64,000 nt of DNA from Methanomicrobiales archaeon HGW-Methanomicrobiales-3 (GTDB lineage Archaea > Halobacteriota > Methanomicrobia > Methanomicrobiales > Methanospirillaceae): positions 1 to 64,000 of the forward strand of contig PGYK01000004.1 in the NCBI GenBank assembly GCA_002839605.1, in the 5' to 3' direction. This document shows, in pieces, positions 1 through 64,000 of the stretch (positions are counted from its first letter, which is position 1; each line of letters begins with the position of its first letter). The notes below the pieces were generated by a model that searched no databases, was not told where the DNA came from, and saw only the letters and a list, made by a program, of their open reading frames with translations. Made by a program: the position numbers and the translations under genes.

Positions 1-8
1 CTATGAGG

Positions 9-76
9 CAGGGGGGGTGGGCCCCCTCCGGAAAATAATGGGTGGGGGGGCAGGGGTACCCCCCCCGCACCAACGC
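9..76. repeat. R3 repeat copy 1 (G-run/C-run element)
   Basis: Runs of seven G, then a short T/A-rich spacer, another seven-G run and an eight-C run. The order of blocks (G-run, CCCC, AT spacer, G-run, C-run, then ACCAAC or CTCAAC) matches two better copies near 37.65 and 37.85 kb. The G and C runs could pair as a hairpin, and the G runs could form quadruplexes. The AT spacer differs from the other copies, so this is the most diverged member. Confidence 0.5.
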
Positions 77-645
77 CCCCGCCCGGACGGGTCAGGAATC
101 GATATCATCCCCCGGCTCCCGAAATACCACCACCCGGGAGTCCCTCCTCCGGTACAAAGACGCCCCTCTCTGAAATGCACGGCAACCACTCCGATCCGGG
201 TGCGCTCCGTTCAGATGGCGGCTGGGGTCGCTTTATTCACCGGCTGTATGTTAAAAAGCCTCTCCGGAACGGATCTCCCACAATCCAGGGCCGATCTGCT
301 ATATGATAAAACCTGATTTTTCCACGTGTAACCGGTTATACCGGCCGATTTTTGGCGCAGAAATTACGGTTATCAAGCCAGACATGAGCCAAAACGGCCT
401 CCGCCCAGAACATGCGACCGATTTTTTGGCGATTCCGGCCGAAAATGTGTACCGGAACGGGCAATCGGAGGCCAAAATCACGTCCGATGCCCCAAGCCCC
501 CAGGCGGGATCTGTCCAAAAGGGAGGCCTTATTCCCAGCAAAACCGGGCACTGGGGAGAAGTGTGGCGGGATGGACTGAAAAGAATCCGGTAACTTTCTG
601 CTCCCAATTTAGGGCATCACCATGCCGAATGTTATTATGCCGGGC
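77..645. other. Gene-free stretch at the window start
   Basis: Short open frames exist on both strands, but none shows a ribosome binding site, a recognisable protein or plausible codon use. The part around 330-560 is rich in TTTTGGC/GCCAAAA words and contains the inverted pair GGCCTCCG / CGGAGGCC about 60 bases apart. No gene is called. Confidence 0.5.
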
Positions 646-1281
646 CTACTTCACGATCACGATGAGGTTGAACCGGGGATTCCATGAATGTGCCGTGCCG
701 TGGGGCGAGACTCCAAATATCCCGTCAATGAACGATGTCCCGGATCTGATCGACCGGTACCTAGCCCGGTAATGGCCGGACTGGTTCCAGAAATCGGTAC
801 CGGTATCATAGTACCCGTCATTTACCAGCTCAAGACTGCACCCGGAGACCGGTACATCCCAGGTCCAGGCAACTCCCGGAGCCCATCGGAGGTTTATCTC
901 AACAATCTCTCCCTTCTCAAGTACTATCGTTCTGCCGGACTCGTTCTCGTAAATGGAATACCGGACTCCGGGCATCGGGTCCTGGACCGGAATGGACGTA
1001 TCGATCGGAATGGGGATATGGAAAGCAGCTGCATGAGGACTGCATATGGATTCGGGATCCTGCGTGGAACCGGGTTCCGGCATTGCTGGGGACACTGGTT
1101 GAGCCAATGTCGGGATAACTGGTGTTGTCTGATGGGTAGATTGAATGTCCTCCGATTCGTTCTTGCGAAGTTTTTCTGACGGGAGATACGTTTGGTAAAT
1201 GGCATAACTTCCGGCGATTGCAAGGATAACCAGGCAAATGAGAATCACCGGATTATAAACATTCATTTTCAATTTTTCCAT
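646..1281 (-). CDS. Membrane-anchored protein with possible chagasin-like (I42) domain
   Basis: About 211 residues. One N-terminal membrane segment (roughly residues 10-28) is followed by a Ser/Thr/Pro-rich linker and a C-terminal beta-rich domain. That domain has a GRTIVLEKGEIVEI stretch and a Trp-rich motif (GVAWTWDV). The pattern recalls chagasin-type cysteine protease inhibitors, which are often membrane-tethered in methanogens, but the canonical motifs are weak. I start at the ATG at 1281, because the frame extends upstream only to a GTG. It lies in tandem with the next minus-strand gene but about 150 bases apart. The function is a guess; the membrane anchor is clear. Confidence 0.6.
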   Translation of the reverse strand: MEKLKMNVYNPVILICLVILAIAGSYAIYQTYLPSEKLRKNESEDIQSTHQTTPVIPTLAQPVSPAMPEPGSTQDPESICSPHAAAFHIPIPIDTSIPVQDPMPGVRYSIYENESGRTIVLEKGEIVEINLRWAPGVAWTWDVPVSGCSLELVNDGYYDTGTDFWNQSGHYRARYRSIRSGTSFIDGIFGVSPHGTAHSWNPRFNLIVIVK

Positions 1282-1432
1282 CGTGTAACACACACCCTCA
1301 TTCCTGTGGAAGGAATTTTTAATTCTCGTGCTTATTTCGAACCCCGCCAGTCTCTTTTAGCAATCACGCATCCAATGAAGATATGTCCTTCAACCGAATC
1401 CTGTATTGCCTGCGTGAGCCTGGGAAAATCCC

Positions 1433-1963
1433 CTACACTGGCGTGCAGTTATAATTTCCCCGCTCGCAACCGGGAAGATTGTGGTATCCGATTTCATTGT
1501 ATGATATTGTATAATATTGCCCGTGGTATTCGTAGATGGGTGTATTGGGAAAACATTCTGCGGGTGTTTTGTTCTTACACAATGCATCATGAAATCTAAG
1601 GAAGTCGCTTTCATTTCCATCAAACCAGGCCGCAACCCGGTGATTGTTCTGCCAGGCATGCGGATTGGTATCGTCACCGTTCATGGCCTTTTCCAGATCC
1701 GGAAATTCAGATAAATCATCATATGTCAGATGAACGAGCACCATCCATTGGGGATAATTTGTGTTCCATTCCTGTATCTCGTAATGTACATCAGTCACTT
1801 TTTGATCCCGTACAATGCTCGTCTCGTTCGATGAAAAATTGCCTGAATGAGGATGTATATTCGGGAAGACGAACTCGAAAATTATTAAACAACTGATAAT
1901 TCCCAGTATTATGAGGATGCATATAACAATACTATTTATTGGATCCATTGATGGAATTTTCAT
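1433..1963 (-). CDS. Membrane-anchored hypothetical protein
   Basis: 176 residues, not recognised. An N-terminal hydrophobic helix (about residues 10-32, IVICILIILGIISCLII) is followed by an extracytoplasmic domain with several NxS/T sites and Trp/Tyr-rich strands. One Cys pair near the C-terminus (CERGNYNC) may form a disulfide. It shares its plan (single anchor plus secreted domain) with the downstream minus-strand gene. The start is the first ATG, with no strong SD. Confidence 0.6.
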   Translation of the reverse strand: MKIPSMDPINSIVICILIILGIISCLIIFEFVFPNIHPHSGNFSSNETSIVRDQKVTDVHYEIQEWNTNYPQWMVLVHLTYDDLSEFPDLEKAMNGDDTNPHAWQNNHRVAAWFDGNESDFLRFHDALCKNKTPAECFPNTPIYEYHGQYYTISYNEIGYHNLPGCERGNYNCTPV

Positions 1964-2094
1964 TTGATCAAATCCATTCTGTCGATTTTGTTAATGCAGG
2001 TGTTCTTCTCAATCCTGTTCTATCCGGTCTTAATCCGTGAACTGCTGTATGAAATTCCTCTTTCCAAGAAAATTAAATCCTTCTAAAAAAAAGG

Positions 2095-2535
2095 TTACAC
2101 AGATGCCGGCTCTTCAGCCAGGGCCCGGAACGTGATCTCCAGCACCCCGTTCCGGAACGTTGACTGCATCGAACCCACATCGACCATTGGAAGGTCTGCG
2201 GTTGTGTGATACGGGGTTGTGACACCATCGGCATCGATGCTGAGCACCGAACCCTGCACATCCAGCCGGATGCTGTCTTTTGCAGCCCCGGGCAGTTCCG
2301 TGATAACCTTCACTTCATCGTCAATCCGGTGGACTTCTGCAACCGGGCTGGTTGCTGTCCGTGACGGAATTTCCCTGTTGTCCTGCACAGGTGTGTGCAG
2401 ATCCCCGCCGTCAATGATAATCCGGAACCCGGAAACCTGCGGCCTGCCGTTCATCAGATCCTGGTTCATCCGGGAGAAGAGACGGTCGAAGATCTCGTCC
2501 ATCTCCTCAAACATGTCCCGTGGATAGCCGTTCAT
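2095..2535 (-). CDS. hsp20: Hsp20/alpha-crystallin family small heat-shock protein
   Basis: About 146 residues. The N-terminal part (DMFEEMDEIFDRLFSRM) is typical of small heat-shock proteins. It leads into an alpha-crystallin domain with EVKVITELPGAAKDSIRLDV and a final beta strand (NGVLEITF). These proteins are ATP-independent holdases in the cytoplasm. The start at 2535 is set by AGGAGG eight bases upstream; a longer frame to 2574 lacks such a site. It lies 16 bases downstream of cdc48 on the same strand, so the two are probably co-transcribed. This pairs a holdase with an unfoldase. Confidence 0.93.
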   Translation of the reverse strand: MNGYPRDMFEEMDEIFDRLFSRMNQDLMNGRPQVSGFRIIIDGGDLHTPVQDNREIPSRTATSPVAEVHRIDDEVKVITELPGAAKDSIRLDVQGSVLSIDADGVTTPYHTTADLPMVDVGSMQSTFRNGVLEITFRALAEEPASV

Positions 2536-2551
2536 GATACATTCCTCCTGC

Positions 2552-4939
2552 TTACTTTTTTGCCTTCTTCTCAAGTTCTTCGGTCATCTTTCTGATTGCC
2601 GCAAAGTCCTTTTTGCGCTGGTAGGTTGCCTTGCGCAGTTCCGCGAGTGCGGCTTTATCGGCGTCCTTGTGCTGCATTCCCGCATGGTGGATCGCAGCGG
2701 ATGCCGCATCCAGGATCTCGCGCTGCTCGGTGTTGTAGAGCATCTGCCACGCCTGCCGTTCGGACTGCTCGACCGCGTCCCGGTCAAGCGATCCCTTGAC
2801 CTTCTGGATTGCGGCATCGAAGTGCGCTTTGGTCAGCATCACGTTCTTGATCGCATCCTTGCGCTCCTGTTCGGTGCTGCCTCCCATGGTGATGATGAAG
2901 TCCCGCATGGCCGCCATCTTGGCTTCCCGCACAACGGCCTCGATGTCAGCGCCAACGTATCCTTCGGTTCCTTTGACCATCGCATCGATATCGATATCCT
3001 TTGCAAGGATCGCCCCGGTCTCGCCGCCAAGGTAAACATCGAAAATCTTCCGCCGGCTCTCTTCATCGGGTGCCGGCACGAAGATATGGCGTTCGAGCCG
3101 GCCGGGACGCAGGATGGCGTCATCGAGCATGTCCGGCCGGTTGGTGGCAGCAAGGATCGTCACGTTCTTGAGTTCCTCCATACCGTCAATCTCGGTCAGG
3201 ATCTGGGAGACCACGCTCTCAGTGACATGCGATGAGCCCTGGAAGCTGCCCCGCTTGGGGACGAGGGCATCGATCTCATCGAAGAAGATGATGGACGGGG
3301 ACGCCTGCCGGGCTTTCCGGAAGATCTCCCGCACGCCTTTCTCCGATTCCCCGACCCACTTGGAGAGCAGCTCGGGACCCTTGATGGCAATAAAGTTGCA
3401 CTCGCTCTCGTTTGCCACCGCTTTTGCAAGCAGGGTCTTGCCGGTCCCCGGCGGGCCGAACAACAAGATGCCCTTGGGGGGCTTGGTCTGGAGACGCTCA
3501 AAGACATCCGGGAATTTTAAGGGCCATTCAACAGCCTCTTTTAACTCCTGCTTGACATCCTCAAGACCGCCCACCTGCTTCCAGGTGATGTCCGGAACCT
3601 CGACAAGCACCTCGCGCATCGCGGAGGGTTCGACATGCTTGCGGGCTTCGGCAAAGTCCTCGTTGGTTACCCGGAGCGCTTCGAGGACCTCATTGGGAAT
3701 ATCCTCTTCGATCTTGATCTGCGGGATAACCTTGCGGAGTGCATGCATTGCGGCTTCCTTGACCAGAAGGGCGATGTCGGCCCCGACAAACCCGTGGGTT
3801 GAGTTGGCGAACTCGTCGATCTTCACGTCATCGGCCAGCGGAACCCCGCGGGAGTGGACCTGGAAGATCTCGAGTCGTCCTTTCTTGTCCGGGATGCCGA
3901 TCTCGATCTCGCGGTCGAACCGGCCGCCGCGCCGGAGCGCCGGGTCGATGGAGTCCGGCAGGTTGGTTGCTGCAATGACGATGACCTGCCCGCGGCCTTT
4001 GAGGCCGTCCATGAGGGAGAGGAGCTGGGCTACGATTCGCCGCTCCACCTCGCCCTTGGTCTCCTCGCGCTTGGGGGCGATGGAGTCGATCTCGTCAATG
4101 AAGATGATGGCCGGGGCGTTCTGCTCGGCCTCTTCGAACTTCTCCCGCAGGCCCTTCTCGCTCTCGCCGTAATACTTGCTCATGATCTCCGGGCCGGAGA
4201 GGGTGATGAAATGTGCGTCCACTTCGTTTGCCACCGCTTTTGCAATCAGCGTCTTTCCCGTGCCGGGAGGACCGTAGAGCAACACGCCCTTGGGGGGCTG
4301 GATGCCGAGTCGCTCGAAGATCTCCGGGTGACGGAGCGGAAGCTCGATCATCTCACGGACAAGCTGGAGCTCGCGTCCAAGGCCGCCGATGTCCTCGTAG
4401 TGGATGTCCGAAACTTCCTGCCTGCCCTCTTCGGGTTTGTAGGGTTCCTCTTTGAGTTCGATCTCGGTATCATCAGTAACAATGACCATGCCTTTGGGGG
4501 CAACCTTGCTGATAACCAGCGTTATCGAATTCCCGATAACATCCACGCGGACGGTCTGCCCCTCGATTACCGGCCGGCCGCGAAGGACCCGGGATAAGTA
4601 TTGTTCACCCCCGACCAAGCGGATTGGCTGGGTTGGCTGGACAACAATCTTCTTGGCATATTCTGCCTCGGATTTGATGATCTTTACCTTCTCATCGATA
4701 CCCGTCCCGGCATTGCCCCGGACATTCCCGTCAATACGGAGGATGCCGTAGCCGGTGTCCTGGGCAAAACCCGGCCAGACAATCGCGGCTGCTTTACGCT
4801 TGCCCTGGATCTCGATCACATCCCCCGAGACCAGCCCGAGCTTCTTCATGACTTCGATACTGAGGCGGGCAATGCCACGACCGGCATCGTCATGCGCTGC
4901 CTCCTTCACGGTTACTTCGTAATAGTCCTTTTCTGTCAT
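2552..4939 (-). CDS. cdc48: CDC48/VCP-type AAA+ ATPase
   Basis: 795 residues, full length for archaeal CDC48 (p97/VAT). N-terminal double-psi barrel and CDC48_2 region about 1-180. First AAA domain has Walker A GPPGTGKT at 223-230 and Walker B with DEID at 282-285. Second AAA domain has Walker A at 495-502 and DEID at 554-557. A Lys-rich C-terminal helix follows. It forms hexamers that unfold proteins for degradation or complex disassembly. The SD GAGGTG lies about 10 bases before the ATG, and a TATA box is at 4991-5000. It leads a likely operon with hsp20. Confidence 0.97.
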
Positions 4940-4990
4940 CGTAAAACACCTCGCAGATACTGCTGGTTTACCATAAGTTAGTGTGTCAAA

Positions 4991-5000
4991 CTATATAAAG
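4991..5000 (-). promoter_or_regulatory. TATA box for cdc48-hsp20
   Basis: On the minus strand this reads CTTTATATAG, a good archaeal TATA element. Transcription would start near 4970, giving a leader of about 30 bases that carries the SD of cdc48. Confidence 0.6.
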
Positions 5001-5119
5001 ATAATGAACGGGGAAAACATGGTTTGCGGGCAGTAATACATGGATTTGCGCAGGATTTTTGAAAAACCGGGCTTTGGAGCGGTAAAACAAAAAATTCTGT
5101 CTTATTCCAAATCAACTTT

Positions 5120-5138
5120 GCTTGTTCAGAGAACAAGC
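5120..5138. promoter_or_regulatory. Perfect inverted repeat upstream of thiC (candidate operator)
   Basis: GCTTGTTC and GAACAAGC are perfect 8-base arms separated by 3 bases. The palindrome sits about 63-81 bases before the thiC ATG and roughly 30-50 bases upstream of a weak TATA-like CTTTATC (5169-5175). Palindromes of this size suit a dimeric repressor. Archaeal thiamine regulators (ThiR type) are an obvious candidate, but this is inference. I saw no convincing TPP riboswitch core. Confidence 0.45.
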
Positions 5139-5200
5139 CAGATTTCGTTCAGATTTGAAAAACCGAGCCTTTATCTGGTCTTTCGGGCAACGGGTATGCT

Positions 5201-6478
5201 ATGAGTATTGTCGCAGATGCCAAGCGTGGCATCGTTACTGAAGAGATGAAGATCGTCGCAGCCCAGGAAGGAGTAACCGAAGATTTCGTCCGCCGCGGGG
5301 TTGCCGGCGGGCATATCGTTATCCCGACCTCCCCGTACCGCAAGGTCAGGATCTGCGGTATCGGCGAGGGGCTGCGGACGAAAGTCAACGCATCCATCGG
5401 TACCTCGACCGACATCGTCAATATTCCCGAAGAGATCGAGAAGGCAAAGCAGGCTGAACGTGCCGGGGCTGACACGCTCATGGAGCTTTCGACTGGCGGA
5501 GATTTTGTTGAGATCCGCAAACAGGTCATTGCCAACACAAGCCTTTCCGTTGGCTGCGTTCCGCTGTACCAGGCATTCATTGAAGCCGCGGTAAAAGATG
5601 GTGCTGTTGTTCACATGAAAGAGGACGACCTCTTCCGCATAACCGCTGAACAGGCCAAACTCGGCACCAACTTCATGGCCATTCACACGGGCATCAACTT
5701 CGAGACCGTCAAGCGTCTCAAAAACCAGGGCAGGCACGGGGGTCTCGTCTCGCGCGGCGGCGCATTCATGACCGCATGGATGCTCCACAACGAGAAAGAG
5801 AACCCGCTCTATTCCGAGTTCGACTATCTTCTTGAGATTATGAAGGAGCATGAGGTCACCCTCTCGATGGGGAACGGCATGCGGGCCGGCGCCATCCACG
5901 ATGCCACTGACCGTGCAGCCGTTCAGGAACTTCTTATCAACGCGGAACTCGCAGACAAGGCCCACAACGAGAATGTCCCGGTCATTGTTGAAGGGCCCGG
6001 CCACGTCCCGATCGATGAGATCGCCGCCAACGTCACCTTAATGAAGCGGGTCACCAACAACAAGCCGTTCTACATGCTCGGCCCCATCGTAACCGACATC
6101 GCCCCGGGCTATGACGACCGGGTCGCAGCCATTGGTGCTGCCATCTCATCATCGCTTGGCGCGGATTTCATCTGCTACGTTACCCCCGCAGAGCACCTTG
6201 CCCTCCCGACACCCGAAGAGGTGTATGAAGGCGTCATGAGTTCCCGTATTGCCGCTCATGTCGGCGATATGATCAAGCTCAAGAAGACCCGGGATCTCGA
6301 TCTCGAAATGGGTCATGCCCGCCGCGATCTTGACTGGAGCCGCCAGTTTGCCGTTGCCATGAATCCGGCCCGGGCAAAGGCTATCCGGGACGAGCGGATG
6401 CCCGCAGATACCGATGCCTGCACCATGTGCGGCGACTATTGCGCGCTGAAGATCGTCAACCGTCATTTTAAATTCTAA
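5201..6478 (+). CDS. thiC: Phosphomethylpyrimidine synthase ThiC
   Basis: 425 residues, the size of short archaeal/clostridial ThiC. It converts aminoimidazole ribotide to HMP-phosphate using SAM and a [4Fe-4S] cluster, in the pyrimidine branch of thiamine synthesis. Conserved blocks include NASIGTST near residue 63, GADTLMELSTGG, and the C-terminal cluster motif CTMCGDYC. That motif reads Cx2Cx3C here, one residue shorter than the Cx2Cx4C of the Escherichia coli enzyme. Gene stands alone, divergent from cdc48. The TATA-like element lies only about 30 bases before the ATG, so a very short or absent leader is likely. Confidence 0.95.
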   Translation: MSIVADAKRGIVTEEMKIVAAQEGVTEDFVRRGVAGGHIVIPTSPYRKVRICGIGEGLRTKVNASIGTSTDIVNIPEEIEKAKQAERAGADTLMELSTGGDFVEIRKQVIANTSLSVGCVPLYQAFIEAAVKDGAVVHMKEDDLFRITAEQAKLGTNFMAIHTGINFETVKRLKNQGRHGGLVSRGGAFMTAWMLHNEKENPLYSEFDYLLEIMKEHEVTLSMGNGMRAGAIHDATDRAAVQELLINAELADKAHNENVPVIVEGPGHVPIDEIAANVTLMKRVTNNKPFYMLGPIVTDIAPGYDDRVAAIGAAISSSLGADFICYVTPAEHLALPTPEEVYEGVMSSRIAAHVGDMIKLKKTRDLDLEMGHARRDLDWSRQFAVAMNPARAKAIRDERMPADTDACTMCGDYCALKIVNRHFKF

Positions 6479-6485
6479 TTTTTTT
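6479..6485 (+). terminator. Oligo-T terminator after thiC
   Basis: Seven T residues follow the thiC stop codon directly. Archaeal RNA polymerase terminates at such T tracts without needing a hairpin. Confidence 0.45.
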
Positions 6486-6765
6486 ACCCGGGTAGCCATC
6501 AGGGCATACAACTGCCTGTCGATGTTTTTTTCGGAAGGATCGTTTTTGTGTTTTCCAGAACTACGTACCCTTTTATCTTGTTCCTGAAAGACGCCATGCC
6601 AATAAAAATCGCATCCACCTGATAAATGAACAAAATTTTTCCCGTTTTTCCCCTGTTTGAAAAACCCCGATGACGATTACTGCGGTAATAAACCCGGGAT
6701 GCACCGCAATATAATCAAATAATCTCCCGGACAAAAAATAACCGGAACGGTGATTTGCGATACAA

Positions 6766-7488
6766 TTGAATTTTGGCGGATTTGTTCCCCTTTCCACGGT
6801 TGACTGGCGGGGCAGGTCTGTCTGCACGGTCTTTTTCCGGGGTTGCCCGGTCCGGTGTGCCTACTGCCAGAACCATGCTATCCATTCGGGAAAGGACATG
6901 CGGGACCTCGATGAGATCACCGAAATGATTAAGGGCTCACTTCTTGCCGTGAGCGGCGTGGTCTTTTCCGGAGGAGAGCCCACCATGCAAAAAGACGCTC
7001 TCCTTGCACTGGCAAAAGCTGCAAAATCACTGGGGCTCGATGTCGGAATCCATACCAACGGCGTTTATCCCGAAACTCTGGGTGCACTCATCGAGAACAA
7101 GGTAGTCGATCATGTGGCCCTTGACATCAAAGCCCGGTGGGCACGATATAATAATCTCCTCAAAGTAAACTGTGTAGAGAATGTGCAACAATCCCTCTCA
7201 CTCTGCAGGAACGCCCGCATGAACGGCAGGCTGGCGGAATTCGAAGTGGTCATCACCCTCTTCCGGGGATACGAGGATGAGGTCCCCATCATCGCACAGG
7301 AAGCGGGTGATGTCGATATCGTGCTCCAGCAGGGTGTGACCGGGAGTGTCCGTCCGCTCTCGGAGAAGGAGATGAAAGCCATTGCGGACAATCTTGCCCG
7401 GGAGGTCAGGATCCGCACACGCGAAGGAGGTGAAATTGTCTATGAAGGTGATAGGAGTCGTCGGGCTTCCCGCAAGCGGCAAGGGTGA
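6766..7488 (+). CDS. Radical SAM protein, anaerobic ribonucleotide reductase activase-like
   Basis: 240 residues. The radical SAM motif CPVRCAYC places cluster cysteines at 27, 31 and 34, and FSGGEP follows for SAM binding. The N-terminal FRGCP context is typical of NrdG/pyruvate-formate-lyase-activase-like proteins annotated in methanogens as ribonucleotide reductase activators. No nrdD gene is visible nearby, so the actual target is open. I use the TTG start at 6766, preceded by GGTGAT at 6749-6754; no ATG gives the conserved N-terminus. The 3' end overlaps the next gene by 47 bases. Confidence 0.85.
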   Translation: MNFGGFVPLSTVDWRGRSVCTVFFRGCPVRCAYCQNHAIHSGKDMRDLDEITEMIKGSLLAVSGVVFSGGEPTMQKDALLALAKAAKSLGLDVGIHTNGVYPETLGALIENKVVDHVALDIKARWARYNNLLKVNCVENVQQSLSLCRNARMNGRLAEFEVVITLFRGYEDEVPIIAQEAGDVDIVLQQGVTGSVRPLSEKEMKAIADNLAREVRIRTREGGEIVYEGDRSRRASRKRQG

Positions 7489-7990
7489 GTTCTCAAATAT
7501 TGCTGCCGGCATGGGCATTCCGGTCATCGTCATGGGAGACCGGATCCGGCAGGCGGTCAAAGATGCAGGACTAGAACCCAATGATACCAATTTCGGGGCA
7601 ACTGCCAACCGCCTCCGGGCAGAGGGCGGCATGGATGCCATTGCCCGGCTCTGCATCCCCGAGATCCGGAAACAGGATGCCCCGCTCGTGCTTGTTGACG
7701 GAATACGCGGGGATACAGAAGTTACCCTGTTCAGGAAAACCTTCCCGGGTTTTACCCTCATCAGCATCGATTCCTCGTTCGAAAATCGTCTTGAGCGGAT
7801 AACCGCACGGGCACGGTCCGATGATTTCACCTCGGCAGATGCCCTCCGTAACCGGGATGAGCGGGAACTCGGGTGGGGCCTTGGGAACGCCCTGAAAGTG
7901 GCAGATATCCATGTCAAGAACGAGGGGACGCTTGAGGGATTTGCCGATGAAGTGCATGCACTCCTTGCACGACTGGGGGGAAGTCCATGA
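7442..7990 (+). CDS. UPF0200 family nucleotide kinase-like protein
   Basis: About 182 residues. It begins MKVIGVVGLPASGKGE, a P-loop (GLPASGKGE) like that of dephospho-CoA kinase and adenylate kinase relatives. UPF0200 is an archaeal AAA-type family of unknown substrate. The SD AAGGAGGTG lies nine bases before the ATG at 7442, which settles the start against an upstream in-frame GTG/ATG extension. It overlaps the radical SAM gene by 47 bases and the next gene by 4 (ATGA). This overlap implies translational coupling. Confidence 0.88.
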   Translation: MKVIGVVGLPASGKGEFSNIAAGMGIPVIVMGDRIRQAVKDAGLEPNDTNFGATANRLRAEGGMDAIARLCIPEIRKQDAPLVLVDGIRGDTEVTLFRKTFPGFTLISIDSSFENRLERITARARSDDFTSADALRNRDERELGWGLGNALKVADIHVKNEGTLEGFADEVHALLARLGGSP

Positions 7991-8760
7991 CGATTGTTCC
8001 CTTCTTTTCGTCCTCTGCCAAAGTCTGGGACGATATCGCATGGGTGCCGGCGATTGAAGAGGCTGGATATACCGGCTGGGAGATTGTCAGCGACGGGAAC
8101 TACCGGCTCGATGACCCGGCCTGCCGGGCACGGGTAGAGGAAACACTTGCAAGCACCAGCCTGAAGGTGACCGTGCACGCCCCCTACGGGGACCTGAACT
8201 TGGCAACCCTCAACGATCCCATTTACCGGGAATCCATCCGGCAGATCTGCACCTGCATCGAACATGCATCCCGGCTGACCGACCGGGTTACCATCCACCC
8301 CGGCTACCTTTCCCCGGTCGGCAAACTGATGCCCCAGAAGGTCTGGAATCTCCAGAAAGATGCCCTCCGCGAGATCGGCAGGTGTGCGGTTGAACACAAC
8401 GTCACGGCCTGCCTTGAAAATATGATCGAGATCAAGGAGTTTCTCTGCCGGTTCCCTGAGGAACTCATCGGGATGACCGAAGGCATTGAAGGTATCGGTA
8501 TGACGTTTGATTTCGGGCATGCCAATACCGTAGGAAAAGTAGAGGATTTCTTACAACATGTCGGAAAAGCCCGGCATGTCCACATCCACGACAACAACGG
8601 TCTTTCTGACGAACACCTGGCCCTTGGCGCCGGGACGATCAACTGGGAGCGGGCTGGGAAGATCATCGCGTCCAGCTACCAAGGTATTGCAGTCGTTGAG
8701 GGACGATCTGTTGAAGAGGGAAAGAAGAGCCTCGCGGTATTTGGGAAGTGCTTTGTATGA
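7987..8760 (+). CDS. Sugar phosphate isomerase/epimerase-like TIM-barrel protein
   Basis: 257 residues of the xylose-isomerase-like/AP endonuclease 2 superfamily. Metal-ligand-like residues appear in order: a VHAPYGDLN block, ITIHPGY-type (VTIHPGYL), LENMIEI (Glu ligand), FDFGHANT (Asp/His) and VHIHDNNG. Such proteins isomerise sugars or cut abasic DNA, and the substrate cannot be read from sequence. It overlaps both neighbours by 4 bases (ATGA), so it is part of a four-gene operon ending in RNase Z. Confidence 0.85.
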   Translation: MTIVPFFSSSAKVWDDIAWVPAIEEAGYTGWEIVSDGNYRLDDPACRARVEETLASTSLKVTVHAPYGDLNLATLNDPIYRESIRQICTCIEHASRLTDRVTIHPGYLSPVGKLMPQKVWNLQKDALREIGRCAVEHNVTACLENMIEIKEFLCRFPEELIGMTEGIEGIGMTFDFGHANTVGKVEDFLQHVGKARHVHIHDNNGLSDEHLALGAGTINWERAGKIIASSYQGIAVVEGRSVEEGKKSLAVFGKCFV

Positions 8761-9698
8761 GCGGCGAGACTCTGCACATTCACTTCCTTGGAACAGCCGG
8801 GGCATTACCGACACCGCAGCGCAACCCGCCCTGCATCATGATCCGGCGCGGCTCTGACACCCTCCTCTTTGACTGCGGCGAAGGGGCACAGCAGCAGATG
8901 ATGCGGGCACGGTGCGGGTTCACCATCAATGCCATCTTCATCACCCACTGGCATGCCGATCACTTCCTTGGCGTCTTCGGGCTTGTCCAGACCATGTCCT
9001 TCAACGGGCGCACCGAACCCCTCACGATCTATGGGCCGGAGTGGGTGCACGAGTTTGTCAAAACCCTGCGCCAGGTTGCCCGGTTCAACCTGAAATTCCC
9101 GATGGAGTCGGTGGAACTCAACCCCGGCTCATGGGTTCGGTTTGACGGGTACACGATCACCGCATTTGGCGTAAATCACGGCATCCCTTCGCTTGGTTTT
9201 GTCCTTGAGGAGGACTCCCGGCCGGGCAGGTTCAACCGCGAGATGGCCATTGCCCTCGGCGTCCCCCCCGGTCCGCTCTTTGGCCGGCTTCAGCGTGGGG
9301 AGCCGGTGATGGCGGGTAGCGGGGATGATCGCCGGGAAGTCCGTCCGGAACAGGTCATGGGCAGAAAGCGACCGGGACGAAAGATCGTCTATACCGGGGA
9401 TACCCGGGCAATCCCATTCGAAAACCTGGAGATCGCTCATGATGCAGATATCCTCATCCACGATGCAACATACGATGAGTCAGAAACTGCAAGGGCTGCG
9501 GAGTTTTTCCATGCAACGGCAGGACAGGCGGGAGAGGCAGCCTCTGCCCTGTCCGCACGGGCGCTTGCCCTTGTCCATATCAGTTCCCGGTATACGGATA
9601 ATACCGCCCATCTCAGCGATGCTCAAAAGAAATACGGCGGCACGATCCTTGCACCCAATGATCTCGATATGATTGAGATCACCTTCCGTGACGAATGA
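8757..9698 (+). CDS. rnz: Ribonuclease Z (tRNA 3' processing endonuclease)
   Basis: 313 residues, standard for short-form RNase Z, which cuts tRNA precursors after the discriminator base. The metallo-beta-lactamase motif THWHADH occupies residues 63-69 and binds two zinc ions. FDCGEGAQQQM and the C-terminal HISSRY block are also diagnostic, and HDATYDE carries the later metal ligand. Start at 8757 gives an ATGA overlap with the epimerase-like gene; a longer frame to 8748 is not needed. A seven-T tract follows the stop. Confidence 0.96.
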   Translation: MSGETLHIHFLGTAGALPTPQRNPPCIMIRRGSDTLLFDCGEGAQQQMMRARCGFTINAIFITHWHADHFLGVFGLVQTMSFNGRTEPLTIYGPEWVHEFVKTLRQVARFNLKFPMESVELNPGSWVRFDGYTITAFGVNHGIPSLGFVLEEDSRPGRFNREMAIALGVPPGPLFGRLQRGEPVMAGSGDDRREVRPEQVMGRKRPGRKIVYTGDTRAIPFENLEIAHDADILIHDATYDESETARAAEFFHATAGQAGEAASALSARALALVHISSRYTDNTAHLSDAQKKYGGTILAPNDLDMIEITFRDE

Positions 9699-9704
9699 AT
9701 TCCC

Positions 9705-9711
9705 TTTTTTT
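9705..9711 (+). terminator. Oligo-T terminator after rnz
   Basis: A seven-T run lies six bases after the rnz stop codon, at the end of the four-gene operon. It is the only such run before the next promoter. Confidence 0.45.
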
Positions 9712-9814
9712 ACGTAGTATAACAAGTAAATTAACCTTTGGCAATCCCATTCATTAGTATACAAAAACCATGAGCAGCCGCAGTGATCTGCGAAAGCGTT
9801 GACGATACCAAAAT

Positions 9815-9823
9815 ACTATATCG
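9815..9823 (+). promoter_or_regulatory. TATA box for the S1-OB-DHH nuclease gene
   Basis: ACTATATCG lies about 40-48 bases before the ATG at 9863. Transcription should begin near 9845, giving a short leader that carries GGAGAG. Confidence 0.45.
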
Positions 9824-9862
9824 CAACTATATGCCAGGACGCTTGTGTGTGGAGAGAGAAAC

Positions 9863-11710
9863 ATGAAAGATACTGATTCTGATGACGTAACGGTCTACCG
9901 GCTCGGATCCGGCTGCGACCTCGCAGATGTCGAAGAGGGAAACATTTACCAGGGAAAGGTCCAGGGTTTTGCCAACTTCGGTATGTTTGTCCAGATAAAC
10001 GACCGGATCAAAGGTCTTGTTCACAAGACCAACATGAAAGGGGAGCACACGGAGCGCGATTCTATCCTTGTGCGGGTGCGCCAGATACGGCCAAACGGGA
10101 ACATCGACCTCGAAGAGGTCATCATCCAGGTGTACCAGGTACAGAACGTGGACCGGAAATCCACAACGGTCAGGATCGCGGATCTCTCGGGTAAGATCGG
10201 GAGAACCGTGGCAATCGAAGGCGAGATCGCCCAGATCAAGCAGACCAGCGGACCGACCATCTTCACCATCGTTGACGAGACCGGCACCCAGAACGCTGCC
10301 GCATTTGTCGAAGCAGGCGTCCGGGCATACCCGGAAGCCGAGATGGGCAACATGGTAAAAGTCATCGGCGAAGTGATGACCCGGAACGGCCAGCTCCAGA
10401 TCGAAGTGGATGCCCTCTCGGTCCTCACGGACGATGAAGCAGGGGAAGTGAAGGCCCGGATTGAGAAGGCCCTAGATGCCCGGGCTGAACCGCAGGATAT
10501 CCCGCTGCTGGTGAAAAGCGACGTGATGGAGAATCTCCGCCCGGAGATGAAGAAGATCGCAAAGATCATAAGAAAAGCCGTCTTCACCACCCAGCCCATC
10601 ATCCTTCGCCACCACGCGGATGCGGACGGCATCTGTTCTGCCGTTGCAATCGAACAGGCAGTGATCTCCTTGATAAAAGAGTCCGGCGGGGACTTTGATG
10701 CCGATTACTACCTCTTCAAACGTGCCCCTTCAAAGGCACCATTCTACGAGATTGAGGATATCACCCGGGATCTTGATTTCGCGCTCAAGGACCACATCCG
10801 GTTCGGCCAGAAGTTACCGCTCATCCTCCTCACGGACAATGGTTCAACAGAAGAAGACGAACCGGCCTACAAGATCGCGAGCATCTACGATCTCGACCTC
10901 GTTGTCATCGACCACCACCACCCGGACGCCACCATCGACAAGTACGTCAAAGCCCACGTCAATCCCTATCATGTCGGCGGGGACTTTGGCATCACTGCGG
11001 GGATGCTGGGAACCGAAGTTGCCCGGCTGATCAATCCGTCTGTCGAGCCGGTCATCCGGCACCTCCCCGCTGTTGCCGGAGTTGGCGACCGGAGCGAGGC
11101 TCCCGAGCGTGCCCTTTTCCTTTCCTTGGTCAGCGACCAGTATTCCGAAGACGCCTGTAAGGATATCGCCCTTGCGCTTGATTATGAGCAGTTCTGGCTC
11201 CGGTTCAATGACGGCAGGGAGATCGTAAAGGATATCCTGAACATCACCGGCAATACGGAGCGCCACAAGAAGATGGTCCGGTTGCTTGTTGACGGGGCGA
11301 ACACGATGATCGAGGACCAGATGAATGCCTCAATGCCTCATGTTGTCCCGCGGGTACTGGAAAACGAAGCCCACCTCTTCCTCCTTGATGTCGAGATCCA
11401 TGCCCATAAGTTCACGTTCCCCCCGCCGGGTAAGACCAGCGGCGAAGTCCATGACCGGCTCTGTAAGCAGAATGCCGGCAAACCTGTCGTGACCATCGGT
11501 TTTGGGCCTGACTTTGCCGTGCTCCGCTCCCGTGGGGTTCTCATGAATATCCCGGTTATGGTGCGGGAACTCAGAAACGAGATCCCCGGTGGCGGCATCA
11601 GTGGTGGCGGGCACCTGGTGGTTGGCAGCATAAAATTCGTGGAAGGCATGCGCGATGTGGTGCTTGAAGCATTGATCAAAAAGATTGCCGACGCACCGGT
11701 CCAGAAATAA
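9863..11710 (+). CDS. RecJ-like DHH phosphoesterase with S1 and OB-fold domains
   Basis: 615 residues. S1 RNA-binding domain about 20-90 (GNIYQGKVQGFANFG), OB-fold nucleic-acid-binding domain about 105-190, and a DHH core starting near 245. Motif I is RHHADADG (250-256), motif III the DHH triplet at 350-352 within VVIDHHH. The DHHA1 end carries GGGISGGGH. This archaeal fusion is related to RecJ/GAN single-strand exonucleases, and the S1 domain hints at RNA or RNA/DNA substrates. Start at 9863 follows GGAGAG; the frame extends upstream only to a GTG. Stands alone with its own TATA box. Confidence 0.9.
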   Translation: MKDTDSDDVTVYRLGSGCDLADVEEGNIYQGKVQGFANFGMFVQINDRIKGLVHKTNMKGEHTERDSILVRVRQIRPNGNIDLEEVIIQVYQVQNVDRKSTTVRIADLSGKIGRTVAIEGEIAQIKQTSGPTIFTIVDETGTQNAAAFVEAGVRAYPEAEMGNMVKVIGEVMTRNGQLQIEVDALSVLTDDEAGEVKARIEKALDARAEPQDIPLLVKSDVMENLRPEMKKIAKIIRKAVFTTQPIILRHHADADGICSAVAIEQAVISLIKESGGDFDADYYLFKRAPSKAPFYEIEDITRDLDFALKDHIRFGQKLPLILLTDNGSTEEDEPAYKIASIYDLDLVVIDHHHPDATIDKYVKAHVNPYHVGGDFGITAGMLGTEVARLINPSVEPVIRHLPAVAGVGDRSEAPERALFLSLVSDQYSEDACKDIALALDYEQFWLRFNDGREIVKDILNITGNTERHKKMVRLLVDGANTMIEDQMNASMPHVVPRVLENEAHLFLLDVEIHAHKFTFPPPGKTSGEVHDRLCKQNAGKPVVTIGFGPDFAVLRSRGVLMNIPVMVRELRNEIPGGGISGGGHLVVGSIKFVEGMRDVVLEALIKKIADAPVQK

Positions 11711-11891
11711 TACCAAATCTCATCTGATTTTCTGAAATGATGGTACATTATCCCCGGAAACATCAGGTGCGGCACAACCCGTTTTTTATGGGAAAACCAG
11801 ACCAGATTCTGGTTTAATATTTCCATTACGGTCAGAATTTTTGAAATCCTGCTGATTAAAAGTCATGCGTTTAACCACAAACATCAGGTAC

Positions 11892-11900
11892 ATATAAATA
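11892..11900 (+). promoter_or_regulatory. TATA box upstream of small winged-helix gene
   Basis: ATATAAATA sits 25-48 bases before the two possible starts. Initiation near 11920 would give either an almost leaderless message (ATG at 11925) or a short leader to the ATG at 11940. Confidence 0.5.
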
Positions 11901-11939
11901 TAACCTGACCCATATGTCTTTTTAATGCTGAGGCACACC

Positions 11940-12191
11940 ATGTCAACAAGCAAAAAGTTACGTGATACGTACAATGAGACCCAGCACAAGATCGTTTCGT
12001 ATCTCAACTCCGGCATAACCAAGGGCAAGCATTACTTTAAGTCAAAATATATTGCAAAGGACCTTGGCCTGTCACCCAAGGAGGTGGGAACGAATATGGC
12101 AATTCTTGCCGAGATCTGTAAGGAACTGGATATCATCCGGTGGAGCTATTCAAACAGCACCACCTGGATGGTCACTCCTCGTGCAATCTGA
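11940..12191 (+). CDS. Small winged-helix-like DNA-binding protein
   Basis: 83 residues, basic. Predicted helix-turn-helix: KSKYIAKDLGLSPKEVGTNMAIL, followed by a strand/wing region ending TTWMVTP. This looks like the small archaeal DUF7123-type winged helix family; the family name is tentative. Start at 11940 is preceded by GAGG six bases upstream; an in-frame ATG at 11925 is possible for a leaderless message. It is followed after 26 bases by another tiny gene. Confidence 0.75.
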   Translation: MSTSKKLRDTYNETQHKIVSYLNSGITKGKHYFKSKYIAKDLGLSPKEVGTNMAILAEICKELDIIRWSYSNSTTWMVTPRAI

Positions 12192-12217
12192 ACATCATCT
12201 TTATCTTTTTTTTTATC

Positions 12218-12406
12218 ATGACGAAAGTTCTGGAATTTGAATCAAAGATCGAGTTTGTCGGCGATATCAACAGCCACAAGGACTGCTTAATGTCACAGGA
12301 CCAAACCCAGGACAAGCCCGATGCGCTCTGGTTTAACATCGATATTCCCAAGGGTCACGAGCTCAAAGCCGGTGACCGCGTGAGAATAATCGTTGAAAAA
12401 CTCTGA
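12218..12406 (+). CDS. Small hypothetical protein
   Basis: 62 residues, beginning MTKVLEFESKIEFVGDI. No known family recognised. It is acidic, rich in beta-type residues, and ends DRVRIIVEKL. The start is chosen at the ATG at 12218, because the upstream extension of the frame reads poly-Phe from a T-rich spacer. Probably co-transcribed with the winged-helix gene. A ten-base T tract just after the stop (12407-12416) likely ends the message. Confidence 0.65.
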   Translation: MTKVLEFESKIEFVGDINSHKDCLMSQDQTQDKPDALWFNIDIPKGHELKAGDRVRIIVEKL

Positions 12407-12554
12407 ATTTTTTTTTGGCTCTGTAGAAACAGGCATGAACGGGGGTTCACACCCGAAGCAAGAAAAACGCTAAACGGGGGATTTCTTTTAAGCACTCCCG
12501 ATTCTGGCCCCCTCGCGGAGTACCGCGGGGCAATCTCTGGTTCGGAAAACCGGT

Positions 12555-12641
12555 AATTGAAGCCGCCGCGGGGCGCCCATCGGGGCGGCGGCAGTAATCC
12601 CCACGGGGGTATGGGGGCATCAGCCCCCATAATCTATTCTT
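12555..12641 (+). repeat. R1 dispersed repeat, copy A (core module)
   Basis: Begins AATTGAAGCCGCC and ends CAGCCCCCATAATCTATTCTT. The same module occurs inverted at 34586-34680 with only scattered differences, and in part at 27436-27486. It contains two hairpin-forming blocks: GCCGCC...GGCGGC and GGGGGC...GCCCCC. Copy A lacks the second half of the element seen in copies B and C. It lies in a gene-free interval. Confidence 0.75.
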
Positions 12642-12855
12642 GCGATGGGGATGTGGGCGCTCGGGGTCTCATCGACCCTCGCCTTTGTGGAGCAGGAGGT
12701 AAATGGGTACATGAAGCTGAATGATAGTGGGGGTCACCCTCGCAATTCCACAAAATGACACCTTGGGAATGATTTCAACAGAACATGAATTTTTTAATCG
12801 TCCGACACCGGTTCATCAAGTGAATATCTTTTGAACAGGAGATTCCTCATTCGCC
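12642..12855. other. Rest of the intergenic gap after repeat A
   Basis: A 38-codon frame (ATG at 12645) runs through here but has no ribosome binding site and no recognised relative. Otherwise the stretch is GC-rich, turning AT-rich toward the end of the next minus-strand gene. No feature is called. Confidence 0.4.
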
Positions 12856-13506
12856 TTAAGGACGGTACGCGGTGTAATAACTCCGGGGCGTTTCCAGAGA
12901 AATGTAATAACGATCGATAGAAGCGGTCGTAATAATCATATACAGATCGACATTTGAACTCTGGACGATCCGGTATGAAGAGCCCCGGTTGAGGATCTCT
13001 TCTCCCTCGATGATGGTGCCGTTGGTTGCATAGCAGAGGACCATCTTAAAATTCCCGTACTGGGGAGTCCGGTTTGCAATAACAGTCGTATTGAGAACCC
13101 AGAGGGGGTAGGGGACGGAAAATCTTTGGGTGAGTCCGCCACGCGACTCAGAGACAAATGCAAACGGCACACTCTCCTCGGTCCGGAGGGGAATATCGGA
13201 AGCCCCATAGGATATCATGTTTTCGGGGAGCTTGAACCGGGGATACGTGAAAGGCTGATCTGAATAATAGATCTGGTACGGGGGATCATCCGGGCGCGGG
13301 GTGACCGGTGTTGAGATGACTTTTGTTGTCACCGTTTGTACAGGAACCGGGCCGGGAGCCGGAGTTTGCAGGGATGTCGGAGTTGCGGCTGGCTCCAGAA
13401 GGTCCGGAGCGGAGAGTTCGGAGAGGTACTGCGGGTTGATGACCAGCGCAATGACCAGAACAAGGACAAGGCCCCCCACAAGCGTCAGGATATCTCCGGT
13501 TTCCAC
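12856..13506 (-). CDS. Membrane-anchored hypothetical protein with Pro/Thr linker
   Basis: 216 residues. N-terminal membrane segment about 8-24 (LVGGLVLVLVIALVI), then a long Pro/Thr/Val linker (about 38-75) and a C-terminal beta-rich domain with several NxT sites. Not recognised beyond this plan, which is common among methanogen surface proteins. It starts with GTG; the nearby ATG is out of frame. It is divergent from the small membrane protein at 13673. Confidence 0.65.
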   Translation of the reverse strand: METGDILTLVGGLVLVLVIALVINPQYLSELSAPDLLEPAATPTSLQTPAPGPVPVQTVTTKVISTPVTPRPDDPPYQIYYSDQPFTYPRFKLPENMISYGASDIPLRTEESVPFAFVSESRGGLTQRFSVPYPLWVLNTTVIANRTPQYGNFKMVLCYATNGTIIEGEEILNRGSSYRIVQSSNVDLYMIITTASIDRYYISLETPRSYYTAYRP

Positions 13507-13672
13507 ATGTAGTACTTACAAGGACGTTATAAAAAAACATGACGATGACAGAACACGGATAAAACCGGAAATGAAAAAGGTTATCGAAAAAAACCAGACC
13601 GTTCGGGATCAGCGTTCGTGCGACAGAAAACGGCAGACAATTTATTTACCGCTTCGATGAATAAGGATGAGT

Positions 13673-13933
13673 ATGGAGTTGCCGGGACTACGGACATGGA
13701 TCGTCTTTTACCTGATCTCGTTTGTTGTCCTGCTCTGGGCAGCCTTTCTCTCGTCCCAGGGTGTGATGCTCTGGGTGAGCCTGCTCCTTGTCATCATCAT
13801 CATCGGGCTGAATTTCTATACCGTCCTGAACCAGATAAAAGCCCACGCGGCACGAAAAGAGTTCCAGCGCAGCCTCACCAAAGATTTTGTCCGCGGCGAG
13901 GAACAGGAAAAGGATGACCGTCAATCCCATTAA
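13673..13933 (+). CDS. Small two-helix membrane protein
   Basis: 86 residues. Two adjacent membrane helices (about 8-28 and 30-52: FYLISFVVLLWAAFL and WVSLLLVIIIIGLNF) are followed by a charged cytoplasmic tail. AAGG six bases before the ATG at 13673 supports that start; an ATG two codons earlier is also possible. Its end overlaps the end of the convergent cheR gene by four bases. No family recognised. Confidence 0.7.
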   Translation: MELPGLRTWIVFYLISFVVLLWAAFLSSQGVMLWVSLLLVIIIIGLNFYTVLNQIKAHAARKEFQRSLTKDFVRGEEQEKDDRQSH

Positions 13934-14766
13934 GGGGTAGAGGTTCGCGGCTGCGGGGGTTTTTCCCGCTTGACGAATACTTTCTGGGCAGTATTCTTTG
14001 CCATGAAGAGATCCTCAACCTGCCGGCCAAGATACTCGGTCTTGCCCATGATGTAGAAGCCGTCAGAAACCAGCGCCGAATGGAACAACCGGGCAAGATC
14101 ATCTTTCTGCTTCTCGGTAAAGTAAATCGTGACGTTCCGGCAGGTGATGAGGTCAACATACCGGACCGGTGGAACTCCGCTCATCAGGTCATGGGGACGA
14201 AACCGGATCAGATCTTTGAGGTGCGGTTTTGCCTCGTACAGGCCATCCGGGCGTTTCGTGAAATGGCGCTGGATCTGCACGGTCGGTAGTTTCTGCATTG
14301 CTTTCTCTTCAAAAACCCCGGCCTTTGCCTTTGCCAGCACTACTTCGTCGATATCGGTAGCAGTGATGATACCGCTCCAGTCCTTGTGATTGACCAGCGC
14401 ATCGTGGAGGAGAATTGCCAGGGTATAGGGTTCTTCCCCGGTTGACGAGCCGGCACACCAGATGGAGATGCGTTTTTTCTGCTGGAACAGGGCCGGGAGA
14501 ATGACGTTTTTCACCTCGTCCCAGACTTCCTTGTCCCGGAAAAATTCGGTAACATTAATGGTCAGCGCATTGCGCAGGGGTTCATTCTCTGCCGGGTGGC
14601 TCTTGATGTACCGGAGGTAATCGGCATAGGTTGCAGAATTGGTTGAGCGCATGCGGGAGAGAAAACGGCGCTTGATATAATCTTCCTTGTAATTCGAACA
14701 CTGGATCTTGAGCAACTGCTCCACATGACGCTTAAGGAGGGTAAAATCGGCGGCAGAATCATCCAT
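13930..14766 (-). CDS. cheR: Chemotaxis protein methyltransferase CheR
   Basis: About 278 residues. An N-terminal all-helical receptor-binding domain (about 1-75) precedes a SAM-dependent methyltransferase fold. IWCAGSSTGEEPYTLAI is the SAM-binding motif and TRKNV-like ITCRNVTIYF is diagnostic. CheR methylates glutamates on methyl-accepting chemotaxis proteins; three such receptors are encoded just upstream on the other strand. Start at 14766 follows CAGGA at nine bases. It is last in a minus-strand operon of kinase, cheW and cheR. Confidence 0.95.
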   Translation of the reverse strand: MDDSAADFTLLKRHVEQLLKIQCSNYKEDYIKRRFLSRMRSTNSATYADYLRYIKSHPAENEPLRNALTINVTEFFRDKEVWDEVKNVILPALFQQKKRISIWCAGSSTGEEPYTLAILLHDALVNHKDWSGIITATDIDEVVLAKAKAGVFEEKAMQKLPTVQIQRHFTKRPDGLYEAKPHLKDLIRFRPHDLMSGVPPVRYVDLITCRNVTIYFTEKQKDDLARLFHSALVSDGFYIMGKTEYLGRQVEDLFMAKNTAQKVFVKREKPPQPRTSTP

Positions 14767-14788
14767 GGCAGGCATTCCTGAGATGATC

Positions 14789-15298
14789 TTAATTCTTCTC
14801 TATATCCTTAAACATCTTATGGACGTCCAGCCAGATGATCAAGGTTTTTGGCTCGCCCTCCTTTGCATCTGCACCCGAATTGATGATCCCCTTGATGTAT
14901 CGCGCCTCGTTTCCGGCAATACTTTCGGTCATGCAATCAACCTGGGAGGCGGCGATCTGCGTAACACTGCTCACCGTGTCAACGATAACACCGACATTAT
15001 TCCCGCCCGCAACCTCGGCCATCAGGACAATGATCTTCTGGTCCTTTGTGATCGGCCGGTCCGGGAGTTTTAAGAAGGTGTTCAGGTTCACGATGTTCAC
15101 GATCTCGCCCCGGAGGTTGATGACGCCCCGGATATGAACCGGTGCCCGCGGGATTGCGGTGATCGGCATCATCTCCACGATCTCGCGGACAATGTTGATG
15201 TCCAGCGCATAGTTCTCCGATTCTAAGGTGAACTCCAGGACTTCACCGGAATTCCCGTTCATGCACTCTCCTGCATTGGTGCTGCTTTCTGCTGCCAT
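14789..15298 (-). CDS. cheW: Chemotaxis coupling protein CheW (copy 1)
   Basis: 169 residues with one CheW SH3-like domain: EFTLESENYALDINIVREIV, then PHIRGVINLRGEIVNIVNL. CheW links receptors to the kinase CheA. This copy lacks the long Glu/Pro-rich N-terminal tail of the two other CheW proteins in the window and is only loosely similar to them. Start at 15298 is set by GAGGT nine bases upstream. It lies 22 bases before cheR and is probably co-transcribed. Confidence 0.93.
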   Translation of the reverse strand: MAAESSTNAGECMNGNSGEVLEFTLESENYALDINIVREIVEMMPITAIPRAPVHIRGVINLRGEIVNIVNLNTFLKLPDRPITKDQKIIVLMAEVAGGNNVGVIVDTVSSVTQIAASQVDCMTESIAGNEARYIKGIINSGADAKEGEPKTLIIWLDVHKMFKDIEKN

Positions 15299-15345
15299 GA
15301 TGATGTACCTCATCTCAGACTTTTCGTGATGGCAAGAGCATCACG

Positions 15346-17007
15346 CTACCGGAATAACCCTTCCGGTACCAGGATTTCAAATCGCACACCCTTGCCGGCT
15401 TCACCGGTCTCGTGGATGGAGAGACCGGTGATTGCCAGAACTTCGCGGGAGAAGAACAGGCCATAACTGATACGGCCCCGCCGCGTATGCTCAAAGACCA
15501 GTTCCTTTTCTTCATTTGGGATCCCTGCCCCGTCATCTTCATACACCAGGACCAGGTTCCTGCCCTGTACCTGGGAGAAGAACCGGATGGCGGTCACGGT
15601 TTCGCCGTGTTCTAAGGAATTTTCTATCAGGTTGGCAAACACCCGCTCGATCAGATCGTCGCTGAACACTTCGACATTCTTAACACTCGATTCAACGGTA
15701 ATGTTCCCGAGAGGGAGCGTTGCTGCCGCGGCAAGGAACCGGTCCCCGATATCCTTCCACTTGGGCGGGCGGACACCGATGTTCTGGTAGTCCCGCGTGA
15801 AATTGATCTGGTGCTGGATCTGGGCAATCACCTTCTCCTGCTGCTCAACAAAGTGAAGGAGTTTTTCGTTCAGGGGCTCGTTTTTTATGAGTTCTAAGGA
15901 CAGGCGCAGGTTCGTGATGCCGTTGAGGATATCGTGCCGGGTGATGCTGGTCAAAAGGACGATCTGCTTGTTGGCATGCCGGAGTGCATCTTCCACCCGT
16001 TTGCGCTCGTGGATATCGGCAATCACCCCGTGGAACCCGGACCCGCCGGGTTTGTTCGCCAGGGTTTTTCCGGATATCTGTACCCAGCGGATTGTCGAAT
16101 GCATGGTCATGAGCCGGAACTCGAAGGGTCCGCCAAGACCCCGCCGGATCAGGTCAAGACCCTTTTCAAAGGGAACCGTATCTTCAGAATAAATATATTC
16201 CTGGAGACGTTTTCCCATCAGATCGGACGGAGCATAGCCGGTCAGGTTCTTGATCGCCGGACTGACATAGGTTATCAGGTCATTATCATTGAGGGTGAAG
16301 ATCACTTCCGTGATGTTCTCCACCAGAGCCCGGAATTTGGCTTCGGACTCAACAAGAGCTTTTTCGATCTTTCGGTGCTCGGCAATCCTGCGCTGGAGCT
16401 CAATCTTTTCCGGTGAGCCTTCCTTACTCTCCTCAAGAGCTTTTGGAATGCTCCCCAGCTCTGAATCCGTCACATGCGGGAGCTGTTCAAAGATCAGCCC
16501 GAGTCCCCGACCCCCTTTTTCTAAGGAAAGCGGGATCATCTTTAACCGGAATTTCTCTTCACGATCATTGATGGCAAATGTTGCAATATGTACCTGTTCT
16601 TTGCCTTCACGGGCTTTTTTTAGCAGATCCATTACCTTGTGGTCAACATAGGGCGCGAGAGCGGATTCGTCGATCCGTTCACCGATCATGCCTTCAATGT
16701 CAAGTGAAAGGAGGCTGATGAGCGGATCATTGATCTGCTGGATCACCAGTTCATTGCTCAGTACTGCAATGCCGTCCTGCCACAGGTTCAAGAAATTCGA
16801 CATCGGCAGTTTGGGCGAGAGCGTAAAGATCTTGGCCGGGCCCAGGTTCCGCTTCTTGATCTCACCGGACGCAATTAAAAAGTTCAGGTACTTGGCTGCG
16901 GTGGTCCGGTTGATGGAGAGCTGCCGCGACACCTGCTCGATGGTCAGTCCGGCCGGATTCTGCCCGAGCAGATCGGTAATTCTCTTGATTTCCTCTTCGC
17001 GCACCAT
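15346..17007 (-). CDS. HTH-PAS-PAS-histidine kinase
   Basis: 553 residues. N-terminal winged helix (1-62: LTIEQVSRQLSINRTTAAKYL), then two PAS-like regions (about 70-175 and 225-345), an H-box (TSITRHDILNGI, about residue 367) and a HATPase with N-box FANLIENSLEHGE and G1 motif DDGAGIP. The kinase part is of the methanogen-type with HDxxN. Fusing a DNA-binding domain to the input end of a kinase suggests it may bind its own target promoter. AGGA lies nine bases before the ATG. It leads the cheW-cheR operon and is divergent from the receptors. Confidence 0.88.
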   Translation of the reverse strand: MVREEEIKRITDLLGQNPAGLTIEQVSRQLSINRTTAAKYLNFLIASGEIKKRNLGPAKIFTLSPKLPMSNFLNLWQDGIAVLSNELVIQQINDPLISLLSLDIEGMIGERIDESALAPYVDHKVMDLLKKAREGKEQVHIATFAINDREEKFRLKMIPLSLEKGGRGLGLIFEQLPHVTDSELGSIPKALEESKEGSPEKIELQRRIAEHRKIEKALVESEAKFRALVENITEVIFTLNDNDLITYVSPAIKNLTGYAPSDLMGKRLQEYIYSEDTVPFEKGLDLIRRGLGGPFEFRLMTMHSTIRWVQISGKTLANKPGGSGFHGVIADIHERKRVEDALRHANKQIVLLTSITRHDILNGITNLRLSLELIKNEPLNEKLLHFVEQQEKVIAQIQHQINFTRDYQNIGVRPPKWKDIGDRFLAAAATLPLGNITVESSVKNVEVFSDDLIERVFANLIENSLEHGETVTAIRFFSQVQGRNLVLVYEDDGAGIPNEEKELVFEHTRRGRISYGLFFSREVLAITGLSIHETGEAGKGVRFEILVPEGLFR

Positions 17008-17123
17008 GCGATTACGTCCTGCATATACGATGGAATGTATTCATACAAGCCCATTCCTCCGCAAGTATTCATCATTATTGCTCAACAGTATTAAACATTG
17101 CTTTTGATGAGTGTTGAAAGAAG

Positions 17124-17132
17124 ATTTAAATA
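17124..17132 (+). promoter_or_regulatory. TATA box for the receptor operon
   Basis: ATTTAAATA is a clean archaeal TATA element. Initiation near 17153 leaves about 150 bases of leader if translation begins at 17307. Confidence 0.5.
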
Positions 17133-17224
17133 CCATTGCTGACGTAAGTCTATGTTACCCTTGACTCTTTGATGAGCAGATATGATGATGAAAATGGTGC
17201 ATGCTCACAAACGGGGACTGGGAT

Positions 17225-17280
17225 CAACGGGATGTACCCTCATCCCGTTGAGGGGATTACCGGTGCCCCGTGCCCCGGTA
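17225..17280 (+). promoter_or_regulatory. Two leader hairpins before the first receptor gene
   Basis: CAACGGGATG and CATCCCGTTG form a perfect ten-base stem with a six-base loop (17225-17250). TACCGG and CCGGTA form a second stem (17258-17280). They lie between the TATA box and the likely ATG at 17307, and fall in a frame with no protein-like character. They could affect message stability or translation. Confidence 0.4.
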
Positions 17281-17306
17281 CGGGAAATGGAGATGTGTGT
17301 GTGCGT

Positions 17307-19415
17307 ATGAGTTTCGTTGACGATATGAACGTGGGAAAAAAACTGATGGGGGGTTTCCTCATTGTCCTGCTCATCCTTATTGGGGTTGCAGCTCTCGGGT
17401 ATGTCAACCTGCAGGATGCAGCTGCCCGGCAGAATGCACTTTACGAGAAGATGCAGGGCGCAGAGAACCTTGCTCTTACGAATGCTGCTCTTGAGAAGAT
17501 GCGGGGTGACATCTACCGCTACATCGCGGTTCCTGCTGACCGGCAGTCCACCAGTGCTTCACTGGCATCGCAGGTTGTTGTCATTCAAGACAATATGAAG
17601 GCATTCCGGTCCCTGCCGTTAACCGATGCTGACAAGGCCACGCTTGCAAAATTTGATGAAGCATGGGCAAGAATGCAGACCACCTACAAGCAGATCGAGG
17701 TTGACACCGATGCCGGCGATATGGCAGCTGTCGATGCGGCTCTTGCTGCCGGGAGCCCGGCGGTCACTGCCCGGGCGGAATGTCTGGATTCTGTCAAAAC
17801 CCTTGTTGCGAGCGCTTTTTCGCAGGCTGAAGACCTTAACAACGCTACTGACGCCGCCGCTGCTGCCGCATCGCTGTTGATGATCATCGCAACCATTGTT
17901 GCCGTTATTGCCGGCATGGGAATTGCAATTCTGCTCTCCAAGAGCATTACAGGTCCAATCGAACTGGTACGGCAGAATATCAGCGAGATCCACAAGGGAC
18001 ACTTAACCCAGCGTCTCAACCTGAACCGGAAGGACGAGATCGGTGAAATGGCCGAGACGATGGATGCCTTCTCCGATGATCTCCAGAAATATGTGATCGG
18101 CACACTCAAGCAGATTGCACAGGGCGATCTCTCCCGCAATCTCAAAGTCCGGGATGACAAGGACGAGATCGTTCCCGCGATGATGACAACCATGGAGGCA
18201 CTGCGGGGACTGGTTGCTGAAGCTACCATGCTCTCAAAAGCAGCGGTCGAAGGAAAACTCTCGACCCGCGGCAATGCAGACAAGTTTCAGGGAGGGTATA
18301 AGGAGATCATCCAGGGCGTGAACGAGACCCTAGATGCGGTCGTGGTTCCGGTCAACGAGGCAATGCATGTCTCGAGTGAATATGCACAAGGGAACTTTAC
18401 TGCACGGTTTAATGAAAAAATCAAGGTGCAGGGCGACTTTGTGAAATTCAAGGGAGCACTTGATAATATCGGCGTCGAAGTTGCGAAATCGCTTTCGATG
18501 ATCAACCGGCAGGTCGGCGACCTTGCCGCCAGTGCCGAAGAGGCAAATGCCAGTGTCGAGGAAGTCTCTGCCGGCTCCGCACAGGTTGCCAGGAACGCAA
18601 GCGGGGTCTCGGTCAATGCAGAGCGAGCAACGCAGGGCGTCGAGCAGGTTCAGAAGGCCATGGAAGATCTCTCCCGGACGATCCAGGATGTTGCCACCAA
18701 GTCGGAACTGGTTGCAAAGATTGTGCAGGACACGACCAATTACAGCAGGGACGGCATGGAACTTGCGAGGAAGACCGAGCAGGGCATGCAGGGTATCACC
18801 AAATCATCCAATGACGTGAACCAGATCATCCTCGAGATCAAGGGCCAGATGGAGAAGATCTCCGAGATCGTCAACCTGATCACCGATCTTGCGAACCAGA
18901 CCAACCTGCTTGCGCTCAATGCTGCAATAGAAGCAGCCCGGGCAGGAGAAGCAGGCCGCGGGTTTGCCGTTGTCGCAACCGAGGTCAAATCGCTTGCCGT
19001 TGAATCGCGGGCATCCGCCGAAAGGATCTCGGAGATGATCGACAACCTCCAGAAACAGACCTTAAGCGCCGTTGATGCAGTATCTGCTGCAAATGCCGGC
19101 GTTAAGGAGGGCAGCGAGGCTCTGCATGAGACCCTTTCGAGTTTCAACAACATCGTCTCATCCATCGACAAGATCAGCCAGAACGTGAGCGAGGTTGCAG
19201 CTGCCGCTGAGGAACAGGCAGCATCGGTCGAGGAAGTGACGGCAAGCGTCAACGAAGTGGGCGGACTCATGCAGGCCACCACCCGGGAGGCAACCGATGC
19301 GGCGGCAGCAAGCGAGGAGTCAAGCGCTGCAATCGACCAGATCACCAAAGTGGTGGCTAATGTCAACACCATTGTGGACAAGGTGACAAAGGAAGTCGCC
19401 CGGTTCAGGTGCTAA
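17307..19415 (+). CDS. Methyl-accepting chemotaxis protein 1 (membrane receptor)
   Basis: About 702 residues. Membrane helix about 13-35, extracellular four-helix-bundle-like sensor to about 185, second helix ([17 protein letters not shown]), then a HAMP domain and further HAMP-like repeats. The signalling hairpin follows, with the tip [20 protein letters not shown]. It senses an unknown ligand and signals through CheW. The frame is open back to 17169, but a hairpin-rich, unprotein-like stretch lies between, and [13 protein letters not shown] is a typical receptor start. The protein ends Phe-Arg-Cys, as does receptor 3. Confidence 0.9.
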
Positions 19416-19434
19416 AAAGATTATAGAGGTTTTT

Positions 19435-20001
19435 ATGGCAAAATCAGCAAGTGAAAAAGAAGAGAAGGGCGTTCCTGCCAGACCCGTAAGTGCCGAACCC
19501 CATGAGCCGCCAGCATTGGCAGAAAGCAGGCACCAGTCCGGAAAACTCCAGGTTGTGGAGTTTCTCTTGGGAAAGGAGAATTATGCCGTGGACCTCTTCG
19601 ATGTCCGGGAGGTGGTGGAATATACCACCATCACCGAACTTCCCAACACACCGTCCTACATGAAAGGGATCATCGACCTGCGGGGAGAGATCACCACGAT
19701 TATCGATCTCAAGGAGCGCCTCAACATCCTTGAGAAGTCCAGCCAGCCCATCGAGAACAGCAGGATCATAGTCCTTGACGAGAAGATTACCAAAGCCAAG
19801 ACCGGAATCCTGGTCGATGATGTGCTCGCCGTATCAACGTTCGAGCGCGGAGATATCGATTCAACGTCTGCTTCCGGCGGTCGCGAAGACGCCGCCATTC
19901 TCGGTATCATTAAAAAGAAGATCAAAGACAAGGAGCACGAAAGGAACGAGCTCATCATCTGGATCGACATCCGCCACCTCCTGGTGGATATCGGACAGTG
20001 A
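19435..20001 (+). CDS. cheW: Chemotaxis coupling protein CheW (copy 2)
   Basis: 188 residues. A charged, Pro-rich tail (about 1-35) precedes a CheW domain (VVEFLLGKENYAVDLFDVRE, then YMKGIIDLRGEITTIIDLKE). It is very similar to the CheW at 22684 apart from the tail. It starts 20 bases after receptor 1 and precedes receptor 2. This gives a receptor-coupler alternation that suggests dedicated pairs made by tandem duplication. Confidence 0.94.
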   Translation: MAKSASEKEEKGVPARPVSAEPHEPPALAESRHQSGKLQVVEFLLGKENYAVDLFDVREVVEYTTITELPNTPSYMKGIIDLRGEITTIIDLKERLNILEKSSQPIENSRIIVLDEKITKAKTGILVDDVLAVSTFERGDIDSTSASGGREDAAILGIIKKKIKDKEHERNELIIWIDIRHLLVDIGQ

Positions 20002-20069
20002 TGATTTCACGCGTTCGGGATTCCTGCGTATTTCTGTGTGTATAAGTATCAAAAAAACAGGTGAAAAAA

Positions 20070-22661
20070 ATGACTGATATAATGGATCGATTCAACCGCA
20101 TGAAGATCGGGACCAAGATCCTGATCATCTGTCTCTTCCTTGTCATCGTACCCACCCTCCTCATCGGGAGTGTGGCGTACATCACGGCAAGCGCTGCGAT
20201 AAACGACCAGCTGGACATGACCCTGAATACCCAGGTCAATGATATCCGGGGCATGACCTCCAATTCCTATGACCTGTCAAAAACCAAACTGGACAGTGAC
20301 TTGAACCTTTTACGGAACCGGTACACCGCCTATGGTGCTCCCTCAATCTCGGGCGACAAGATTGCGTATGGCACCCAGGTTGTCAATGATAACTTCGACG
20401 TAGTGGATTCCATTGAATCCGACATGGGAAGCAAGGCAACGGTCTTCCAGAAGATCGGAAACCAGGCTATCCGCGTCTCCACCAACGTTGTTGGTGCTGA
20501 CGGGAAGCGTGCACTTGGTACCCCGGTGTCCGATGCCGTGTACGATGCGGTGATCAACAAGGGCCAGACCTATTACGGAATGGCAGATGTTGTCGGGAAG
20601 AAGATGGTCGTGGCCTACGAGCCCATCAAGAACGCCCGTGGCGAGATCATCGGTATCCTCTTCGTCGGCGTTCCCGAAGACAATGTCTATGGTCCGTTAA
20701 AAACACAGATCCTTGACACGAAGCTGGGCGAGCACGGGTATCTCTATGTCATGAACAGCAAGGGCGATCTGCTCATCCACCCGACTTCCCAGGGAACCAA
20801 TCTCGCAAACGAGGCATTCATCAAGGAGATGATCGCAAACAAGGACGCAGTCAAATCCGGCACCAAGCGCATGACCTACATCTGGGAAGGCAGGGACGCA
20901 GTCGCGTATTACACCTACTTCGCCCCCCTTGACTGGATCGTTGCGGCACGGGTCGATCCCACAGATTTCAGCGGGCCGGTCGATAACCTCCGAAATGCAA
21001 TCATCATCATCCTTGTCATCAGCATCGGTGCCGGCGCGTTCATCGCCCTCCGGTTCGGCAACTCGATCGCCCGTCGCATGGGTGACCTTGTGGAACTTGG
21101 CCGAAAAGTTATGGTCGGCGACTTTTCAGGAGCTGCCATGGAGATCGACAAGAATGACCGGATGGTGAGCGGAGGTGACGAGATTGGTGAAGTATCAGAA
21201 GCGTTCACCGGTGTTGTCAACAACATCCAGTTGTTCAGTGACGAGATCACGTCCATCAGCAACAATGCCGTCCAGGGCAAACTGACCGCCCGCGGCGATG
21301 CGGCAAAGTTCCAGGGTGGGTACGCCACCATGATCCAGGGCCTCAACAACACCATCAACGCGGTTGTCGGCCACCTCGACGCCATTCCCGTCCCGGCATT
21401 CATCATCAGCAAGGATTTCACGATCCTGTATGCCAACAAGGCATCGGCAACAATGGCCGGATCGAGCCCCAAAGAGATGCTCGGCCAGAAGTGTTACGAC
21501 CACTTCAAGACCGGCGAATGCCGCACACCAAAGTGTGCGTCCGGCCAGTGCATGATGTCCGGCAGGATGGCATCCTCCGAGACCCAGGCGCTCCCGAAGG
21601 GCAGACAGTATGATATTGCCTACTCCGGCGTGCCCATCCTTGACGCCAACGGTAACGCCATCGGCGCCATGGAGTTCTTCACGGATTTAACCGACATCCG
21701 CGAGGCTGCCCGGCAGGCACAGAAGAAGATCGATGATGCACTCAAATTCATCAATGGAGAAATGGGCAAGATCCAGGGCGGAACCGAACAAGCCAATGCC
21801 AATGTCGAGGAAGTCTCTGCCGGCGCAGGCCAGGTTGCCCGTAACGCCACCGCGGTCAGCGTGAATGTGGAGAAATCACTTGAATCGATCAACCAGGTCC
21901 AGAGTGCGATGGAAGACCTCTCGCGCACCATCCAGGACGTAGCCACCCGTGCTGAAGCTACGGCCAAGATCGTTCACGACACCTCGGATTACAGCCGCGA
22001 AGGAATGGAGCTTGCCCGCAGAACCGAGCAGGGTATGCAGGGCATCACCCGATCCTCCAATGACGTGAACCAGATCATCGGCGATATCAAAGGCCAGATG
22101 GACAAGATCTCCGAGATCGTGGATCTTATCACTGACCTTGCAAACCAGACCAACCTGCTGGCACTCAATGCCGCAATCGAAGCGGCCCGTGCCGGCGATG
22201 CAGGACGCGGGTTTGCCGTGGTCGCCTCCGAAGTGAAATCACTTGCCGTTGAGTCACGTGCATCAGCCGAACGGATCTCGGACATGATCGAGAACCTCCA
22301 GATCCAGACCAACAATGCCGTTGAAGCGGTCTCTGCATCCACCGCGGGTGTCAAAGAAGGCAGTGCCGCACTCGGAAACACGATTGCGAGTTTCACGAGG
22401 ATCGCCGACTCCATCGACCAGATCTCCCGCAATGTCGGGGACGTTGCCTCCGCAACCGAAGAGCAGGCAGCATCCGTTGAAGAGATCACTGCAAGCGTGA
22501 ACGAAGTGAACGGGCTTATGCAGAACACCGCTAAGGAGTCCACCGATGCCGCTGCCGCAAGCGAGGAGTCCTCGGCAGCCATCGAACAGATCAGCAAAGT
22601 TATCGGAAACGTCACCGAGGTTGTGGAGAGCGTCAAGACCGAGATCAACAACTTCAAGTAA
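20070..22661 (+). CDS. Methyl-accepting chemotaxis protein 2 with Cache and PAS domains
   Basis: 863 residues. Membrane helix about 17-38, a large extracellular Cache-type sensor (about 40-300; [22 protein letters not shown] is the Cache_2-like block), second helix, HAMP, then a cytoplasmic PAS domain (about 440-560, with Cys-rich [20 protein letters not shown]) and the signalling hairpin ([20 protein letters not shown]). The clustered cysteines in the PAS could bind a metal or sense redox. AGGTGA six bases before ATG at 20070 sets the start over an upstream GTG. Confidence 0.93.
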
Positions 22662-22683
22662 CCGTCTGGAGGGCAAAATACGC

Positions 22684-23247
22684 ATGACTACCGAGACAAA
22701 AGAGGGGGAAATCGCGGGGGCACCATCCCCCATGAGCCACCCTCAGTCACAAAATGCAACCGGGATGAGAGCGTCCCAGAAGACCTTCCAGGTACTCGAG
22801 TTCCTTCTTGGAAAAGAACACTTTGCCATTGACCTGTTCGATGTCCGGGAAGTGGTGGAATACACCCCGATCACCCAACTTCCCAACACGGCCTCCTACA
22901 TGAAGGGTATCATCGATCTCCGTGGCGAGATCACGACCATCATCGACCTCAAGGACCGGTTGCATATTCCGCTCGATAAAACCAGAAAAGACGAGAACGG
23001 CCGCTTCATCGTTCTTGACGAGAAACTGACCGGGGTCAAGACCGGCATCCTTGTCGACGACGTACTGGCTGTTTCAACCTTTGAAGAAAAAGACGTTGAC
23101 GCGGCCTCAACTGCCGGCGCCGGTGACGATGAGGCCATCCTTGGCATCATCAAGAAGAAGACAAAGGACAAGGAGAACGAGGTGAGCGAACTGGTCATCT
23201 GGATCGATGTCCGCAAGACGCTCAGTATCATGGAGAAGAAAGAATAG
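22684..23247 (+). CDS. cheW: Chemotaxis coupling protein CheW (copy 3)
   Basis: 187 residues, closely similar to the CheW at 19435 over the whole domain (LEFLLGKEHFAIDLFDVREV; YMKGIIDLRGEITTIIDLK), but with a different tail of about 40 residues. GGAGG lies 12 bases before the ATG at 22684; the frame continues upstream only as an out-of-register shadow of the receptor. Likely paired with receptor 2 or 3. Confidence 0.94.
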   Translation: MTTETKEGEIAGAPSPMSHPQSQNATGMRASQKTFQVLEFLLGKEHFAIDLFDVREVVEYTPITQLPNTASYMKGIIDLRGEITTIIDLKDRLHIPLDKTRKDENGRFIVLDEKLTGVKTGILVDDVLAVSTFEEKDVDAASTAGAGDDEAILGIIKKKTKDKENEVSELVIWIDVRKTLSIMEKKE

Positions 23248-23339
23248 GAAAAATCAGGCGGAGGTGAGGGGAATTTTCCCTGATCCGCCGTGAAACCCCA
23301 TTAAGAATCCCACAATAATTTCCCCCAACCCCATTACCC

Positions 23340-25034
23340 ATGGAAAAAAACAGCAGGTTCGATCAAATGCAACAAATCGACAACATCCCTCTTGGAAAAA
23401 AGATTCTCGGATCCTACATCATCTTAGCCGCAATCTTTGCACTCATCGCGCTCGTTGGGTACAGCACCCTGAACACTACCGGTACTAACCTCCTAACGTT
23501 CTACATCCTGTGCGGAGCAGGCATCGTCGGATCGGCTGGCATCGGGATCCTGATGACAAACAGCATCATCAGTCCCATCGGGCGGATCTCTGCCAACATT
23601 CGCGAGATCCACTCAGGACATCTTGGCGAGCGGATCAATCTCGACCGCACCGACGAGATCGGGCAGATGGCAGATGAGATGGACAAGTTCTCAAACGATC
23701 TCCAGAAATACGTCATCGGTACCATGAAGATGATCGCTGACGGGGATTTGAGCCGCGATCTCAAGGTCCGTGATCCGAAGGATGAGATTGTCCCGGCGCT
23801 CATCAAGATGACTGGTACCCTGCGGGCACTCATAAACGAGTCGAACAAACTCTCCATTGCCGCAGTTGAAGGAAAACTCTCCGTTCGCGGGGATGCAGAC
23901 AAGTTCAAAGGCGGGTACTGGGAGATCATTGCCGGTATCAACAAGACCTTTGAGAACGTGGTCATCCCCCTCAACGAAGGCATGCGAATCTCGGCAGAGT
24001 ACGCAGCCGGTAACTTCACGGCACACTTTGACGAGAAGATCAAGATGCGGGGAGACTTCAAGACGTTCAAAGACTCGCTCAACCGGGTCGGTACTGACAT
24101 CTCCGCATCGATGATCTCCATCAACCAGCAGCTGACCAACCTTGCAGCAAACACTGAGGAGGCAAATGCCAGCATCCAGGAGGTATCAGCCGGTTCCAAC
24201 CAGTGCGCGATTAATGCATCATCGGTCAGCGAGAACGCCGAGAAGACCACCAAGGGCATGCACCAGGTACAGCAGGCAATGGACGATCTCTCCCGGGCAA
24301 TCCAGGAAGTGGCGCTCAAATCAGAATCCGTTGCCCAGCTGGTAACCGACACAACGTCCTACAGCAAGAACGGCATGGATCTTGCCCAAAAAACTGAAAC
24401 TGGCATGCAGGGGATCACCAAATCCTCAAACGAGGTTAACCAGATCATCGGTGATATCAAGAGCCAGATGGACAAGATCTCCGAGATCGTGGATCTCATC
24501 ACCGACCTTGCCAACCAGACCAACCTTCTGGCACTCAACGCGGCAATCGAAGCCGCCCGGGCAGGAGAAGCCGGCCGCGGGTTTGCCGTGGTTGCAACCG
24601 AGGTCAAATCGCTCGCTGTCGAATCACGGGCATCCGCAGAACGAATCTCAGAGATGATCGAGAACCTGCAGACCCAGACCAACAATGCCGTTGAAGCAGT
24701 GGCTGCCTCAAACCAGGGTGTCCGCGACGGCAGTCTTGCCCTCCAGGATACAATCTCGAGTTTTGGCAATATTGCCGGTTCGATTGACAAGATCAGCCAG
24801 AACGTGACCGAGGTTGCGGCAGCAGCAGAAGAGCAGGCGGCATCCATCGAAGAGGTTGCAGCAAGTCTGAGCGAGGTTATGAACCTTGTCGACAACAGCT
24901 CGCACGAGGCGCAGGACACGGCAGCTGCAATGGAGGAGTCGAGCGCAGCAGTTGACCAGATCACCCGCGTTGTCGGGAACATCAACGGGATTGCCGAGAA
25001 AGTATCCCAGGAAGTTTCAAAGTTCCGGTGCTGA
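23340..25034 (+). CDS. Methyl-accepting chemotaxis protein 3 without extracellular sensor domain
   Basis: 564 residues. Two membrane helices (about 20-42 and 52-75) are separated by only about ten residues, so there is no room for an outside ligand-binding domain. HAMP and HAMP-like repeats and a signalling hairpin ([20 protein letters not shown]) follow. It may sense membrane or cytoplasmic signals through the HAMP array. It is most like receptor 1 downstream of the membrane part and also ends Phe-Arg-Cys. No clear SD before the ATG. Confidence 0.92.
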
Positions 25035-25105
25035 CCGGCACCCCCCGATCCCTGATCCAGGAGGGATCTGTCATCTTTTTTATCTTGTAACCACATCTTT
25101 TGTCT

Positions 25106-25462
25106 ATGTCTGCCTGGTACCGTGCTCCTGGCTTCTGGTGTACCCTGCTCGTCCTCATCCTGCTTGGCGCGGGATGCACCTCACCGGCAATCGGGGATGT
25201 AGCCTACACGAACGGCACGCTTCTTGTTCCGGTCACGGCAAGCTCTGGATCTGCCGATGCGTTCGTGCAGGTCACCGTGTACGAGATTACAGACCTTCAC
25301 CAGCAGGAGATGACGTTTCGGCAGGTGCCGGTCACCCTCCGACAGGGTGAGAACAAAATTTCTGTCCCGCTTGACCTTCCATCGGGCAGCTACAAACTCT
25401 ATATCTATATCCTGACTCCCGGAGATCGCCAGACTGCGACCATCCGGGACATCGTGGTGTGA
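25106..25462 (+). CDS. Small lipoprotein
   Basis: 118 residues. Signal segment FWCTLLVLILLGAGC has a lipobox (LGAGC) with the modified Cys near residue 21. The mature part is a single beta-sandwich-like domain rich in Val/Thr (TVYEITDLHQQEM..VPLDLPSGSYKLYIYIL). Function unknown. The start at 25106 follows a TTG that is in frame two codons earlier. It ends four bases before adenine deaminase, so co-transcription is likely. Confidence 0.75.
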   Translation: MSAWYRAPGFWCTLLVLILLGAGCTSPAIGDVAYTNGTLLVPVTASSGSADAFVQVTVYEITDLHQQEMTFRQVPVTLRQGENKISVPLDLPSGSYKLYIYILTPGDRQTATIRDIVV

Positions 25463-25466
25463 CAAC

Positions 25467-27131
25467 ATGCAACCTGATAGAGCGACACTGGTTCCGGCTG
25501 CGCGGGGCAAAACCCCGGCTGACCTGGTTTTGAAAAATGCGACCATCTTCAACCCGTTCACCTGCACGTGGGATACCGGCAACCTTGCGATAAAAGAAGG
25601 CATCGTTCTCGGTTGCGGGGAGTATACCGGAGCAGTTGAGGAGGATCTTACCGGCAAATATCTCGTGCCCGGTCTCATCGATTCCCATGTCCATATCGAG
25701 AGTTCGCTTCTTACCCCAAAAGAATACGCCCGTCTTGTGGCCCGGCACGGTACGACCACCGTGATCGCTGACCCGCACGAGATCGCAAATGTTGCCGGAA
25801 CCGCCGGAATAGAATTCATGCTCGCGGAACGGAAAGGTGCAGCAATCGATATCCAATACCTGCTCCCATCCTGTGTCCCGGCAACCCCGGCTGACATTGG
25901 CGGGGCAGAACTCAGTGAAAACGAACTTAGCGGTTTTATCGGCCGCGATGGCATCCTCGGGCTCGGGGAGATGATGAACTTCCCCGGTGTCCTTTCCGGG
26001 GATCCGGAGGTTACAAAAAAGATCGCCCTCTGCCCGCTCCGCGATGGCCATGCACCGTTCCTCACAGGCAACGACCTGAATGCCTACATCCTCGCCGGGC
26101 TCCAGAGCGATCACGAGTGCACGAACCTTGCCGAGGCTGAAGAGAAACTCAAAAAAGGGATGTACATCTACCTCCGCGAGGGCTCGACCGAGCGAAATAT
26201 CGAAGCACTCGCACCGCTCGTAACCCCGCTGACCGTCCCGCGCTGCTGTTTTGCAACCGACGACTGCCATGCCGACATGCTGATGAATGACGGCCACATC
26301 GACCGGTGCATCCGCCGCGCTGTTGCCTGCGGCATCCCGCCCGCGCTTGCCCTGCGAATGGCAACCCTCTCCGCCGCGGACCGGTTCGGGCTCACGGACC
26401 GGGGAGCACTCTCACCCGGACGGAGGGCAGACTTCTGCATCATCTCAGACCCGGCAACGTTTGTGGTTGAACGGACCTTTGTCTGCGGGAAGGAGGTCAC
26501 CCCCGCTGCCCCGGCCCGTCCTGCGCCCCTTTCGGTCCCGTTCCGGTGCACGGCCCCATCAGCCGGAGACCTCAAAATTGACGGCACCGGGTCCGCCCGG
26601 GTCATCGGCCTCATCCCGCACCAGATTGTAACCGAATCTTTGGTCCGGAACTGGACCGGGATGCGCCGGCCGGGGGAAGACCTCCAAAAGGTCGTGGTCT
26701 GCAACCGGTACGGTCGCGGCATCCGGGGCATCGGGCTGGTCCACGGTTTTGGTTTTCGAGACGGGGCGATAGCATCCAGCGTCGCGCACGACGCCCACAA
26801 CCTTGTTGCAACCGGCACCGATGACGATTGTATAACCCGGGCAATTGAGGAAGTGATCCGGATGCAGGGCGGAATGGCAGCAGTCTGCGGCCCGGAACTC
26901 ATAAGCCTGCCCCTTGACTGTGGCGGACTTATGTCATCCCTGCCGTACGAGGAGGTGGCTGGCCGGCTGCTTGCCATGCAAACAATAACCCGGAAAATCG
27001 GCGGGATAGATGACCCGTTCATGTACCTCTCGTTCCTCTCGCTGACGGTCATCCCTGCCCTTCGGATTACCGACCGGGGCGTCTTTGACGGCGCGGAATT
27101 CCGGGACGTGCCGCTCTTCATGCACCCCTGA
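25467..27131 (+). CDS. ade: Adenine deaminase
   Basis: 554 residues, full length for the Ade family of amidohydrolases, which turn adenine into hypoxanthine and ammonia in purine salvage. Metal-binding DSHVHIESS lies at 72-80, with H74 and H76, and GTTTVIADPHEIANV follows. FATDDCHADML in the middle carries the later ligands. The C-terminal domain (LVHGFGFRDGAIASSVAHD) is typical of the family. GGTGTGA precedes the ATG. Confidence 0.96.
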   Translation: MQPDRATLVPAARGKTPADLVLKNATIFNPFTCTWDTGNLAIKEGIVLGCGEYTGAVEEDLTGKYLVPGLIDSHVHIESSLLTPKEYARLVARHGTTTVIADPHEIANVAGTAGIEFMLAERKGAAIDIQYLLPSCVPATPADIGGAELSENELSGFIGRDGILGLGEMMNFPGVLSGDPEVTKKIALCPLRDGHAPFLTGNDLNAYILAGLQSDHECTNLAEAEEKLKKGMYIYLREGSTERNIEALAPLVTPLTVPRCCFATDDCHADMLMNDGHIDRCIRRAVACGIPPALALRMATLSAADRFGLTDRGALSPGRRADFCIISDPATFVVERTFVCGKEVTPAAPARPAPLSVPFRCTAPSAGDLKIDGTGSARVIGLIPHQIVTESLVRNWTGMRRPGEDLQKVVVCNRYGRGIRGIGLVHGFGFRDGAIASSVAHDAHNLVATGTDDDCITRAIEEVIRMQGGMAAVCGPELISLPLDCGGLMSSLPYEEVAGRLLAMQTITRKIGGIDDPFMYLSFLSLTVIPALRITDRGVFDGAEFRDVPLFMHP

Positions 27132-27137
27132 TTCCCG

Positions 27138-27272
27138 TTACGGGAACGCGAGGATCAAAAGAGCGCCGACTACCATCAGCCCGGCGCCGGCGAGCCTGCG
27201 CAGAATGGTGCGGCGTTCACCCCTCCAGAATTGCGCCTGAAGAGAAAACGGTGATCTGTTGCTTTCCTGCAT
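27138..27272 (-). CDS. 44-residue membrane-tail protein
   Basis: A complete small frame: M-QESNRSPFS..., with a basic middle (RGERRTILRRL) and a C-terminal hydrophobic helix (LAGAGLMVVGALLILAFP). The positive-inside charge pattern and tail-anchor shape argue for a real product. CGGTG lies directly before the ATG. It ends seven bases from the convergent adenine deaminase. No family known; expression is unproven. Confidence 0.5.
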   Translation of the reverse strand: MQESNRSPFSLQAQFWRGERRTILRRLAGAGLMVVGALLILAFP

Positions 27273-27324
27273 CACCGATTTGATAAGGAAAGGATCCATC
27301 ATTTTTCAAAAAGGGGAGAGGGGA

Positions 27325-27514
27325 GGCCCCCCTATGTCGCACAATGGTCGGGCTGCGGGTGCGATTGTGCCCCATATGGCCTCCATGCGGGACCCTAAAA
27401 TCAGGTGATTTCCCGGGATATTTTCACATAAACCGAATTGAGGCCGCCACGGGGGCGCCCCGCGGGGGTGGCGGCAGGTATCGCCTGCTTCAAGAGCACT
27501 CTTGGGGGCAGGGG
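27325..27514 (+). repeat. R1 dispersed repeat, copy B (both modules)
   Basis: Module 1 (27325-27420) includes CAATGGTCGGGCT, GTGCCCC-ATGG, GGGACCCT and GGTGATT. It matches the reverse complement of 34760-34852 block for block. Module 2 begins at 27436 with AATTGAGGCCGCC and matches copies A and C up to about 27486, then diverges. The same order of modules in B and C, in opposite orientation, shows this is one mobile or shared element. Confidence 0.7.
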
Positions 27515-27584
27515 TGGTAAGGTATGTGGGAAGTAATTTTTAAAAAGGAGGGTATCTCCCGAGCAATAAAAACGAAAATACGTT

Positions 27585-28130
27585 TCATGCACCACGAATC
27601 CACTCGCCGGTTGTCATCACCCGACTGAACCGCATCTGCTGGGTTATGAGGACAGCCCGGTGGAGATCTGCTGCATCGATCGATCCTGCTGTATTGGAGA
27701 TTGAAAGGGTGCCGGTTGCATCCGAGAGGAAATTGACCGCATACCCGCGGTGGAATGCCTGGCGTGCCGTGGTATCGCAGCACATCTGCGTCATGTACCC
27801 CGCAATGGTGACGGTTGTGATCCCGTTCTCTTTGAGCCAGCCGGCAAGAGCAGTTCCGGTGAAACTTCCCGGCAGGTGCTTTTCAAGTTCGATATCCGCG
27901 TGCCGGCTCCTGATCTCGTCATGCAGTTCCCAGCCGGGCGTGCCTTTCCTAAACGTCGGGGCATCGGGCGCGGGGTTCGTGTGCCGGATGACGGCAACCG
28001 GAATCCCTGACGCCTGGGCATGATCCATGGCTTTTTTGATATTCTCAAGACTGTTCTCAGGGTACGTGACCGGGAGTTTGCCGGTAAAATACTCGTTCTG
28101 GACGTCAATGACAAGAAGTGCCTGTTTCAT
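27585..28130 (-). CDS. Isochorismatase-like cysteine hydrolase
   Basis: 181 residues. The triad expected for this family is visible: Asp9 (LVIDVQNEY), Lys84 ([10 protein letters not shown]) and Cys117 ([15 protein letters not shown]). Members hydrolyse amides such as nicotinamide or isochorismate, and the substrate here is not evident. TGGAGA precedes the ATG. The ATG overlaps the stop of the GNAT gene upstream by four bases, indicating coupling. Confidence 0.92.
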
Positions 28131-28612
28131 GTGCGGGTCTCCAGGAAAAATGTCCGGCGGTCGATCTCCATCCGGAAAAACTCCACCGGTTTTCCCATAA
28201 TCTCTTCAATACATTCACCGGTTGCCTGGAAATTGTTTGCAGCATACAATGCTAATGCCCGGAGATTGTTCTTCCGCACGATGAGCCGGACGGATCGAAT
28301 GGTCATGTCGGCAAAACAGTATTCGAGCGTGCGGTGGAGGATAGTTTTACCCGAACCATTCCCGATCCGGGACGGGTGAAGGGCGATTCGGAACTCCGCA
28401 CTCCCGCGCCCGTCACCGGAAAGGATGGAAAAACCTGCAATTTCGCCAGCATCCATGGCGACAAGGATGGTGGACCGGGGTTTGTTCCGGTACTCGTCAA
28501 TCCAGCCACCCGCCCGCAGGCAGTAGTCAAGTTCAGAAAATTCCGCCGGGTAGGGGGGCCATGAACGGATGAGGGGGATATCGGTTTCCCGGAGCGGGCG
28601 AAGGGTGATCAT
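28127..28612 (-). CDS. GNAT family N-acetyltransferase
   Basis: About 161 residues. [18 protein letters not shown] opens a GNAT fold. The acetyl-CoA-binding loop is [10 protein letters not shown] and the motif B region is [19 protein letters not shown]. The frame extends 56 codons upstream, but that part reads through a low-complexity, non-conserved stretch, so I use the ATG at 28612. Overlaps the isochorismatase-like gene by four bases. Substrate unknown. Confidence 0.88.
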
Positions 28613-28712
28613 ACGCAGAGGTACTTTTGGCGGTCCGGGCAAAAAAAGATGGAGCTTATAACTGATAAAACCCAAAAAAAACAAAAATTTATTCCGGGCC
28701 GGAACCGGCGCT

Positions 28713-29387
28713 TCACTCACCGGTACCGGGAATCGCACGAATCGTCCCGTATCCCTGCGATACCGACTGACCGATGCCAAGATAGTCCGGGATGCAGAGA
28801 TTGGTCCGGAATTTTCCCAGAAACACGATAACGTTCTCTCGGTCGATCCGCTCGCGTAAAAACTTCACCTTCGCCGTGCAGGTAACCGGTTCAGGGAGTT
28901 CGTAATCCAGGGACCTGGCAAGCGTGGTGAGATGGCGGGTAAGCAGGTCCTGCATGAAGGCGTCCCGCGCGGGTTTGCCGCTCAGGTCATAGAACTTTTT
29001 TGCATACTGCTGGTTCAAGGCAAGCCACGGGGTCAGGAACTCGTACTCGTGGATCCGGCCATCGATTCCGAAAACCTCGCGCCGTATCTCATGGTCGCGC
29101 GAGGTGATGGTGCACGGTATGTCGCCGGCCTCAAGCTGGGAATTTCCGCTCGTGACCTGCCAGAGAAAACCCGCACCCTGGCAGATCCCGATTGCCATGA
29201 GTTCGCCTTTCACCTGCTTGCACTGGAGTGCCGGGTACCGGTGGATGCTGTGCTCAGCAGAACCGGGAGGAAGCGCAGATGCCGGAAATTTTGCCAGCTG
29301 GCGGGTGAGTGCCGACCGGAAATCGGGAAGCATGAACCGGAGCGGATTTTCCGGTTCCAGCGTGAGCGTAAAGATGGGGAGGATCAT
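28713..29387 (-). CDS. Stand-alone Cas6b-like RAMP protein
   Basis: About 224 residues. The N-terminal strand-helix part (PIFTLTLEPENPLRFMLPD) leads to HSIHRYPALQCK (His46, His49). The C-terminus carries a Gly-rich loop GIGQSVSQGYGTI. This order resembles the Cas6b group of CRISPR RNA endonucleases described from Methanococcus, where N-terminal His residues do catalysis. Cas6 cuts CRISPR transcripts inside repeats. No CRISPR array or other intact cas gene lies nearby. Start at 29387 removes a GTG/TTG-type extension of 29 codons. Confidence 0.65.
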   Translation of the reverse strand: MILPIFTLTLEPENPLRFMLPDFRSALTRQLAKFPASALPPGSAEHSIHRYPALQCKQVKGELMAIGICQGAGFLWQVTSGNSQLEAGDIPCTITSRDHEIRREVFGIDGRIHEYEFLTPWLALNQQYAKKFYDLSGKPARDAFMQDLLTRHLTTLARSLDYELPEPVTCTAKVKFLRERIDRENVIVFLGKFRTNLCIPDYLGIGQSVSQGYGTIRAIPGTGE

Positions 29388-29542
29388 GGAGCTGCTCTCG
29401 TACAACAAGGGTCGTTTGGGGGAAATAAGTGCTCCGGAGAGCGGGGGTGCGGGACGGATTTGGACCGTATCCAAAAACCGCTGAGGGCACGACCATAGTA
29501 TTCGGTTCGGGTCTCATCCCCCCCGGATTGGAGATACGCTGA

Positions 29543-30385
29543 TTAATAGACCGTAAACCGTTTTATGGCCGTTGCCTTCCGGTCGGCATCCGAGATCCCG
29601 ACAAAGAACTCCCCCGTTGCCTGGATCTCGCCCATCGCGCTCCACGTGTTGGTGCCGCACCATCCTTCCTGTACAAGGGCGGTAAAAGATCCCCGGGGGT
29701 CGAGCGAAGATGCCTTCTCGCTCTCAAGAACCGAGAAGATGGTGTACCGTAGATCCTGCCCGGTAGGGAGATTGGTGGTCCCGGTGATCGTGAACGGGCG
29801 GGAAGCCTGCTGGTCGCCAATGGGATCGATTTTAATCCAGGGGGCGGAGTCGGTCATATCAACCACCGGACAGGGCGTGGGGGTAGGAGCCGGGGTTGGC
29901 AAAACCCGGACCAGGAACTCGCGTTCGGGCCCGCAATCCGAGACAATGCGGTACCGGCCGGCTTCCCAGCCGGTGGAGATGAAGCGGTACACCGGTGTTG
30001 ACTCGCCCTTTGCAAGATACGACGTTTCCCCGTCAACCACGACTTCCGGCCCCATCTTTGTCGCCCACCGGCCGGATCCGGTCTGGAAGATGACGCGGAA
30101 GTCAGGAGGGGTGCGGGTGCAGGTGAGCGGAAGGAGACCATTGTTCGTGACAACGAATTCCACAACCTCGCCCGCATTGTACACGTCCGAGTCCATGCGG
30201 ATGAAGTCTGCCCGGGCATCCGGCTGGGAGAGGGTAACCCGGTAACTTGCCGGAACCGGGGTTTCCTCTGCCGTGATACTGGCATTGACATTCCCGGCTT
30301 CCTCATCGCCAAACGTTGTGCAGCCAGCGGTGAGGAGCGTGAGGGCAAGGATGAGGCAGACAAGGATGGCACGGGAGGGCGGCAT
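29543..30385 (-). CDS. Lipoprotein with two beta-sandwich-like regions
   Basis: About 280 residues. Signal ALTLLTAGC is a lipobox with modified Cys near residue 21. A first domain (about 50-160) contains EVVEFVVTNNGLLPLTC, resembling BsuPI/intracellular-protease-inhibitor-like sandwiches. A Pro/Thr linker (PTPAPTPTPCP) leads to a second domain. Probably anchored outside the membrane; role unknown. The start at 30385 gives a normal signal peptide, whereas the longer frame would bury it. Confidence 0.75.
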   Translation of the reverse strand: MPPSRAILVCLILALTLLTAGCTTFGDEEAGNVNASITAEETPVPASYRVTLSQPDARADFIRMDSDVYNAGEVVEFVVTNNGLLPLTCTRTPPDFRVIFQTGSGRWATKMGPEVVVDGETSYLAKGESTPVYRFISTGWEAGRYRIVSDCGPEREFLVRVLPTPAPTPTPCPVVDMTDSAPWIKIDPIGDQQASRPFTITGTTNLPTGQDLRYTIFSVLESEKASSLDPRGSFTALVQEGWCGTNTWSAMGEIQATGEFFVGISDADRKATAIKRFTVY

Positions 30386-30472
30386 GGGTCGTATATACGA
30401 GTATGCATTATGGGAATTAAAGGTGAACGGGATGCCGGTTGTCATCAGCCGTATTTACAGGGGGGATTCGTA

Positions 30473-31213
30473 TTACAGCACCCGCACTCCCGTCACGAGC
30501 CCGAGCAGCAGGATGATGACCGGCTGGTGGACGAGATAGATGAGGAGCGAGTGCCGGCCGAGAAACGAGAGTGGCGTAATTGAAATATCCGGCAGCGCCC
30601 TGATGGTGAACTGCCGGACCCCGCCCGCGTACAGCATCGATCCAAGGCCAAGACCAATCAGGACCATCCCGAACCACGGGAAGAGCGGCGTGTAGTCAAC
30701 GGATGCAAAATATGGCGGCATGATCCCGAGCGGGAGCAGGAATGCCGGGCCGCTCATGCTGCCAATGACCGGTCCTGCTGCGATGCACGCAAACCCAAGC
30801 AGAATATTCCATTTGCCGAACCGGAAGAAGAGCGGCGAGAGCGCAACCGAGACACCGATCAGGTGCAAAATCCCGAAGACAACGTACTCCTGCGGCAGGT
30901 ACAGCCATGTCCCGAACGTGACCAGGAGCCCGAGCGCGAAGATACCGGCACCGCGGAGGATGAATTTTTTTGCAAGCGGGAACCCGGCAAGGGTTGTGGA
31001 AGCCCGGGCATGGCTCACCACGAGCGAGATGCCGACGATGAGCAGGAAGAGGCTGGCGGTAATGAACGCAAAATACCGCCAGAAGCCGGTCGTGGCTTCG
31101 ACCGGGCAGATCGCAAAGAAACTGAGATCAAAGACCGTGTGATACACGATCATCATGAGGATCGCAATCCCGCGGGCGCAGTCGATCTCCCACAGGCGCG
31201 ATACTCCGTGCAT
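30473..31213 (-). CDS. DUF1624/heparan-alpha-glucosaminide acetyltransferase-like membrane protein
   Basis: 246 residues with about six to seven membrane helices. The opening RLWEIDCARGIAILMMIVYH is the family signature, with a conserved Asp and the His of the VYH motif. The C-terminal LGRHSLLIYLVHQPVI is also typical of this and related acyltransferase-3-like families. Possibly acylates cell-envelope sugars; the substrate is unknown. Single gene, divergent from the methanogenesis marker. Confidence 0.85.
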   Translation of the reverse strand: MHGVSRLWEIDCARGIAILMMIVYHTVFDLSFFAICPVEATTGFWRYFAFITASLFLLIVGISLVVSHARASTTLAGFPLAKKFILRGAGIFALGLLVTFGTWLYLPQEYVVFGILHLIGVSVALSPLFFRFGKWNILLGFACIAAGPVIGSMSGPAFLLPLGIMPPYFASVDYTPLFPWFGMVLIGLGLGSMLYAGGVRQFTIRALPDISITPLSFLGRHSLLIYLVHQPVIILLLGLVTGVRVL

Positions 31214-31314
31214 GCACGATCATTTCCCCCCGGGCGTGATATGCATAGCGGATTAACCTGAAGCCTTATGGAGTATCCTTAAGCATCTGGCCGGTAATTT
31301 TTGTACGGAAAAGT

Positions 31315-32175
31315 ATGGCGCAGCAGAACGATGAGCACGTAATCGAGGCAAACGGCCGGTGCCGGATCGTAATCCGGAACGGGCAGGTTGTGGAAGTCGG
31401 CAAAGCAATGATTGAAGGCTGCCCGCTCGCAGAGCGCTTCGCATACCCGATTCCGGACTTCAACGCCGGTGAGGTAAAGGCCAACATCGAACACCGGATT
31501 AAGGCCTTTGGCATGTGCACCCCGCAGCGCGAAGTGCTGGACAGCCGGGAGTTTGTCGGTTTCGGGGCATCCGAGATCTTGAGTTTCGGCCTCCAGGCCG
31601 GGATCATCGATGCCGTAGTCCTTGCCTGCGATGGTGCCGGAACCGTGATTGTCACCCAACCCGCGCTCGTGCAGGGCATCGGCGGCCGCATGTCCGGGCT
31701 CGTCTCTACCTGCCCCTACCCGGAAGTTGTTGCACGGATCGAAGAGAACGGCGGTATTGTTCTTGACCGGGAAAATGCCAGCATGGACGCGCTGGCCGGT
31801 GTTGCCCTTGCGGTTGAGAAAGGATTTAGGAAAATTGCGGTAACGGTTGCCCTGCCCGGTGATGCTGCTGCCATCAGGAAAGTCCACCCTGCCACGCTCA
31901 TCTTCGGGGTGCACGTGACCGGTCTTACCAAAGAGGAGGCGGAGATGCTGGTCTCCGCATGTGACCTTGTTACCAGTTGCGCCTCAAAGACCATCCGGGA
32001 TGCTGTCAGCGGCCGGGCGCTTCTCCAGGCAGGCATCGCCATCCCGATCTTTGCCATGACCCGACCGGGAAAAGAGCTCATAATCGAGAAGATCCGGCAG
32101 GGCAGCGAACCGGTCCTTGTCAAGCCCACCCACCTCCCCTCCCTTTCAGGTAAGCAGCCGGAACCGCTGGTCTGA
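31315..32175 (+). CDS. Methanogenesis marker protein 8 (DUF2099)
   Basis: 286 residues. RIVIRNGQVVEVGKAMIEGC, FGMCTPQREV, VGFGASEIL, CDGAGTVIV and QGIGGRMSGLVSTCP match the family found in nearly all methanogens and named methanogenesis marker 8. Several conserved Cys residues suggest a metal or Fe-S site. Its role in methanogenesis is not settled. Single gene; this is the strongest lineage marker in the window. Confidence 0.9.
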   Translation: MAQQNDEHVIEANGRCRIVIRNGQVVEVGKAMIEGCPLAERFAYPIPDFNAGEVKANIEHRIKAFGMCTPQREVLDSREFVGFGASEILSFGLQAGIIDAVVLACDGAGTVIVTQPALVQGIGGRMSGLVSTCPYPEVVARIEENGGIVLDRENASMDALAGVALAVEKGFRKIAVTVALPGDAAAIRKVHPATLIFGVHVTGLTKEEAEMLVSACDLVTSCASKTIRDAVSGRALLQAGIAIPIFAMTRPGKELIIEKIRQGSEPVLVKPTHLPSLSGKQPEPLV

Positions 32176-32257
32176 ACAATTTTTTTCGTACCAGACAAAG
32201 CCATTAAATATTGCGCATCGAACAGGATAGCATACGCGATCCAATCCGCGAGCATCC

Positions 32258-33910
32258 ATGATCTCCGTCCTGTATATCGATGACGAACCCGATCTCCTCG
32301 AACTGGGAAAACTGTTCCTGGAACAGGAGGGCACCTTTGCCGTTACTACGGCTGAGTCCGGGCCGGAGGCGCTTGTCCTCCTCAACGAGACCGCGTTCGA
32401 TGCCATCATCTCAGATTTCCAGATGCCCGGGATGGACGGGATAGCGCTTCTTGTAGAGATCCGGAAGAGCTCCAGCATCCCGTTCATCCTCTTTACCGGC
32501 AAAGGCCGGGAGGAGGTGGTCATTGATGCCATCAACAGCGGCGCAGACTTCTACCTCCAGAAAGGCGGTGACCCGGTCGCCCAGTTTGCCGAACTCGGGC
32601 ACAAGATCCACCAGGCCGTTTCCCGCAGGCAGGCTGAAGAGGCCCTGCATAAACGGCTCAGCGTTATCCGCCAGACATCCATCATCTCCTCGCGGTTCAT
32701 CCAGCTCGCCCCGGACCAGATTCATGACGCGATACACGAACTCCTCGCTATCATCGGAACGCAATTCGGCGCTGAACGCTGTTCGGTGGCCCATGTTACC
32801 AAAAAATCCGATACCATCCACTGGTCTCATGAATGGGTAGACCGGAATGTGCCCTCCCGGAAAGAAGTGCGGGGGACTGTTGACCTTGCAGATTTTTCAC
32901 GGCTCGTGGAACGAATCAAACTATGCGAAGCTGAGATCGTCCCGGACGTATCCGCCTTTTCATTGGAAACCGGCGATGACAAAAAACTCAGGGAATTTCT
33001 GGAATCGATGGGGATCAAATCGTTCGTCCTCATCCCCCTCCTGGCCGGTCCGGTTCTTATCGGAGCACTGGGCATCTCGACCGTCACAAAGGCGGTTGCA
33101 TGGCCAGAAGAGGACATCGATATTCTCAAAATCTATGGCCAGATCATTGCCGGCGCCCTTGCCCGCCGGGCTGCCGATAAGGAGATCCACGAATCCGAAG
33201 CCCTGTATCGTACGGTCTTTGAATCGACCGGCACCGCAATGATGATCTTAGAGGAGGACAAGACGGTTGCCGTGGTCAACCGGGAGTTTGAACGCATCTC
33301 GGGATATACCCGGGAAGAGGTCTGCGGCCGGATGCCGTGGACACGCTTTGTGTCGCCCGGAGATGTCGAACGGATGCAACAGTATCATGCCCTGCGCCGG
33401 GCCGATCCATCCACCGTGCCGAAGAACTATGAGTTCAGTTTCCAGGCACGCGACGGCACGGTTATCAGCACGTATATCACCGTCGAGATGATTCCCGGAA
33501 CAAAGAAGAGTGTTGTCTCCCTCATCGACATCTCAAAGGAGCGGTTCGCGCTTGCAGAACTAGCCGATTCCGAAGAGAAGTTCCGGGGCCTTGCCGAGTC
33601 GCTTGCCGAGGGCATCTACATGATCCAGGACGGCCGCTTCCTCTACGTGAACCCGGCCTTTGCAAAGCTGTTTGGCTCTACGGTTGACGAGATCCTGGCC
33701 GTTGCAGACTATACCGACCTTTTTGTTCCCGAAGACCGGGAAGAGATCCGGCGTGTGGTAGCCGAGCGACTGGCAGGTATCAAAAAATCCGAGCGGTACA
33801 CGAGACGCGCAGTCAAAAGAGACGGCACGATCGTCCCTGTCGTCATTCATGGTTCCCGGACACGGTACCAGGGAAAAGACGCCATCATCGGGACGGTCAC
33901 CGGACCCTGA
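32258..33910 (+). CDS. Receiver-GAF-PAS-PAS signalling protein
   Basis: 550 residues. Receiver domain 1-120 with acidic pocket (YIDDEPD), phospho-Asp in IISDFQMPGMDG, FTGKG and the Lys in YLQKGG. A GAF domain runs from about 150 to 300, then PAS domains at about 310-430 and 435-550. There is no kinase, DNA-binding or cyclase domain, so the output must be by protein contact. A TATA-like ATTAAATATT lies about 50 bases upstream. The receiver is closely related to that of the protein at 53000. Confidence 0.88.
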   Translation: MISVLYIDDEPDLLELGKLFLEQEGTFAVTTAESGPEALVLLNETAFDAIISDFQMPGMDGIALLVEIRKSSSIPFILFTGKGREEVVIDAINSGADFYLQKGGDPVAQFAELGHKIHQAVSRRQAEEALHKRLSVIRQTSIISSRFIQLAPDQIHDAIHELLAIIGTQFGAERCSVAHVTKKSDTIHWSHEWVDRNVPSRKEVRGTVDLADFSRLVERIKLCEAEIVPDVSAFSLETGDDKKLREFLESMGIKSFVLIPLLAGPVLIGALGISTVTKAVAWPEEDIDILKIYGQIIAGALARRAADKEIHESEALYRTVFESTGTAMMILEEDKTVAVVNREFERISGYTREEVCGRMPWTRFVSPGDVERMQQYHALRRADPSTVPKNYEFSFQARDGTVISTYITVEMIPGTKKSVVSLIDISKERFALAELADSEEKFRGLAESLAEGIYMIQDGRFLYVNPAFAKLFGSTVDEILAVADYTDLFVPEDREEIRRVVAERLAGIKKSERYTRRAVKRDGTIVPVVIHGSRTRYQGKDAIIGTVTGP

Positions 33911-34014
33911 TTGGGAATATTCGCAGGCTTTTGCCAGACAACCGTCATAAATGCAGATATCCTGCGGGTTTTGGTCATGCAATATTTTTAATAATTGCTG
34001 CAATAATCTAAAAT

Positions 34015-34039
34015 CAGGAGAGAACGAGAAAATCTCCTG
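34015..34039 (+). promoter_or_regulatory. Hairpin in the mscL leader
   Basis: CAGGAGA and TCTCCTG form a perfect seven-base stem with an eleven-base loop. It abuts GAGGT (34039-34043), the probable SD of mscL, and lies just after a TATA-like TTTTTAATA at 33985-33993. Pairing here could limit access to the start region. Confidence 0.35.
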
Positions 34040-34051
34040 AGGTTACAGATT

Positions 34052-34369
34052 ATGGCGACACCCAGTGGGTTTATTGAAGAGTTTACGGAATTTCTCAGGA
34101 AATACCAGGTGATTGGGCTTGCTGTTGCATTCATTATCGGTGCAGCAGCAACCAAGCTCGTGACAGCAACGGTCAATGATATCATCATGCCGATCATTGC
34201 CGTTATTGTTCCCGGGGGAGACTGGCGGGCATCGGTACTGGATATCGGCCCGATGAAGTTCATGGTCGGGGATTTTGTCGGCAACGTCATCGACTTCGTC
34301 ATTGTTGCACTCGTGATCTTCCTTATTGTGAAGTTCATCATGAAGGGCGACACCTCGCAAAAAGTCTGA
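34052..34369 (+). CDS. mscL: Large-conductance mechanosensitive channel MscL
   Basis: 105 residues. FIEEFTEFLRKYQVIGLAVA is the N-terminal amphipathic helix and start of helix 1; FIIGAAATKLV and DIIMPII follow. A second membrane helix is near residues 72-95. MscL opens under membrane tension and saves cells from osmotic down-shock. It is short of the usual 130 or so residues because the cytoplasmic C-terminal bundle is missing, as in some archaeal forms. GAGGT lies eight bases before the ATG. Confidence 0.93.
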   Translation: MATPSGFIEEFTEFLRKYQVIGLAVAFIIGAAATKLVTATVNDIIMPIIAVIVPGGDWRASVLDIGPMKFMVGDFVGNVIDFVIVALVIFLIVKFIMKGDTSQKV

Positions 34370-34585
34370 TACCATTCTCCCCGAACTCGGGGATGATATT
34401 CTTATTTTTTTCTCTTCTTCATGCGTGTTGTTCATCCGGAATGCGCCCGGACGATTCCGGATTCCATCCCGGGTTTTTGCTTCTGGTAAGGAGATCCTGA
34501 TCTGGCGAAACGAGCTTGAACGGGAGTTCGCACCAGAACCATGAAAACCGGCAAATAATTATTTCCTATGAAAATGGATTTCCAG

Positions 34586-34852
34586 AAGAATAGATTATGG
34601 GGGCTGCTGCCCCATGCCCCCGGTCGCGATTCCTGCCGCCGCCCCGAAGGGCGCCTGTGCGGCGGCCTCAATTTCTGTTTTTTCACGAAAACGGACATGA
34701 TGCCGAAGGGCAACAAGCACACAGGAGGAAAATTTTCAAGGAGATTTTCATATTAATTTTCCCGTGAATCACCCGTTTGAGGGTCCCGAATGGAGACCAT
34801 ACGGGGCACTATCGCTTCCGAGAGCCCGACCATTGCGCGGGCGTTGGGGGCC
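34586..34852 (-). repeat. R1 dispersed repeat, copy C (both modules, inverted)
   Basis: Read on the minus strand, 34852-34760 matches module 1 of copy B and 34680-34586 matches module 2 of copies A and B. Module 2 keeps the ending CAGCCCCCATAATCTATTCTT of copy A. About 75 bases separate the modules here against about 15 in copy B. An open frame crosses the element on the minus strand, but it is not conserved among copies. Confidence 0.75.
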
Positions 34853-35151
34853 TTGCCGCCCCCATAAGGAGCGCAAGGATGCGGGCGAGGACGGATATGT
34901 TCAAATATTCATCTGATTTTCTTCATTCTGGTGTGAACCTTACCGATTCATGTGCATTTCTCCAGAGCACAAAAAAGCGTTCTGCTCAACGGTTTTTTCC
35001 ATTCTGCCGGAATTACTAAAACCCTTACCAGCCGGCCAGTCTCTTCTCACCCTCAATATCCCGACCAATTTCTTTATACTTCACAAAAGTGAATGTGAAG
35101 AGAAACACATGAGCTGGCGGCACCATCCGTGCCGGGCTCTTTTGGGATACC
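34853..35151. other. Gene-free stretch before the PKD protein
   Basis: Nothing recognisable except T-rich blocks and short unsupported open frames. Confidence 0.4.
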
Positions 35152-36672
35152 ATGAAGCACATACTTCTCCTCTTCCTTCTCTGCACCCTCATGCTCTCCA
35201 TGCTGGTTCCTGCCGGCTGGTGTGCAGATCCTGTTCCGGAAACCCGTTCCGGGTTCATCGAGGTTACCAACCCGCCTTTTGCGGATTTCTACACCAGCAA
35301 CCAGTACGGTGCCGCGCCGTTCACGATCACGTTCTCGGATGCGTCCACCGGGGCAGAACCGATGACCTGGTACTGGGACTTTGGCGACGGGACAACCTCT
35401 GATCGCCAGAACCCGACGCACACGTTCAAAGCCGACGGCGACTACACGGTGAGCCTGACGGTGACCAACCAGTACGGCAGCACCACACAGACCCTGCCGG
35501 CCTATATCAGGATTGGCATCCCGCCGGTTGCTGATTTTTCCGCAAGCCCGCGTGACGGAACGGTCCCGTTTGTCGTCCGGTTCACTGATGAATCGGCCGG
35601 CAGGCCGGACACCTGGAGCTGGAACTTCGGGGACGGAACCACCTCTGCTGAACAGAACCCGGTGCATACCTACACCTCACCCGGCAAGTACTTTGTGACC
35701 CTGCGGGTGAGCAACCATTTCGGCAGCGACGGGCTGACACAATCCGATCTCATTACCGCTGCCAGCCCCGCAGCGGATATCCCGGGCGTGACCGACAGCT
35801 CCGGCACCCAACGGGCAGAAGGTTTTGCGGGTCTTATTTTACAGGCGCGGGGAACTACTGAGAAGAACCTGCCGACCGCGGGTTTCATCCCGCCGCAGTA
35901 CATGGCGCTTGCCGCAGTCCTGACGAGCATCGCGGTGCTCCTTCTCCAGATCCTGATCGCCAACATCGCGTTTCTCGCCCAGCTGGCGTTGAAGTTTCTC
36001 CGGTTCTTTGCCGAACTTCTCGGGGAGCACGTGGTCGGGATCCTGGACGAGAAGGAGGTTGCGGCACGCCGGCTGGCAGTCCGGAAGCTTGAGCCGCAGT
36101 TCCTCGGGCTCTCGTCTACAGAGCTGCTGGTAATCGAGGGGGCAGTCATCATCGTTGCGCTGGCGTTCATGCTCGCGGACCGGGCGGCTCTGACGCTTGA
36201 GATGGTCCTCATCTACCTTGCTGTCGGGGCGGTCTCGGTAGTGCTCCACGACTTTGCGCACCGGTATTTTGCGTCACGGCACGGGCAGGATGCCGATACC
36301 CGGTTCTGGGGCCTTGGGACGCTCATCATGTTCGTCACCGCGTGGCTTTTTGGGAACGCGTTTGGCCAGCCCTACCGGAACCTGGTGAACCGGAACGATG
36401 AGGATCTCCGCAAAGCGGGAATCGAGATGGTTGCCGGGCCGGTTGTCAGCATCATCCTCACGTTCGTCTTCCTCGCAATGGTGACCCTCGGCGGCACCTG
36501 GGCAATAGCGGGCGGGATCGGGTTTACCATCAATCTCATCATGGCCGTGTACAGCCTGATGCCTATCAGGACGATGGACGGCCTTGAGATCTGGCGCTGG
36601 AACCGGGGCCTGTACCTCGCGCTCTTTGTGCCGATGATCGTGTTTTACTTCTACGTCTTTTCGATGGTGTGA
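35152..36672 (+). CDS. PKD-domain protein fused to an M50-like membrane domain
   Basis: 506 residues. Signal peptide 1-24; PKD domains about 42-122 and 124-205, each with W(D/N)FGDGTT; then a membrane region with helices from about 250. VVLHDFAHRYFA carries HDFAH at 366-370, in place of the HExxH of site-2 proteases. AGPVVSIIL and LMPIRTMDG fit the rest of that family's active-site layout. Either a protease with Asp in place of Glu or an inactive relative. PKD domains would face outside and could dock substrates. The fusion is unusual. Confidence 0.8.
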   Translation: MKHILLLFLLCTLMLSMLVPAGWCADPVPETRSGFIEVTNPPFADFYTSNQYGAAPFTITFSDASTGAEPMTWYWDFGDGTTSDRQNPTHTFKADGDYTVSLTVTNQYGSTTQTLPAYIRIGIPPVADFSASPRDGTVPFVVRFTDESAGRPDTWSWNFGDGTTSAEQNPVHTYTSPGKYFVTLRVSNHFGSDGLTQSDLITAASPAADIPGVTDSSGTQRAEGFAGLILQARGTTEKNLPTAGFIPPQYMALAAVLTSIAVLLLQILIANIAFLAQLALKFLRFFAELLGEHVVGILDEKEVAARRLAVRKLEPQFLGLSSTELLVIEGAVIIVALAFMLADRAALTLEMVLIYLAVGAVSVVLHDFAHRYFASRHGQDADTRFWGLGTLIMFVTAWLFGNAFGQPYRNLVNRNDEDLRKAGIEMVAGPVVSIILTFVFLAMVTLGGTWAIAGGIGFTINLIMAVYSLMPIRTMDGLEIWRWNRGLYLALFVPMIVFYFYVFSMV

Positions 36673-36980
36673 TCACCGCGGGAATGGAATTTTCTTTTTT
36701 TACGGAATCCGTAAATCCTTTCCAGTGATAGCCGGGTTTTGCCGGGGAATCGTGGCCGGGTGATTTTCCATTGGTAATCTCAAAAAAAAACAAGCAAAAT
36801 TTTTCGGCAGATTGTGAACGTTTTTGGGGCTGAAGTCCGGCAGATCCAAAGGAACAAATGAGCAGCATCCCAAACCTGAATCCCGAAACGATGCATCCGG
36901 CAATCGGAGCCGGCAGGGTGGGCACCGACCATATCCTTCTTGTACTGGAATCACCAATCTTCTGGTTGGAGGTTTGACCA

Positions 36981-37304
36981 ATGCCCGGGCTCGCCATATC
37001 TGCCTCGCGAAAAAGCGCTGCGATAAAGAAACTCGAAGCGGCAGCACCGGCTATCCGCACGAAGTTCGGCGTGACACGGATTGGGATCTTTGGATCATTT
37101 GCCCGGGGTGAGCAGACACGCAGGAGCGATGTGGACATCCTCGTCGATTTTGCAGAGGGCTACGCGACCCTGAAAAATTTTATCGGCCTTTCCGATTATC
37201 TCGAAGCACTTTTCCGGCGCAGAGTGGATCTTCTTACCGAACGCTCGCTCTCCAGCCTCATCAGACCCTATATCGAAAAGGACGTGATCTGGATTGAAGG
37301 ATGA
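36981..37304 (+). CDS. mntA: MntA-type nucleotidyltransferase antitoxin
   Basis: 107 residues. GSFARGE (38-44) and SDVDILVDF (D50, D52) are the nucleotidyltransferase motifs. MntA proteins modify HepT with AMP and so block it. GGAGG lies nine bases before the ATG. It overlaps the next gene by 11 bases. Together they form a standard two-gene toxin-antitoxin module. Confidence 0.93.
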   Translation: MPGLAISASRKSAAIKKLEAAAPAIRTKFGVTRIGIFGSFARGEQTRRSDVDILVDFAEGYATLKNFIGLSDYLEALFRRRVDLLTERSLSSLIRPYIEKDVIWIEG

Positions 37305-37632
37305 CCGGGTCCTGATTACCCACATCATCAGTGAAATAAAATTCCTGAGGAAGATTACGGCTGACCGGAAGTACGAGGATCTGCTGTCAGACGAATATTT
37401 CTCACATGCGGTTATCAGGGCAATTGAGGTGATCGGGGAAGCTTCAAAAAACCTTTCGCCCCGACTCAAGGAAGAGCATCCTGATATTGCATGGCGGGAG
37501 ATTGCCGGCATGCGGGACAAGGTGATCCATCGGTATTTTGAGATTAACTGGCAGATTGTCTGGAGCGTTATCAGTGATGACCTGCCGGGTCTTGAACCAG
37601 AATTCTCCCATCTCCTTAAAGATTTAGAATAG
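37294..37632 (+). CDS. hepT: HepT-type HEPN ribonuclease toxin
   Basis: 112 residues, helical. RDKVIHRY holds the Rx4HxY motif (R74, H79, Y81) of HEPN RNases, the Tyr being the site that MntA adenylylates. It begins with TTG at 37294, inside the end of mntA. Members cleave RNA when freed from their partner and can act against phage. Sits at the left edge of the accessory island. Confidence 0.92.
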   Translation: MKDDRVLITHIISEIKFLRKITADRKYEDLLSDEYFSHAVIRAIEVIGEASKNLSPRLKEEHPDIAWREIAGMRDKVIHRYFEINWQIVWSVISDDLPGLEPEFSHLLKDLE

Positions 37633-37653
37633 GCATGTGGGTCCCCCATAGTA

Positions 37654-37730
37654 GGGGTTGGGGGAGGGGGGCCGGGTTTGATTTTTTTTAGGTGGGGGGG
37701 TCTCCCCCCTCCCCCCCACCTCAACATTGG
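37654..37730. repeat. R3 repeat copy 2
   Basis: G runs, then CCGGGTTTGATTTTTTTTAGG, then a seven-G run, TCT and C runs ending CACCTCAACATTGG. The seven-G and seven-C tracts can pair around TCT. It is a near match to copy 3, about 115 bases downstream in the same orientation. Confidence 0.7.
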
Positions 37731-37844
37731 GTAAGACCCCCTTTTTCGCAGCCGTCAACAGAACATTCCCCGGGCACCTTACGGCGTAGCGGAAAATTCC
37801 GCAGTCCACTCATGGGTGAGTAAGGGGGGGTTCGGAAAGGCAAG

Positions 37845-37916
37845 CAGGGGGGAGGGGGCCCCGGTTTGAAATTTTTTGGGAGGGGGGGTCTCCCCCCACC
37901 CCCCAGCTCAACAATG
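37845..37916. repeat. R3 repeat copy 3
   Basis: Same layout as copy 2: CAGGGGGGAGGGGGCC, GGTTTGAAATTTTTTGGG, seven G, TCT, C runs, then CAGCTCAACAATGG. Together copies 2 and 3 form a direct repeat just before the Cas1-like fragment and the large AT-rich gene. This is consistent with an insertion boundary. Confidence 0.7.
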
Positions 37917-37940
37917 GATCAATCGTAAGAATGCTGATGA

Positions 37941-38135
37941 GATCCGAAAAAGATATTGAGTATCCCTTATGTTGAGTGGAAGAAACGCGGATTTTCTAAA
38001 GGGACGTTGCATCATCTGAAAAAACAGGCCGAGGGGGATAAGCCGTTTTACTTTCAAAAGCAGGTGATGACACGGCTTGATCAATGGGATCAATCCGTTG
38101 ATAAATGTGGATCAACGGTTGATGGGATGAAGTGA
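37941..38135 (+). pseudogene. Fragment resembling the C-terminal end of Cas1
   Basis: A 64-codon frame with no start, preceded directly by stops. It reads DPKKILSIPYVEWKKRGFSK, then GTLHHLKKQAEGDKPFYF and ends near VMTRLDQWD plus a tail. The block EWKKxGFSKGTLHxLK...PF...H/QV..RL..W is, from memory, like the end of CRISPR Cas1 proteins. No upstream Cas1 core remains. The tail overlaps an inverted repeat (CCGTTGAT / ATCAACGG). Assignment needs a profile search. Confidence 0.4.
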
Positions 38136-38202
38136 TCAATAAATTATATTCAGATTTTTTAACAATCATTAAACATAAACACATCGTTACGTCAATGTAT
38201 AA

Positions 38203-41200
38203 ATGTCAATAGAATGGGAACGTTTGAGATCTTTTAATGGATCTGTCGAATCTGCTTTTGAAGAACTTTGTACACAACTTGTCTCAAATGAAAAATATCC
38301 CGAGGGATCTACCTTTATTAGAAATGGAACTCCTGATGGGGGAGTAGAATGCTATTGGACATTGCCTGACGGTAGCGAATACGGATGGCAAGTAAAATTT
38401 TACACAGACCTAAAAAACCCCTCTCGTTGGGGAGATATCGATGAATCTGTTCATACTGCTCTTACAAATCATCCAAAATTAGTCCAATATACCATCTGTC
38501 TCGCATTAGATCTTCCGAAAGGGGGAGCTCCTGGAACAACTTCGGCAAGGGTACGATGGACTAGTCACGTAAAAAAATGGGAATCGATTGCAAAAGATAA
38601 GGGAATGTCAGTTGATTTTCAATTTTGGGGTAGTCATCAGATATGGACACGATTGAGTGCAGAAGAAAATCGTGGCCGATATTATTTTTGGTTTAATAAA
38701 GAAATCTTCAGCAATGACTGGTACGAAAAAAGGGTAAATGAATCAATTGCTAATGTTGGGCCGCGATACTCCGATAAGTATAATGTTGATTTACCAATTT
38801 CCGATATCTTCAATGGATTTGGACGGACAGAGGAATTTTTCAGAATAATTCCACCTCTATTCAATAATATCCAAAATGCGTACAAAAAACTGAACCTAGA
38901 CATAATTGAGGAGATTACAGGGGAGTCGGGACAAATTATTGACCCTGATATTTGTAAGCTGAAAGAAATTCATGAAAATATTTTTAAAAATCAACTCGAT
39001 GTTATCAATTTGAACTTAATTAATAATTTATGTGTATCATTGTCCAAAAGGATTTCAGATTGGATAAGAACCATTTCGGACAAAATTTCATCTGAAGAAA
39101 AAGAGTGGGCACTACAAAATAAAAATCGTGATGAACTTTATCTTCATCTACAAAAATTTAAAGATCCTTATTATGCTCTTTTAAAGTTAGATCGGGAATT
39201 ATCGATGCTCGGTGAATTTGCATCGGGCAATGTTGCGAGATCCGCGAATGTTCCGATATTGATAGTGACAGGTAATGCTGGAAATGGTAAGACGCATCTT
39301 TTTTGTGATGTTGCGTTACAAAGAATAGAGAAAAAATTACCTACAATCCTTTTGTTAGGAGGACATTTTAACGATGAAGAACCTTGGAATCAAATAATTA
39401 TTCAGCTCGGTTTAAATTGCTCCCGAGAGGAATTTTTGGGGGCTTTAAATACAACCGCTGAGATTGCAGATTCAAAATGTCTTATCTTTATTGATGCGCT
39501 AAATGAGGGTGCCGGGAAAAAGTTGTGGAGGAAATATTTAGCTGGAATGATTAAGACCCTAAAAGAATATCCCCGATTGGGAATGGTTCTTAGCATTCGA
39601 AGTTCTTACACCAAGATCATTATCCCCGAAGGTATTTCATCAAATGATTATATCGAAATTTTTCACGAGGGATTTTCTGGTTATGAAGCTGAAGCGACAA
39701 AAATTTTCTTTGAACACTATAAAATTGAGAGACCCACCATCCCCCTACTTAATCCTGAATTTAAAAATCCCTTATTTTTGAAAACATTTTGTGAAGCCAT
39801 CCACAATCATGGTGAAACTACAATTCCTAAGGGGATTCAAGGGATATCAAAAGTCTTTGATTATTATATCGAATCAATTGATCAAAAACTATCCCGAGAA
39901 GAATATTTGGATTTTGATCCAAGATTGAAAATTGTTCAAAAAGCAATGAAAAAAATTGCATTACAGATGGCTAAAAACGGAAAACCTTGGTTATTATACA
40001 AATATGCTAAAAATATTGTTGACAAGATTTTAGGCGATCAAAGACAATCCCAATCTCTATTCCATCATTTGATTTCCGAAGGAACACTCTCTGAAGATAT
40101 TATTTGGGATAGAGAAAATCACCATGATGAAATAATTCGATTTCCGTACGAACGTTTTTCTGATTATTTAATAACTGATAGTTTGTTTGAATTATACCTG
40201 AAATCGGGAGAAATTAGTGACTTGTTTAATCAGGGAAAGCCACTGTATCAACTCATCAAGGATGAATCAACTTGTAGGCAGAATCAGGGATTAATCGAAG
40301 CACTTTCTATTCAGATTCCGGAGCGCTACAAAAAAGAGCTTTCAGATATTGCACCGCATTGTGCAAATTTTGACTCAGTACGAGAGGCATTCATAAATAG
40401 CATAATTTGGAGGCAGCCTAACGCGTTTTCAGACTCGACATTACCGTATATTAATAATTATATTTTCAAAAGGAGAGGTCGTTCAAACCGAGATTTGGTA
40501 TACCCGCTGTTGGATGCATTCTTGTTAGTCTCATCCAATCCAAATCATTCATTCAATGCAGATCGTCTTCATAAATGGCTCTTAAATATTAAATTTGCAG
40601 ACAGAGACAGTTTTTGGACGGTTTATTTATATTATCGATATAACGATGAAACAATAATCAGTTCTTTAATTGATTGGGCATGGTTTAGCGAAGTAAAAGA
40701 AGACATTGATCGGGACTCACGACGATTATATGGAATAACTCTCGCCTGGTTCTTGACATCATCTCATAGATTTTTACGAGACAGAACAACTAAGGCGCTC
40801 GTATCAATATTCTCGAATCATATTGATATTCTCCATAATGTTATCAAGGATTTTAAAGATGTAGATGACCCCTATGTATTGGAACGTCTTTTCGCAGTTG
40901 CATATGGTTGTGCAATGCGGAGTAATGATAAGCAAAACATTACACTGCTGGCAAAGGACACCTTTACTTGGATCTTCCAAGCTGGATGCCCTCCACCCAA
41001 TATCCTTTTGCGCGATTATGCCCGAGGTGTAATTGAATGCGCCATCCAAAAAAATGGAGATTTAAATATTGATATTGGAAAAATCCGGCCACCGTATTCA
41101 AGTGAATGGGATGATACTGCATCTAATAAGAGTAAATTAAAACGATTTGAGAAACGTATTAAAAAATCAGGCAAAACCCTTCGAGCAACCGATGAAATTT

Positions 41201-42816
41201 ACAGCTCAATAGTAGGTTTTGGGGATTTCGCTCGATACATCATAGGAACAAATTCTGATTCGTTCAATTGGTCATCTAAACGGTTGAAAAATTCACGACT
41301 TAGTGTTTCTGATAGATACGACATTTTTGTAAAATCATTAGACGGTGACAAGTTAGATGCATGGAAGAAGTTTCTAACATATTATAATGCGAAGAAGCTC
41401 CCAGTTGAAACCAGAAAAGATGGCATAATCACAATGACGTTCGGAAATAAATATTCCGAAAGTACGATTTTAAAATACGCGAAATTATTTTTCAAATGCC
41501 TGAATGCACAAGAAAGGAAGATATATATTAAATATATTATCCCGTATCTTCAAAATCCTCGAAAGTACAAAAAAGACGATGGTAAATTCGATATTAAGAA
41601 CGCACAGTTATGGATCTTAAAAAGAGTGTTTGATCTAGGTTGGACAGAGAAACGGTTTGGTGATTTTGATAATTGGATGATTTCTTTGAATGATCGCAAG
41701 TATATGCGATCTGCAAATAAACCTGAAAGAATTGGAAAGAAATACCAATGGATAGCCTATTATGAATTTCTTGCAAGGGTGTCGGATAATTTCAAAATTA
41801 AAAAAGAACATTGGAATGTGGAAGCTCCTTCAAAATATGAGGGGACATGGCAATTTTATTTGCGGAATATTGATCCTTCTTGTTTATTAACAAAAAGCAA
41901 ATCCCCAGAAAATATTTCAGACAAATCACAAAAATACTGGTGGTTCGCTATCGATGAATATTCAAATAAAAAACACGATGAAAATGATGAAAAGTGGTTA
42001 TCTTGTTCCACTGACCTTCCTGATGTAAGAACGTTAATTGAAGTAGTAAATCCCGAAGATAAATCAGTTTGGTTAAATTTAAATTCCATATTTAACTGGT
42101 ATCCCTTCCCGTTTTCGGATAATGGAATGCATCAAAAAACGAAACGAGAATTATTCTATCTAATTCATGGATATATCGTTAAAAAATCAGATATTGATCG
42201 GGCATATGAGTGGGCTCAAAAGCAAAATTTCAGTGGAAGGTGGATGCCTGATCCTTGGGAGTTCCATGAAATCTTACTGGGAGAATTCGTCTGGGCTCCC
42301 GCTTACTTAAGTACAACCTCTAATGGATATTCTGAATGGTCTTCAGGAGAACATCATTCACACAAAATCCCCGTTTCGATTCATAATCCTTGTATTGAAT
42401 ATCATTGGAGTCATGGAGAATATGACTGTTCTTCAGAAGAGGGAAGGTCAATTTCTATGCCTTCAGCATGGTTGATAAATAAAATGAATCTATCTTGGAA
42501 TGGGGTGGAAGGAAAATGGTATAATAATAAGGGAGAACTTATCGCATTTGATCCATCTGTAAATACTCAAGGCCCACATTCTCTTCTGGTTAATAAAAAA
42601 ATTTTCAGGTCTTTCTTAACTAAAAATGGCTATGATATTTTTTGGGCTCTTCTCGGAGAAAAAAACATATTTATCGGAGCTCCCCCGGCGAGTCGTTTGA
42701 ATATAACGGGCTCATATCGGATGGTGGATGACGAAGTTGTTGGGACGAAAAAATCAACGTATCAAGTTTTTGAGGGCGGCACAAAAAATAGAGAGAGAAA
42801 ATCCATCAAGACATAA
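38203..42816 (+). CDS. Avs-like antiviral STAND NTPase with N-terminal nuclease domain
   Basis: 1537 residues. The N-terminus looks like a PD-(D/E)xK nuclease: helix AFEELCTQL, then D45/E49 in TPDGGVECYW and Q63-x-K65 in GWQVKFY. A P-loop NTPase follows: Walker A GNAGNGKT at 357-364, Walker B CLIFIDALNEG with D431, and LSIRSSY near 464. The remaining 1000 residues look helical, as in sensor arms of STAND proteins. The DALNEG form and architecture resemble Avs defence proteins, which sense phage proteins and then cut DNA. Strongly AT-rich against its neighbours, suggesting transfer. No SD; start is the first ATG. Confidence 0.72.
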   Translation: MSIEWERLRSFNGSVESAFEELCTQLVSNEKYPEGSTFIRNGTPDGGVECYWTLPDGSEYGWQVKFYTDLKNPSRWGDIDESVHTALTNHPKLVQYTICLALDLPKGGAPGTTSARVRWTSHVKKWESIAKDKGMSVDFQFWGSHQIWTRLSAEENRGRYYFWFNKEIFSNDWYEKRVNESIANVGPRYSDKYNVDLPISDIFNGFGRTEEFFRIIPPLFNNIQNAYKKLNLDIIEEITGESGQIIDPDICKLKEIHENIFKNQLDVINLNLINNLCVSLSKRISDWIRTISDKISSEEKEWALQNKNRDELYLHLQKFKDPYYALLKLDRELSMLGEFASGNVARSANVPILIVTGNAGNGKTHLFCDVALQRIEKKLPTILLLGGHFNDEEPWNQIIIQLGLNCSREEFLGALNTTAEIADSKCLIFIDALNEGAGKKLWRKYLAGMIKTLKEYPRLGMVLSIRSSYTKIIIPEGISSNDYIEIFHEGFSGYEAEATKIFFEHYKIERPTIPLLNPEFKNPLFLKTFCEAIHNHGETTIPKGIQGISKVFDYYIESIDQKLSREEYLDFDPRLKIVQKAMKKIALQMAKNGKPWLLYKYAKNIVDKILGDQRQSQSLFHHLISEGTLSEDIIWDRENHHDEIIRFPYERFSDYLITDSLFELYLKSGEISDLFNQGKPLYQLIKDESTCRQNQGLIEALSIQIPERYKKELSDIAPHCANFDSVREAFINSIIWRQPNAFSDSTLPYINNYIFKRRGRSNRDLVYPLLDAFLLVSSNPNHSFNADRLHKWLLNIKFADRDSFWTVYLYYRYNDETIISSLIDWAWFSEVKEDIDRDSRRLYGITLAWFLTSSHRFLRDRTTKALVSIFSNHIDILHNVIKDFKDVDDPYVLERLFAVAYGCAMRSNDKQNITLLAKDTFTWIFQAGCPPPNILLRDYARGVIECAIQKNGDLNIDIGKIRPPYSSEWDDTASNKSKLKRFEKRIKKSGKTLRATDEIYSSIVGFGDFARYIIGTNSDSFNWSSKRLKNSRLSVSDRYDIFVKSLDGDKLDAWKKFLTYYNAKKLPVETRKDGIITMTFGNKYSESTILKYAKLFFKCLNAQERKIYIKYIIPYLQNPRKYKKDDGKFDIKNAQLWILKRVFDLGWTEKRFGDFDNWMISLNDRKYMRSANKPERIGKKYQWIAYYEFLARVSDNFKIKKEHWNVEAPSKYEGTWQFYLRNIDPSCLLTKSKSPENISDKSQKYWWFAIDEYSNKKHDENDEKWLSCSTDLPDVRTLIEVVNPEDKSVWLNLNSIFNWYPFPFSDNGMHQKTKRELFYLIHGYIVKKSDIDRAYEWAQKQNFSGRWMPDPWEFHEILLGEFVWAPAYLSTTSNGYSEWSSGEHHSHKIPVSIHNPCIEYHWSHGEYDCSSEEGRSISMPSAWLINKMNLSWNGVEGKWYNNKGELIAFDPSVNTQGPHSLLVNKKIFRSFLTKNGYDIFWALLGEKNIFIGAPPASRLNITGSYRMVDDEVVGTKKSTYQVFEGGTKNRERKSIKT

Positions 42817-42847
42817 GTTAACACAGTACCTCACCACAGCAATATGT

Positions 42848-43390
42848 TTATTTTTCAGATAGTTTATCGTCGATAAATTTCTTATGTTTTTCAAAAATTT
42901 TGTGTGTTGTCATAAAATCCTCCCATTTTTTCATACAATCCGCTGCGAGGTTAAAAGCATCAATGGATTCTCCGTTATCAAGTACAAGATAAAATTTCAT
43001 GATTGCCCCTACTAATATGCCATCCTTAAGATGGGGAAATACATGAGGTTGCAATTCAGATTGTTGTCCACTTCTGGTTGGAATATTGCCGGGAGAGAAA
43101 TGTTTTGTTCCGTTTGCGATATCGGCACATAACTGCAAGCATTCATTTATACTGATATATTGTTCAACCGTTTTTCTCCATTCAGTTGAAAATTCATCCT
43201 CTTTTATTAACCAATCTTTGAGGTGATAACAATTCATAAAAAAGGCAAGAACGTCATCATATTGCTGTTGTATATCGATATCTTTTGTAGATCCCTCGTT
43301 GATGGCTTTGAACCGTTCAAACCATCTTTTGACTCTTTGATATTGATCAAACGCGCGAGTATTTAGTGGAAGTTTTCTAACTTCGGTCAT
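42848..43390 (-). CDS. HEPN-like helical protein, convergent with the STAND gene
   Basis: 180 residues, not assigned to a named family. Helical, with LQLCADIANGTKHF (N93 to H97), which looks like the NxxxxH/RxxxxH catalytic turn of HEPN proteins. It is AT-rich like the STAND gene and its end lies 31 bases from that gene's end. The shared base composition and placement suggest arrival together. It could be an RNase partner or a bystander. AAGG lies about eight bases before the ATG. Confidence 0.6.
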   Translation of the reverse strand: MTEVRKLPLNTRAFDQYQRVKRWFERFKAINEGSTKDIDIQQQYDDVLAFFMNCYHLKDWLIKEDEFSTEWRKTVEQYISINECLQLCADIANGTKHFSPGNIPTRSGQQSELQPHVFPHLKDGILVGAIMKFYLVLDNGESIDAFNLAADCMKKWEDFMTTHKIFEKHKKFIDDKLSEK

Positions 43391-43782
43391 GAAGAAAGCC
43401 TTTGGTGTTATTCCTACTTACAACTTTTAAAACGAGCGCGCTGCTAATCAACCAATTTTTCAGAATAGTGTGAGATTACTAGAAGAGTTCAAAATTTACG
43501 GGATACCTATAACCCAAAAGCGCGATGCGAGGGATGGGATTCTGGACCTTAAGTGCGATTCGCAAACAGTAGATTTTTGCTGAATTTTGAAACGAAAACT
43601 GATTTGAAATTATTTGCTACGCACGATAAATAAATATTTTCCTGAAATCCGTTCAGCAAAAAAATGATAAAAAACGTAGACCGCGCACAGTATCAGCTCA
43701 TATTTTTTTCAGAGACCTTACGCTCAACAGGGCCCAGACCCCTTGTCGCGTGGGCTTCTCCTCAGATTTACAAAACAAAGCG
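43391..43782. other. Gap between the HEPN-like gene and repeat R2
   Basis: The AT-rich character fades toward 43.7 kb. Only short, unsupported frames are present. No repeat or RNA gene recognised. Confidence 0.4.
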
Positions 43783-44335
43783 AGCCGGTCCGCGGAGCAT
43801 GTGCGAGTGCGCCGAAGGTGCACGAAGCGTGCGGAGCGGGGCGGCGATCCACCCTCAGCTGATCAGGAGATAAGAAGACGTTCGGTCATGTTCACTCGTC
43901 CTCGCTGAGGCTCCGGCTCGCTTCACATCACCTCGCTGTTTTTCTTCGGTCGATCGGGCAGACGAAGACGCACCCCCTTGCTCGCAAGCTCGCGGCGGGG
44001 CTTGCTGTCCGGCCCGCTCCTCACACCATGCTCCGCATCGTGTTCGTCGCTGTTGATCGTACTCATGTCACACGTTCAGTGACTCACTCGCACGACGCAT
44101 CAGGGGCTCGGACTCGATGCTGATGCATCTCGTTACCTTCGCACCCTGAAGCGGTGCTCGTTCGGGCCACTGCGGCCACGACTACCCGCCACCCGCTTCG
44201 CTCCTCCCGCCCTTGAAAGGAACGGGCAGTCATTAGGATAACCACGGGGTAAGGTTTCAGGTTGGGGGTGGGAGGATGCGAGCCGGAACACGGCGACCAT
44301 CGCCGTGTCGCGTGAGCATCGGGCGGGTCCAGGAA
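43783..44335 (-). repeat. R2 long GC-rich repeat, copy D (inverted)
   Basis: On the minus strand the order is: ATGACTGCCCGTTCCTTTCA, GGCGGGAGGAGCGAAGCGGG, CAACAGCGACGAACACGATG, GCGGAGCATGGTGTGAGGAG, CAGCGAGGTGATGTGA, GAACATGACCGAACGTC, GATCGCCGCC and a closing GCTCCGCGGACCGGCT. Every block occurs in the same order in copy E at 46435-46985 on the plus strand. Homology also continues inward through GGTTTCAGG and GGGTCC. D and E thus bracket the ArdC operon as an inverted repeat. Confidence 0.8.
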
Positions 44336-44671
44336 GATCAGGGCATCTCAACAGGACAGGCACACGGTAGCGGGTCCGGGCGGGAAGAAGGCGAGCCGGA
44401 TACGGGACCGCGGCCGGGCCCGTCGCGGGAGCCTTCGGGGTGGGCCAACCGTTGCCAAGAAAGATAATGCCAGGAGTCGATATTGTACCAACCCGGGCAG
44501 GGCTCTTTGATTGGCCTCATGGTGTCCCTGTCCGGGCCACTTTTTAGCGACAGAAAAAGATGATCCGCATCTTTGTCCGGTGCAGCCACCACCGCAGGCT
44601 TTTCCACATCCCAAAAATAGTTGATCGGTATTTCCGGTGCTCCCGGTATTTTCGCAGGCTGAGCATAGGAT
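44336..44671. other. GC-rich stretch inside the R2 bracket
   Basis: An 89-codon minus-strand frame (GTG at 44607 to 44338, opening MEKPAVVAAPDKDADHLF) continues the direction of the ArdC operon. It could be a fourth gene, but it has no good SD and its second half is Pro/Gly/Ser-rich like a shadow. I do not call it. Nothing else is visible. Confidence 0.3.
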
Positions 44672-44938
44672 CTACTCCGTCCGGATCCCGCTCGGCAGCG
44701 GATCGCAATGCCACGCGATCATATCAACCCGGTGCCGTTCTGCTATCAGGTTGTCGAGCCCCTCCCATGCAGCCTTATCCATCCACGACTTGATGATCTC
44801 ATCGTGCCTGTAGCGGAGATCTTGCGCTTCAGCCTGCAGCATGAATGCCCGGCGCTCCATCGCGGGTATTGCAATCTCGATGCGTTCGAGTTCTTCAAGG
44901 ACCTTGATCGGCATGGCGTCAAAAATGGTCTTGGTCAT
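44672..44938 (-). CDS. Small helical protein of the ArdC operon
   Basis: 88 residues, MTKTIFDAMPIKVLEELERI onward, almost wholly helical (ERRAFMLQAEAQDLRYRHDE). No family recognised. Its ATG overlaps the ardC stop by four bases (ATGA), which fixes the start and indicates coupling. A longer frame to 45262 is only a shadow of ardC. Likely an accessory or regulatory partner carried by the element. Confidence 0.7.
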   Translation of the reverse strand: MTKTIFDAMPIKVLEELERIEIAIPAMERRAFMLQAEAQDLRYRHDEIIKSWMDKAAWEGLDNLIAERHRVDMIAWHCDPLPSGIRTE

Positions 44939-45846
44939 GCTGAAACACCTTCCGCCGCATCGGTCCCGGTTGCACCGGCAGGGGCCGGGGTATTTACCCC
45001 GATCATGAAGTCCGCTGCCTTCTCTGCCCGGCCTGCTGCATACATCACGAGATCTGCGTCGGCCTTGATCGCCTTCGCCCAGTTCTGGAGGTATGCCTCC
45101 TGATTCTGAACAATAGCTGATGAGTCGATGCCGGTCAGCGCGGCCAGGTATGCACTCCCGATCTCGGCGACCAGTTCCTCGCGCCCGTAGGTGTCGGACC
45201 CGAAGCAGACCGCATCGGTCTTCTTGAACCGGTCGAGCCGGGGCCCGGTGGAGTGGATGCACTCATGGAACATCGTTGCATAATAGTGCTCGGAGGTCCG
45301 GAACTGGCGGATATCCGGGCAGGTGATGATATCCATTTGCGGGGAGTATGCGGCCCGGTCCCCTGCCGCGATCCGTATCGACTCCCGGCCCGCGTAGTCC
45401 TGAATGACAGCATCACACCCGAGGAGGTGCGGATTATCTTTCAGGTCCGGCAGTTGGTAGCCCTTCTCCTGATAATCGGTCTGGGCGATGTTGAAGACAA
45501 CGAAGGCTTTCAAAAACCGGATCTGTTTTCTGCTCTCGGTCTCCTTGCCGTTCTCATCGGTCTTCGTGTCGGTCTTGACGGTCCGGCCTGCGTAGATGAT
45601 CCCGGTCCCGTGTTCTCCGAACTGGACCTGTAACCCTGCGGCACGATACTGGCGATAGGTTGCCCAAAAAGGGAGAGGGTAGGGACTGAGCCCGAGGATC
45701 AACCGGTTCAGCCCGGTGTATGCCCTGCCGCTGAAGAGGTTCCGCGGGCCGTTCTCGGTCCATGGCTTCAGCCAGGGGATCTTCCCTTCCGAGAGCGCCT
45801 TTATGATCCGCTCGTTGATCTGTGCTTTTACGTCAGCGGCTTTCAT
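44935..45846 (-). CDS. ardC: ArdC-type anti-restriction protein
   Basis: 303 residues. N-terminal single-strand-DNA-binding-like domain about 1-125 (IPWLKPW, FSGRAYTGLNRLIL), C-terminal zincin-like peptidase domain with HECIH at 194-198 and EELVAEIGSAYL for the third ligand. ArdC proteins travel on conjugative plasmids and shield incoming DNA from restriction. Overlaps both neighbours by four bases. Its presence is a sign of a plasmid or integrative element, here enclosed by inverted R2 repeats. Confidence 0.92.
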   Translation of the reverse strand: MKAADVKAQINERIIKALSEGKIPWLKPWTENGPRNLFSGRAYTGLNRLILGLSPYPLPFWATYRQYRAAGLQVQFGEHGTGIIYAGRTVKTDTKTDENGKETESRKQIRFLKAFVVFNIAQTDYQEKGYQLPDLKDNPHLLGCDAVIQDYAGRESIRIAAGDRAAYSPQMDIITCPDIRQFRTSEHYYATMFHECIHSTGPRLDRFKKTDAVCFGSDTYGREELVAEIGSAYLAALTGIDSSAIVQNQEAYLQNWAKAIKADADLVMYAAGRAEKAADFMIGVNTPAPAGATGTDAAEGVSA

Positions 45847-46196
45847 GCTGGCACCCCGCCGGGCTGCATGGTCGAGACGTTCGCATATTTCCGCTCGCCC
45901 TTGAGCATCCCCTTTACCTGTGCGAGGGGGGAGACGTACTGCACATCGTTGATGGAGATCATCACGGCTTTACCGGACCGGGTGATCCATGCCTTCCCGA
46001 CCGGGGCCGCGTCCGCGTTCTTCATAACATCGGATATGTCATAGACTGCCGCAGGCCAGTGCTGTTCAAGTTTGTGTACTTCACTGGTGGGAATAACTGC
46101 CTGCATTGTTTTGACATCGATACGGACCGAGCTCTGATAGAGGCGTGCCGCCCCGATGTGCTCGAACTTTACATCTGTTTTTGTTGTTGGCCTCAT
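45843..46196 (-). CDS. First gene of the ArdC operon, unknown
   Basis: About 117 residues, basic and beta-rich (VDVKTMQAVIPTSEVHKL, KAWITRSGKAVMISINDVQY). No family recognised. The C-terminal KGMLKGERKYANV may bind nucleic acid, but that is a guess. GGTG lies about nine bases before the ATG at 46196; the upstream GTG at 46211 is less likely. Its stop overlaps the ardC start by four bases. Confidence 0.65.
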   Translation of the reverse strand: MRPTTKTDVKFEHIGAARLYQSSVRIDVKTMQAVIPTSEVHKLEQHWPAAVYDISDVMKNADAAPVGKAWITRSGKAVMISINDVQYVSPLAQVKGMLKGERKYANVSTMQPGGVPA

Positions 46197-46434
46197 GGTG
46201 TTTTTCACCATACATTCATCGACGTGAGAGCATATAACTCTCCGCCGTGCGCAGGGTGAAAGTAAAAGCGGTGCGCTGTCCGATTTGCGAAATAAGGCAA
46301 TTGCGGCGAATTAGTTTTTATTTTTACACAAGGCCCGCCCGGGCACACTGCGCGACAGGCCGCTGATGCGTCCTGTAACCGCGCCGTGTGACCATGACCC
46401 GCCCTCTCGGTTTTCTGTTAGTACGCGATCGCCC

Positions 46435-46985
46435 CGGTTGGACCCACCCGACAAAGCGAACGACCGTCCGCTGATGCGTCCGGTAACCGTCGCTTTGTCC
46501 TCCCTCCCCTGCCCTGAAACCGACCTCCGTTCCTATCGCTATGACTGCCCGTCCCTTTCAAGGGCGGGAGGAGCGAAGCGGGCGGCGGGTCCGGGGCCAA
46601 GCGGCCCGAGCGAGCACCGTGACAGGGGCGCGAAGGTAAGGAGCCGCATCAGCGGCGAGTCCGAGCCCCCTGTGCGTCGTGCGAGCGAGTCACTGAGCGT
46701 CTACGTTTTTGCGTCAACAGCGACGAACACGATGCGGAGCATGGTGTGAGGAGCGGGCCGGGGCAGCCGCTGGCGCCGGAGCAACGCGACAAGCCAGGGG
46801 CGTCATCCTACCAACAGGAAACTCCGGAAAACAGCAAGGTGATGTGAGCGGAACGGGCGCGAGCCCGTGGAGACGAACATGACCGAGCGTCTGCGTGTCA
46901 ACCGGGCAACCGAAGATCGCCGCCCGCGTCGCCCGCGTCGCACGACTACGACGTGCTCGCACCGCTCCGCGACCGGCTTGAATGG
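46435..46985 (+). repeat. R2 long GC-rich repeat, copy E
   Basis: Block order equals that of copy D in mirror image. Additional features: a perfect ten-base inverted pair GACAAAGCGA (46450-46459) / TCGCTTTGTC (46490-46499), and the direct repeat CTGATGCGTCC-x-GTAACCG at 46362 and 46471. Ends GCTCCGCGACCGGCT, 45 bases from the end of the convergent dhs gene. GC-rich, multi-hairpin and without a conserved reading frame. Confidence 0.8.
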
Positions 46986-47029
46986 GTCTCCAGCAAGTCC
47001 TGAAAAAGGATGGTGAGAATGGCAAGTGT

Positions 47030-48073
47030 CTAATCGATACCCTGCCGGTATATCTTCTCCTTTTTCCCCCGCCGCCGCTTCACCCGTTCCGCCCCGCTGG
47101 CTATCAGAGCGGAGATAACGATGGGCAGGGCAATGGTTGCATCGACATGGACCTGTACCTGCTGGCTCGTTGCCGATTCCTTGCCCCAGCTGATCGCTTC
47201 TTCAAACGTGCAGCCGGAAAGCCCGCCCCACTGGGGGGAATCTGTTGTGTACTGGATAGCATATGCATGCCCGCCAAGGTCCTTCTCGTGGATCGAACCA
47301 ATCACCTGCGTCTGCTGGATGAAGTTTTTGGGCACTCCGCCACCCACATAGATGACACCGGATTTCCTTGCTTCCTCCACCCGCACCGTGATCTCGTCAG
47401 CATCGGCGATCTGGTCGATATTGATATCAAATCCCCGGCGTCGTGCGATAAGAAGTCCGATGCCGATAGATGAATCGGCAAGTGCCGGGATAAAGATCGG
47501 TATCTTCTCTTTCGCGCAGACCGATGTGAGCGATTCATACTCCGGCCTTTCCCTCCCCAGCCATTCTCCCCATAACCGGGTGAACTCTCGCGATGAACCC
47601 CGGAACGGTGCGATCGATTCAGACCATGCGGCTATCCCACGGTCAACGGTCCGGAACTCCTCCTCGAACGCAAAGACATCGTAGATGCGGTCGATTCCTT
47701 TCCGGTAGAGCTCGCGGTCGTCAGCGGTATGGTGGCCACGGTAATGGCGGATCCCGAGATGCTCGCAGGAATCGTGAAATATGTTCGCACCCGTTGATAC
47801 AATCACATCAACAAAATGCCGTTGTACCATCTCGACAAGACACCGCTGCATACCTGCCGGTATCATCGCACCCGAGAGCCCGAAGAAGATCGTACACTCA
47901 GGATCGGCAAGCATACGGCGCCATACCTCCACCGATTCCCCCAGTTTGCGCCCCTGGAAGCCGGTCCGGGCCATACCGGACAGGAGGGATGCAACGTTAT
48001 CTGATGGGCAGACGGGTGAGATTGTTTTCATCGGGTGTTTTTTTGTCATTTCCCCGACGGCTTTTATACTCAT
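47030..48073 (-). CDS. dys: Deoxyhypusine synthase
   Basis: About 347 residues. FFGLSGAMIPAG, VSTGANIFHD, and EEAISWGKES match the family; the Lys of SWGK is the residue that carries the butylamine group from spermidine to aIF5A. This is the first step of hypusine formation, vital for archaeal translation factor 5A. Start at 48073 gives an ATGA overlap with the UPF0316 gene; in-frame ATGs at 48079 and further in are alternatives. Confidence 0.93.
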   Translation of the reverse strand: MSIKAVGEMTKKHPMKTISPVCPSDNVASLLSGMARTGFQGRKLGESVEVWRRMLADPECTIFFGLSGAMIPAGMQRCLVEMVQRHFVDVIVSTGANIFHDSCEHLGIRHYRGHHTADDRELYRKGIDRIYDVFAFEEEFRTVDRGIAAWSESIAPFRGSSREFTRLWGEWLGRERPEYESLTSVCAKEKIPIFIPALADSSIGIGLLIARRRGFDINIDQIADADEITVRVEEARKSGVIYVGGGVPKNFIQQTQVIGSIHEKDLGGHAYAIQYTTDSPQWGGLSGCTFEEAISWGKESATSQQVQVHVDATIALPIVISALIASGAERVKRRRGKKEKIYRQGID

Positions 48074-48624
48074 CCGCATCCCAGGAACCCGCGGATACTC
48101 CGGCTTGTGCGGCCGCCAAAATAGATATCCCGCTCACTCATGGTAGATACCTCTTCGATAGTGAAATGGACCTTCGGGTGTTCCCTCTTGAGCATCTCCA
48201 ACAACCGTTTCAGTTCAGTACGGGGTACAATACTGATCAGGACCGCAACTGCCGGTACGAACTGGCCCGACCCGTTGATCCGCGTTGTCCCGAACCCCAT
48301 CGTCCCCATACGGCTGATCAGCGGTTCAGGATCCTCAGTACAGAAAATCCGGATAACGGCCGTGCCGAGGCCGATCCACGATTCTATCGTCATCCCCAAA
48401 AGTGTACCAATCCCGTATCCTAGCATGTATGCAAGGATCCCGGGGATATTGTCAAGATTCGTCAGTACGAGCCCGGTTGAGACGATCCAGACGCCGATCT
48501 TCAGCGTCCCGATACCCGAAGCGAGGTATTTGTGGCCTTTTGTTACATAGACAAGACGGATCGTCTCCATGGTGGTCTCGACAATCCGTGCAACAAGGAT
48601 GATAAGCGGTAAGACAAGATCCAT
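48070..48624 (-). CDS. UPF0316 (DUF2179/DUF5698) membrane protein, copy 1
   Basis: 184 residues. Three N-terminal membrane helices (MDLVLPLIILVARIVET..., GIGTLKIGVWIVSTGLVLT, ILAYMLGYGIGTLLGM) precede a DUF2179 cytoplasmic domain. VETTMETIRLVYVTKG is the family signature. Role unknown; DUF2179 domains often bind small ligands. The stop overlaps the dhs start by four bases. The ATG at 48624 gives the conserved N-terminus; the longer frame is not supported. Confidence 0.88.
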   Translation of the reverse strand: MDLVLPLIILVARIVETTMETIRLVYVTKGHKYLASGIGTLKIGVWIVSTGLVLTNLDNIPGILAYMLGYGIGTLLGMTIESWIGLGTAVIRIFCTEDPEPLISRMGTMGFGTTRINGSGQFVPAVAVLISIVPRTELKRLLEMLKREHPKVHFTIEEVSTMSERDIYFGGRTSRSIRGFLGCG

Positions 48625-49068
48625 TACGCATCCATAACCTGTGACCGCAGCTGACGTACGGTAATCTAGGCGTATCGGATTGCGGGTATGTATGCTTTGT
48701 GGGGTACTGGAAAAACATCCGTGCAATGGATCACTGCGATAATGCAGACGGTGTCAGTTATATTTCCAGATCATCGTGGAGCAGATCAAAAGCCGGTTTG
48801 TTGCGGAAAATATACCGGTACAGGATCCTCTTCAGTGCGAAGAACCAGTCTTTCCACACACGCGTACACATTCTGTTAAATGGCGAAGTTGCCGCCCCAG
48901 GCCAGAGCATTCATCAGAGGGTCTTTCCATGAGGGATTGACACCGGATGAAATGGTGAGATTACTGAAATCATACCGGGCCAATAGCCTGCAATTCCCGC
49001 ACCCTGCTATCCTGATTGCTGTGTTCAGGATCTCGTAAAAAAAATGGTGCGGGATATCCGGATCCCGG
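48625..49068. other. Gap upstream of the UPF0316-dhs pair
   Basis: About 440 bases with short frames on both strands (for instance 48876-49109 minus, 48688-48879 plus) that lack SD sequences and protein character. The promoter of the UPF0316-dhs pair should lie within the first 100 bases. Confidence 0.4.
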
Positions 49069-49260
49069 CTATCGGCCGGAACCGCTTTGCAACCCTGATA
49101 TTCCGGCATTATTCCACGATTTGCTCTCTTTTTCCTTCATCCAGCATTCATAGTGGTAGGTTCTGTTGTCTGTCCAGACCGTATCATCGTAAATGTGCAG
49201 CAGTTGTCCGCACCGGTGACAGACATTACGTATCCATGTTACAGGGATAATTTTCTTCAT
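49069..49260 (-). CDS. Small Cys/His protein (putative zinc-binding)
   Basis: 63 residues. NVCHRCGQLLH and YHYECWMKE give a CxxC...H...HxxxC-type spacing like a single treble-clef or LIM-like zinc site. GGTG six bases before the third ATG sets the start at 49260; GTG and ATG codons lie just upstream. It follows the next gene by about 20 bases on the same strand, so the two may be an operon. Not assigned to a family. Confidence 0.55.
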   Translation of the reverse strand: MKKIIPVTWIRNVCHRCGQLLHIYDDTVWTDNRTYHYECWMKEKESKSWNNAGISGLQSGSGR

Positions 49261-49281
49261 CATCATCACCGATTTTCCGCT

Positions 49282-49620
49282 CTAATGCACCGGATAAAGA
49301 TTTTTCAATCGTGTGTATTCATGGATTACACAATCCGGAGTAGTGCACCTCCAGAGTTTTCTCTCACCGGGTCCTGCAATAAGGACCATCGGTTTGCGAC
49401 ATTCACAGCAGAAGACCTTTCTCATGGATTCCTTCAGGGTATTTCCCTCGCGCTGGATTATATCGAAAAGACAGGCGATTCCCAGCCTGTCAGGCAAGGG
49501 AATGATTGCAGGACATCCGATACAATCGCATGCATCAGCACAATCCGGCCTGGCCTTGGCTGCGAGCGTCCTGATATCTTGAACTGCAAGGTAGATCTTC
49601 TCCATTTTTTTATCGCTCAT
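49282..49620 (-). CDS. Cys-rich small protein with zinc-ribbon-like C-terminus
   Basis: 112 residues. First part is helical with CADACDCIGC; the C-terminal part has FCCECRKPMVLI and LWRCTTPDC, a CxxC/CxxxxC ribbon like those of topoisomerase or restriction-associated zinc fingers. GGAGG five bases before the ATG at 49620 is decisive for the start. Function unknown. Precedes another small Cys protein. Confidence 0.65.
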   Translation of the reverse strand: MSDKKMEKIYLAVQDIRTLAAKARPDCADACDCIGCPAIIPLPDRLGIACLFDIIQREGNTLKESMRKVFCCECRKPMVLIAGPGERKLWRCTTPDCVIHEYTRLKNLYPVH

Positions 49621-49729
49621 CAAATCCTCCATCTGACGAAATTTCAGCTACCATTTCCAATTCCTGTGTTTTTCATTCAACCGGGAACTTCGGATCCCCC
49701 ATCACCATAGCCGATGAAAACCATCATTA

Positions 49730-49825
49730 TTAGAACAACGATCCGGCCATAATCATGACGAGAATCCAGATAATCAGGAGAGCCACAAGCCCCCAGAATA
49801 CCTGATCCACCGTATAATATTCCAA
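49730..49825 (-). CDS. 31-residue single-helix membrane protein
   Basis: TTG start; AGGTGA lies six bases upstream, an ideal spacing. The product opens (M/L)EYYTVDQVFWGLVAL and continues as one membrane helix (LLIIWILVMIMAGSLF). The clear SD and fully hydrophobic body support a real mini-protein. No known family. It lies alone between two small minus-strand Cys-protein genes. Confidence 0.5.
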   Translation of the reverse strand: MEYYTVDQVFWGLVALLIIWILVMIMAGSLF

Positions 49826-49996
49826 GCCAGGTCACCTGCCATTATTACCCTGTTTTTATTCTTCGGTACGGGTTTCATTATATGTCCCGGAGGATACCCG
49901 GAACCGACCGCGTTGTCCAGTCCTTTCACCTGAAACCAGAAATTGATGAGACCGGTTTTTCCTGACCGGTCATCGTATTTTTTTTATCAATGCGCA

Positions 49997-50224
49997 TCAG
50001 TACGTCCGTCGTGATGATCGTGCATTCCGGCGTTGCATTAATTGCATAAACTGCTGGTTCCGTGGACATTCATACGGATTCACACCCTGCTCCGGGTTCC
50101 ATTTCCCTTCCATCGGGTTGAATCGTGCCGGGCACGATACTGCCTCAACGAACGGCGAATGAATTCCCGGCACCATCCTGGTTATGATGTGTTCGCAGTC
50201 CCTGCAAAACGAATGTATACTCAT
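49997..50224 (-). CDS. Small Cys-containing protein
   Basis: 75 residues. FCRDCEH, VSCPARFNP and YECPRNQQF give four cysteines that could bind one metal. AGGA about ten bases before the ATG supports the start. The ATG overlaps the stop of the upstream small gene by four bases. No family recognised; likely cytoplasmic. Confidence 0.6.
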   Translation of the reverse strand: MSIHSFCRDCEHIITRMVPGIHSPFVEAVSCPARFNPMEGKWNPEQGVNPYECPRNQQFMQLMQRRNARSSRRTY

Positions 50225-50448
50225 GACACTGTTTCCTGTTCTGAATAACCATCAGGGATACCCTGACGTATCATCCGGGCGATGTTCACTGAATCTGGAA
50301 TGACGCCCTGTGCAAGCATTACCGGATGAAAAAAGATGATGGGGGATTGAGGTGTTACTGCTGTATCAGTTGGGGCTTGATGAATTTGATGAATTGAAGG
50401 AATTATTCGATGTGTAATCATCTTCTGAATGCATCCGGCTTGAGCCAT
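50221..50448 (-). CDS. Possible small protein, coupled to the next gene
   Basis: 75 residues, MAQAGCIQKMITHRIIPSIH onward, with no SD and no recognised relative. The only support is the four-base ATGA overlap with the Cys-containing gene at 50224. An internal ATG ten codons in is an alternative start. Could be a chance frame. Confidence 0.35.
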   Translation of the reverse strand: MAQAGCIQKMITHRIIPSIHQIHQAPTDTAVTPQSPIIFFHPVMLAQGVIPDSVNIARMIRQGIPDGYSEQETVS

Positions 50449-50598
50449 TACACAAAGGAATACACCAATTCATCGCATCACTCCTGTACACATATTTGTC
50501 GTATGATAATAAGTAGTTTAAGGTGTTCCCTACGGGGATAATTGAACTTCAGTTACCTTTACCAGTCTGATATTATTTGAGACCATACGGATTCCGGA

Positions 50599-51201
50599 TT
50601 ATTTTTTCCTGCCCGGGCCCGCCAGCGTATGAATCATCCCGGTGACCGAATCGCGGTTCCTGTACCGGAAGACGCCCTCGTTCACGTACCGGACATCCTC
50701 AATCGAGAAGAACGCCCGGGGGTTGATCCTCTCAATACCCAGAGTAATCCGGGAGAGCTCCGACCGGTTCACCAGCGACAGGATCATGGTGACGGTTCCC
50801 TGCGATCCTCGGGCATCGATACAGGTAACCCCGTGATTCTCTGACTGGAAGTATGCGGTGATCGCGCCACAGGATTCATCGGTTGTCACGATACGCAGGA
50901 TCACCATGCCGAGGGACAATTTCTCCTCGACAACGAGCCCGATATACGTCCCCATCGCAAATCCCAGCGCGAACGCGAGGAAATTTGCGATATTGGCAAG
51001 GTCTTTCATCACAACCTCGACTGCCAGCAGCCAGATCACGATCTCAAAAAACGCGATCACTGCGGCAAGGACACGGATACCTTTGGATATAAAGACAATC
51101 CGCACCGTCTCCATCGTTACATCACAAACGCGGGCCAGAAAGATCAGCAGGGGCAGGATTACCCATGCATAGAGTTCGGGACTTATTGGGAGAAATGCCA
51201 T
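50599..51201 (-). CDS. UPF0316 (DUF2179/DUF5698) membrane protein, copy 2
   Basis: 200 residues. Three membrane helices with the signature CDVTMETVRIVFISKG, then a DUF2179 domain. It shares the plan of the copy at 48070 but is clearly diverged in the C-terminal half (NRSELSRITLGIERINPRAF against a PRTELKRLLEMLKREHP block). Single gene, divergent from the MFS transporter. Confidence 0.88.
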   Translation of the reverse strand: MAFLPISPELYAWVILPLLIFLARVCDVTMETVRIVFISKGIRVLAAVIAFFEIVIWLLAVEVVMKDLANIANFLAFALGFAMGTYIGLVVEEKLSLGMVILRIVTTDESCGAITAYFQSENHGVTCIDARGSQGTVTMILSLVNRSELSRITLGIERINPRAFFSIEDVRYVNEGVFRYRNRDSVTGMIHTLAGPGRKK

Positions 51202-51379
51202 TCACTCGCCTTAAAGTGTCATCCATACGAGGACGATAATCATAGGATGCTGCCTCTACCCATATCAACATTCCCAGGCAGGATCCGGCAGATTATATGG
51301 AAGAGAACCAACAGTAATACAAGATACTTTTCATGGAATACCCTGCCAGCCGCAACAGCACAGACAGAACGTATGCGTA

Positions 51380-52924
51380 ATGAACCTGCTCCCCCCGTCA
51401 CAGGAACTCACACAGGACGAGGTTGAGCAGGGATTATCGAATATTATTTTCGACGGACTGACTACCCATGCATTCGTCACGCTGACCAGCGGTATCTTCC
51501 TGATCGCATTCGCCCTGGAACTGGGAGCATCCAACATTGTTATCGGCTTTCTTGCAGCGATCCCGGCGCTCACAGAGCTTATCCAGATCCCGGCTGTCGG
51601 ATTAATCGAACGTGTCCGAAATCGTCGCCTCATTACCGTTGTCGCCTCATTCCTGTCCCGGGGGTTATGGCTCGTTATCGCTCTCATCCCGTTCCTGTTC
51701 TCAAAGCAGGCCGGGATCTATTGCCTGATCTTCCTTCTGATCCTGTACTCGTGCATCTCATCCGTCAAGCACTGCAGCTGGAAGTCCTGGATGCGGGACC
51801 TGATACCGGACGAGATCCTCGGGATGTTCTTCTCGCGGAGGATGGCACTCTCGTTTGCTCTCGCTATCGTTCTCTCCCTCTGTGCCAGTTTCTTCCTCGA
51901 TCTCTGGCAGAGCGACAGCCTGAGGGAGCCGGCCTACGGCTACTCGCTGATCTTCCTTGCGGGGAGTCTCATCGGTCTTGCCGGTACCTACTACCTGATC
52001 CGGACCCCCGAGCCGCAGATGACCCGGCAATTCAGTGCTCCGCTTACGAGCCGGTTTTCCATCTGGTTTGCCGATACGAACTTCCGCAATCTGATCATCT
52101 TCCTCAGCCTGTGGAGTTTTGCCGTCAACCTGGCAGCGCCGTTCGTCACGGTCTATCTCCTGAAACGACTCTCGCTCGATCTCACCATCGTTATTATATT
52201 GTCCATTGTCAGTCAGGTATGCAGCATCGTCTCGCTGCCGCTCTGGGGATCCATCGCCGACCGGTTCAGCAACAAATCCGTGCTCCACGTAGCCGGCCCG
52301 CTCTTCCTGCTCTGTTTCCTTGCGCTCACGTTCACAAACCTCCCCGATCCCCATGCCTTCACGATGCCGCTTCTCATCATCATCCATATCATCATGGGAG
52401 TGTCAATGGCCGGTGTCACGCTTGCCGCCGGCAATATCGGGCTGAAACTGGCCCCGAAGGGATCGGCTACATCCTACCTTGCAGGCATCAGCATCTTCAC
52501 GGCGCTTACCGCAGGGATTGCTCCTGTCATCGGCGGTTTTTTTGTCGATCATCTTGCCGAGTGCGAACTGACATGGAACCTGATCTGGAAGAGTCCCGGC
52601 ATCCAGTTCACCATCCCGACGCTCTACCTGATCCACTGGGATTACTTCTTTGTCTTCGCGTTCCTGATCGGGCTGTACTCTCTCCACCGGCTCTCGTATG
52701 TTCAGGAGCAGGGCGAGGTGGACGAGCCGATATTCATCCCCTCGCTCATCGCGTACGGCAAGGACATGCGGAATTTCTCGACTGCCGGCGGCATCCGGAA
52801 CCTTCTCCGCTTCCCGGTGAACGGCATCGATATCCAGTCCGACAACACATCACGAGAATGCCGGCTTGCCCGGGCAGTACAGAAATTCGGCGACGAAAAA
52901 AGAAATTCGGAGGAAGGACGGTAG
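51380..52924 (+). CDS. Major facilitator superfamily transporter
   Basis: 514 residues with about twelve membrane helices (for example GIFLIAFALELGASNIVIGF, LIIFLSLWSFAVNLAAPF, LPLWGSIADRFSNKSVL). The loop GSIADRFSNK is the MFS motif-A-like turn in the second half. Substrate unknown. The C-terminal tail is long and charged. It starts without a clear SD. A downstream shadow frame of 454 codons on the same strand is not a gene. Confidence 0.88.
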   Translation: MNLLPPSQELTQDEVEQGLSNIIFDGLTTHAFVTLTSGIFLIAFALELGASNIVIGFLAAIPALTELIQIPAVGLIERVRNRRLITVVASFLSRGLWLVIALIPFLFSKQAGIYCLIFLLILYSCISSVKHCSWKSWMRDLIPDEILGMFFSRRMALSFALAIVLSLCASFFLDLWQSDSLREPAYGYSLIFLAGSLIGLAGTYYLIRTPEPQMTRQFSAPLTSRFSIWFADTNFRNLIIFLSLWSFAVNLAAPFVTVYLLKRLSLDLTIVIILSIVSQVCSIVSLPLWGSIADRFSNKSVLHVAGPLFLLCFLALTFTNLPDPHAFTMPLLIIIHIIMGVSMAGVTLAAGNIGLKLAPKGSATSYLAGISIFTALTAGIAPVIGGFFVDHLAECELTWNLIWKSPGIQFTIPTLYLIHWDYFFVFAFLIGLYSLHRLSYVQEQGEVDEPIFIPSLIAYGKDMRNFSTAGGIRNLLRFPVNGIDIQSDNTSRECRLARAVQKFGDEKRNSEEGR

Positions 52925-52959
52925 GTCCTCCCGTTTTTTTGGCTCCTCGGGATATGCCT

Positions 52960-52967
52960 TTTTATAG
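52960..52967 (+). promoter_or_regulatory. TATA box for the receiver-kinase gene
   Basis: TTTTATAG, about 33-40 bases before the ATG at 53000. Initiation near 52990 leaves a leader of about ten bases with no SD, so translation is probably nearly leaderless. Confidence 0.45.
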
Positions 52968-52999
52968 TACCATGGTGTTGTACCAAATAAGCGCTGGCC

Positions 53000-54523
53000 A
53001 TGATTCCAAGGATTTCCATTCTCTATGTTGACAATGATCCGACCCTCCTTGAGCTGGGCAGAATATTCCTAGAAAAGAACGAAACGTTCAGAGTTCAGAC
53101 AAGTACGTCGGTCCATGATGCCACAGACCTGCTTGCTGCAAACCAGTATGATGTTGTAGTCTCTGATTACCAGATGCCGGATCGGGACGGGATTGATTTT
53201 CTTAAATATATCCGGGCCAGTCACGACGATCTCCCTTTCATCCTCTTCACCGGCAGAGGCCGGGAAGAAGTGGTTATCGAAGCGATCAATAATGGTGCAG
53301 ATTTCTACCTCCAGAAAGGTGGAAATCCCACCCCCCAGTTCGCCGAACTCTCCCAGAAGATCAGGGCAGCGGTTGAGAAACGAAAGACCGGTGAGACCCT
53401 CAGGAAACAGACGGTCGTGCTGGAAGAGCGGGTAAAGGAGCTGAAATGCCTGTACCGCCTCGCAGAAGCAATCAATATCCCTGGCATCTCTCTCGATGAT
53501 ATGTTACAAGGCTGTGTCAACCTCATCCCCTCCGGTTACCAGTGCCCTGATTGTACGTGTGTCCGTGTGGTGTTCCGAGACCGTGAATTCACGACACCGG
53601 GTTTTTCAAAATCGGTCTGGAACCAGAACGCGCTCATCTTCCTTGACGGTGCATGTACCGGCACCATCGAAGTTTCCTATACCGGCAGATTGGCAGAACG
53701 GGTGAACGATGCGTTCCTGGCCGAAGAGAATTCCCTCCTGAACGGCGTCGTGAAGATCCTCGAAAACAGTATTGCCCGTAAGATTGCGGAAGACAACATT
53801 CGGGATTTCTTTGAGAAACGGGAGAATCCGATACAAAAAGATGTGCCAGGGCAGATTTCAGCTGGCGGAAACCTTCAGCGTACTGGGATGGAGGAGGACC
53901 TGCGGAAATCCCGGGAACAGAAAGAGGTGCTGCTCCGTGAGGTTCAGCAGCGGGTGAAAAACAACCTGCGTGCAGTTCACGATCTTCTTGCGCTCCAGCA
54001 AAAATATATCCGGGACGAGAAGGTTCTCAAGACACTTCATGAAAGCCAGAACCGGATCCGGGCGATGGCGCTTGTCCACGAGATCCTCTACCAGACTCCG
54101 GAGATCACGAATATTGATCTTGCGCTGTATGTCAATACTCTCGGGAAGAACCTGTTCGATTTTTATAAAATCAAAGGGTCACGGATTACCCTGCGAACGG
54201 ATATACCGGGGATATGTATCGGGGTAAACTCGGCTATTCCCATCGGCCTGATCATGAATGAGCTGATCTCGAATGCCCTCAAACATGCGTTTCCCGGGAA
54301 CTCCAGCGGGGAGATCTTCATCAGGGTTCGGAAAAAGGACCGGTCCATCTCGCTCCTCGTCCGTGACACCGGTGCAGGAATGCCCCGGGACCTGAACTGG
54401 CGCGATTTAAAATCGCTGGGGTTACGCATGGTCTTCTCACTGGTGGAACAGATGAACGGTACAATCGGTCTTGACCGTAGCAGGGGGACGGAGTTCTCCA
54501 TGGTCCTGGAAGAGCGGAAATGA
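53000..54523 (+). CDS. Receiver-sensor-HisKA_2-like kinase with substituted phospho-acceptor
   Basis: 507 residues. Receiver 1-125 (YVDNDP, VVSDYQMPDRDG, FTGRG, YLQKGG); a sensor region about 145-265 with paired Cys (YQCPDCTC); a coiled linker; then HisKA_2 and HATPase. The usual HHRVKNN reads QQRVKNN (CAG CAG), so both histidines are glutamine. The HATPase looks sound (MNELISNALKHAF, VRDTGAGMP). It can therefore bind ATP but should not autophosphorylate at the normal site. It could act as an ATP-driven scaffold or phosphatase, or use another residue. Confidence 0.88.
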   Translation: MIPRISILYVDNDPTLLELGRIFLEKNETFRVQTSTSVHDATDLLAANQYDVVVSDYQMPDRDGIDFLKYIRASHDDLPFILFTGRGREEVVIEAINNGADFYLQKGGNPTPQFAELSQKIRAAVEKRKTGETLRKQTVVLEERVKELKCLYRLAEAINIPGISLDDMLQGCVNLIPSGYQCPDCTCVRVVFRDREFTTPGFSKSVWNQNALIFLDGACTGTIEVSYTGRLAERVNDAFLAEENSLLNGVVKILENSIARKIAEDNIRDFFEKRENPIQKDVPGQISAGGNLQRTGMEEDLRKSREQKEVLLREVQQRVKNNLRAVHDLLALQQKYIRDEKVLKTLHESQNRIRAMALVHEILYQTPEITNIDLALYVNTLGKNLFDFYKIKGSRITLRTDIPGICIGVNSAIPIGLIMNELISNALKHAFPGNSSGEIFIRVRKKDRSISLLVRDTGAGMPRDLNWRDLKSLGLRMVFSLVEQMNGTIGLDRSRGTEFSMVLEERK

Positions 54524-54722
54524 CATGTATCATCTGGTTTTTTACAATGTGTATCTCAAGAAGGAACGGAGGATTCTGGGGAGAACAAAAGAGGAGGCCG
54601 AAAGAGATCCGACCGGATAAGGAATGGGGATGATACGGAAACAAAGGGTGAAGAAAAAGGATTAAGAAAGCACCGGATTACGGCCCGACAATTTAAACGA
54701 ATCGCCTCACGTCTGCATATGC

Positions 54723-55007
54723 CCGATCAACAGCGACGAGCGTTCCGCAGGAGCGGTATGCAAGGAGCGGGCCCTAGCAGCCGCTGGCACCGGAGCAACG
54801 CGACAAGCCCGGGGCATCAATCCTACCAACAAACAGGGCAACTCCGGAAAACAGCGAGGTGATGTGAGCGGAACGGGCGAAAAGCCTGCGGAGACGAACA
54901 TGACCGAGCGTCACCGGCATGTCCCGAACAGCAGCAGCAGATCGCCGCCCGCGTCGCACGCTTCGCACGACTCCGCCGTGCAAAGCCCCGCTCCGCGACC
55001 GGCTCAA
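54723..55007 (+). repeat. R2 long GC-rich repeat, copy F
   Basis: Starts near GATCAACAGCGACGAGCG, then GGAGCGGGCC, GCAGCCGCTGGCACCGGAGC, AACTCCGGAAAACAGCGAGG, GTGATGTGAGCGGAACGGGC, GAACATGACCGAGCGTCACC, GATCGCCGCCCGCGTCGCAC and GCTCCGCGACCGGCT. It matches the second half of copy E. The first half (the GACTGCCCGT module) is missing. It ends 17 bases from the convergent cupin gene. Confidence 0.78.
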
Positions 55008-55023
55008 AAAAGGGTATTTCCGT

Positions 55024-55362
55024 TTAGAGCAATTTCGTCTCTTCGATCGGTTTCGGTACTTTTACGACAAGAACCCGGAAGACCGAAGAGCTTTCGTTGG
55101 TCCACTTGTGCGGGATTTTCGCCGGACTCTCAATGAGCATGTCCTTTTCGACACTTTTCTTTTCATCCCCAATCTCGACAATGCCGGTTCCTTCCAGGAC
55201 ATAAAAGAAAACGTCGACGGGTGTTACATGTTTTTTCAGCGCTTCCCCGGGCTGGAGCGTAATGACAACAGCCATTGCATGCGGAGAATCGTAGATCTTG
55301 CGTGCATCGACATGATGCGGGTTTGGACCCGATACAATATTTGCAACTTCAGTAATCTTCAT
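55024..55362 (-). CDS. Cupin-domain protein (operon with siroheme reductase-like gene)
   Basis: 112 residues, one cupin barrel: VVITLQPGEALKKHVTPVD, then YVLEGTGIVEIGDEK and PAKIPHKWTN. The His/Glu metal ligands are partly kept. AAGGTGAG precedes the ATG, and the upstream gene's stop is one base away. Last gene of the hxlR operon. Possibly a metal-dependent enzyme or sensor in the nitrogen or sulfur stress response. Confidence 0.9.
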   Translation of the reverse strand: MKITEVANIVSGPNPHHVDARKIYDSPHAMAVVITLQPGEALKKHVTPVDVFFYVLEGTGIVEIGDEKKSVEKDMLIESPAKIPHKWTNESSSVFRVLVVKVPKPIEETKLL

Positions 55363-55363
55363 C

Positions 55364-56053
55364 TTAGCTCACCTTCTCAATCTGGATATAGGGAAGTAAT
55401 GTCAGCAGTTCGGATTTGAGCGTTTCCATCCCGATACGTTCTATGAACCGTGCCGTCCGCTCTTTTGCATGGGCATTGCGTTGGTAATATTCAAGGAGCC
55501 TGCCTGCACAATCCATTACTTCGGCGGCAGTCAGGTCGCTTGCTACGATATCGCCGATCCGTGCCTTCCGTCCTGCATTGCCACCGAAGAAGACCGTCCA
55601 TCCCCTGTTCGTTCCCATGATTCCGAGATCCCGAATCTGGCTCTCGCCGCAGCAGCGCTGGCATCCTGAGACTCCGATCTTGATTTTGGCCGGGAAGGTC
55701 TGATCCCTGAACCGCTCTTCGAGGGCCCGTGCCAGGCCGATCGAGTCCTGGTTACCATACCGGCACATCTCCGTGCCAAGGCATGCCTGCACGAACTTGA
55801 CACAGGGAGCAGACTCGGGCTGTGCAAGCGGCCCGAGTTCCTGAAACACGTCTGCCACGTCTCCCGGTTCAAGGCCGATGAGCGCGAACCGCTGTCCGCT
55901 TGTTATCTTGAGCATCGGCACCCGGTACTTTCGCCCGATCCTGGCAATCTTTTCGAGATCATCCGGCGTTACAATTCCCGCCGGCATCCGCGTGACAACG
56001 GCGTACCGTTTTCCATCCCGCTGGAGGAGTGCTCCTTTCGTGGAACCTGTCAT
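55364..56053 (-). CDS. Small siroheme/4Fe-4S sulfite-nitrite reductase-like protein
   Basis: 229 residues, about half of a full assimilatory enzyme. An N-terminal ferredoxin-like half-domain (about 15-80, with TSGQRFALIG) is followed by the cluster motifs Cx5C (C91, C97) and Cx3C (C131, C135), which bind a siroheme-linked [4Fe-4S]. Small reductases of this kind occur in methanogens, with uncertain substrate. AGGGGTGA precedes the ATG. The neighbours (hcp, ferredoxin, hxlR) suggest nitrite, hydroxylamine or sulfite handling. Confidence 0.88.
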   Translation of the reverse strand: MTGSTKGALLQRDGKRYAVVTRMPAGIVTPDDLEKIARIGRKYRVPMLKITSGQRFALIGLEPGDVADVFQELGPLAQPESAPCVKFVQACLGTEMCRYGNQDSIGLARALEERFRDQTFPAKIKIGVSGCQRCCGESQIRDLGIMGTNRGWTVFFGGNAGRKARIGDIVASDLTAAEVMDCAGRLLEYYQRNAHAKERTARFIERIGMETLKSELLTLLPYIQIEKVS

Positions 56054-56115
56054 TCTTCTTCACCCCTCTTTTGGTATCTCTTCATAAATCATCATCCGGC
56101 AAACGAATGTTTCCT

Positions 56116-56970
56116 TCACGGGCCCAGTCCCCCGTTAATCAGGATTGTCGTGTCCGTAAGCGGAATCTTCTTTTTCGCCCGTTCCAGTGCCTTTTCTACA
56201 ACATACCGCACGCCGTTACAGCACGGGACCTCCATGTGGACGATCGAGATTGATTTGATCGTGTGGCGGCTGAAGATTTCCGCCATTTTCGCGATGTAGC
56301 CCTCAATGTCCTGGTCCAGTTTCGGGCAGAAAATGATCACGATCCGCCCCCGCAGGAACTCCTGGTGGAATCCTGCATATGCAAAAGGCACACAGTCCGC
56401 AGCGATCAGCAGGTCCGCATTGTCAAAATACTGCGCTCCTGAATTCAGGAGTGAGAGCTGGACCGGCCACTGGCGGAGTTCGGATTCAGCTTTTACCGGT
56501 GGCTGCTGATCGGGCGCTGATGGGTTTTTCGGAATGCTCCGTGCTGCGGATCCCGGGCAGGTGGCAAAAGGTGAGCGCCCCCCCTGCCCGGGTTGTGGCG
56601 GACAGACCGGGCCGCGATGGTCGGGAACGCCGATGGCCTTTTCCTGTAAGTATTCAATCGCCTGCGCATAGAGTTCCAGCTGCCCGTGCCCGGCAAGATG
56701 TTCGAGATGAGCTTTGATGACCGGGACACCCTGTTTCACGATGGTCGCCATCACGACTTTTTCATCATAGGGTACAGCCTCACGTTCGATAACAGAGATA
56801 GCTCCTTCCGGACAGGTTCCGATGCAGGCACCAAGGCCGTCGCAAAAAAGATCGGAGACGAGCCGTGCCTTCCCTTCAATAATCTGGAGGGCTCCCTCCG
56901 GGCAGTCCGGGATGCACTGGCCGCACCCCGTGCATTTCATTTCGTCAATACTGATAATCTTCCGTTTCAT
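56116..56970 (-). CDS. Ferredoxin-domain iron-sulfur protein
   Basis: 284 residues. Two 4Fe-4S motifs at the N-terminus: CTGCGQCIPDCPEG, and CDGLGACIGTCPEG with an altered first spacing. A Pro/Gln-rich linker near 120-160 leads to a domain with DNADLLIAADCVPFAYAGF and CCNGVRYVVEKAL. This plan is found next to hcp in several anaerobes and probably passes electrons to Hcp or the reductase. Follows hxlR by 30 bases. Confidence 0.87.
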   Translation of the reverse strand: MKRKIISIDEMKCTGCGQCIPDCPEGALQIIEGKARLVSDLFCDGLGACIGTCPEGAISVIEREAVPYDEKVVMATIVKQGVPVIKAHLEHLAGHGQLELYAQAIEYLQEKAIGVPDHRGPVCPPQPGQGGRSPFATCPGSAARSIPKNPSAPDQQPPVKAESELRQWPVQLSLLNSGAQYFDNADLLIAADCVPFAYAGFHQEFLRGRIVIIFCPKLDQDIEGYIAKMAEIFSRHTIKSISIVHMEVPCCNGVRYVVEKALERAKKKIPLTDTTILINGGLGP

Positions 56971-57000
56971 GATCTACTCCGTATATCCAAGAATGATTCA

Positions 57001-57360
57001 TTAGAGCACACACACCTTGCAGTCCTGTTCGCCGCAGGGAATGTTATCTATCTTCCATTTCAGCGCCCAGTGCTTGATGCCCCGGATAACGTTCACGATC
57101 TCAAGTCCGCTTTCCGTCAGCGTATATTCCGTCCTGACCGGAAATGCGGTTGCGTCCACGTTCCGGGTGATAATGCCTTCATCCTCCAGTTCCCTGAGAC
57201 GCTCCGAGAGTACCTTGGGGGTAATACCGTGAAGGGCATCGCGGAGCTCAGAAAACCTGCGGGTGTAGTCCCGACCCTTGTAGAGTTCAAGGATAATCAG
57301 CAATGACCACTTCTTTGTCAGATATTTGACGGTCTGGTACACCGTACACATTTCCTGCAT
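57001..57360 (-). CDS. HxlR-family transcriptional regulator
   Basis: 119 residues, winged helix (YLTKKWSLLIILELYKGRDY, SELRDALHGITPKVLSERLR). HxlR/DUF24 proteins often sense oxidants or aldehydes through Cys; here C5 and a C-terminal CGEQDCKVC are candidates. The gene is divergent from hcp, and an inverted repeat overlies the shared TATA region. The TATA box is about 25-30 bases from the ATG, so the message is probably leaderless. Confidence 0.9.
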   Translation of the reverse strand: MQEMCTVYQTVKYLTKKWSLLIILELYKGRDYTRRFSELRDALHGITPKVLSERLRELEDEGIITRNVDATAFPVRTEYTLTESGLEIVNVIRGIKHWALKWKIDNIPCGEQDCKVCVL

Positions 57361-57373
57361 GGTATGTATTTGG

Positions 57374-57395
57374 ATACTCCTAAGTATTTATAATC
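57374..57395. promoter_or_regulatory. Shared hxlR-hcp promoter with inverted repeat
   Basis: ATACT and AGTAT are five-base arms four bases apart (57374-57387). They run into TATTTATAATC (57385-57395), which reads as a TATA element on either strand. A regulator bound here would cover the promoter of both divergent operons. HxlR itself is the natural candidate for autoregulation and hcp control. Confidence 0.45.
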
Positions 57396-57445
57396 TGGTA
57401 TGCTATTGATATCTTGTATCAAAAAGAAATCAAAGGAGACTAAAT

Positions 57446-59062
57446 ATGTTCTGTAACCAGTGCGAAGAGACCGTAAAAGGGACGGGATGTACAGTGAAAG
57501 GAGTCTGCGGCAAAGACGACGAGATTGCTGCATACCAGGATGTGCTCATCCATGTCTGCAAGGGAATCGCCATTCGGAACCTTGCAGCAATGAAGCATGG
57601 CAGGGGAGATCCGCAGGCAGGATTATTCCTTTCTGACGCACTCTTCTCCACGCTGACCAACGTCAATTTTGACAAGGTGCGGTTCACTGAACTTATCAAC
57701 CGTGCTGTTGCCATCCGTGACGCTCTCCCGGCAAGTGGCAGCCCGGAACCGGATGCGTGTACCTGGAAGCCGGCGGGTGAGGGCGATATCCTCATGAAGG
57801 CAAAAATCGTGGGGATCCTGGCAACGGAAAACGAGGATGTCCGTTCCCTCCGGTCAACGCTTCTCTATGGCCTCAAAGGGATCGGGGCGTATTACACCCA
57901 TGCAGCGGTGCTCGGAAAGACTGATTCTGCCGTAACAACCTTCATCCAGAAAGCGCTTGCCTCCATGCTCCAGGATCTTACCGTTCCCGACATGGTTGCA
58001 CTCGTGCTGGAATGCGGGGAATACGGTGTGAAGGTTCTTGCACTGCTGGATGATGCCAACACTTCGGCATACGGAAAACCGGAGATCACGAACGTGAAGA
58101 CAACGGTAGGAACACGCCCGGGCATCCTCATCACCGGCCATGACTTGAAGGATCTTGAGATGCTGCTGGAGCAGTCAAAGGACGCCGGCTTGGATATCTA
58201 CACCCACGGCGAGATGCTGCCGGCCCACGCGTATCCTGCGTTCAAAAAATACCCGCACCTATACGGTAATTACGGCGGCTCATGGCCGCACCAGAAGGAG
58301 GAGTTCGAGCAGTTCAACGGCCCGGTCCTCTTCACGACCAACTGCCTCGTTCCCCCGAAAGATACCTACAAGGGCCGCCTGTTCACAACCGGCCTGACCG
58401 GCTTTTCGGGCGTGCCGAATATCGAAGCCGGCCCGGGCGGGAAGAAGGACTTCTCGAAGATCATCGCGCTCGCAAAGACCTGCCCGCCACCCAAAACCAT
58501 GCCGGGCAGCGGGAGCGACCTCATCACCGGCTGTGCCCATGACGCGGTTCTTGCCCTCGCCGATACGGTCGTGGGAGCAGTCAAGAGCGGCGCGATCAAA
58601 CGATTCATCGTCATGGCCGGGTGCGACGGTCGCCAGAAGGAGCGGGAATATTATACGGAGTTTGCAAAGGCCCTCCCGAAAGATACAGTCATCCTCACTG
58701 CCGGCTGTGCCAAGTTTCGGCACAATAGTCTCGGTCTCGGAACCATTGGCGGCATTCCCCGGGTGCTCGATGCCGGGCAGTGCAATGACTGCTACTCGCT
58801 CGTCGTTATCGCCCAGGCGCTCGCAAAAGCGTTCGGCGTCGGCATCAACGAACTGCCGATCTCCTATAACATCGCGTGGTACGAGCAGAAAGCGGTGCTC
58901 GTCCTTCTTGCCCTGCTCCATCTCGGTGTTAAGGACATCACGCTCGGCCCGAAACTGCCGGCATTTGTATCGCCTGCCGTGCTGGACGTGCTGGTGAAAA
59001 ATTTCGACCTCAAGCCCAACACCACGGTCGAGGCTGACATGGCCCGGATGCTTAAGGCCTGA
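57446..59062 (+). CDS. hcp: Hydroxylamine reductase (hybrid cluster protein)
   Basis: 538 residues. N-terminal [20 protein letters not shown] gives Cys 3, 6, 15 and 21 for the first [4Fe-4S] cluster (Cx2Cx8Cx5C). Later hybrid-cluster ligands include [18 protein letters not shown] and [14 protein letters not shown]. Hcp reduces hydroxylamine and acts on nitric oxide. It is the first gene of a five-gene plus-strand operon, and AGGAG precedes the ATG. Together with the opposite operon it makes a nitrosative-stress locus. Confidence 0.97.
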
Positions 59063-59169
59063 AAAATCCGTTCCCTTTTTAATAGCAGCACGCTGAGGAA
59101 AGAGAATGAAGAATCCGGCCGCCACGGTCCTGCGGCCTGCCAGCTCGGTATAAACGGAGGATACAAAAA

Positions 59170-59964
59170 ATGGTCTTAGAGAATGTTCCAAAAGCCATCG
59201 GATTCGTGTACGCACTCGTCATGATTGGTGTGCTCGCGTACCTCTGGTACTCGGGCCGGTGGCGGCGATCGATCGGGTGGCTGTTGCTCTTTGTTTCGGC
59301 AGCGCTCGGCTTCCTTATCTTCGCTCCCGTGATCCCGTACCAGTTCCAGCAACTCATGCTGGGCGATGTTCAGGGCCTCGGCGCCCCCCTCATTGTCGGG
59401 GCTGCGGGGCTCACGGTGGTTTTTTTCCTTACCATTGTCTTTGGGAGATTCATCTGTGGGTATCTCTGCCCGGTCGGGGCAGTGCAGGAGATAGCCTATC
59501 ATATTCCCGTCCGGAAAACCAGTCCCCGCTATAAGAATGCATTCATGGCAGTGAGAGCGCTCGTCTTTGTCGTCTTCTTAATCATGGCATTCGTCCTGTC
59601 AGCTTCGCTCCTTTCGGATTTTGGCATCCGGGATTTCTTTTACCTTACCCTGACGACCGGCTCATTCGTTTTTTTTATGGTGTTGCTGTTGTCAATGACA
59701 TGGTACCGCCCGTTCTGCCGGCTTGTCTGCCCGTACGGGGTATTACTCTCCCTTGGCGCTGCAAAGAGCCTGTTCCGGATTCAGAGAACCGATGCCTGTA
59801 TCGAATGCAGGAAATGCGAGAAGGCCTGTCCGACCGATGAAGCCAAGCGGGAGGATGCAAAAGCGGAATGCTACCTCTGTAGACGATGCATTGATGTCTG
59901 TCCGAAGGAGGGGGCACTTGTGTATGCAAAGAACCGGCCAATTTCACCTCATCAGGAAAAATAG
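59170..59964 (+). CDS. NapH-like membrane ferredoxin
   Basis: 264 residues. Five or so membrane helices, with cytoplasmic CGYLCPVGAVQE and CRLVCPYGVLLS motifs of the NapH/NosR group, then two 4Fe-4S sites (CIECRKCEKACP and CYLCRRCIDVCP). It would feed membrane electrons to Hcp or a partner. GGAGG precedes the ATG. Second gene of the hcp operon. Confidence 0.92.
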   Translation: MVLENVPKAIGFVYALVMIGVLAYLWYSGRWRRSIGWLLLFVSAALGFLIFAPVIPYQFQQLMLGDVQGLGAPLIVGAAGLTVVFFLTIVFGRFICGYLCPVGAVQEIAYHIPVRKTSPRYKNAFMAVRALVFVVFLIMAFVLSASLLSDFGIRDFFYLTLTTGSFVFFMVLLLSMTWYRPFCRLVCPYGVLLSLGAAKSLFRIQRTDACIECRKCEKACPTDEAKREDAKAECYLCRRCIDVCPKEGALVYAKNRPISPHQEK

Positions 59965-59978
59965 CGGGATATGATCGT

Positions 59979-60350
59979 ATGGAATACAAACCCGAAACTA
60001 TCGGAATGACGGAAAAACCGGACAAGAAGCGCGAAGAGCTCAAAGGGAAAGTATTGCACCTGAAGGATCTTGTCAGTTACCAGGACGGGAGTGTGGCCAG
60101 CCGGATGATCATCAACCGGAAGGCGGGCAGCGTAACTCTCTTCTCGTTCGACGAGAACGAGGGACTGTCCGAGCACACGGCTCCCTACGATGCAACAGTC
60201 ACGATTCTTGAAGGTGAATGCGAGGTCTGGGTCGGGGGCCAGACGTACCAAATGAAGGAAGGGGATACCATCATCTTCCCGGCAAACGCCCCGCATGCCC
60301 TCTCCGCGATCACCCCGTTCAAGATGAGCCTCACGATGATACGGGAGTGA
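59979..60350 (+). CDS. Cupin-domain protein of the hcp operon
   Basis: 123 residues. Single cupin barrel with HTAPYDATVTILEGECEVWV and GDTIIFPANAPHALSA; the His/Glu/His ligand pattern is recognisable. It resembles the pairs of small cupins often found next to hcp or redox genes. A separate cupin closes the opposite operon, so the locus has two diverged cupins. Confidence 0.9.
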   Translation: MEYKPETIGMTEKPDKKREELKGKVLHLKDLVSYQDGSVASRMIINRKAGSVTLFSFDENEGLSEHTAPYDATVTILEGECEVWVGGQTYQMKEGDTIIFPANAPHALSAITPFKMSLTMIRE

Positions 60351-60353
60351 TGC

Positions 60354-60686
60354 ATGGGCGGCGATGGAAAGGACGGGTACTACTGCACCATCTGCGGCGG
60401 GATTTCTCCGGACCAGGTCAAGATCAAGAAGATCGTTATCGACGGAAAGGAGACCGGGATCGACCGGCTGGACTGGATCCTCCTGGACGTGTACCGCAGG
60501 AACTTCGGAAACGATGAGACAATCACTGACGAACTCGTGAAAAGGGTCCGGCAGTTCAACTACATCCCGACAAAAAAGATGGCCGAGTACCGGGCGGCTC
60601 TTCTGCGGGAGTTTAAGATGCTCAGGCCGGACGATATCCGGCTCATGGAACAACAGATGGAGAAGGAGGTGGAGCCCCGTGCTTGA
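60354..60686 (+). CDS. Small protein of the hcp operon with CxxC
   Basis: 110 residues. YYCTICGGI near residue 10 is a CxxC knuckle. The rest is helical and charged, with YIPTKKMAEYRAALLREF, a pattern seen in small Fe-S or NAD-linked proteins of anaerobes. No function is assigned. It overlaps the next gene by eight bases. Confidence 0.75.
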   Translation: MGGDGKDGYYCTICGGISPDQVKIKKIVIDGKETGIDRLDWILLDVYRRNFGNDETITDELVKRVRQFNYIPTKKMAEYRAALLREFKMLRPDDIRLMEQQMEKEVEPRA

Positions 60687-60915
60687 CCATTGCCCCGGGG
60701 CCTCGAACCTCCGGACCCCCACCCTCTCCATCAAAAAATGTCCCCAGTGCGGGAACGAGGTTGAGATTTTCTCCAATGACCTCAAGGTGACCTGCGACAA
60801 CTGCGGGTTCGTGATCTACAACGATATCATATCCTGCGTCCAGTGGTGCAAGTACGCAAAGGAGTGTGTCGGAGAGGAGACCTACAACAAACTTGTCAAC
60901 AAGACAAAAGGATGA
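60679..60915 (+). CDS. Small zinc-ribbon protein of the hcp operon
   Basis: 78 residues. KKCPQCGNEVEIF and VTCDNCGFVIY form a two-knuckle zinc ribbon; a third Cys pair (SCVQWCKYAKEC) follows. It starts with GTG at 60679, with AGGAGGTG seven bases upstream, and overlaps the previous gene. It looks like a small Fe-S or zinc protein paired with the hcp system. Confidence 0.8.
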   Translation: MLDHCPGASNLRTPTLSIKKCPQCGNEVEIFSNDLKVTCDNCGFVIYNDIISCVQWCKYAKECVGEETYNKLVNKTKG

Positions 60916-61014
60916 CCGGGCGTCACCAGCCCGACAAAGCACCGCAGATCGCCGCCCGCGTCGCACGCTTCGCACGACTACGCCGTGCTCGCACAGCTCC
61001 GCGACCGGCTAAAA
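60914..61014 (+). repeat. R2 GC-rich repeat, copy G (end module only)
   Basis: GGGCGTCACCAGCCCG, then GATCGCCGCCCGCGTCGCAC, GCTTCGCACGACTACGCCGT and GCTCCGCGACCGGCT. It matches only the last 100 bases of copies E and F. It follows the stop of the zinc-ribbon gene directly. The end module therefore occurs alone, which suggests that it is the unit that moves or acts. Confidence 0.75.
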
Positions 61015-61081
61015 AACCGGACCAGAATGGCTTTAACGTGATAATAAAAAACCAATGAAAGCAATCCGGAACGGGTGACCA

Positions 61082-61453
61082 ATGAAAGAGCAAAGTGTTT
61101 TAGTATTCACCGAGGAGGAGGAAGAATTTGTCAACCTCCTTATAAAAATCGGGATGCGGCGGCCCGTTGCCAACGTGCTGGTATTCCTTGCAAACGTTGA
61201 GGAGGCTACTTCCCGGGAGATCGAGCGGGGAACGGATCTCCGCCAGCCGGAAGTCAGCATCGCCATGAACTACATGTTCGAGCGTGGCTGGCTAAAAAAC
61301 CGGGAGAGCAAAGCGATGAGCAAGGGTCGGCCTGTGAAGATCTACACACTTGCCGTGCCGGTCCAGGAGATCATGACCAGCATCGAGAAGCAGAAGAAGG
61401 ACGAGGCAAACAACCAGCTCGCGCTTGTCAAGAAGATGAGAAATTATCTCTGA
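61082..61453 (+). CDS. Winged-helix transcriptional regulator
   Basis: 123 residues. NVLVFLANVEEATSREIERG, then LRQPEVSIAMNYMFERGWL are the helix-turn-helix and wing of a MarR/TrmB-like archaeal family. A basic C-terminal helix follows. GGGTGA precedes the ATG. It lies behind the hcp operon and copy G, and may act on that operon, though this is a guess. Confidence 0.85.
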   Translation: MKEQSVLVFTEEEEEFVNLLIKIGMRRPVANVLVFLANVEEATSREIERGTDLRQPEVSIAMNYMFERGWLKNRESKAMSKGRPVKIYTLAVPVQEIMTSIEKQKKDEANNQLALVKKMRNYL

Positions 61454-61858
61454 CAGGATCCGGATACAACCTCATTTTCAGGCCATTTCCCCCGTTTTCC
61501 CAATTTTTGAGACCTCCGTCGGAGAAAAAAACCTCCACAATGGCATTCCGGCAGAGGTTTCAAATCCGGAGGGGGTAAAATAGGTGGCAAAAACCGGCGC
61601 GATTTAAAGGCCTTTGGTGGCCTTTTATTGAGGCGCAATTCTGCCGTATTTTGGCAAACGGGGCGTTTATAGGGCACAGTTTCCACAGGAACTGAAAGGG
61701 TGCATTTTACGGGGTTTTCCGGTTTTGAGCCGGAATGAGAGTCGGGAAAAGGAGCCTGATTTGGGCTTGTTTTACCTGAAGGATGATCACTCTTATTCTA
61801 GGAGTTTCATATGAAGGATAAATAAAACGTGATTCTTTACAAAAAACTCCCAAATAAA
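61454..61858. other. Gap with a terminator-like hairpin
   Basis: AAAGGCC and GGCCTTT (61606-61612 / 61619-61625) form a perfect seven-base stem with a six-base loop. The rest holds TTTTGG words like those at 330-560. No gene is supported. Confidence 0.4.
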
Positions 61859-62635
61859 TTAGCGATTGAGTTTTTTTTCATCTTCTTCTATCCACTCCTC
61901 TACCTGTTGAATATATCTTTCAATACTTTGTATTTTATCTTCAGATTCAGATAACCATCCTGCCCACCTATCGACCCATTCATCACTTCCTCCAGATGCA
62001 ATTTTAGATCGCAAATCTTCAGCATTTGCTTGAACTCGTCTGAGGGCATCGGTTGCAGAACGATGTCGGCTATAATTTGTTTCAAGATTTGCTTTTATCC
62101 TTGATTCAAAATCTGATTGTTTTTGCTCCCGTTCTGAACGGAATTTTCCCCACCAAATATCATGCGACCTTTGAATGTCCTGCATTTCATTAAAAATCAT
62201 CTGTTTATGTTCAGAGAGCATTTCCGCTTTATTTTCATGCAACATGATACCAGCTTTTTTAAGACACTTCCCATTTTCAATTAAATTTTCAACACGCGGA
62301 TAATTAGGGAAACAATCTACCATGCAATAGGTGTATAAATATTCATGGATCTGAGCGTATAGGCCATAGGATTTGCTCATACGTTTTTTATTGGTCTCTT
62401 CGATCTCCTCTTTTACACTGGCACAAAGAGAACCTTTTTCATTCCAGAGTTTTTCACGATCTTCACGTGAAAGAGGTTTTAGAGATTTGAATAAAATGTC
62501 AATTTCTTTTACTTGTGCCCAAAATGAGGAATAATTACGATTTTTTGAATCAGAATATCCCCGTGCTGAATCACGAAGCATTGATAGATATTGAATTTCC
62601 TTTTCAATCTTTGTAGCATTTTCTTTTGCAATCAT
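61859..62635 (-). CDS. Coiled-coil hypothetical protein
   Basis: 258 residues, mainly helical with long heptads (YIQQVEEWIEEDEKKLNR; RSEREQKQSDFESRIKANLE). No transmembrane segment and no known domain. TTGGAGAA precedes the ATG at 62635 by about six bases; a TTG seven codons upstream is weaker. AT-rich like the lipoprotein gene at 63083, suggesting a second transferred patch. Confidence 0.6.
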   Translation of the reverse strand: MIAKENATKIEKEIQYLSMLRDSARGYSDSKNRNYSSFWAQVKEIDILFKSLKPLSREDREKLWNEKGSLCASVKEEIEETNKKRMSKSYGLYAQIHEYLYTYCMVDCFPNYPRVENLIENGKCLKKAGIMLHENKAEMLSEHKQMIFNEMQDIQRSHDIWWGKFRSEREQKQSDFESRIKANLETNYSRHRSATDALRRVQANAEDLRSKIASGGSDEWVDRWAGWLSESEDKIQSIERYIQQVEEWIEEDEKKLNR

Positions 62636-62743
62636 AGAAAATTCTCCAATTTTCAAAGTTTAAATGCAATAGTCGCTCATTTTTTTTTTAATAGTAATAA
62701 AATGATTGAAGTTCATCCCGATAAACTTCAATTATCGTTCCAT

Positions 62744-62959
62744 TCATCGTTGGCGTTTTCTTCCGCTTGCACTGGGATCCATCACCCGAGCAACAAACAA
62801 CCCGGCCATAGAGATGAACCGCGGCCAGAAAACATTCCTCACCTGCTGATTCTTCCCGAAGGCCTCGATCACGACATCCACATCAGCATGCAGTCCGCGT
62901 TGAATCAGCTTCGGCAGGAACAGGACCGCCGCGCCGATGAACGCAAGCGTGATCTCCAT
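62744..62959 (-). CDS. Small two-helix membrane protein, possibly truncated paralogue
   Basis: 71 residues from the ATG at 62959. VVIEAFGKNQQVRNVFWPRF, then ISMAGLFVARVMDP, align with the partial gene at the window end (AFGKNEQVKKVFWTLF, ISMAGLVVAQVLDP). The tails differ completely (SASGRKRQR against VTAQQVVGMVMGM), so this copy has lost its normal end. No strong SD; a longer N-terminal extension is AT-rich and doubtful. Family unknown. Confidence 0.55.
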   Translation of the reverse strand: MEITLAFIGAAVLFLPKLIQRGLHADVDVVIEAFGKNQQVRNVFWPRFISMAGLFVARVMDPSASGRKRQR

Positions 62960-63082
62960 TCCGGGTTTGTATAATCCCCAATAAGTTTTCTGAATTTTTG
63001 ATATTTCGGTCGGAACCAAGTGAAAAAATCCCACTAATATGAAAAACAAAAACTTAATACGAGCTAGTTTAGAATTCACACC

Positions 63083-63613
63083 ATGGATAGTAAAAGTGTT
63101 GTGATTATTATAGTTCTGCTAATCTTTGCTGTATGTATTGCAGGATGCTCAAGTACCGCAACCCAATCTAGTACCTCATCACAATCAGCATCCTCAACGG
63201 ATGATGGCGACCGATCCCGTATTCTCAGAGGAATAGAACAAAATAGACTATCCTGCATTAATAATTTACCTCGCAGCTCTTCCACAGATGAGTGTAGTAT
63301 CACTTCATCCAATCAAGAGGCAGCGACGACTTATATCATTTCTCGTATAAAAGATATTGAAGATAAATGTCTTGCAACGCTTCCGAGATCAAAATCAACT
63401 GATGAATGTAAATTTTCAAATAAGGACAAATTGGATTTCGGATACTTGGGATACGACTGTTACTGTACAGCTGCGATGAATAATAGGGGGATAAAAATCG
63501 GAAGTGGGTCAAAGTGTGTAGACTTCGGCATGCATCTTATATGTTCCGATAGAACGATGTTTGTGAGCGATCCTCCAGAGATACATAATACTTGTTTCTT
63601 AACCAAGTATTGA
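63083..63613 (+). CDS. Small Cys-rich lipoprotein
   Basis: 176 residues. IIVLLIFAVCIAGC is a signal with lipobox (CIAGC). A Ser/Thr-rich linker follows, then two related units with LPRSSSTDECS and LPRSKSTDECK, suggesting an internal repeat, and several paired Cys (YDCYC, KCVDF, LICSD). Extracellular; function unknown. A TATA-like CTTAATACG sits about 25 bases before the ATG, so it may be leaderless. Confidence 0.7.
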   Translation: MDSKSVVIIIVLLIFAVCIAGCSSTATQSSTSSQSASSTDDGDRSRILRGIEQNRLSCINNLPRSSSTDECSITSSNQEAATTYIISRIKDIEDKCLATLPRSKSTDECKFSNKDKLDFGYLGYDCYCTAAMNNRGIKIGSGSKCVDFGMHLICSDRTMFVSDPPEIHNTCFLTKY

Positions 63614-63848
63614 TTTATCTCGTTATCCAATAGGATTATTTTTTTTAATAATTTTCCTCAATAAAAATTTTTAAAATCAATCACCAAAAACTCAAAACAG
63701 TTACATTGTCGGAATAAATCATGTTGAGAATTGAACTCTCGGTGTAAATGGGTCCTATGGGGATTGTGACAAAATAGTCAACTTCTTTTTTTTGGAAATA
63801 TCTACAATCAATTGCGTGATATTTTAAAAAAAAAATGTGTTTTTTTAT
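63614..63848. other. AT-rich gene-free stretch
   Basis: Long A and T runs. No gene, repeat or RNA recognised. Confidence 0.4.
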
Positions 63849-64000
63849 TCACACCCCCATCCCCATCACCATCCCAACCACCTGCTGAGCTGTCACCGGG
63901 TCCAGGACCTGTGCAACAACCAGCCCCGCCATCGAGATGAACAGGGTCCAGAACACTTTCTTCACCTGCTCATTCTTCCCGAATGCCTCGATCACGGCAG
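63849..64000 (-). CDS. Partial gene: small membrane protein, paralogue of 62744
   Basis: The C-terminal 50 residues only; the gene runs off the window. AFGKNEQVKKVFWTLF is followed by a hydrophobic helix (ISMAGLVVAQVLDP) and a Met/Val-rich end. The match to the gene at 62744 over about 30 residues identifies them as relatives about 1 kb apart. Function unknown. Confidence 0.7.
   Translation of the reverse strand, partial: AVIEAFGKNEQVKKVFWTLFISMAGLVVAQVLDPVTAQQVVGMVMGMGV

Follow-up and report, generated by a model that had tools for sequence, protein, structure and literature searches.

CRISPR arose from transposons of the casposon kind. Family-2 casposons are found in methanogens, and their Cas1 (the casposase) bears a C-terminal HTH fusion (PMC9939771; PMC4046053), the assignment of the C-terminal extension as an HTH domain coming from PMC4046053. 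The cargo in the original casposon paper includes methylases, a restriction enzyme and a KAP ATPase, and some genes are implicated there in defence (PMC4046053). Thaumarchaeal casposons carry OLD and HEPN nucleases. Among the Avs antiviral sensors, the large terminase is the target of Avs1–3 and the portal that of Avs4; binding leads to oligomerization and to the action of a toxic N-terminal effector, according to PMC12724215, which cites the primary work and also describes a Klebsiella Avs2 that binds a second protein, Ksap1. DNA cleavage by Avs1–4 is described in PMC12931631. In other Avs2 proteins, trypsin-like or membrane-like domains take the N-terminal position. The window is a 64,000-nucleotide stretch of contig PGYK01000004.1 from the archaeon HGW-Methanomicrobiales-3, and it holds an avs2 gene within the remains of a casposon (table). 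We consider it quite probable that this gene encodes a sensor of the nuclease–STAND–sensor type whose DNA cutting would be triggered by terminase, and that it came as cargo of a family-2 casposon, since decayed, at a tRNA-Leu-like site.

Features of the avs2 locus in the window, followed by the contents of the slot behind the casposase in related elements.
Feature	Positions	Strand	Description and basis
Family-2 casposase (Cas1) remnant, C-terminal residues 352–402	37944..38096	+	Similarity to M. cariaci casposase
avs2 gene, predicted Mrr-like nuclease, STAND NTPase, sensor	38203..42816	+	1537 aa; ORF, Avs2 models
Predicted N-terminal PD-(D/E)xK (Mrr/Avs4-type) nuclease domain and linker start	38203..38802	+	Residues 1–200; E20, D45, E49, Q63, K65
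Walker A (P-loop) GNAGNGKT	39271..39294	+	Residues 357–364
Walker B region	39481..39507	+	Residues 427–435; invariant D431, E435
STAND region end and predicted Avs2 sensor arm	39883..42813	+	Residues 561–1537; structure model
180-aa low-GC ORF inside element, convergent with avs2	42848..43390	-	Probably passenger
Putative casposon terminal repeat (one end)	43478..43515	-	GGGTTATAGGTATCC...; end similarity
Putative target-site remains, 18 nt identical to 3' end of tRNA-Leu at G034 casposon	43525..43542	-	Sequence identity
Slot, G034			GmrSD_N protein
Slot, G085			C5 methylase with Vsr
Slot, G102 newer element			TIR-domain protein and type I restriction
Slot, G102 older element			Type I restriction
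Slot, G109			1288-aa protein matching solved restriction endonuclease

The avs2 reading frame is single and unbroken over 1537 codons, and its N-terminus lines up with the N-termini of relatives in the alignment. It is the only avs2 copy in its genome, which also encodes McrA, in keeping with the methanogen host proposed by the first-pass annotation. The GC content of the gene is 36% in a window of about 54%, and its GC3 is 0.30 versus 0.77 in one flanking gene; these low values suggest that the gene was acquired. A Pfam search of the protein returned zero domains. The PADLOC Avs2 model PDLC02164 covers residues 1–1519 with 1634.9 bits, five more PADLOC Avs2 models also match, and the sole remaining PADLOC hit is negligible. 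The NCBIfam Avs2 equivalog NF041813 gives 1459.7 bits against a cut-off of 1000, and the solved Avs2 (PDB 9o4e) aligns with residues 169–1520 (E = 1.9e-218). The first-pass annotation recognized nothing in the C-terminal 1000 residues. The matches to PDLC02164, NF041813 and 9o4e identify them as a standard Avs2 sensor, and the protein resembles Avs2 (AVAST type 2) along the whole length of its STAND core and sensor, within a single polypeptide. PDLC02164 spans the N-terminal domain as well, so the nuclease–Avs2 architecture already lies within the family, and a collection scan gave 502 relatives. The curated models and predicted structures show this frame to encode a full-length Avs2 in one chain, where a predicted Mrr-type PD-(D/E)xK nuclease domain precedes a STAND NTPase and an Avs2-type sensor arm. 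As a protein it is unexceptional within an antiviral sensor family that is already known.

The residues on which the first-pass annotation built its nuclease–STAND proposal (D45, E49, Q63-x-K65, GNAGNGKT and DALNEG) all occur in the reading frame and are conserved among relatives. All 60 aligned relatives share F19, E20, D45, G47, E49 and Q63, and 59 of them also have K65. We take the conservation of E20, D45, E49, Q63 and K65 to be the pattern of Mrr-type PD-(D/E)xK enzymes. A model of the N-terminal domain, built from residues 1–200 with 59 relatives, is confident (mean pLDDT 90). Its sole PDB match below 1e-3 in Foldseek is the Avs4 N-terminus (8dgf, E = 1e-5), as expected for the nuclease fold that had been proposed, and its weaker matches include restriction enzymes among others. 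The N-domain profile aligns window residues 4–107 with Avs4 residues 5–107 (E = 9e-4), whereas its match to 9o4e is confined to the linker; the first 168 residues of the window protein do not match the 9o4e N-terminus and constitute a different effector. Membership in Avs4 itself was considered and rejected. The likeness to portal-bound Avs4 lies in the nuclease domain, whereas the STAND core, matched by Avs2 models only, and the sensor are of the Avs2 type instead of an Avs4-type core with a portal-sensing C-terminus. The protein is thus an Avs2 core with an Avs4-like predicted nuclease, and the same combination is found in many bacteria.

The DALNEG motif is placed after the Walker B strand. 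G357, G360, G362, K363, T364, D431 and E435 are invariant in a seven-row full-length alignment, and both Walker motifs are intact, as in a STAND NTPase. The model of residues 561–1537 is confident (mean pLDDT 87.5) and predicts an extended array of helices that finishes in a beta-rich part, which bears out the helical sensor arm that had been anticipated. Its only PDB matches below 1e-3 are two chains of terminase-bound Avs3 (8dgc, E = 5e-5), and the superposition is poor over the whole length. Avs3 is the top structural match, but it is only about 9% identical to the window protein and is a separate family by sequence. The Avs2 models, the nuclease fold and the sensor arm together uphold the Avs-type plan.

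By analogy with the studied Avs2 and Avs3 proteins, infection of the methanogen by a head-tailed virus would lead the sensor arm to bind a conserved protein of virion assembly, for which the large subunit of the terminase is the likeliest candidate. ATP-dependent oligomerization of the STAND ATPase would then bring the nuclease domains together, and the joined domains would cleave the DNA of both virus and host, halting the infection while sacrificing the cell. The relatives from which this trigger is borrowed are about one third identical to the window protein. Terminase_6N is present in 13 of 60 related genomes and absent from the avs2-bearing genome itself, and its presence in the relatives indicates that tailed viruses or their kin reach this lineage. 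The sensor might instead detect another viral protein, such as the portal or one restricted to methanogen viruses. Its identity of only about one third to 9o4e leaves room for such a change, as does the Ksap1 partner of a Klebsiella Avs2 in PMC12724215, but the sensor aligns with Avs2 through to its end and its model matches only terminase-bound Avs3 chains in the PDB below E = 0.001. We regard a different trigger as unlikely and terminase as the probable one.

The distribution of Avs2 is sporadic. A search of 120 relatives gave, in addition to the genome of the window itself, a single clear match and a single weak one, and a phylum sample of 393 genomes contained Avs2 in 6 further genomes. 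The tree joins the window protein to that of Methanogenium cariaci with support of 100, amid bacterial sequences, and the remaining archaeal copies are scattered over separate places. An AU test rejects the grouping of all archaeal copies in one clade (p = 1.24e-53). The first-pass annotation had suggested that the protein may be a new archaeal branch; on this reading it would be a deeply diverging STAND sensor whose sensor domain is novel, and the absence of any Pfam domain would agree with that. The full-length matches to curated Avs2 models and the rejection of an archaeal clade make it extremely improbable. Of the earlier reading, the Avs-type plan stands, and the unrecognized C-terminus and the archaeal branch do not; the casposon context had been missed.

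The M. cariaci avs2, 67% identical to the window gene, lies inside an intact casposon. The inverted repeats of this element are 38 nt long and 97% complementary (contig L016, 1508–1545 and 16369–16406), and the left repeat is preceded, at 11 nt, by the end of a tRNA-Leu gene. The element encodes a family-B DNA polymerase (PolB), an HNH-like protein and a Cas1 of 408 aa. In this Cas1, the Cas1 domain stops near residue 296, leaving a C-terminal extension; avs2 lies directly behind this casposase gene. An extended Cas1, PolB, HNH, terminal inverted repeats and a tRNA target are the features of a family-2 casposon, and here they are found intact with avs2 inside. The target-site duplication is imperfect at this element and exact, at 14 bp, in the related G034 and G085 elements, whose ends are 81 and 109 nt long, respectively. 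The M. cariaci avs2 (L016 10001–14611) has two frameshifts, near 11390 and near 14220, from either decay or sequencing error. A second casposon-end-like sequence occurs at L016 16424, and it is followed, just outside the casposon, by genes for a Wadjet-type JetA and a fragmented JetC (L016 18266–23643).

The window retains a casposase tail and one end of such an element. The 51 residues encoded upstream of avs2 correspond to the last 51 of the M. cariaci casposase (59%, E = 1.2e-14), and about 105 nt separate the end of this tail from the avs2 start. The fragment was also considered as CRISPR debris and rejected, as it matches the M. cariaci casposase and not the two other Cas1 genes of the genome. 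Downstream of avs2, the sequence GGGTTATAGGTATCC..., read leftward from 43515, resembles the ends of other casposons. Its scores against the ends of G034, G013, G028 and the second M. cariaci end were matched by none of 2000 shuffles; those against the M. cariaci and G102 ends themselves were reached by 58 and 180 of 2000, respectively. The end motif occurs once in the window versus 0.035 occurrences expected, and the tRNA-Leu-like 18 nt lies 9 nt from it, the same spacing as at the G034 casposon. A search of the left side of the window for a second end found none, and PolB and most of the casposase are absent. An intact family-2 casposon, with two terminal inverted repeats, a full casposase and PolB, was therefore rejected; compared with described family-2 casposons (PMC4046053, PMC9939771), just the tail and one end remain, and the missing second end and genes point to a decayed derivative. 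The sister genome G013 keeps both marks with flanks 84–87% identical to the window; the genes between the marks encode an ApeA-type HEPN protein, a DUF2971 protein and two proteins that resemble membrane proteins. The window avs2 is on the tRNA side of its element, opposite to the M. cariaci arrangement, and the G109 and G509 elements are oriented like the window. An empty site was sought in sister genomes, and the two flanks of the window locus were nowhere adjacent.

The 180-aa ORF inside the element has no family match and has a single distant relative (31–32%) in 295 genomes of the phylum sample. It was rejected as a companion gene of Avs2 because it lacks a family match and was not found beside other avs2 genes.

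Several other features occur near the locus. Just upstream of the casposase tail is an MntA-like nucleotidyltransferase and HepT-like HEPN pair (36981–37304 and 37294–37632, + strand), a type VII toxin–antitoxin kind that scores below curated cut-offs. A 57-nt direct repeat, 88% identical (37660–37716 and 37848–37904), lies between the HEPN gene and the tail. An ArdC-like anti-restriction gene (44935–45846, - strand) falls within 44009–46761, bracketed by inverted repeats of 48–93 nt (44009–44276 and 46498–46761), and for the most part is conserved in G013 and G019. A further low-GC stretch (38.6%) takes up the window end (62001–64000), with a 265-aa ORF (61859–62656, - strand) of no clear family match at its edge. 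Casposase C-terminal tails of about 30–120 residues with the rest of the gene absent recur in G012 (contig C329), G003, G010, G023, G027, G028, G066, G087, G098, G113 and G115; some of them may represent a similar HTH that has been reported for the ends of casposon PolB (PMC4046053).

Carriage of avs2 by a casposon is seen directly in M. cariaci and is argued for in the window on the basis of the one end, the tail of 51 residues and comparisons with the M. cariaci and G013 loci. Alternatively, avs2 could belong to an ordinary defence island and have inserted next to an old casposase fragment, independently of the casposon. Such an origin would fit the lack of a second end and of core casposon genes, the nearby MNT/HEPN pair and ArdC gene, and the absence of a casposase from most archaeal avs2 loci examined; none was found at those of Methanoculleus, Methanoperedens, haloarchaea, G012 and G170 in the DNA examined, which is short for some. 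Against it, the closest relative sits within an intact casposon at the same position behind the casposase, the window avs2 stops short of a casposon end that adjoins a tRNA-Leu-like site, and G013 has other cargo in the same slot. These comparisons make an independent arrival rather improbable. In the favored reading, a casposon would have brought avs2 as cargo to the tRNA-Leu-like site and later decayed to the casposase tail and one end, while the defence gene stayed.

Related elements are located at tRNA-Leu genes in G034, G085 and G102, the last with two in tandem. Sister casposons have different defence genes behind the casposase (table), and so there appears to be an exchangeable defence slot at this position. 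The DNA flanking the slot is 92.5% and 90% identical between M. cariaci and G102 (3614–9716 and 15170–16406), and the slot content is wholly different. By our count in a small sample of 12 slots, in elements found by casposase similarity, 8 contain recognizable defence genes, which are not obvious in G028, G509, G503 and G474. At the cargo-side end, between the slot and the terminal repeat, there is an HFX_2341-type CARF protein (L016 15491–16240; G102 contig C1 765861–766588) that is possibly a regulator. We lean towards the view that the position immediately after the casposase gene serves as an exchangeable defence slot in the family-2 casposons of these methanogens, that these casposons still spread Avs2, ApeA, TIR-domain and restriction systems among archaea, and that the slot may outlive the transposon as a hotspot. 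Our limited literature search found nothing joining casposons with AVAST, and the casposon cargo reported in the literature searched (methylases, a restriction enzyme) includes no Avs. Within those limits, the defence slot and the casposon-borne Avs2 seem not to have been described previously.

With the window protein, a known sensor family gains a methanogen example. The archaeal Avs2 genes have no single archaeal origin, and effector domains are swapped on a conserved sensor. The casposon setting of avs2 matters more than the protein itself. Should it be the rule that casposons hold antiviral genes in one such slot, a search behind casposase genes or their tails at tRNA-Leu genes could reveal new defence systems of archaea, and relatives of the ancestor of CRISPR adaptation would be present-day vehicles of innate immunity.
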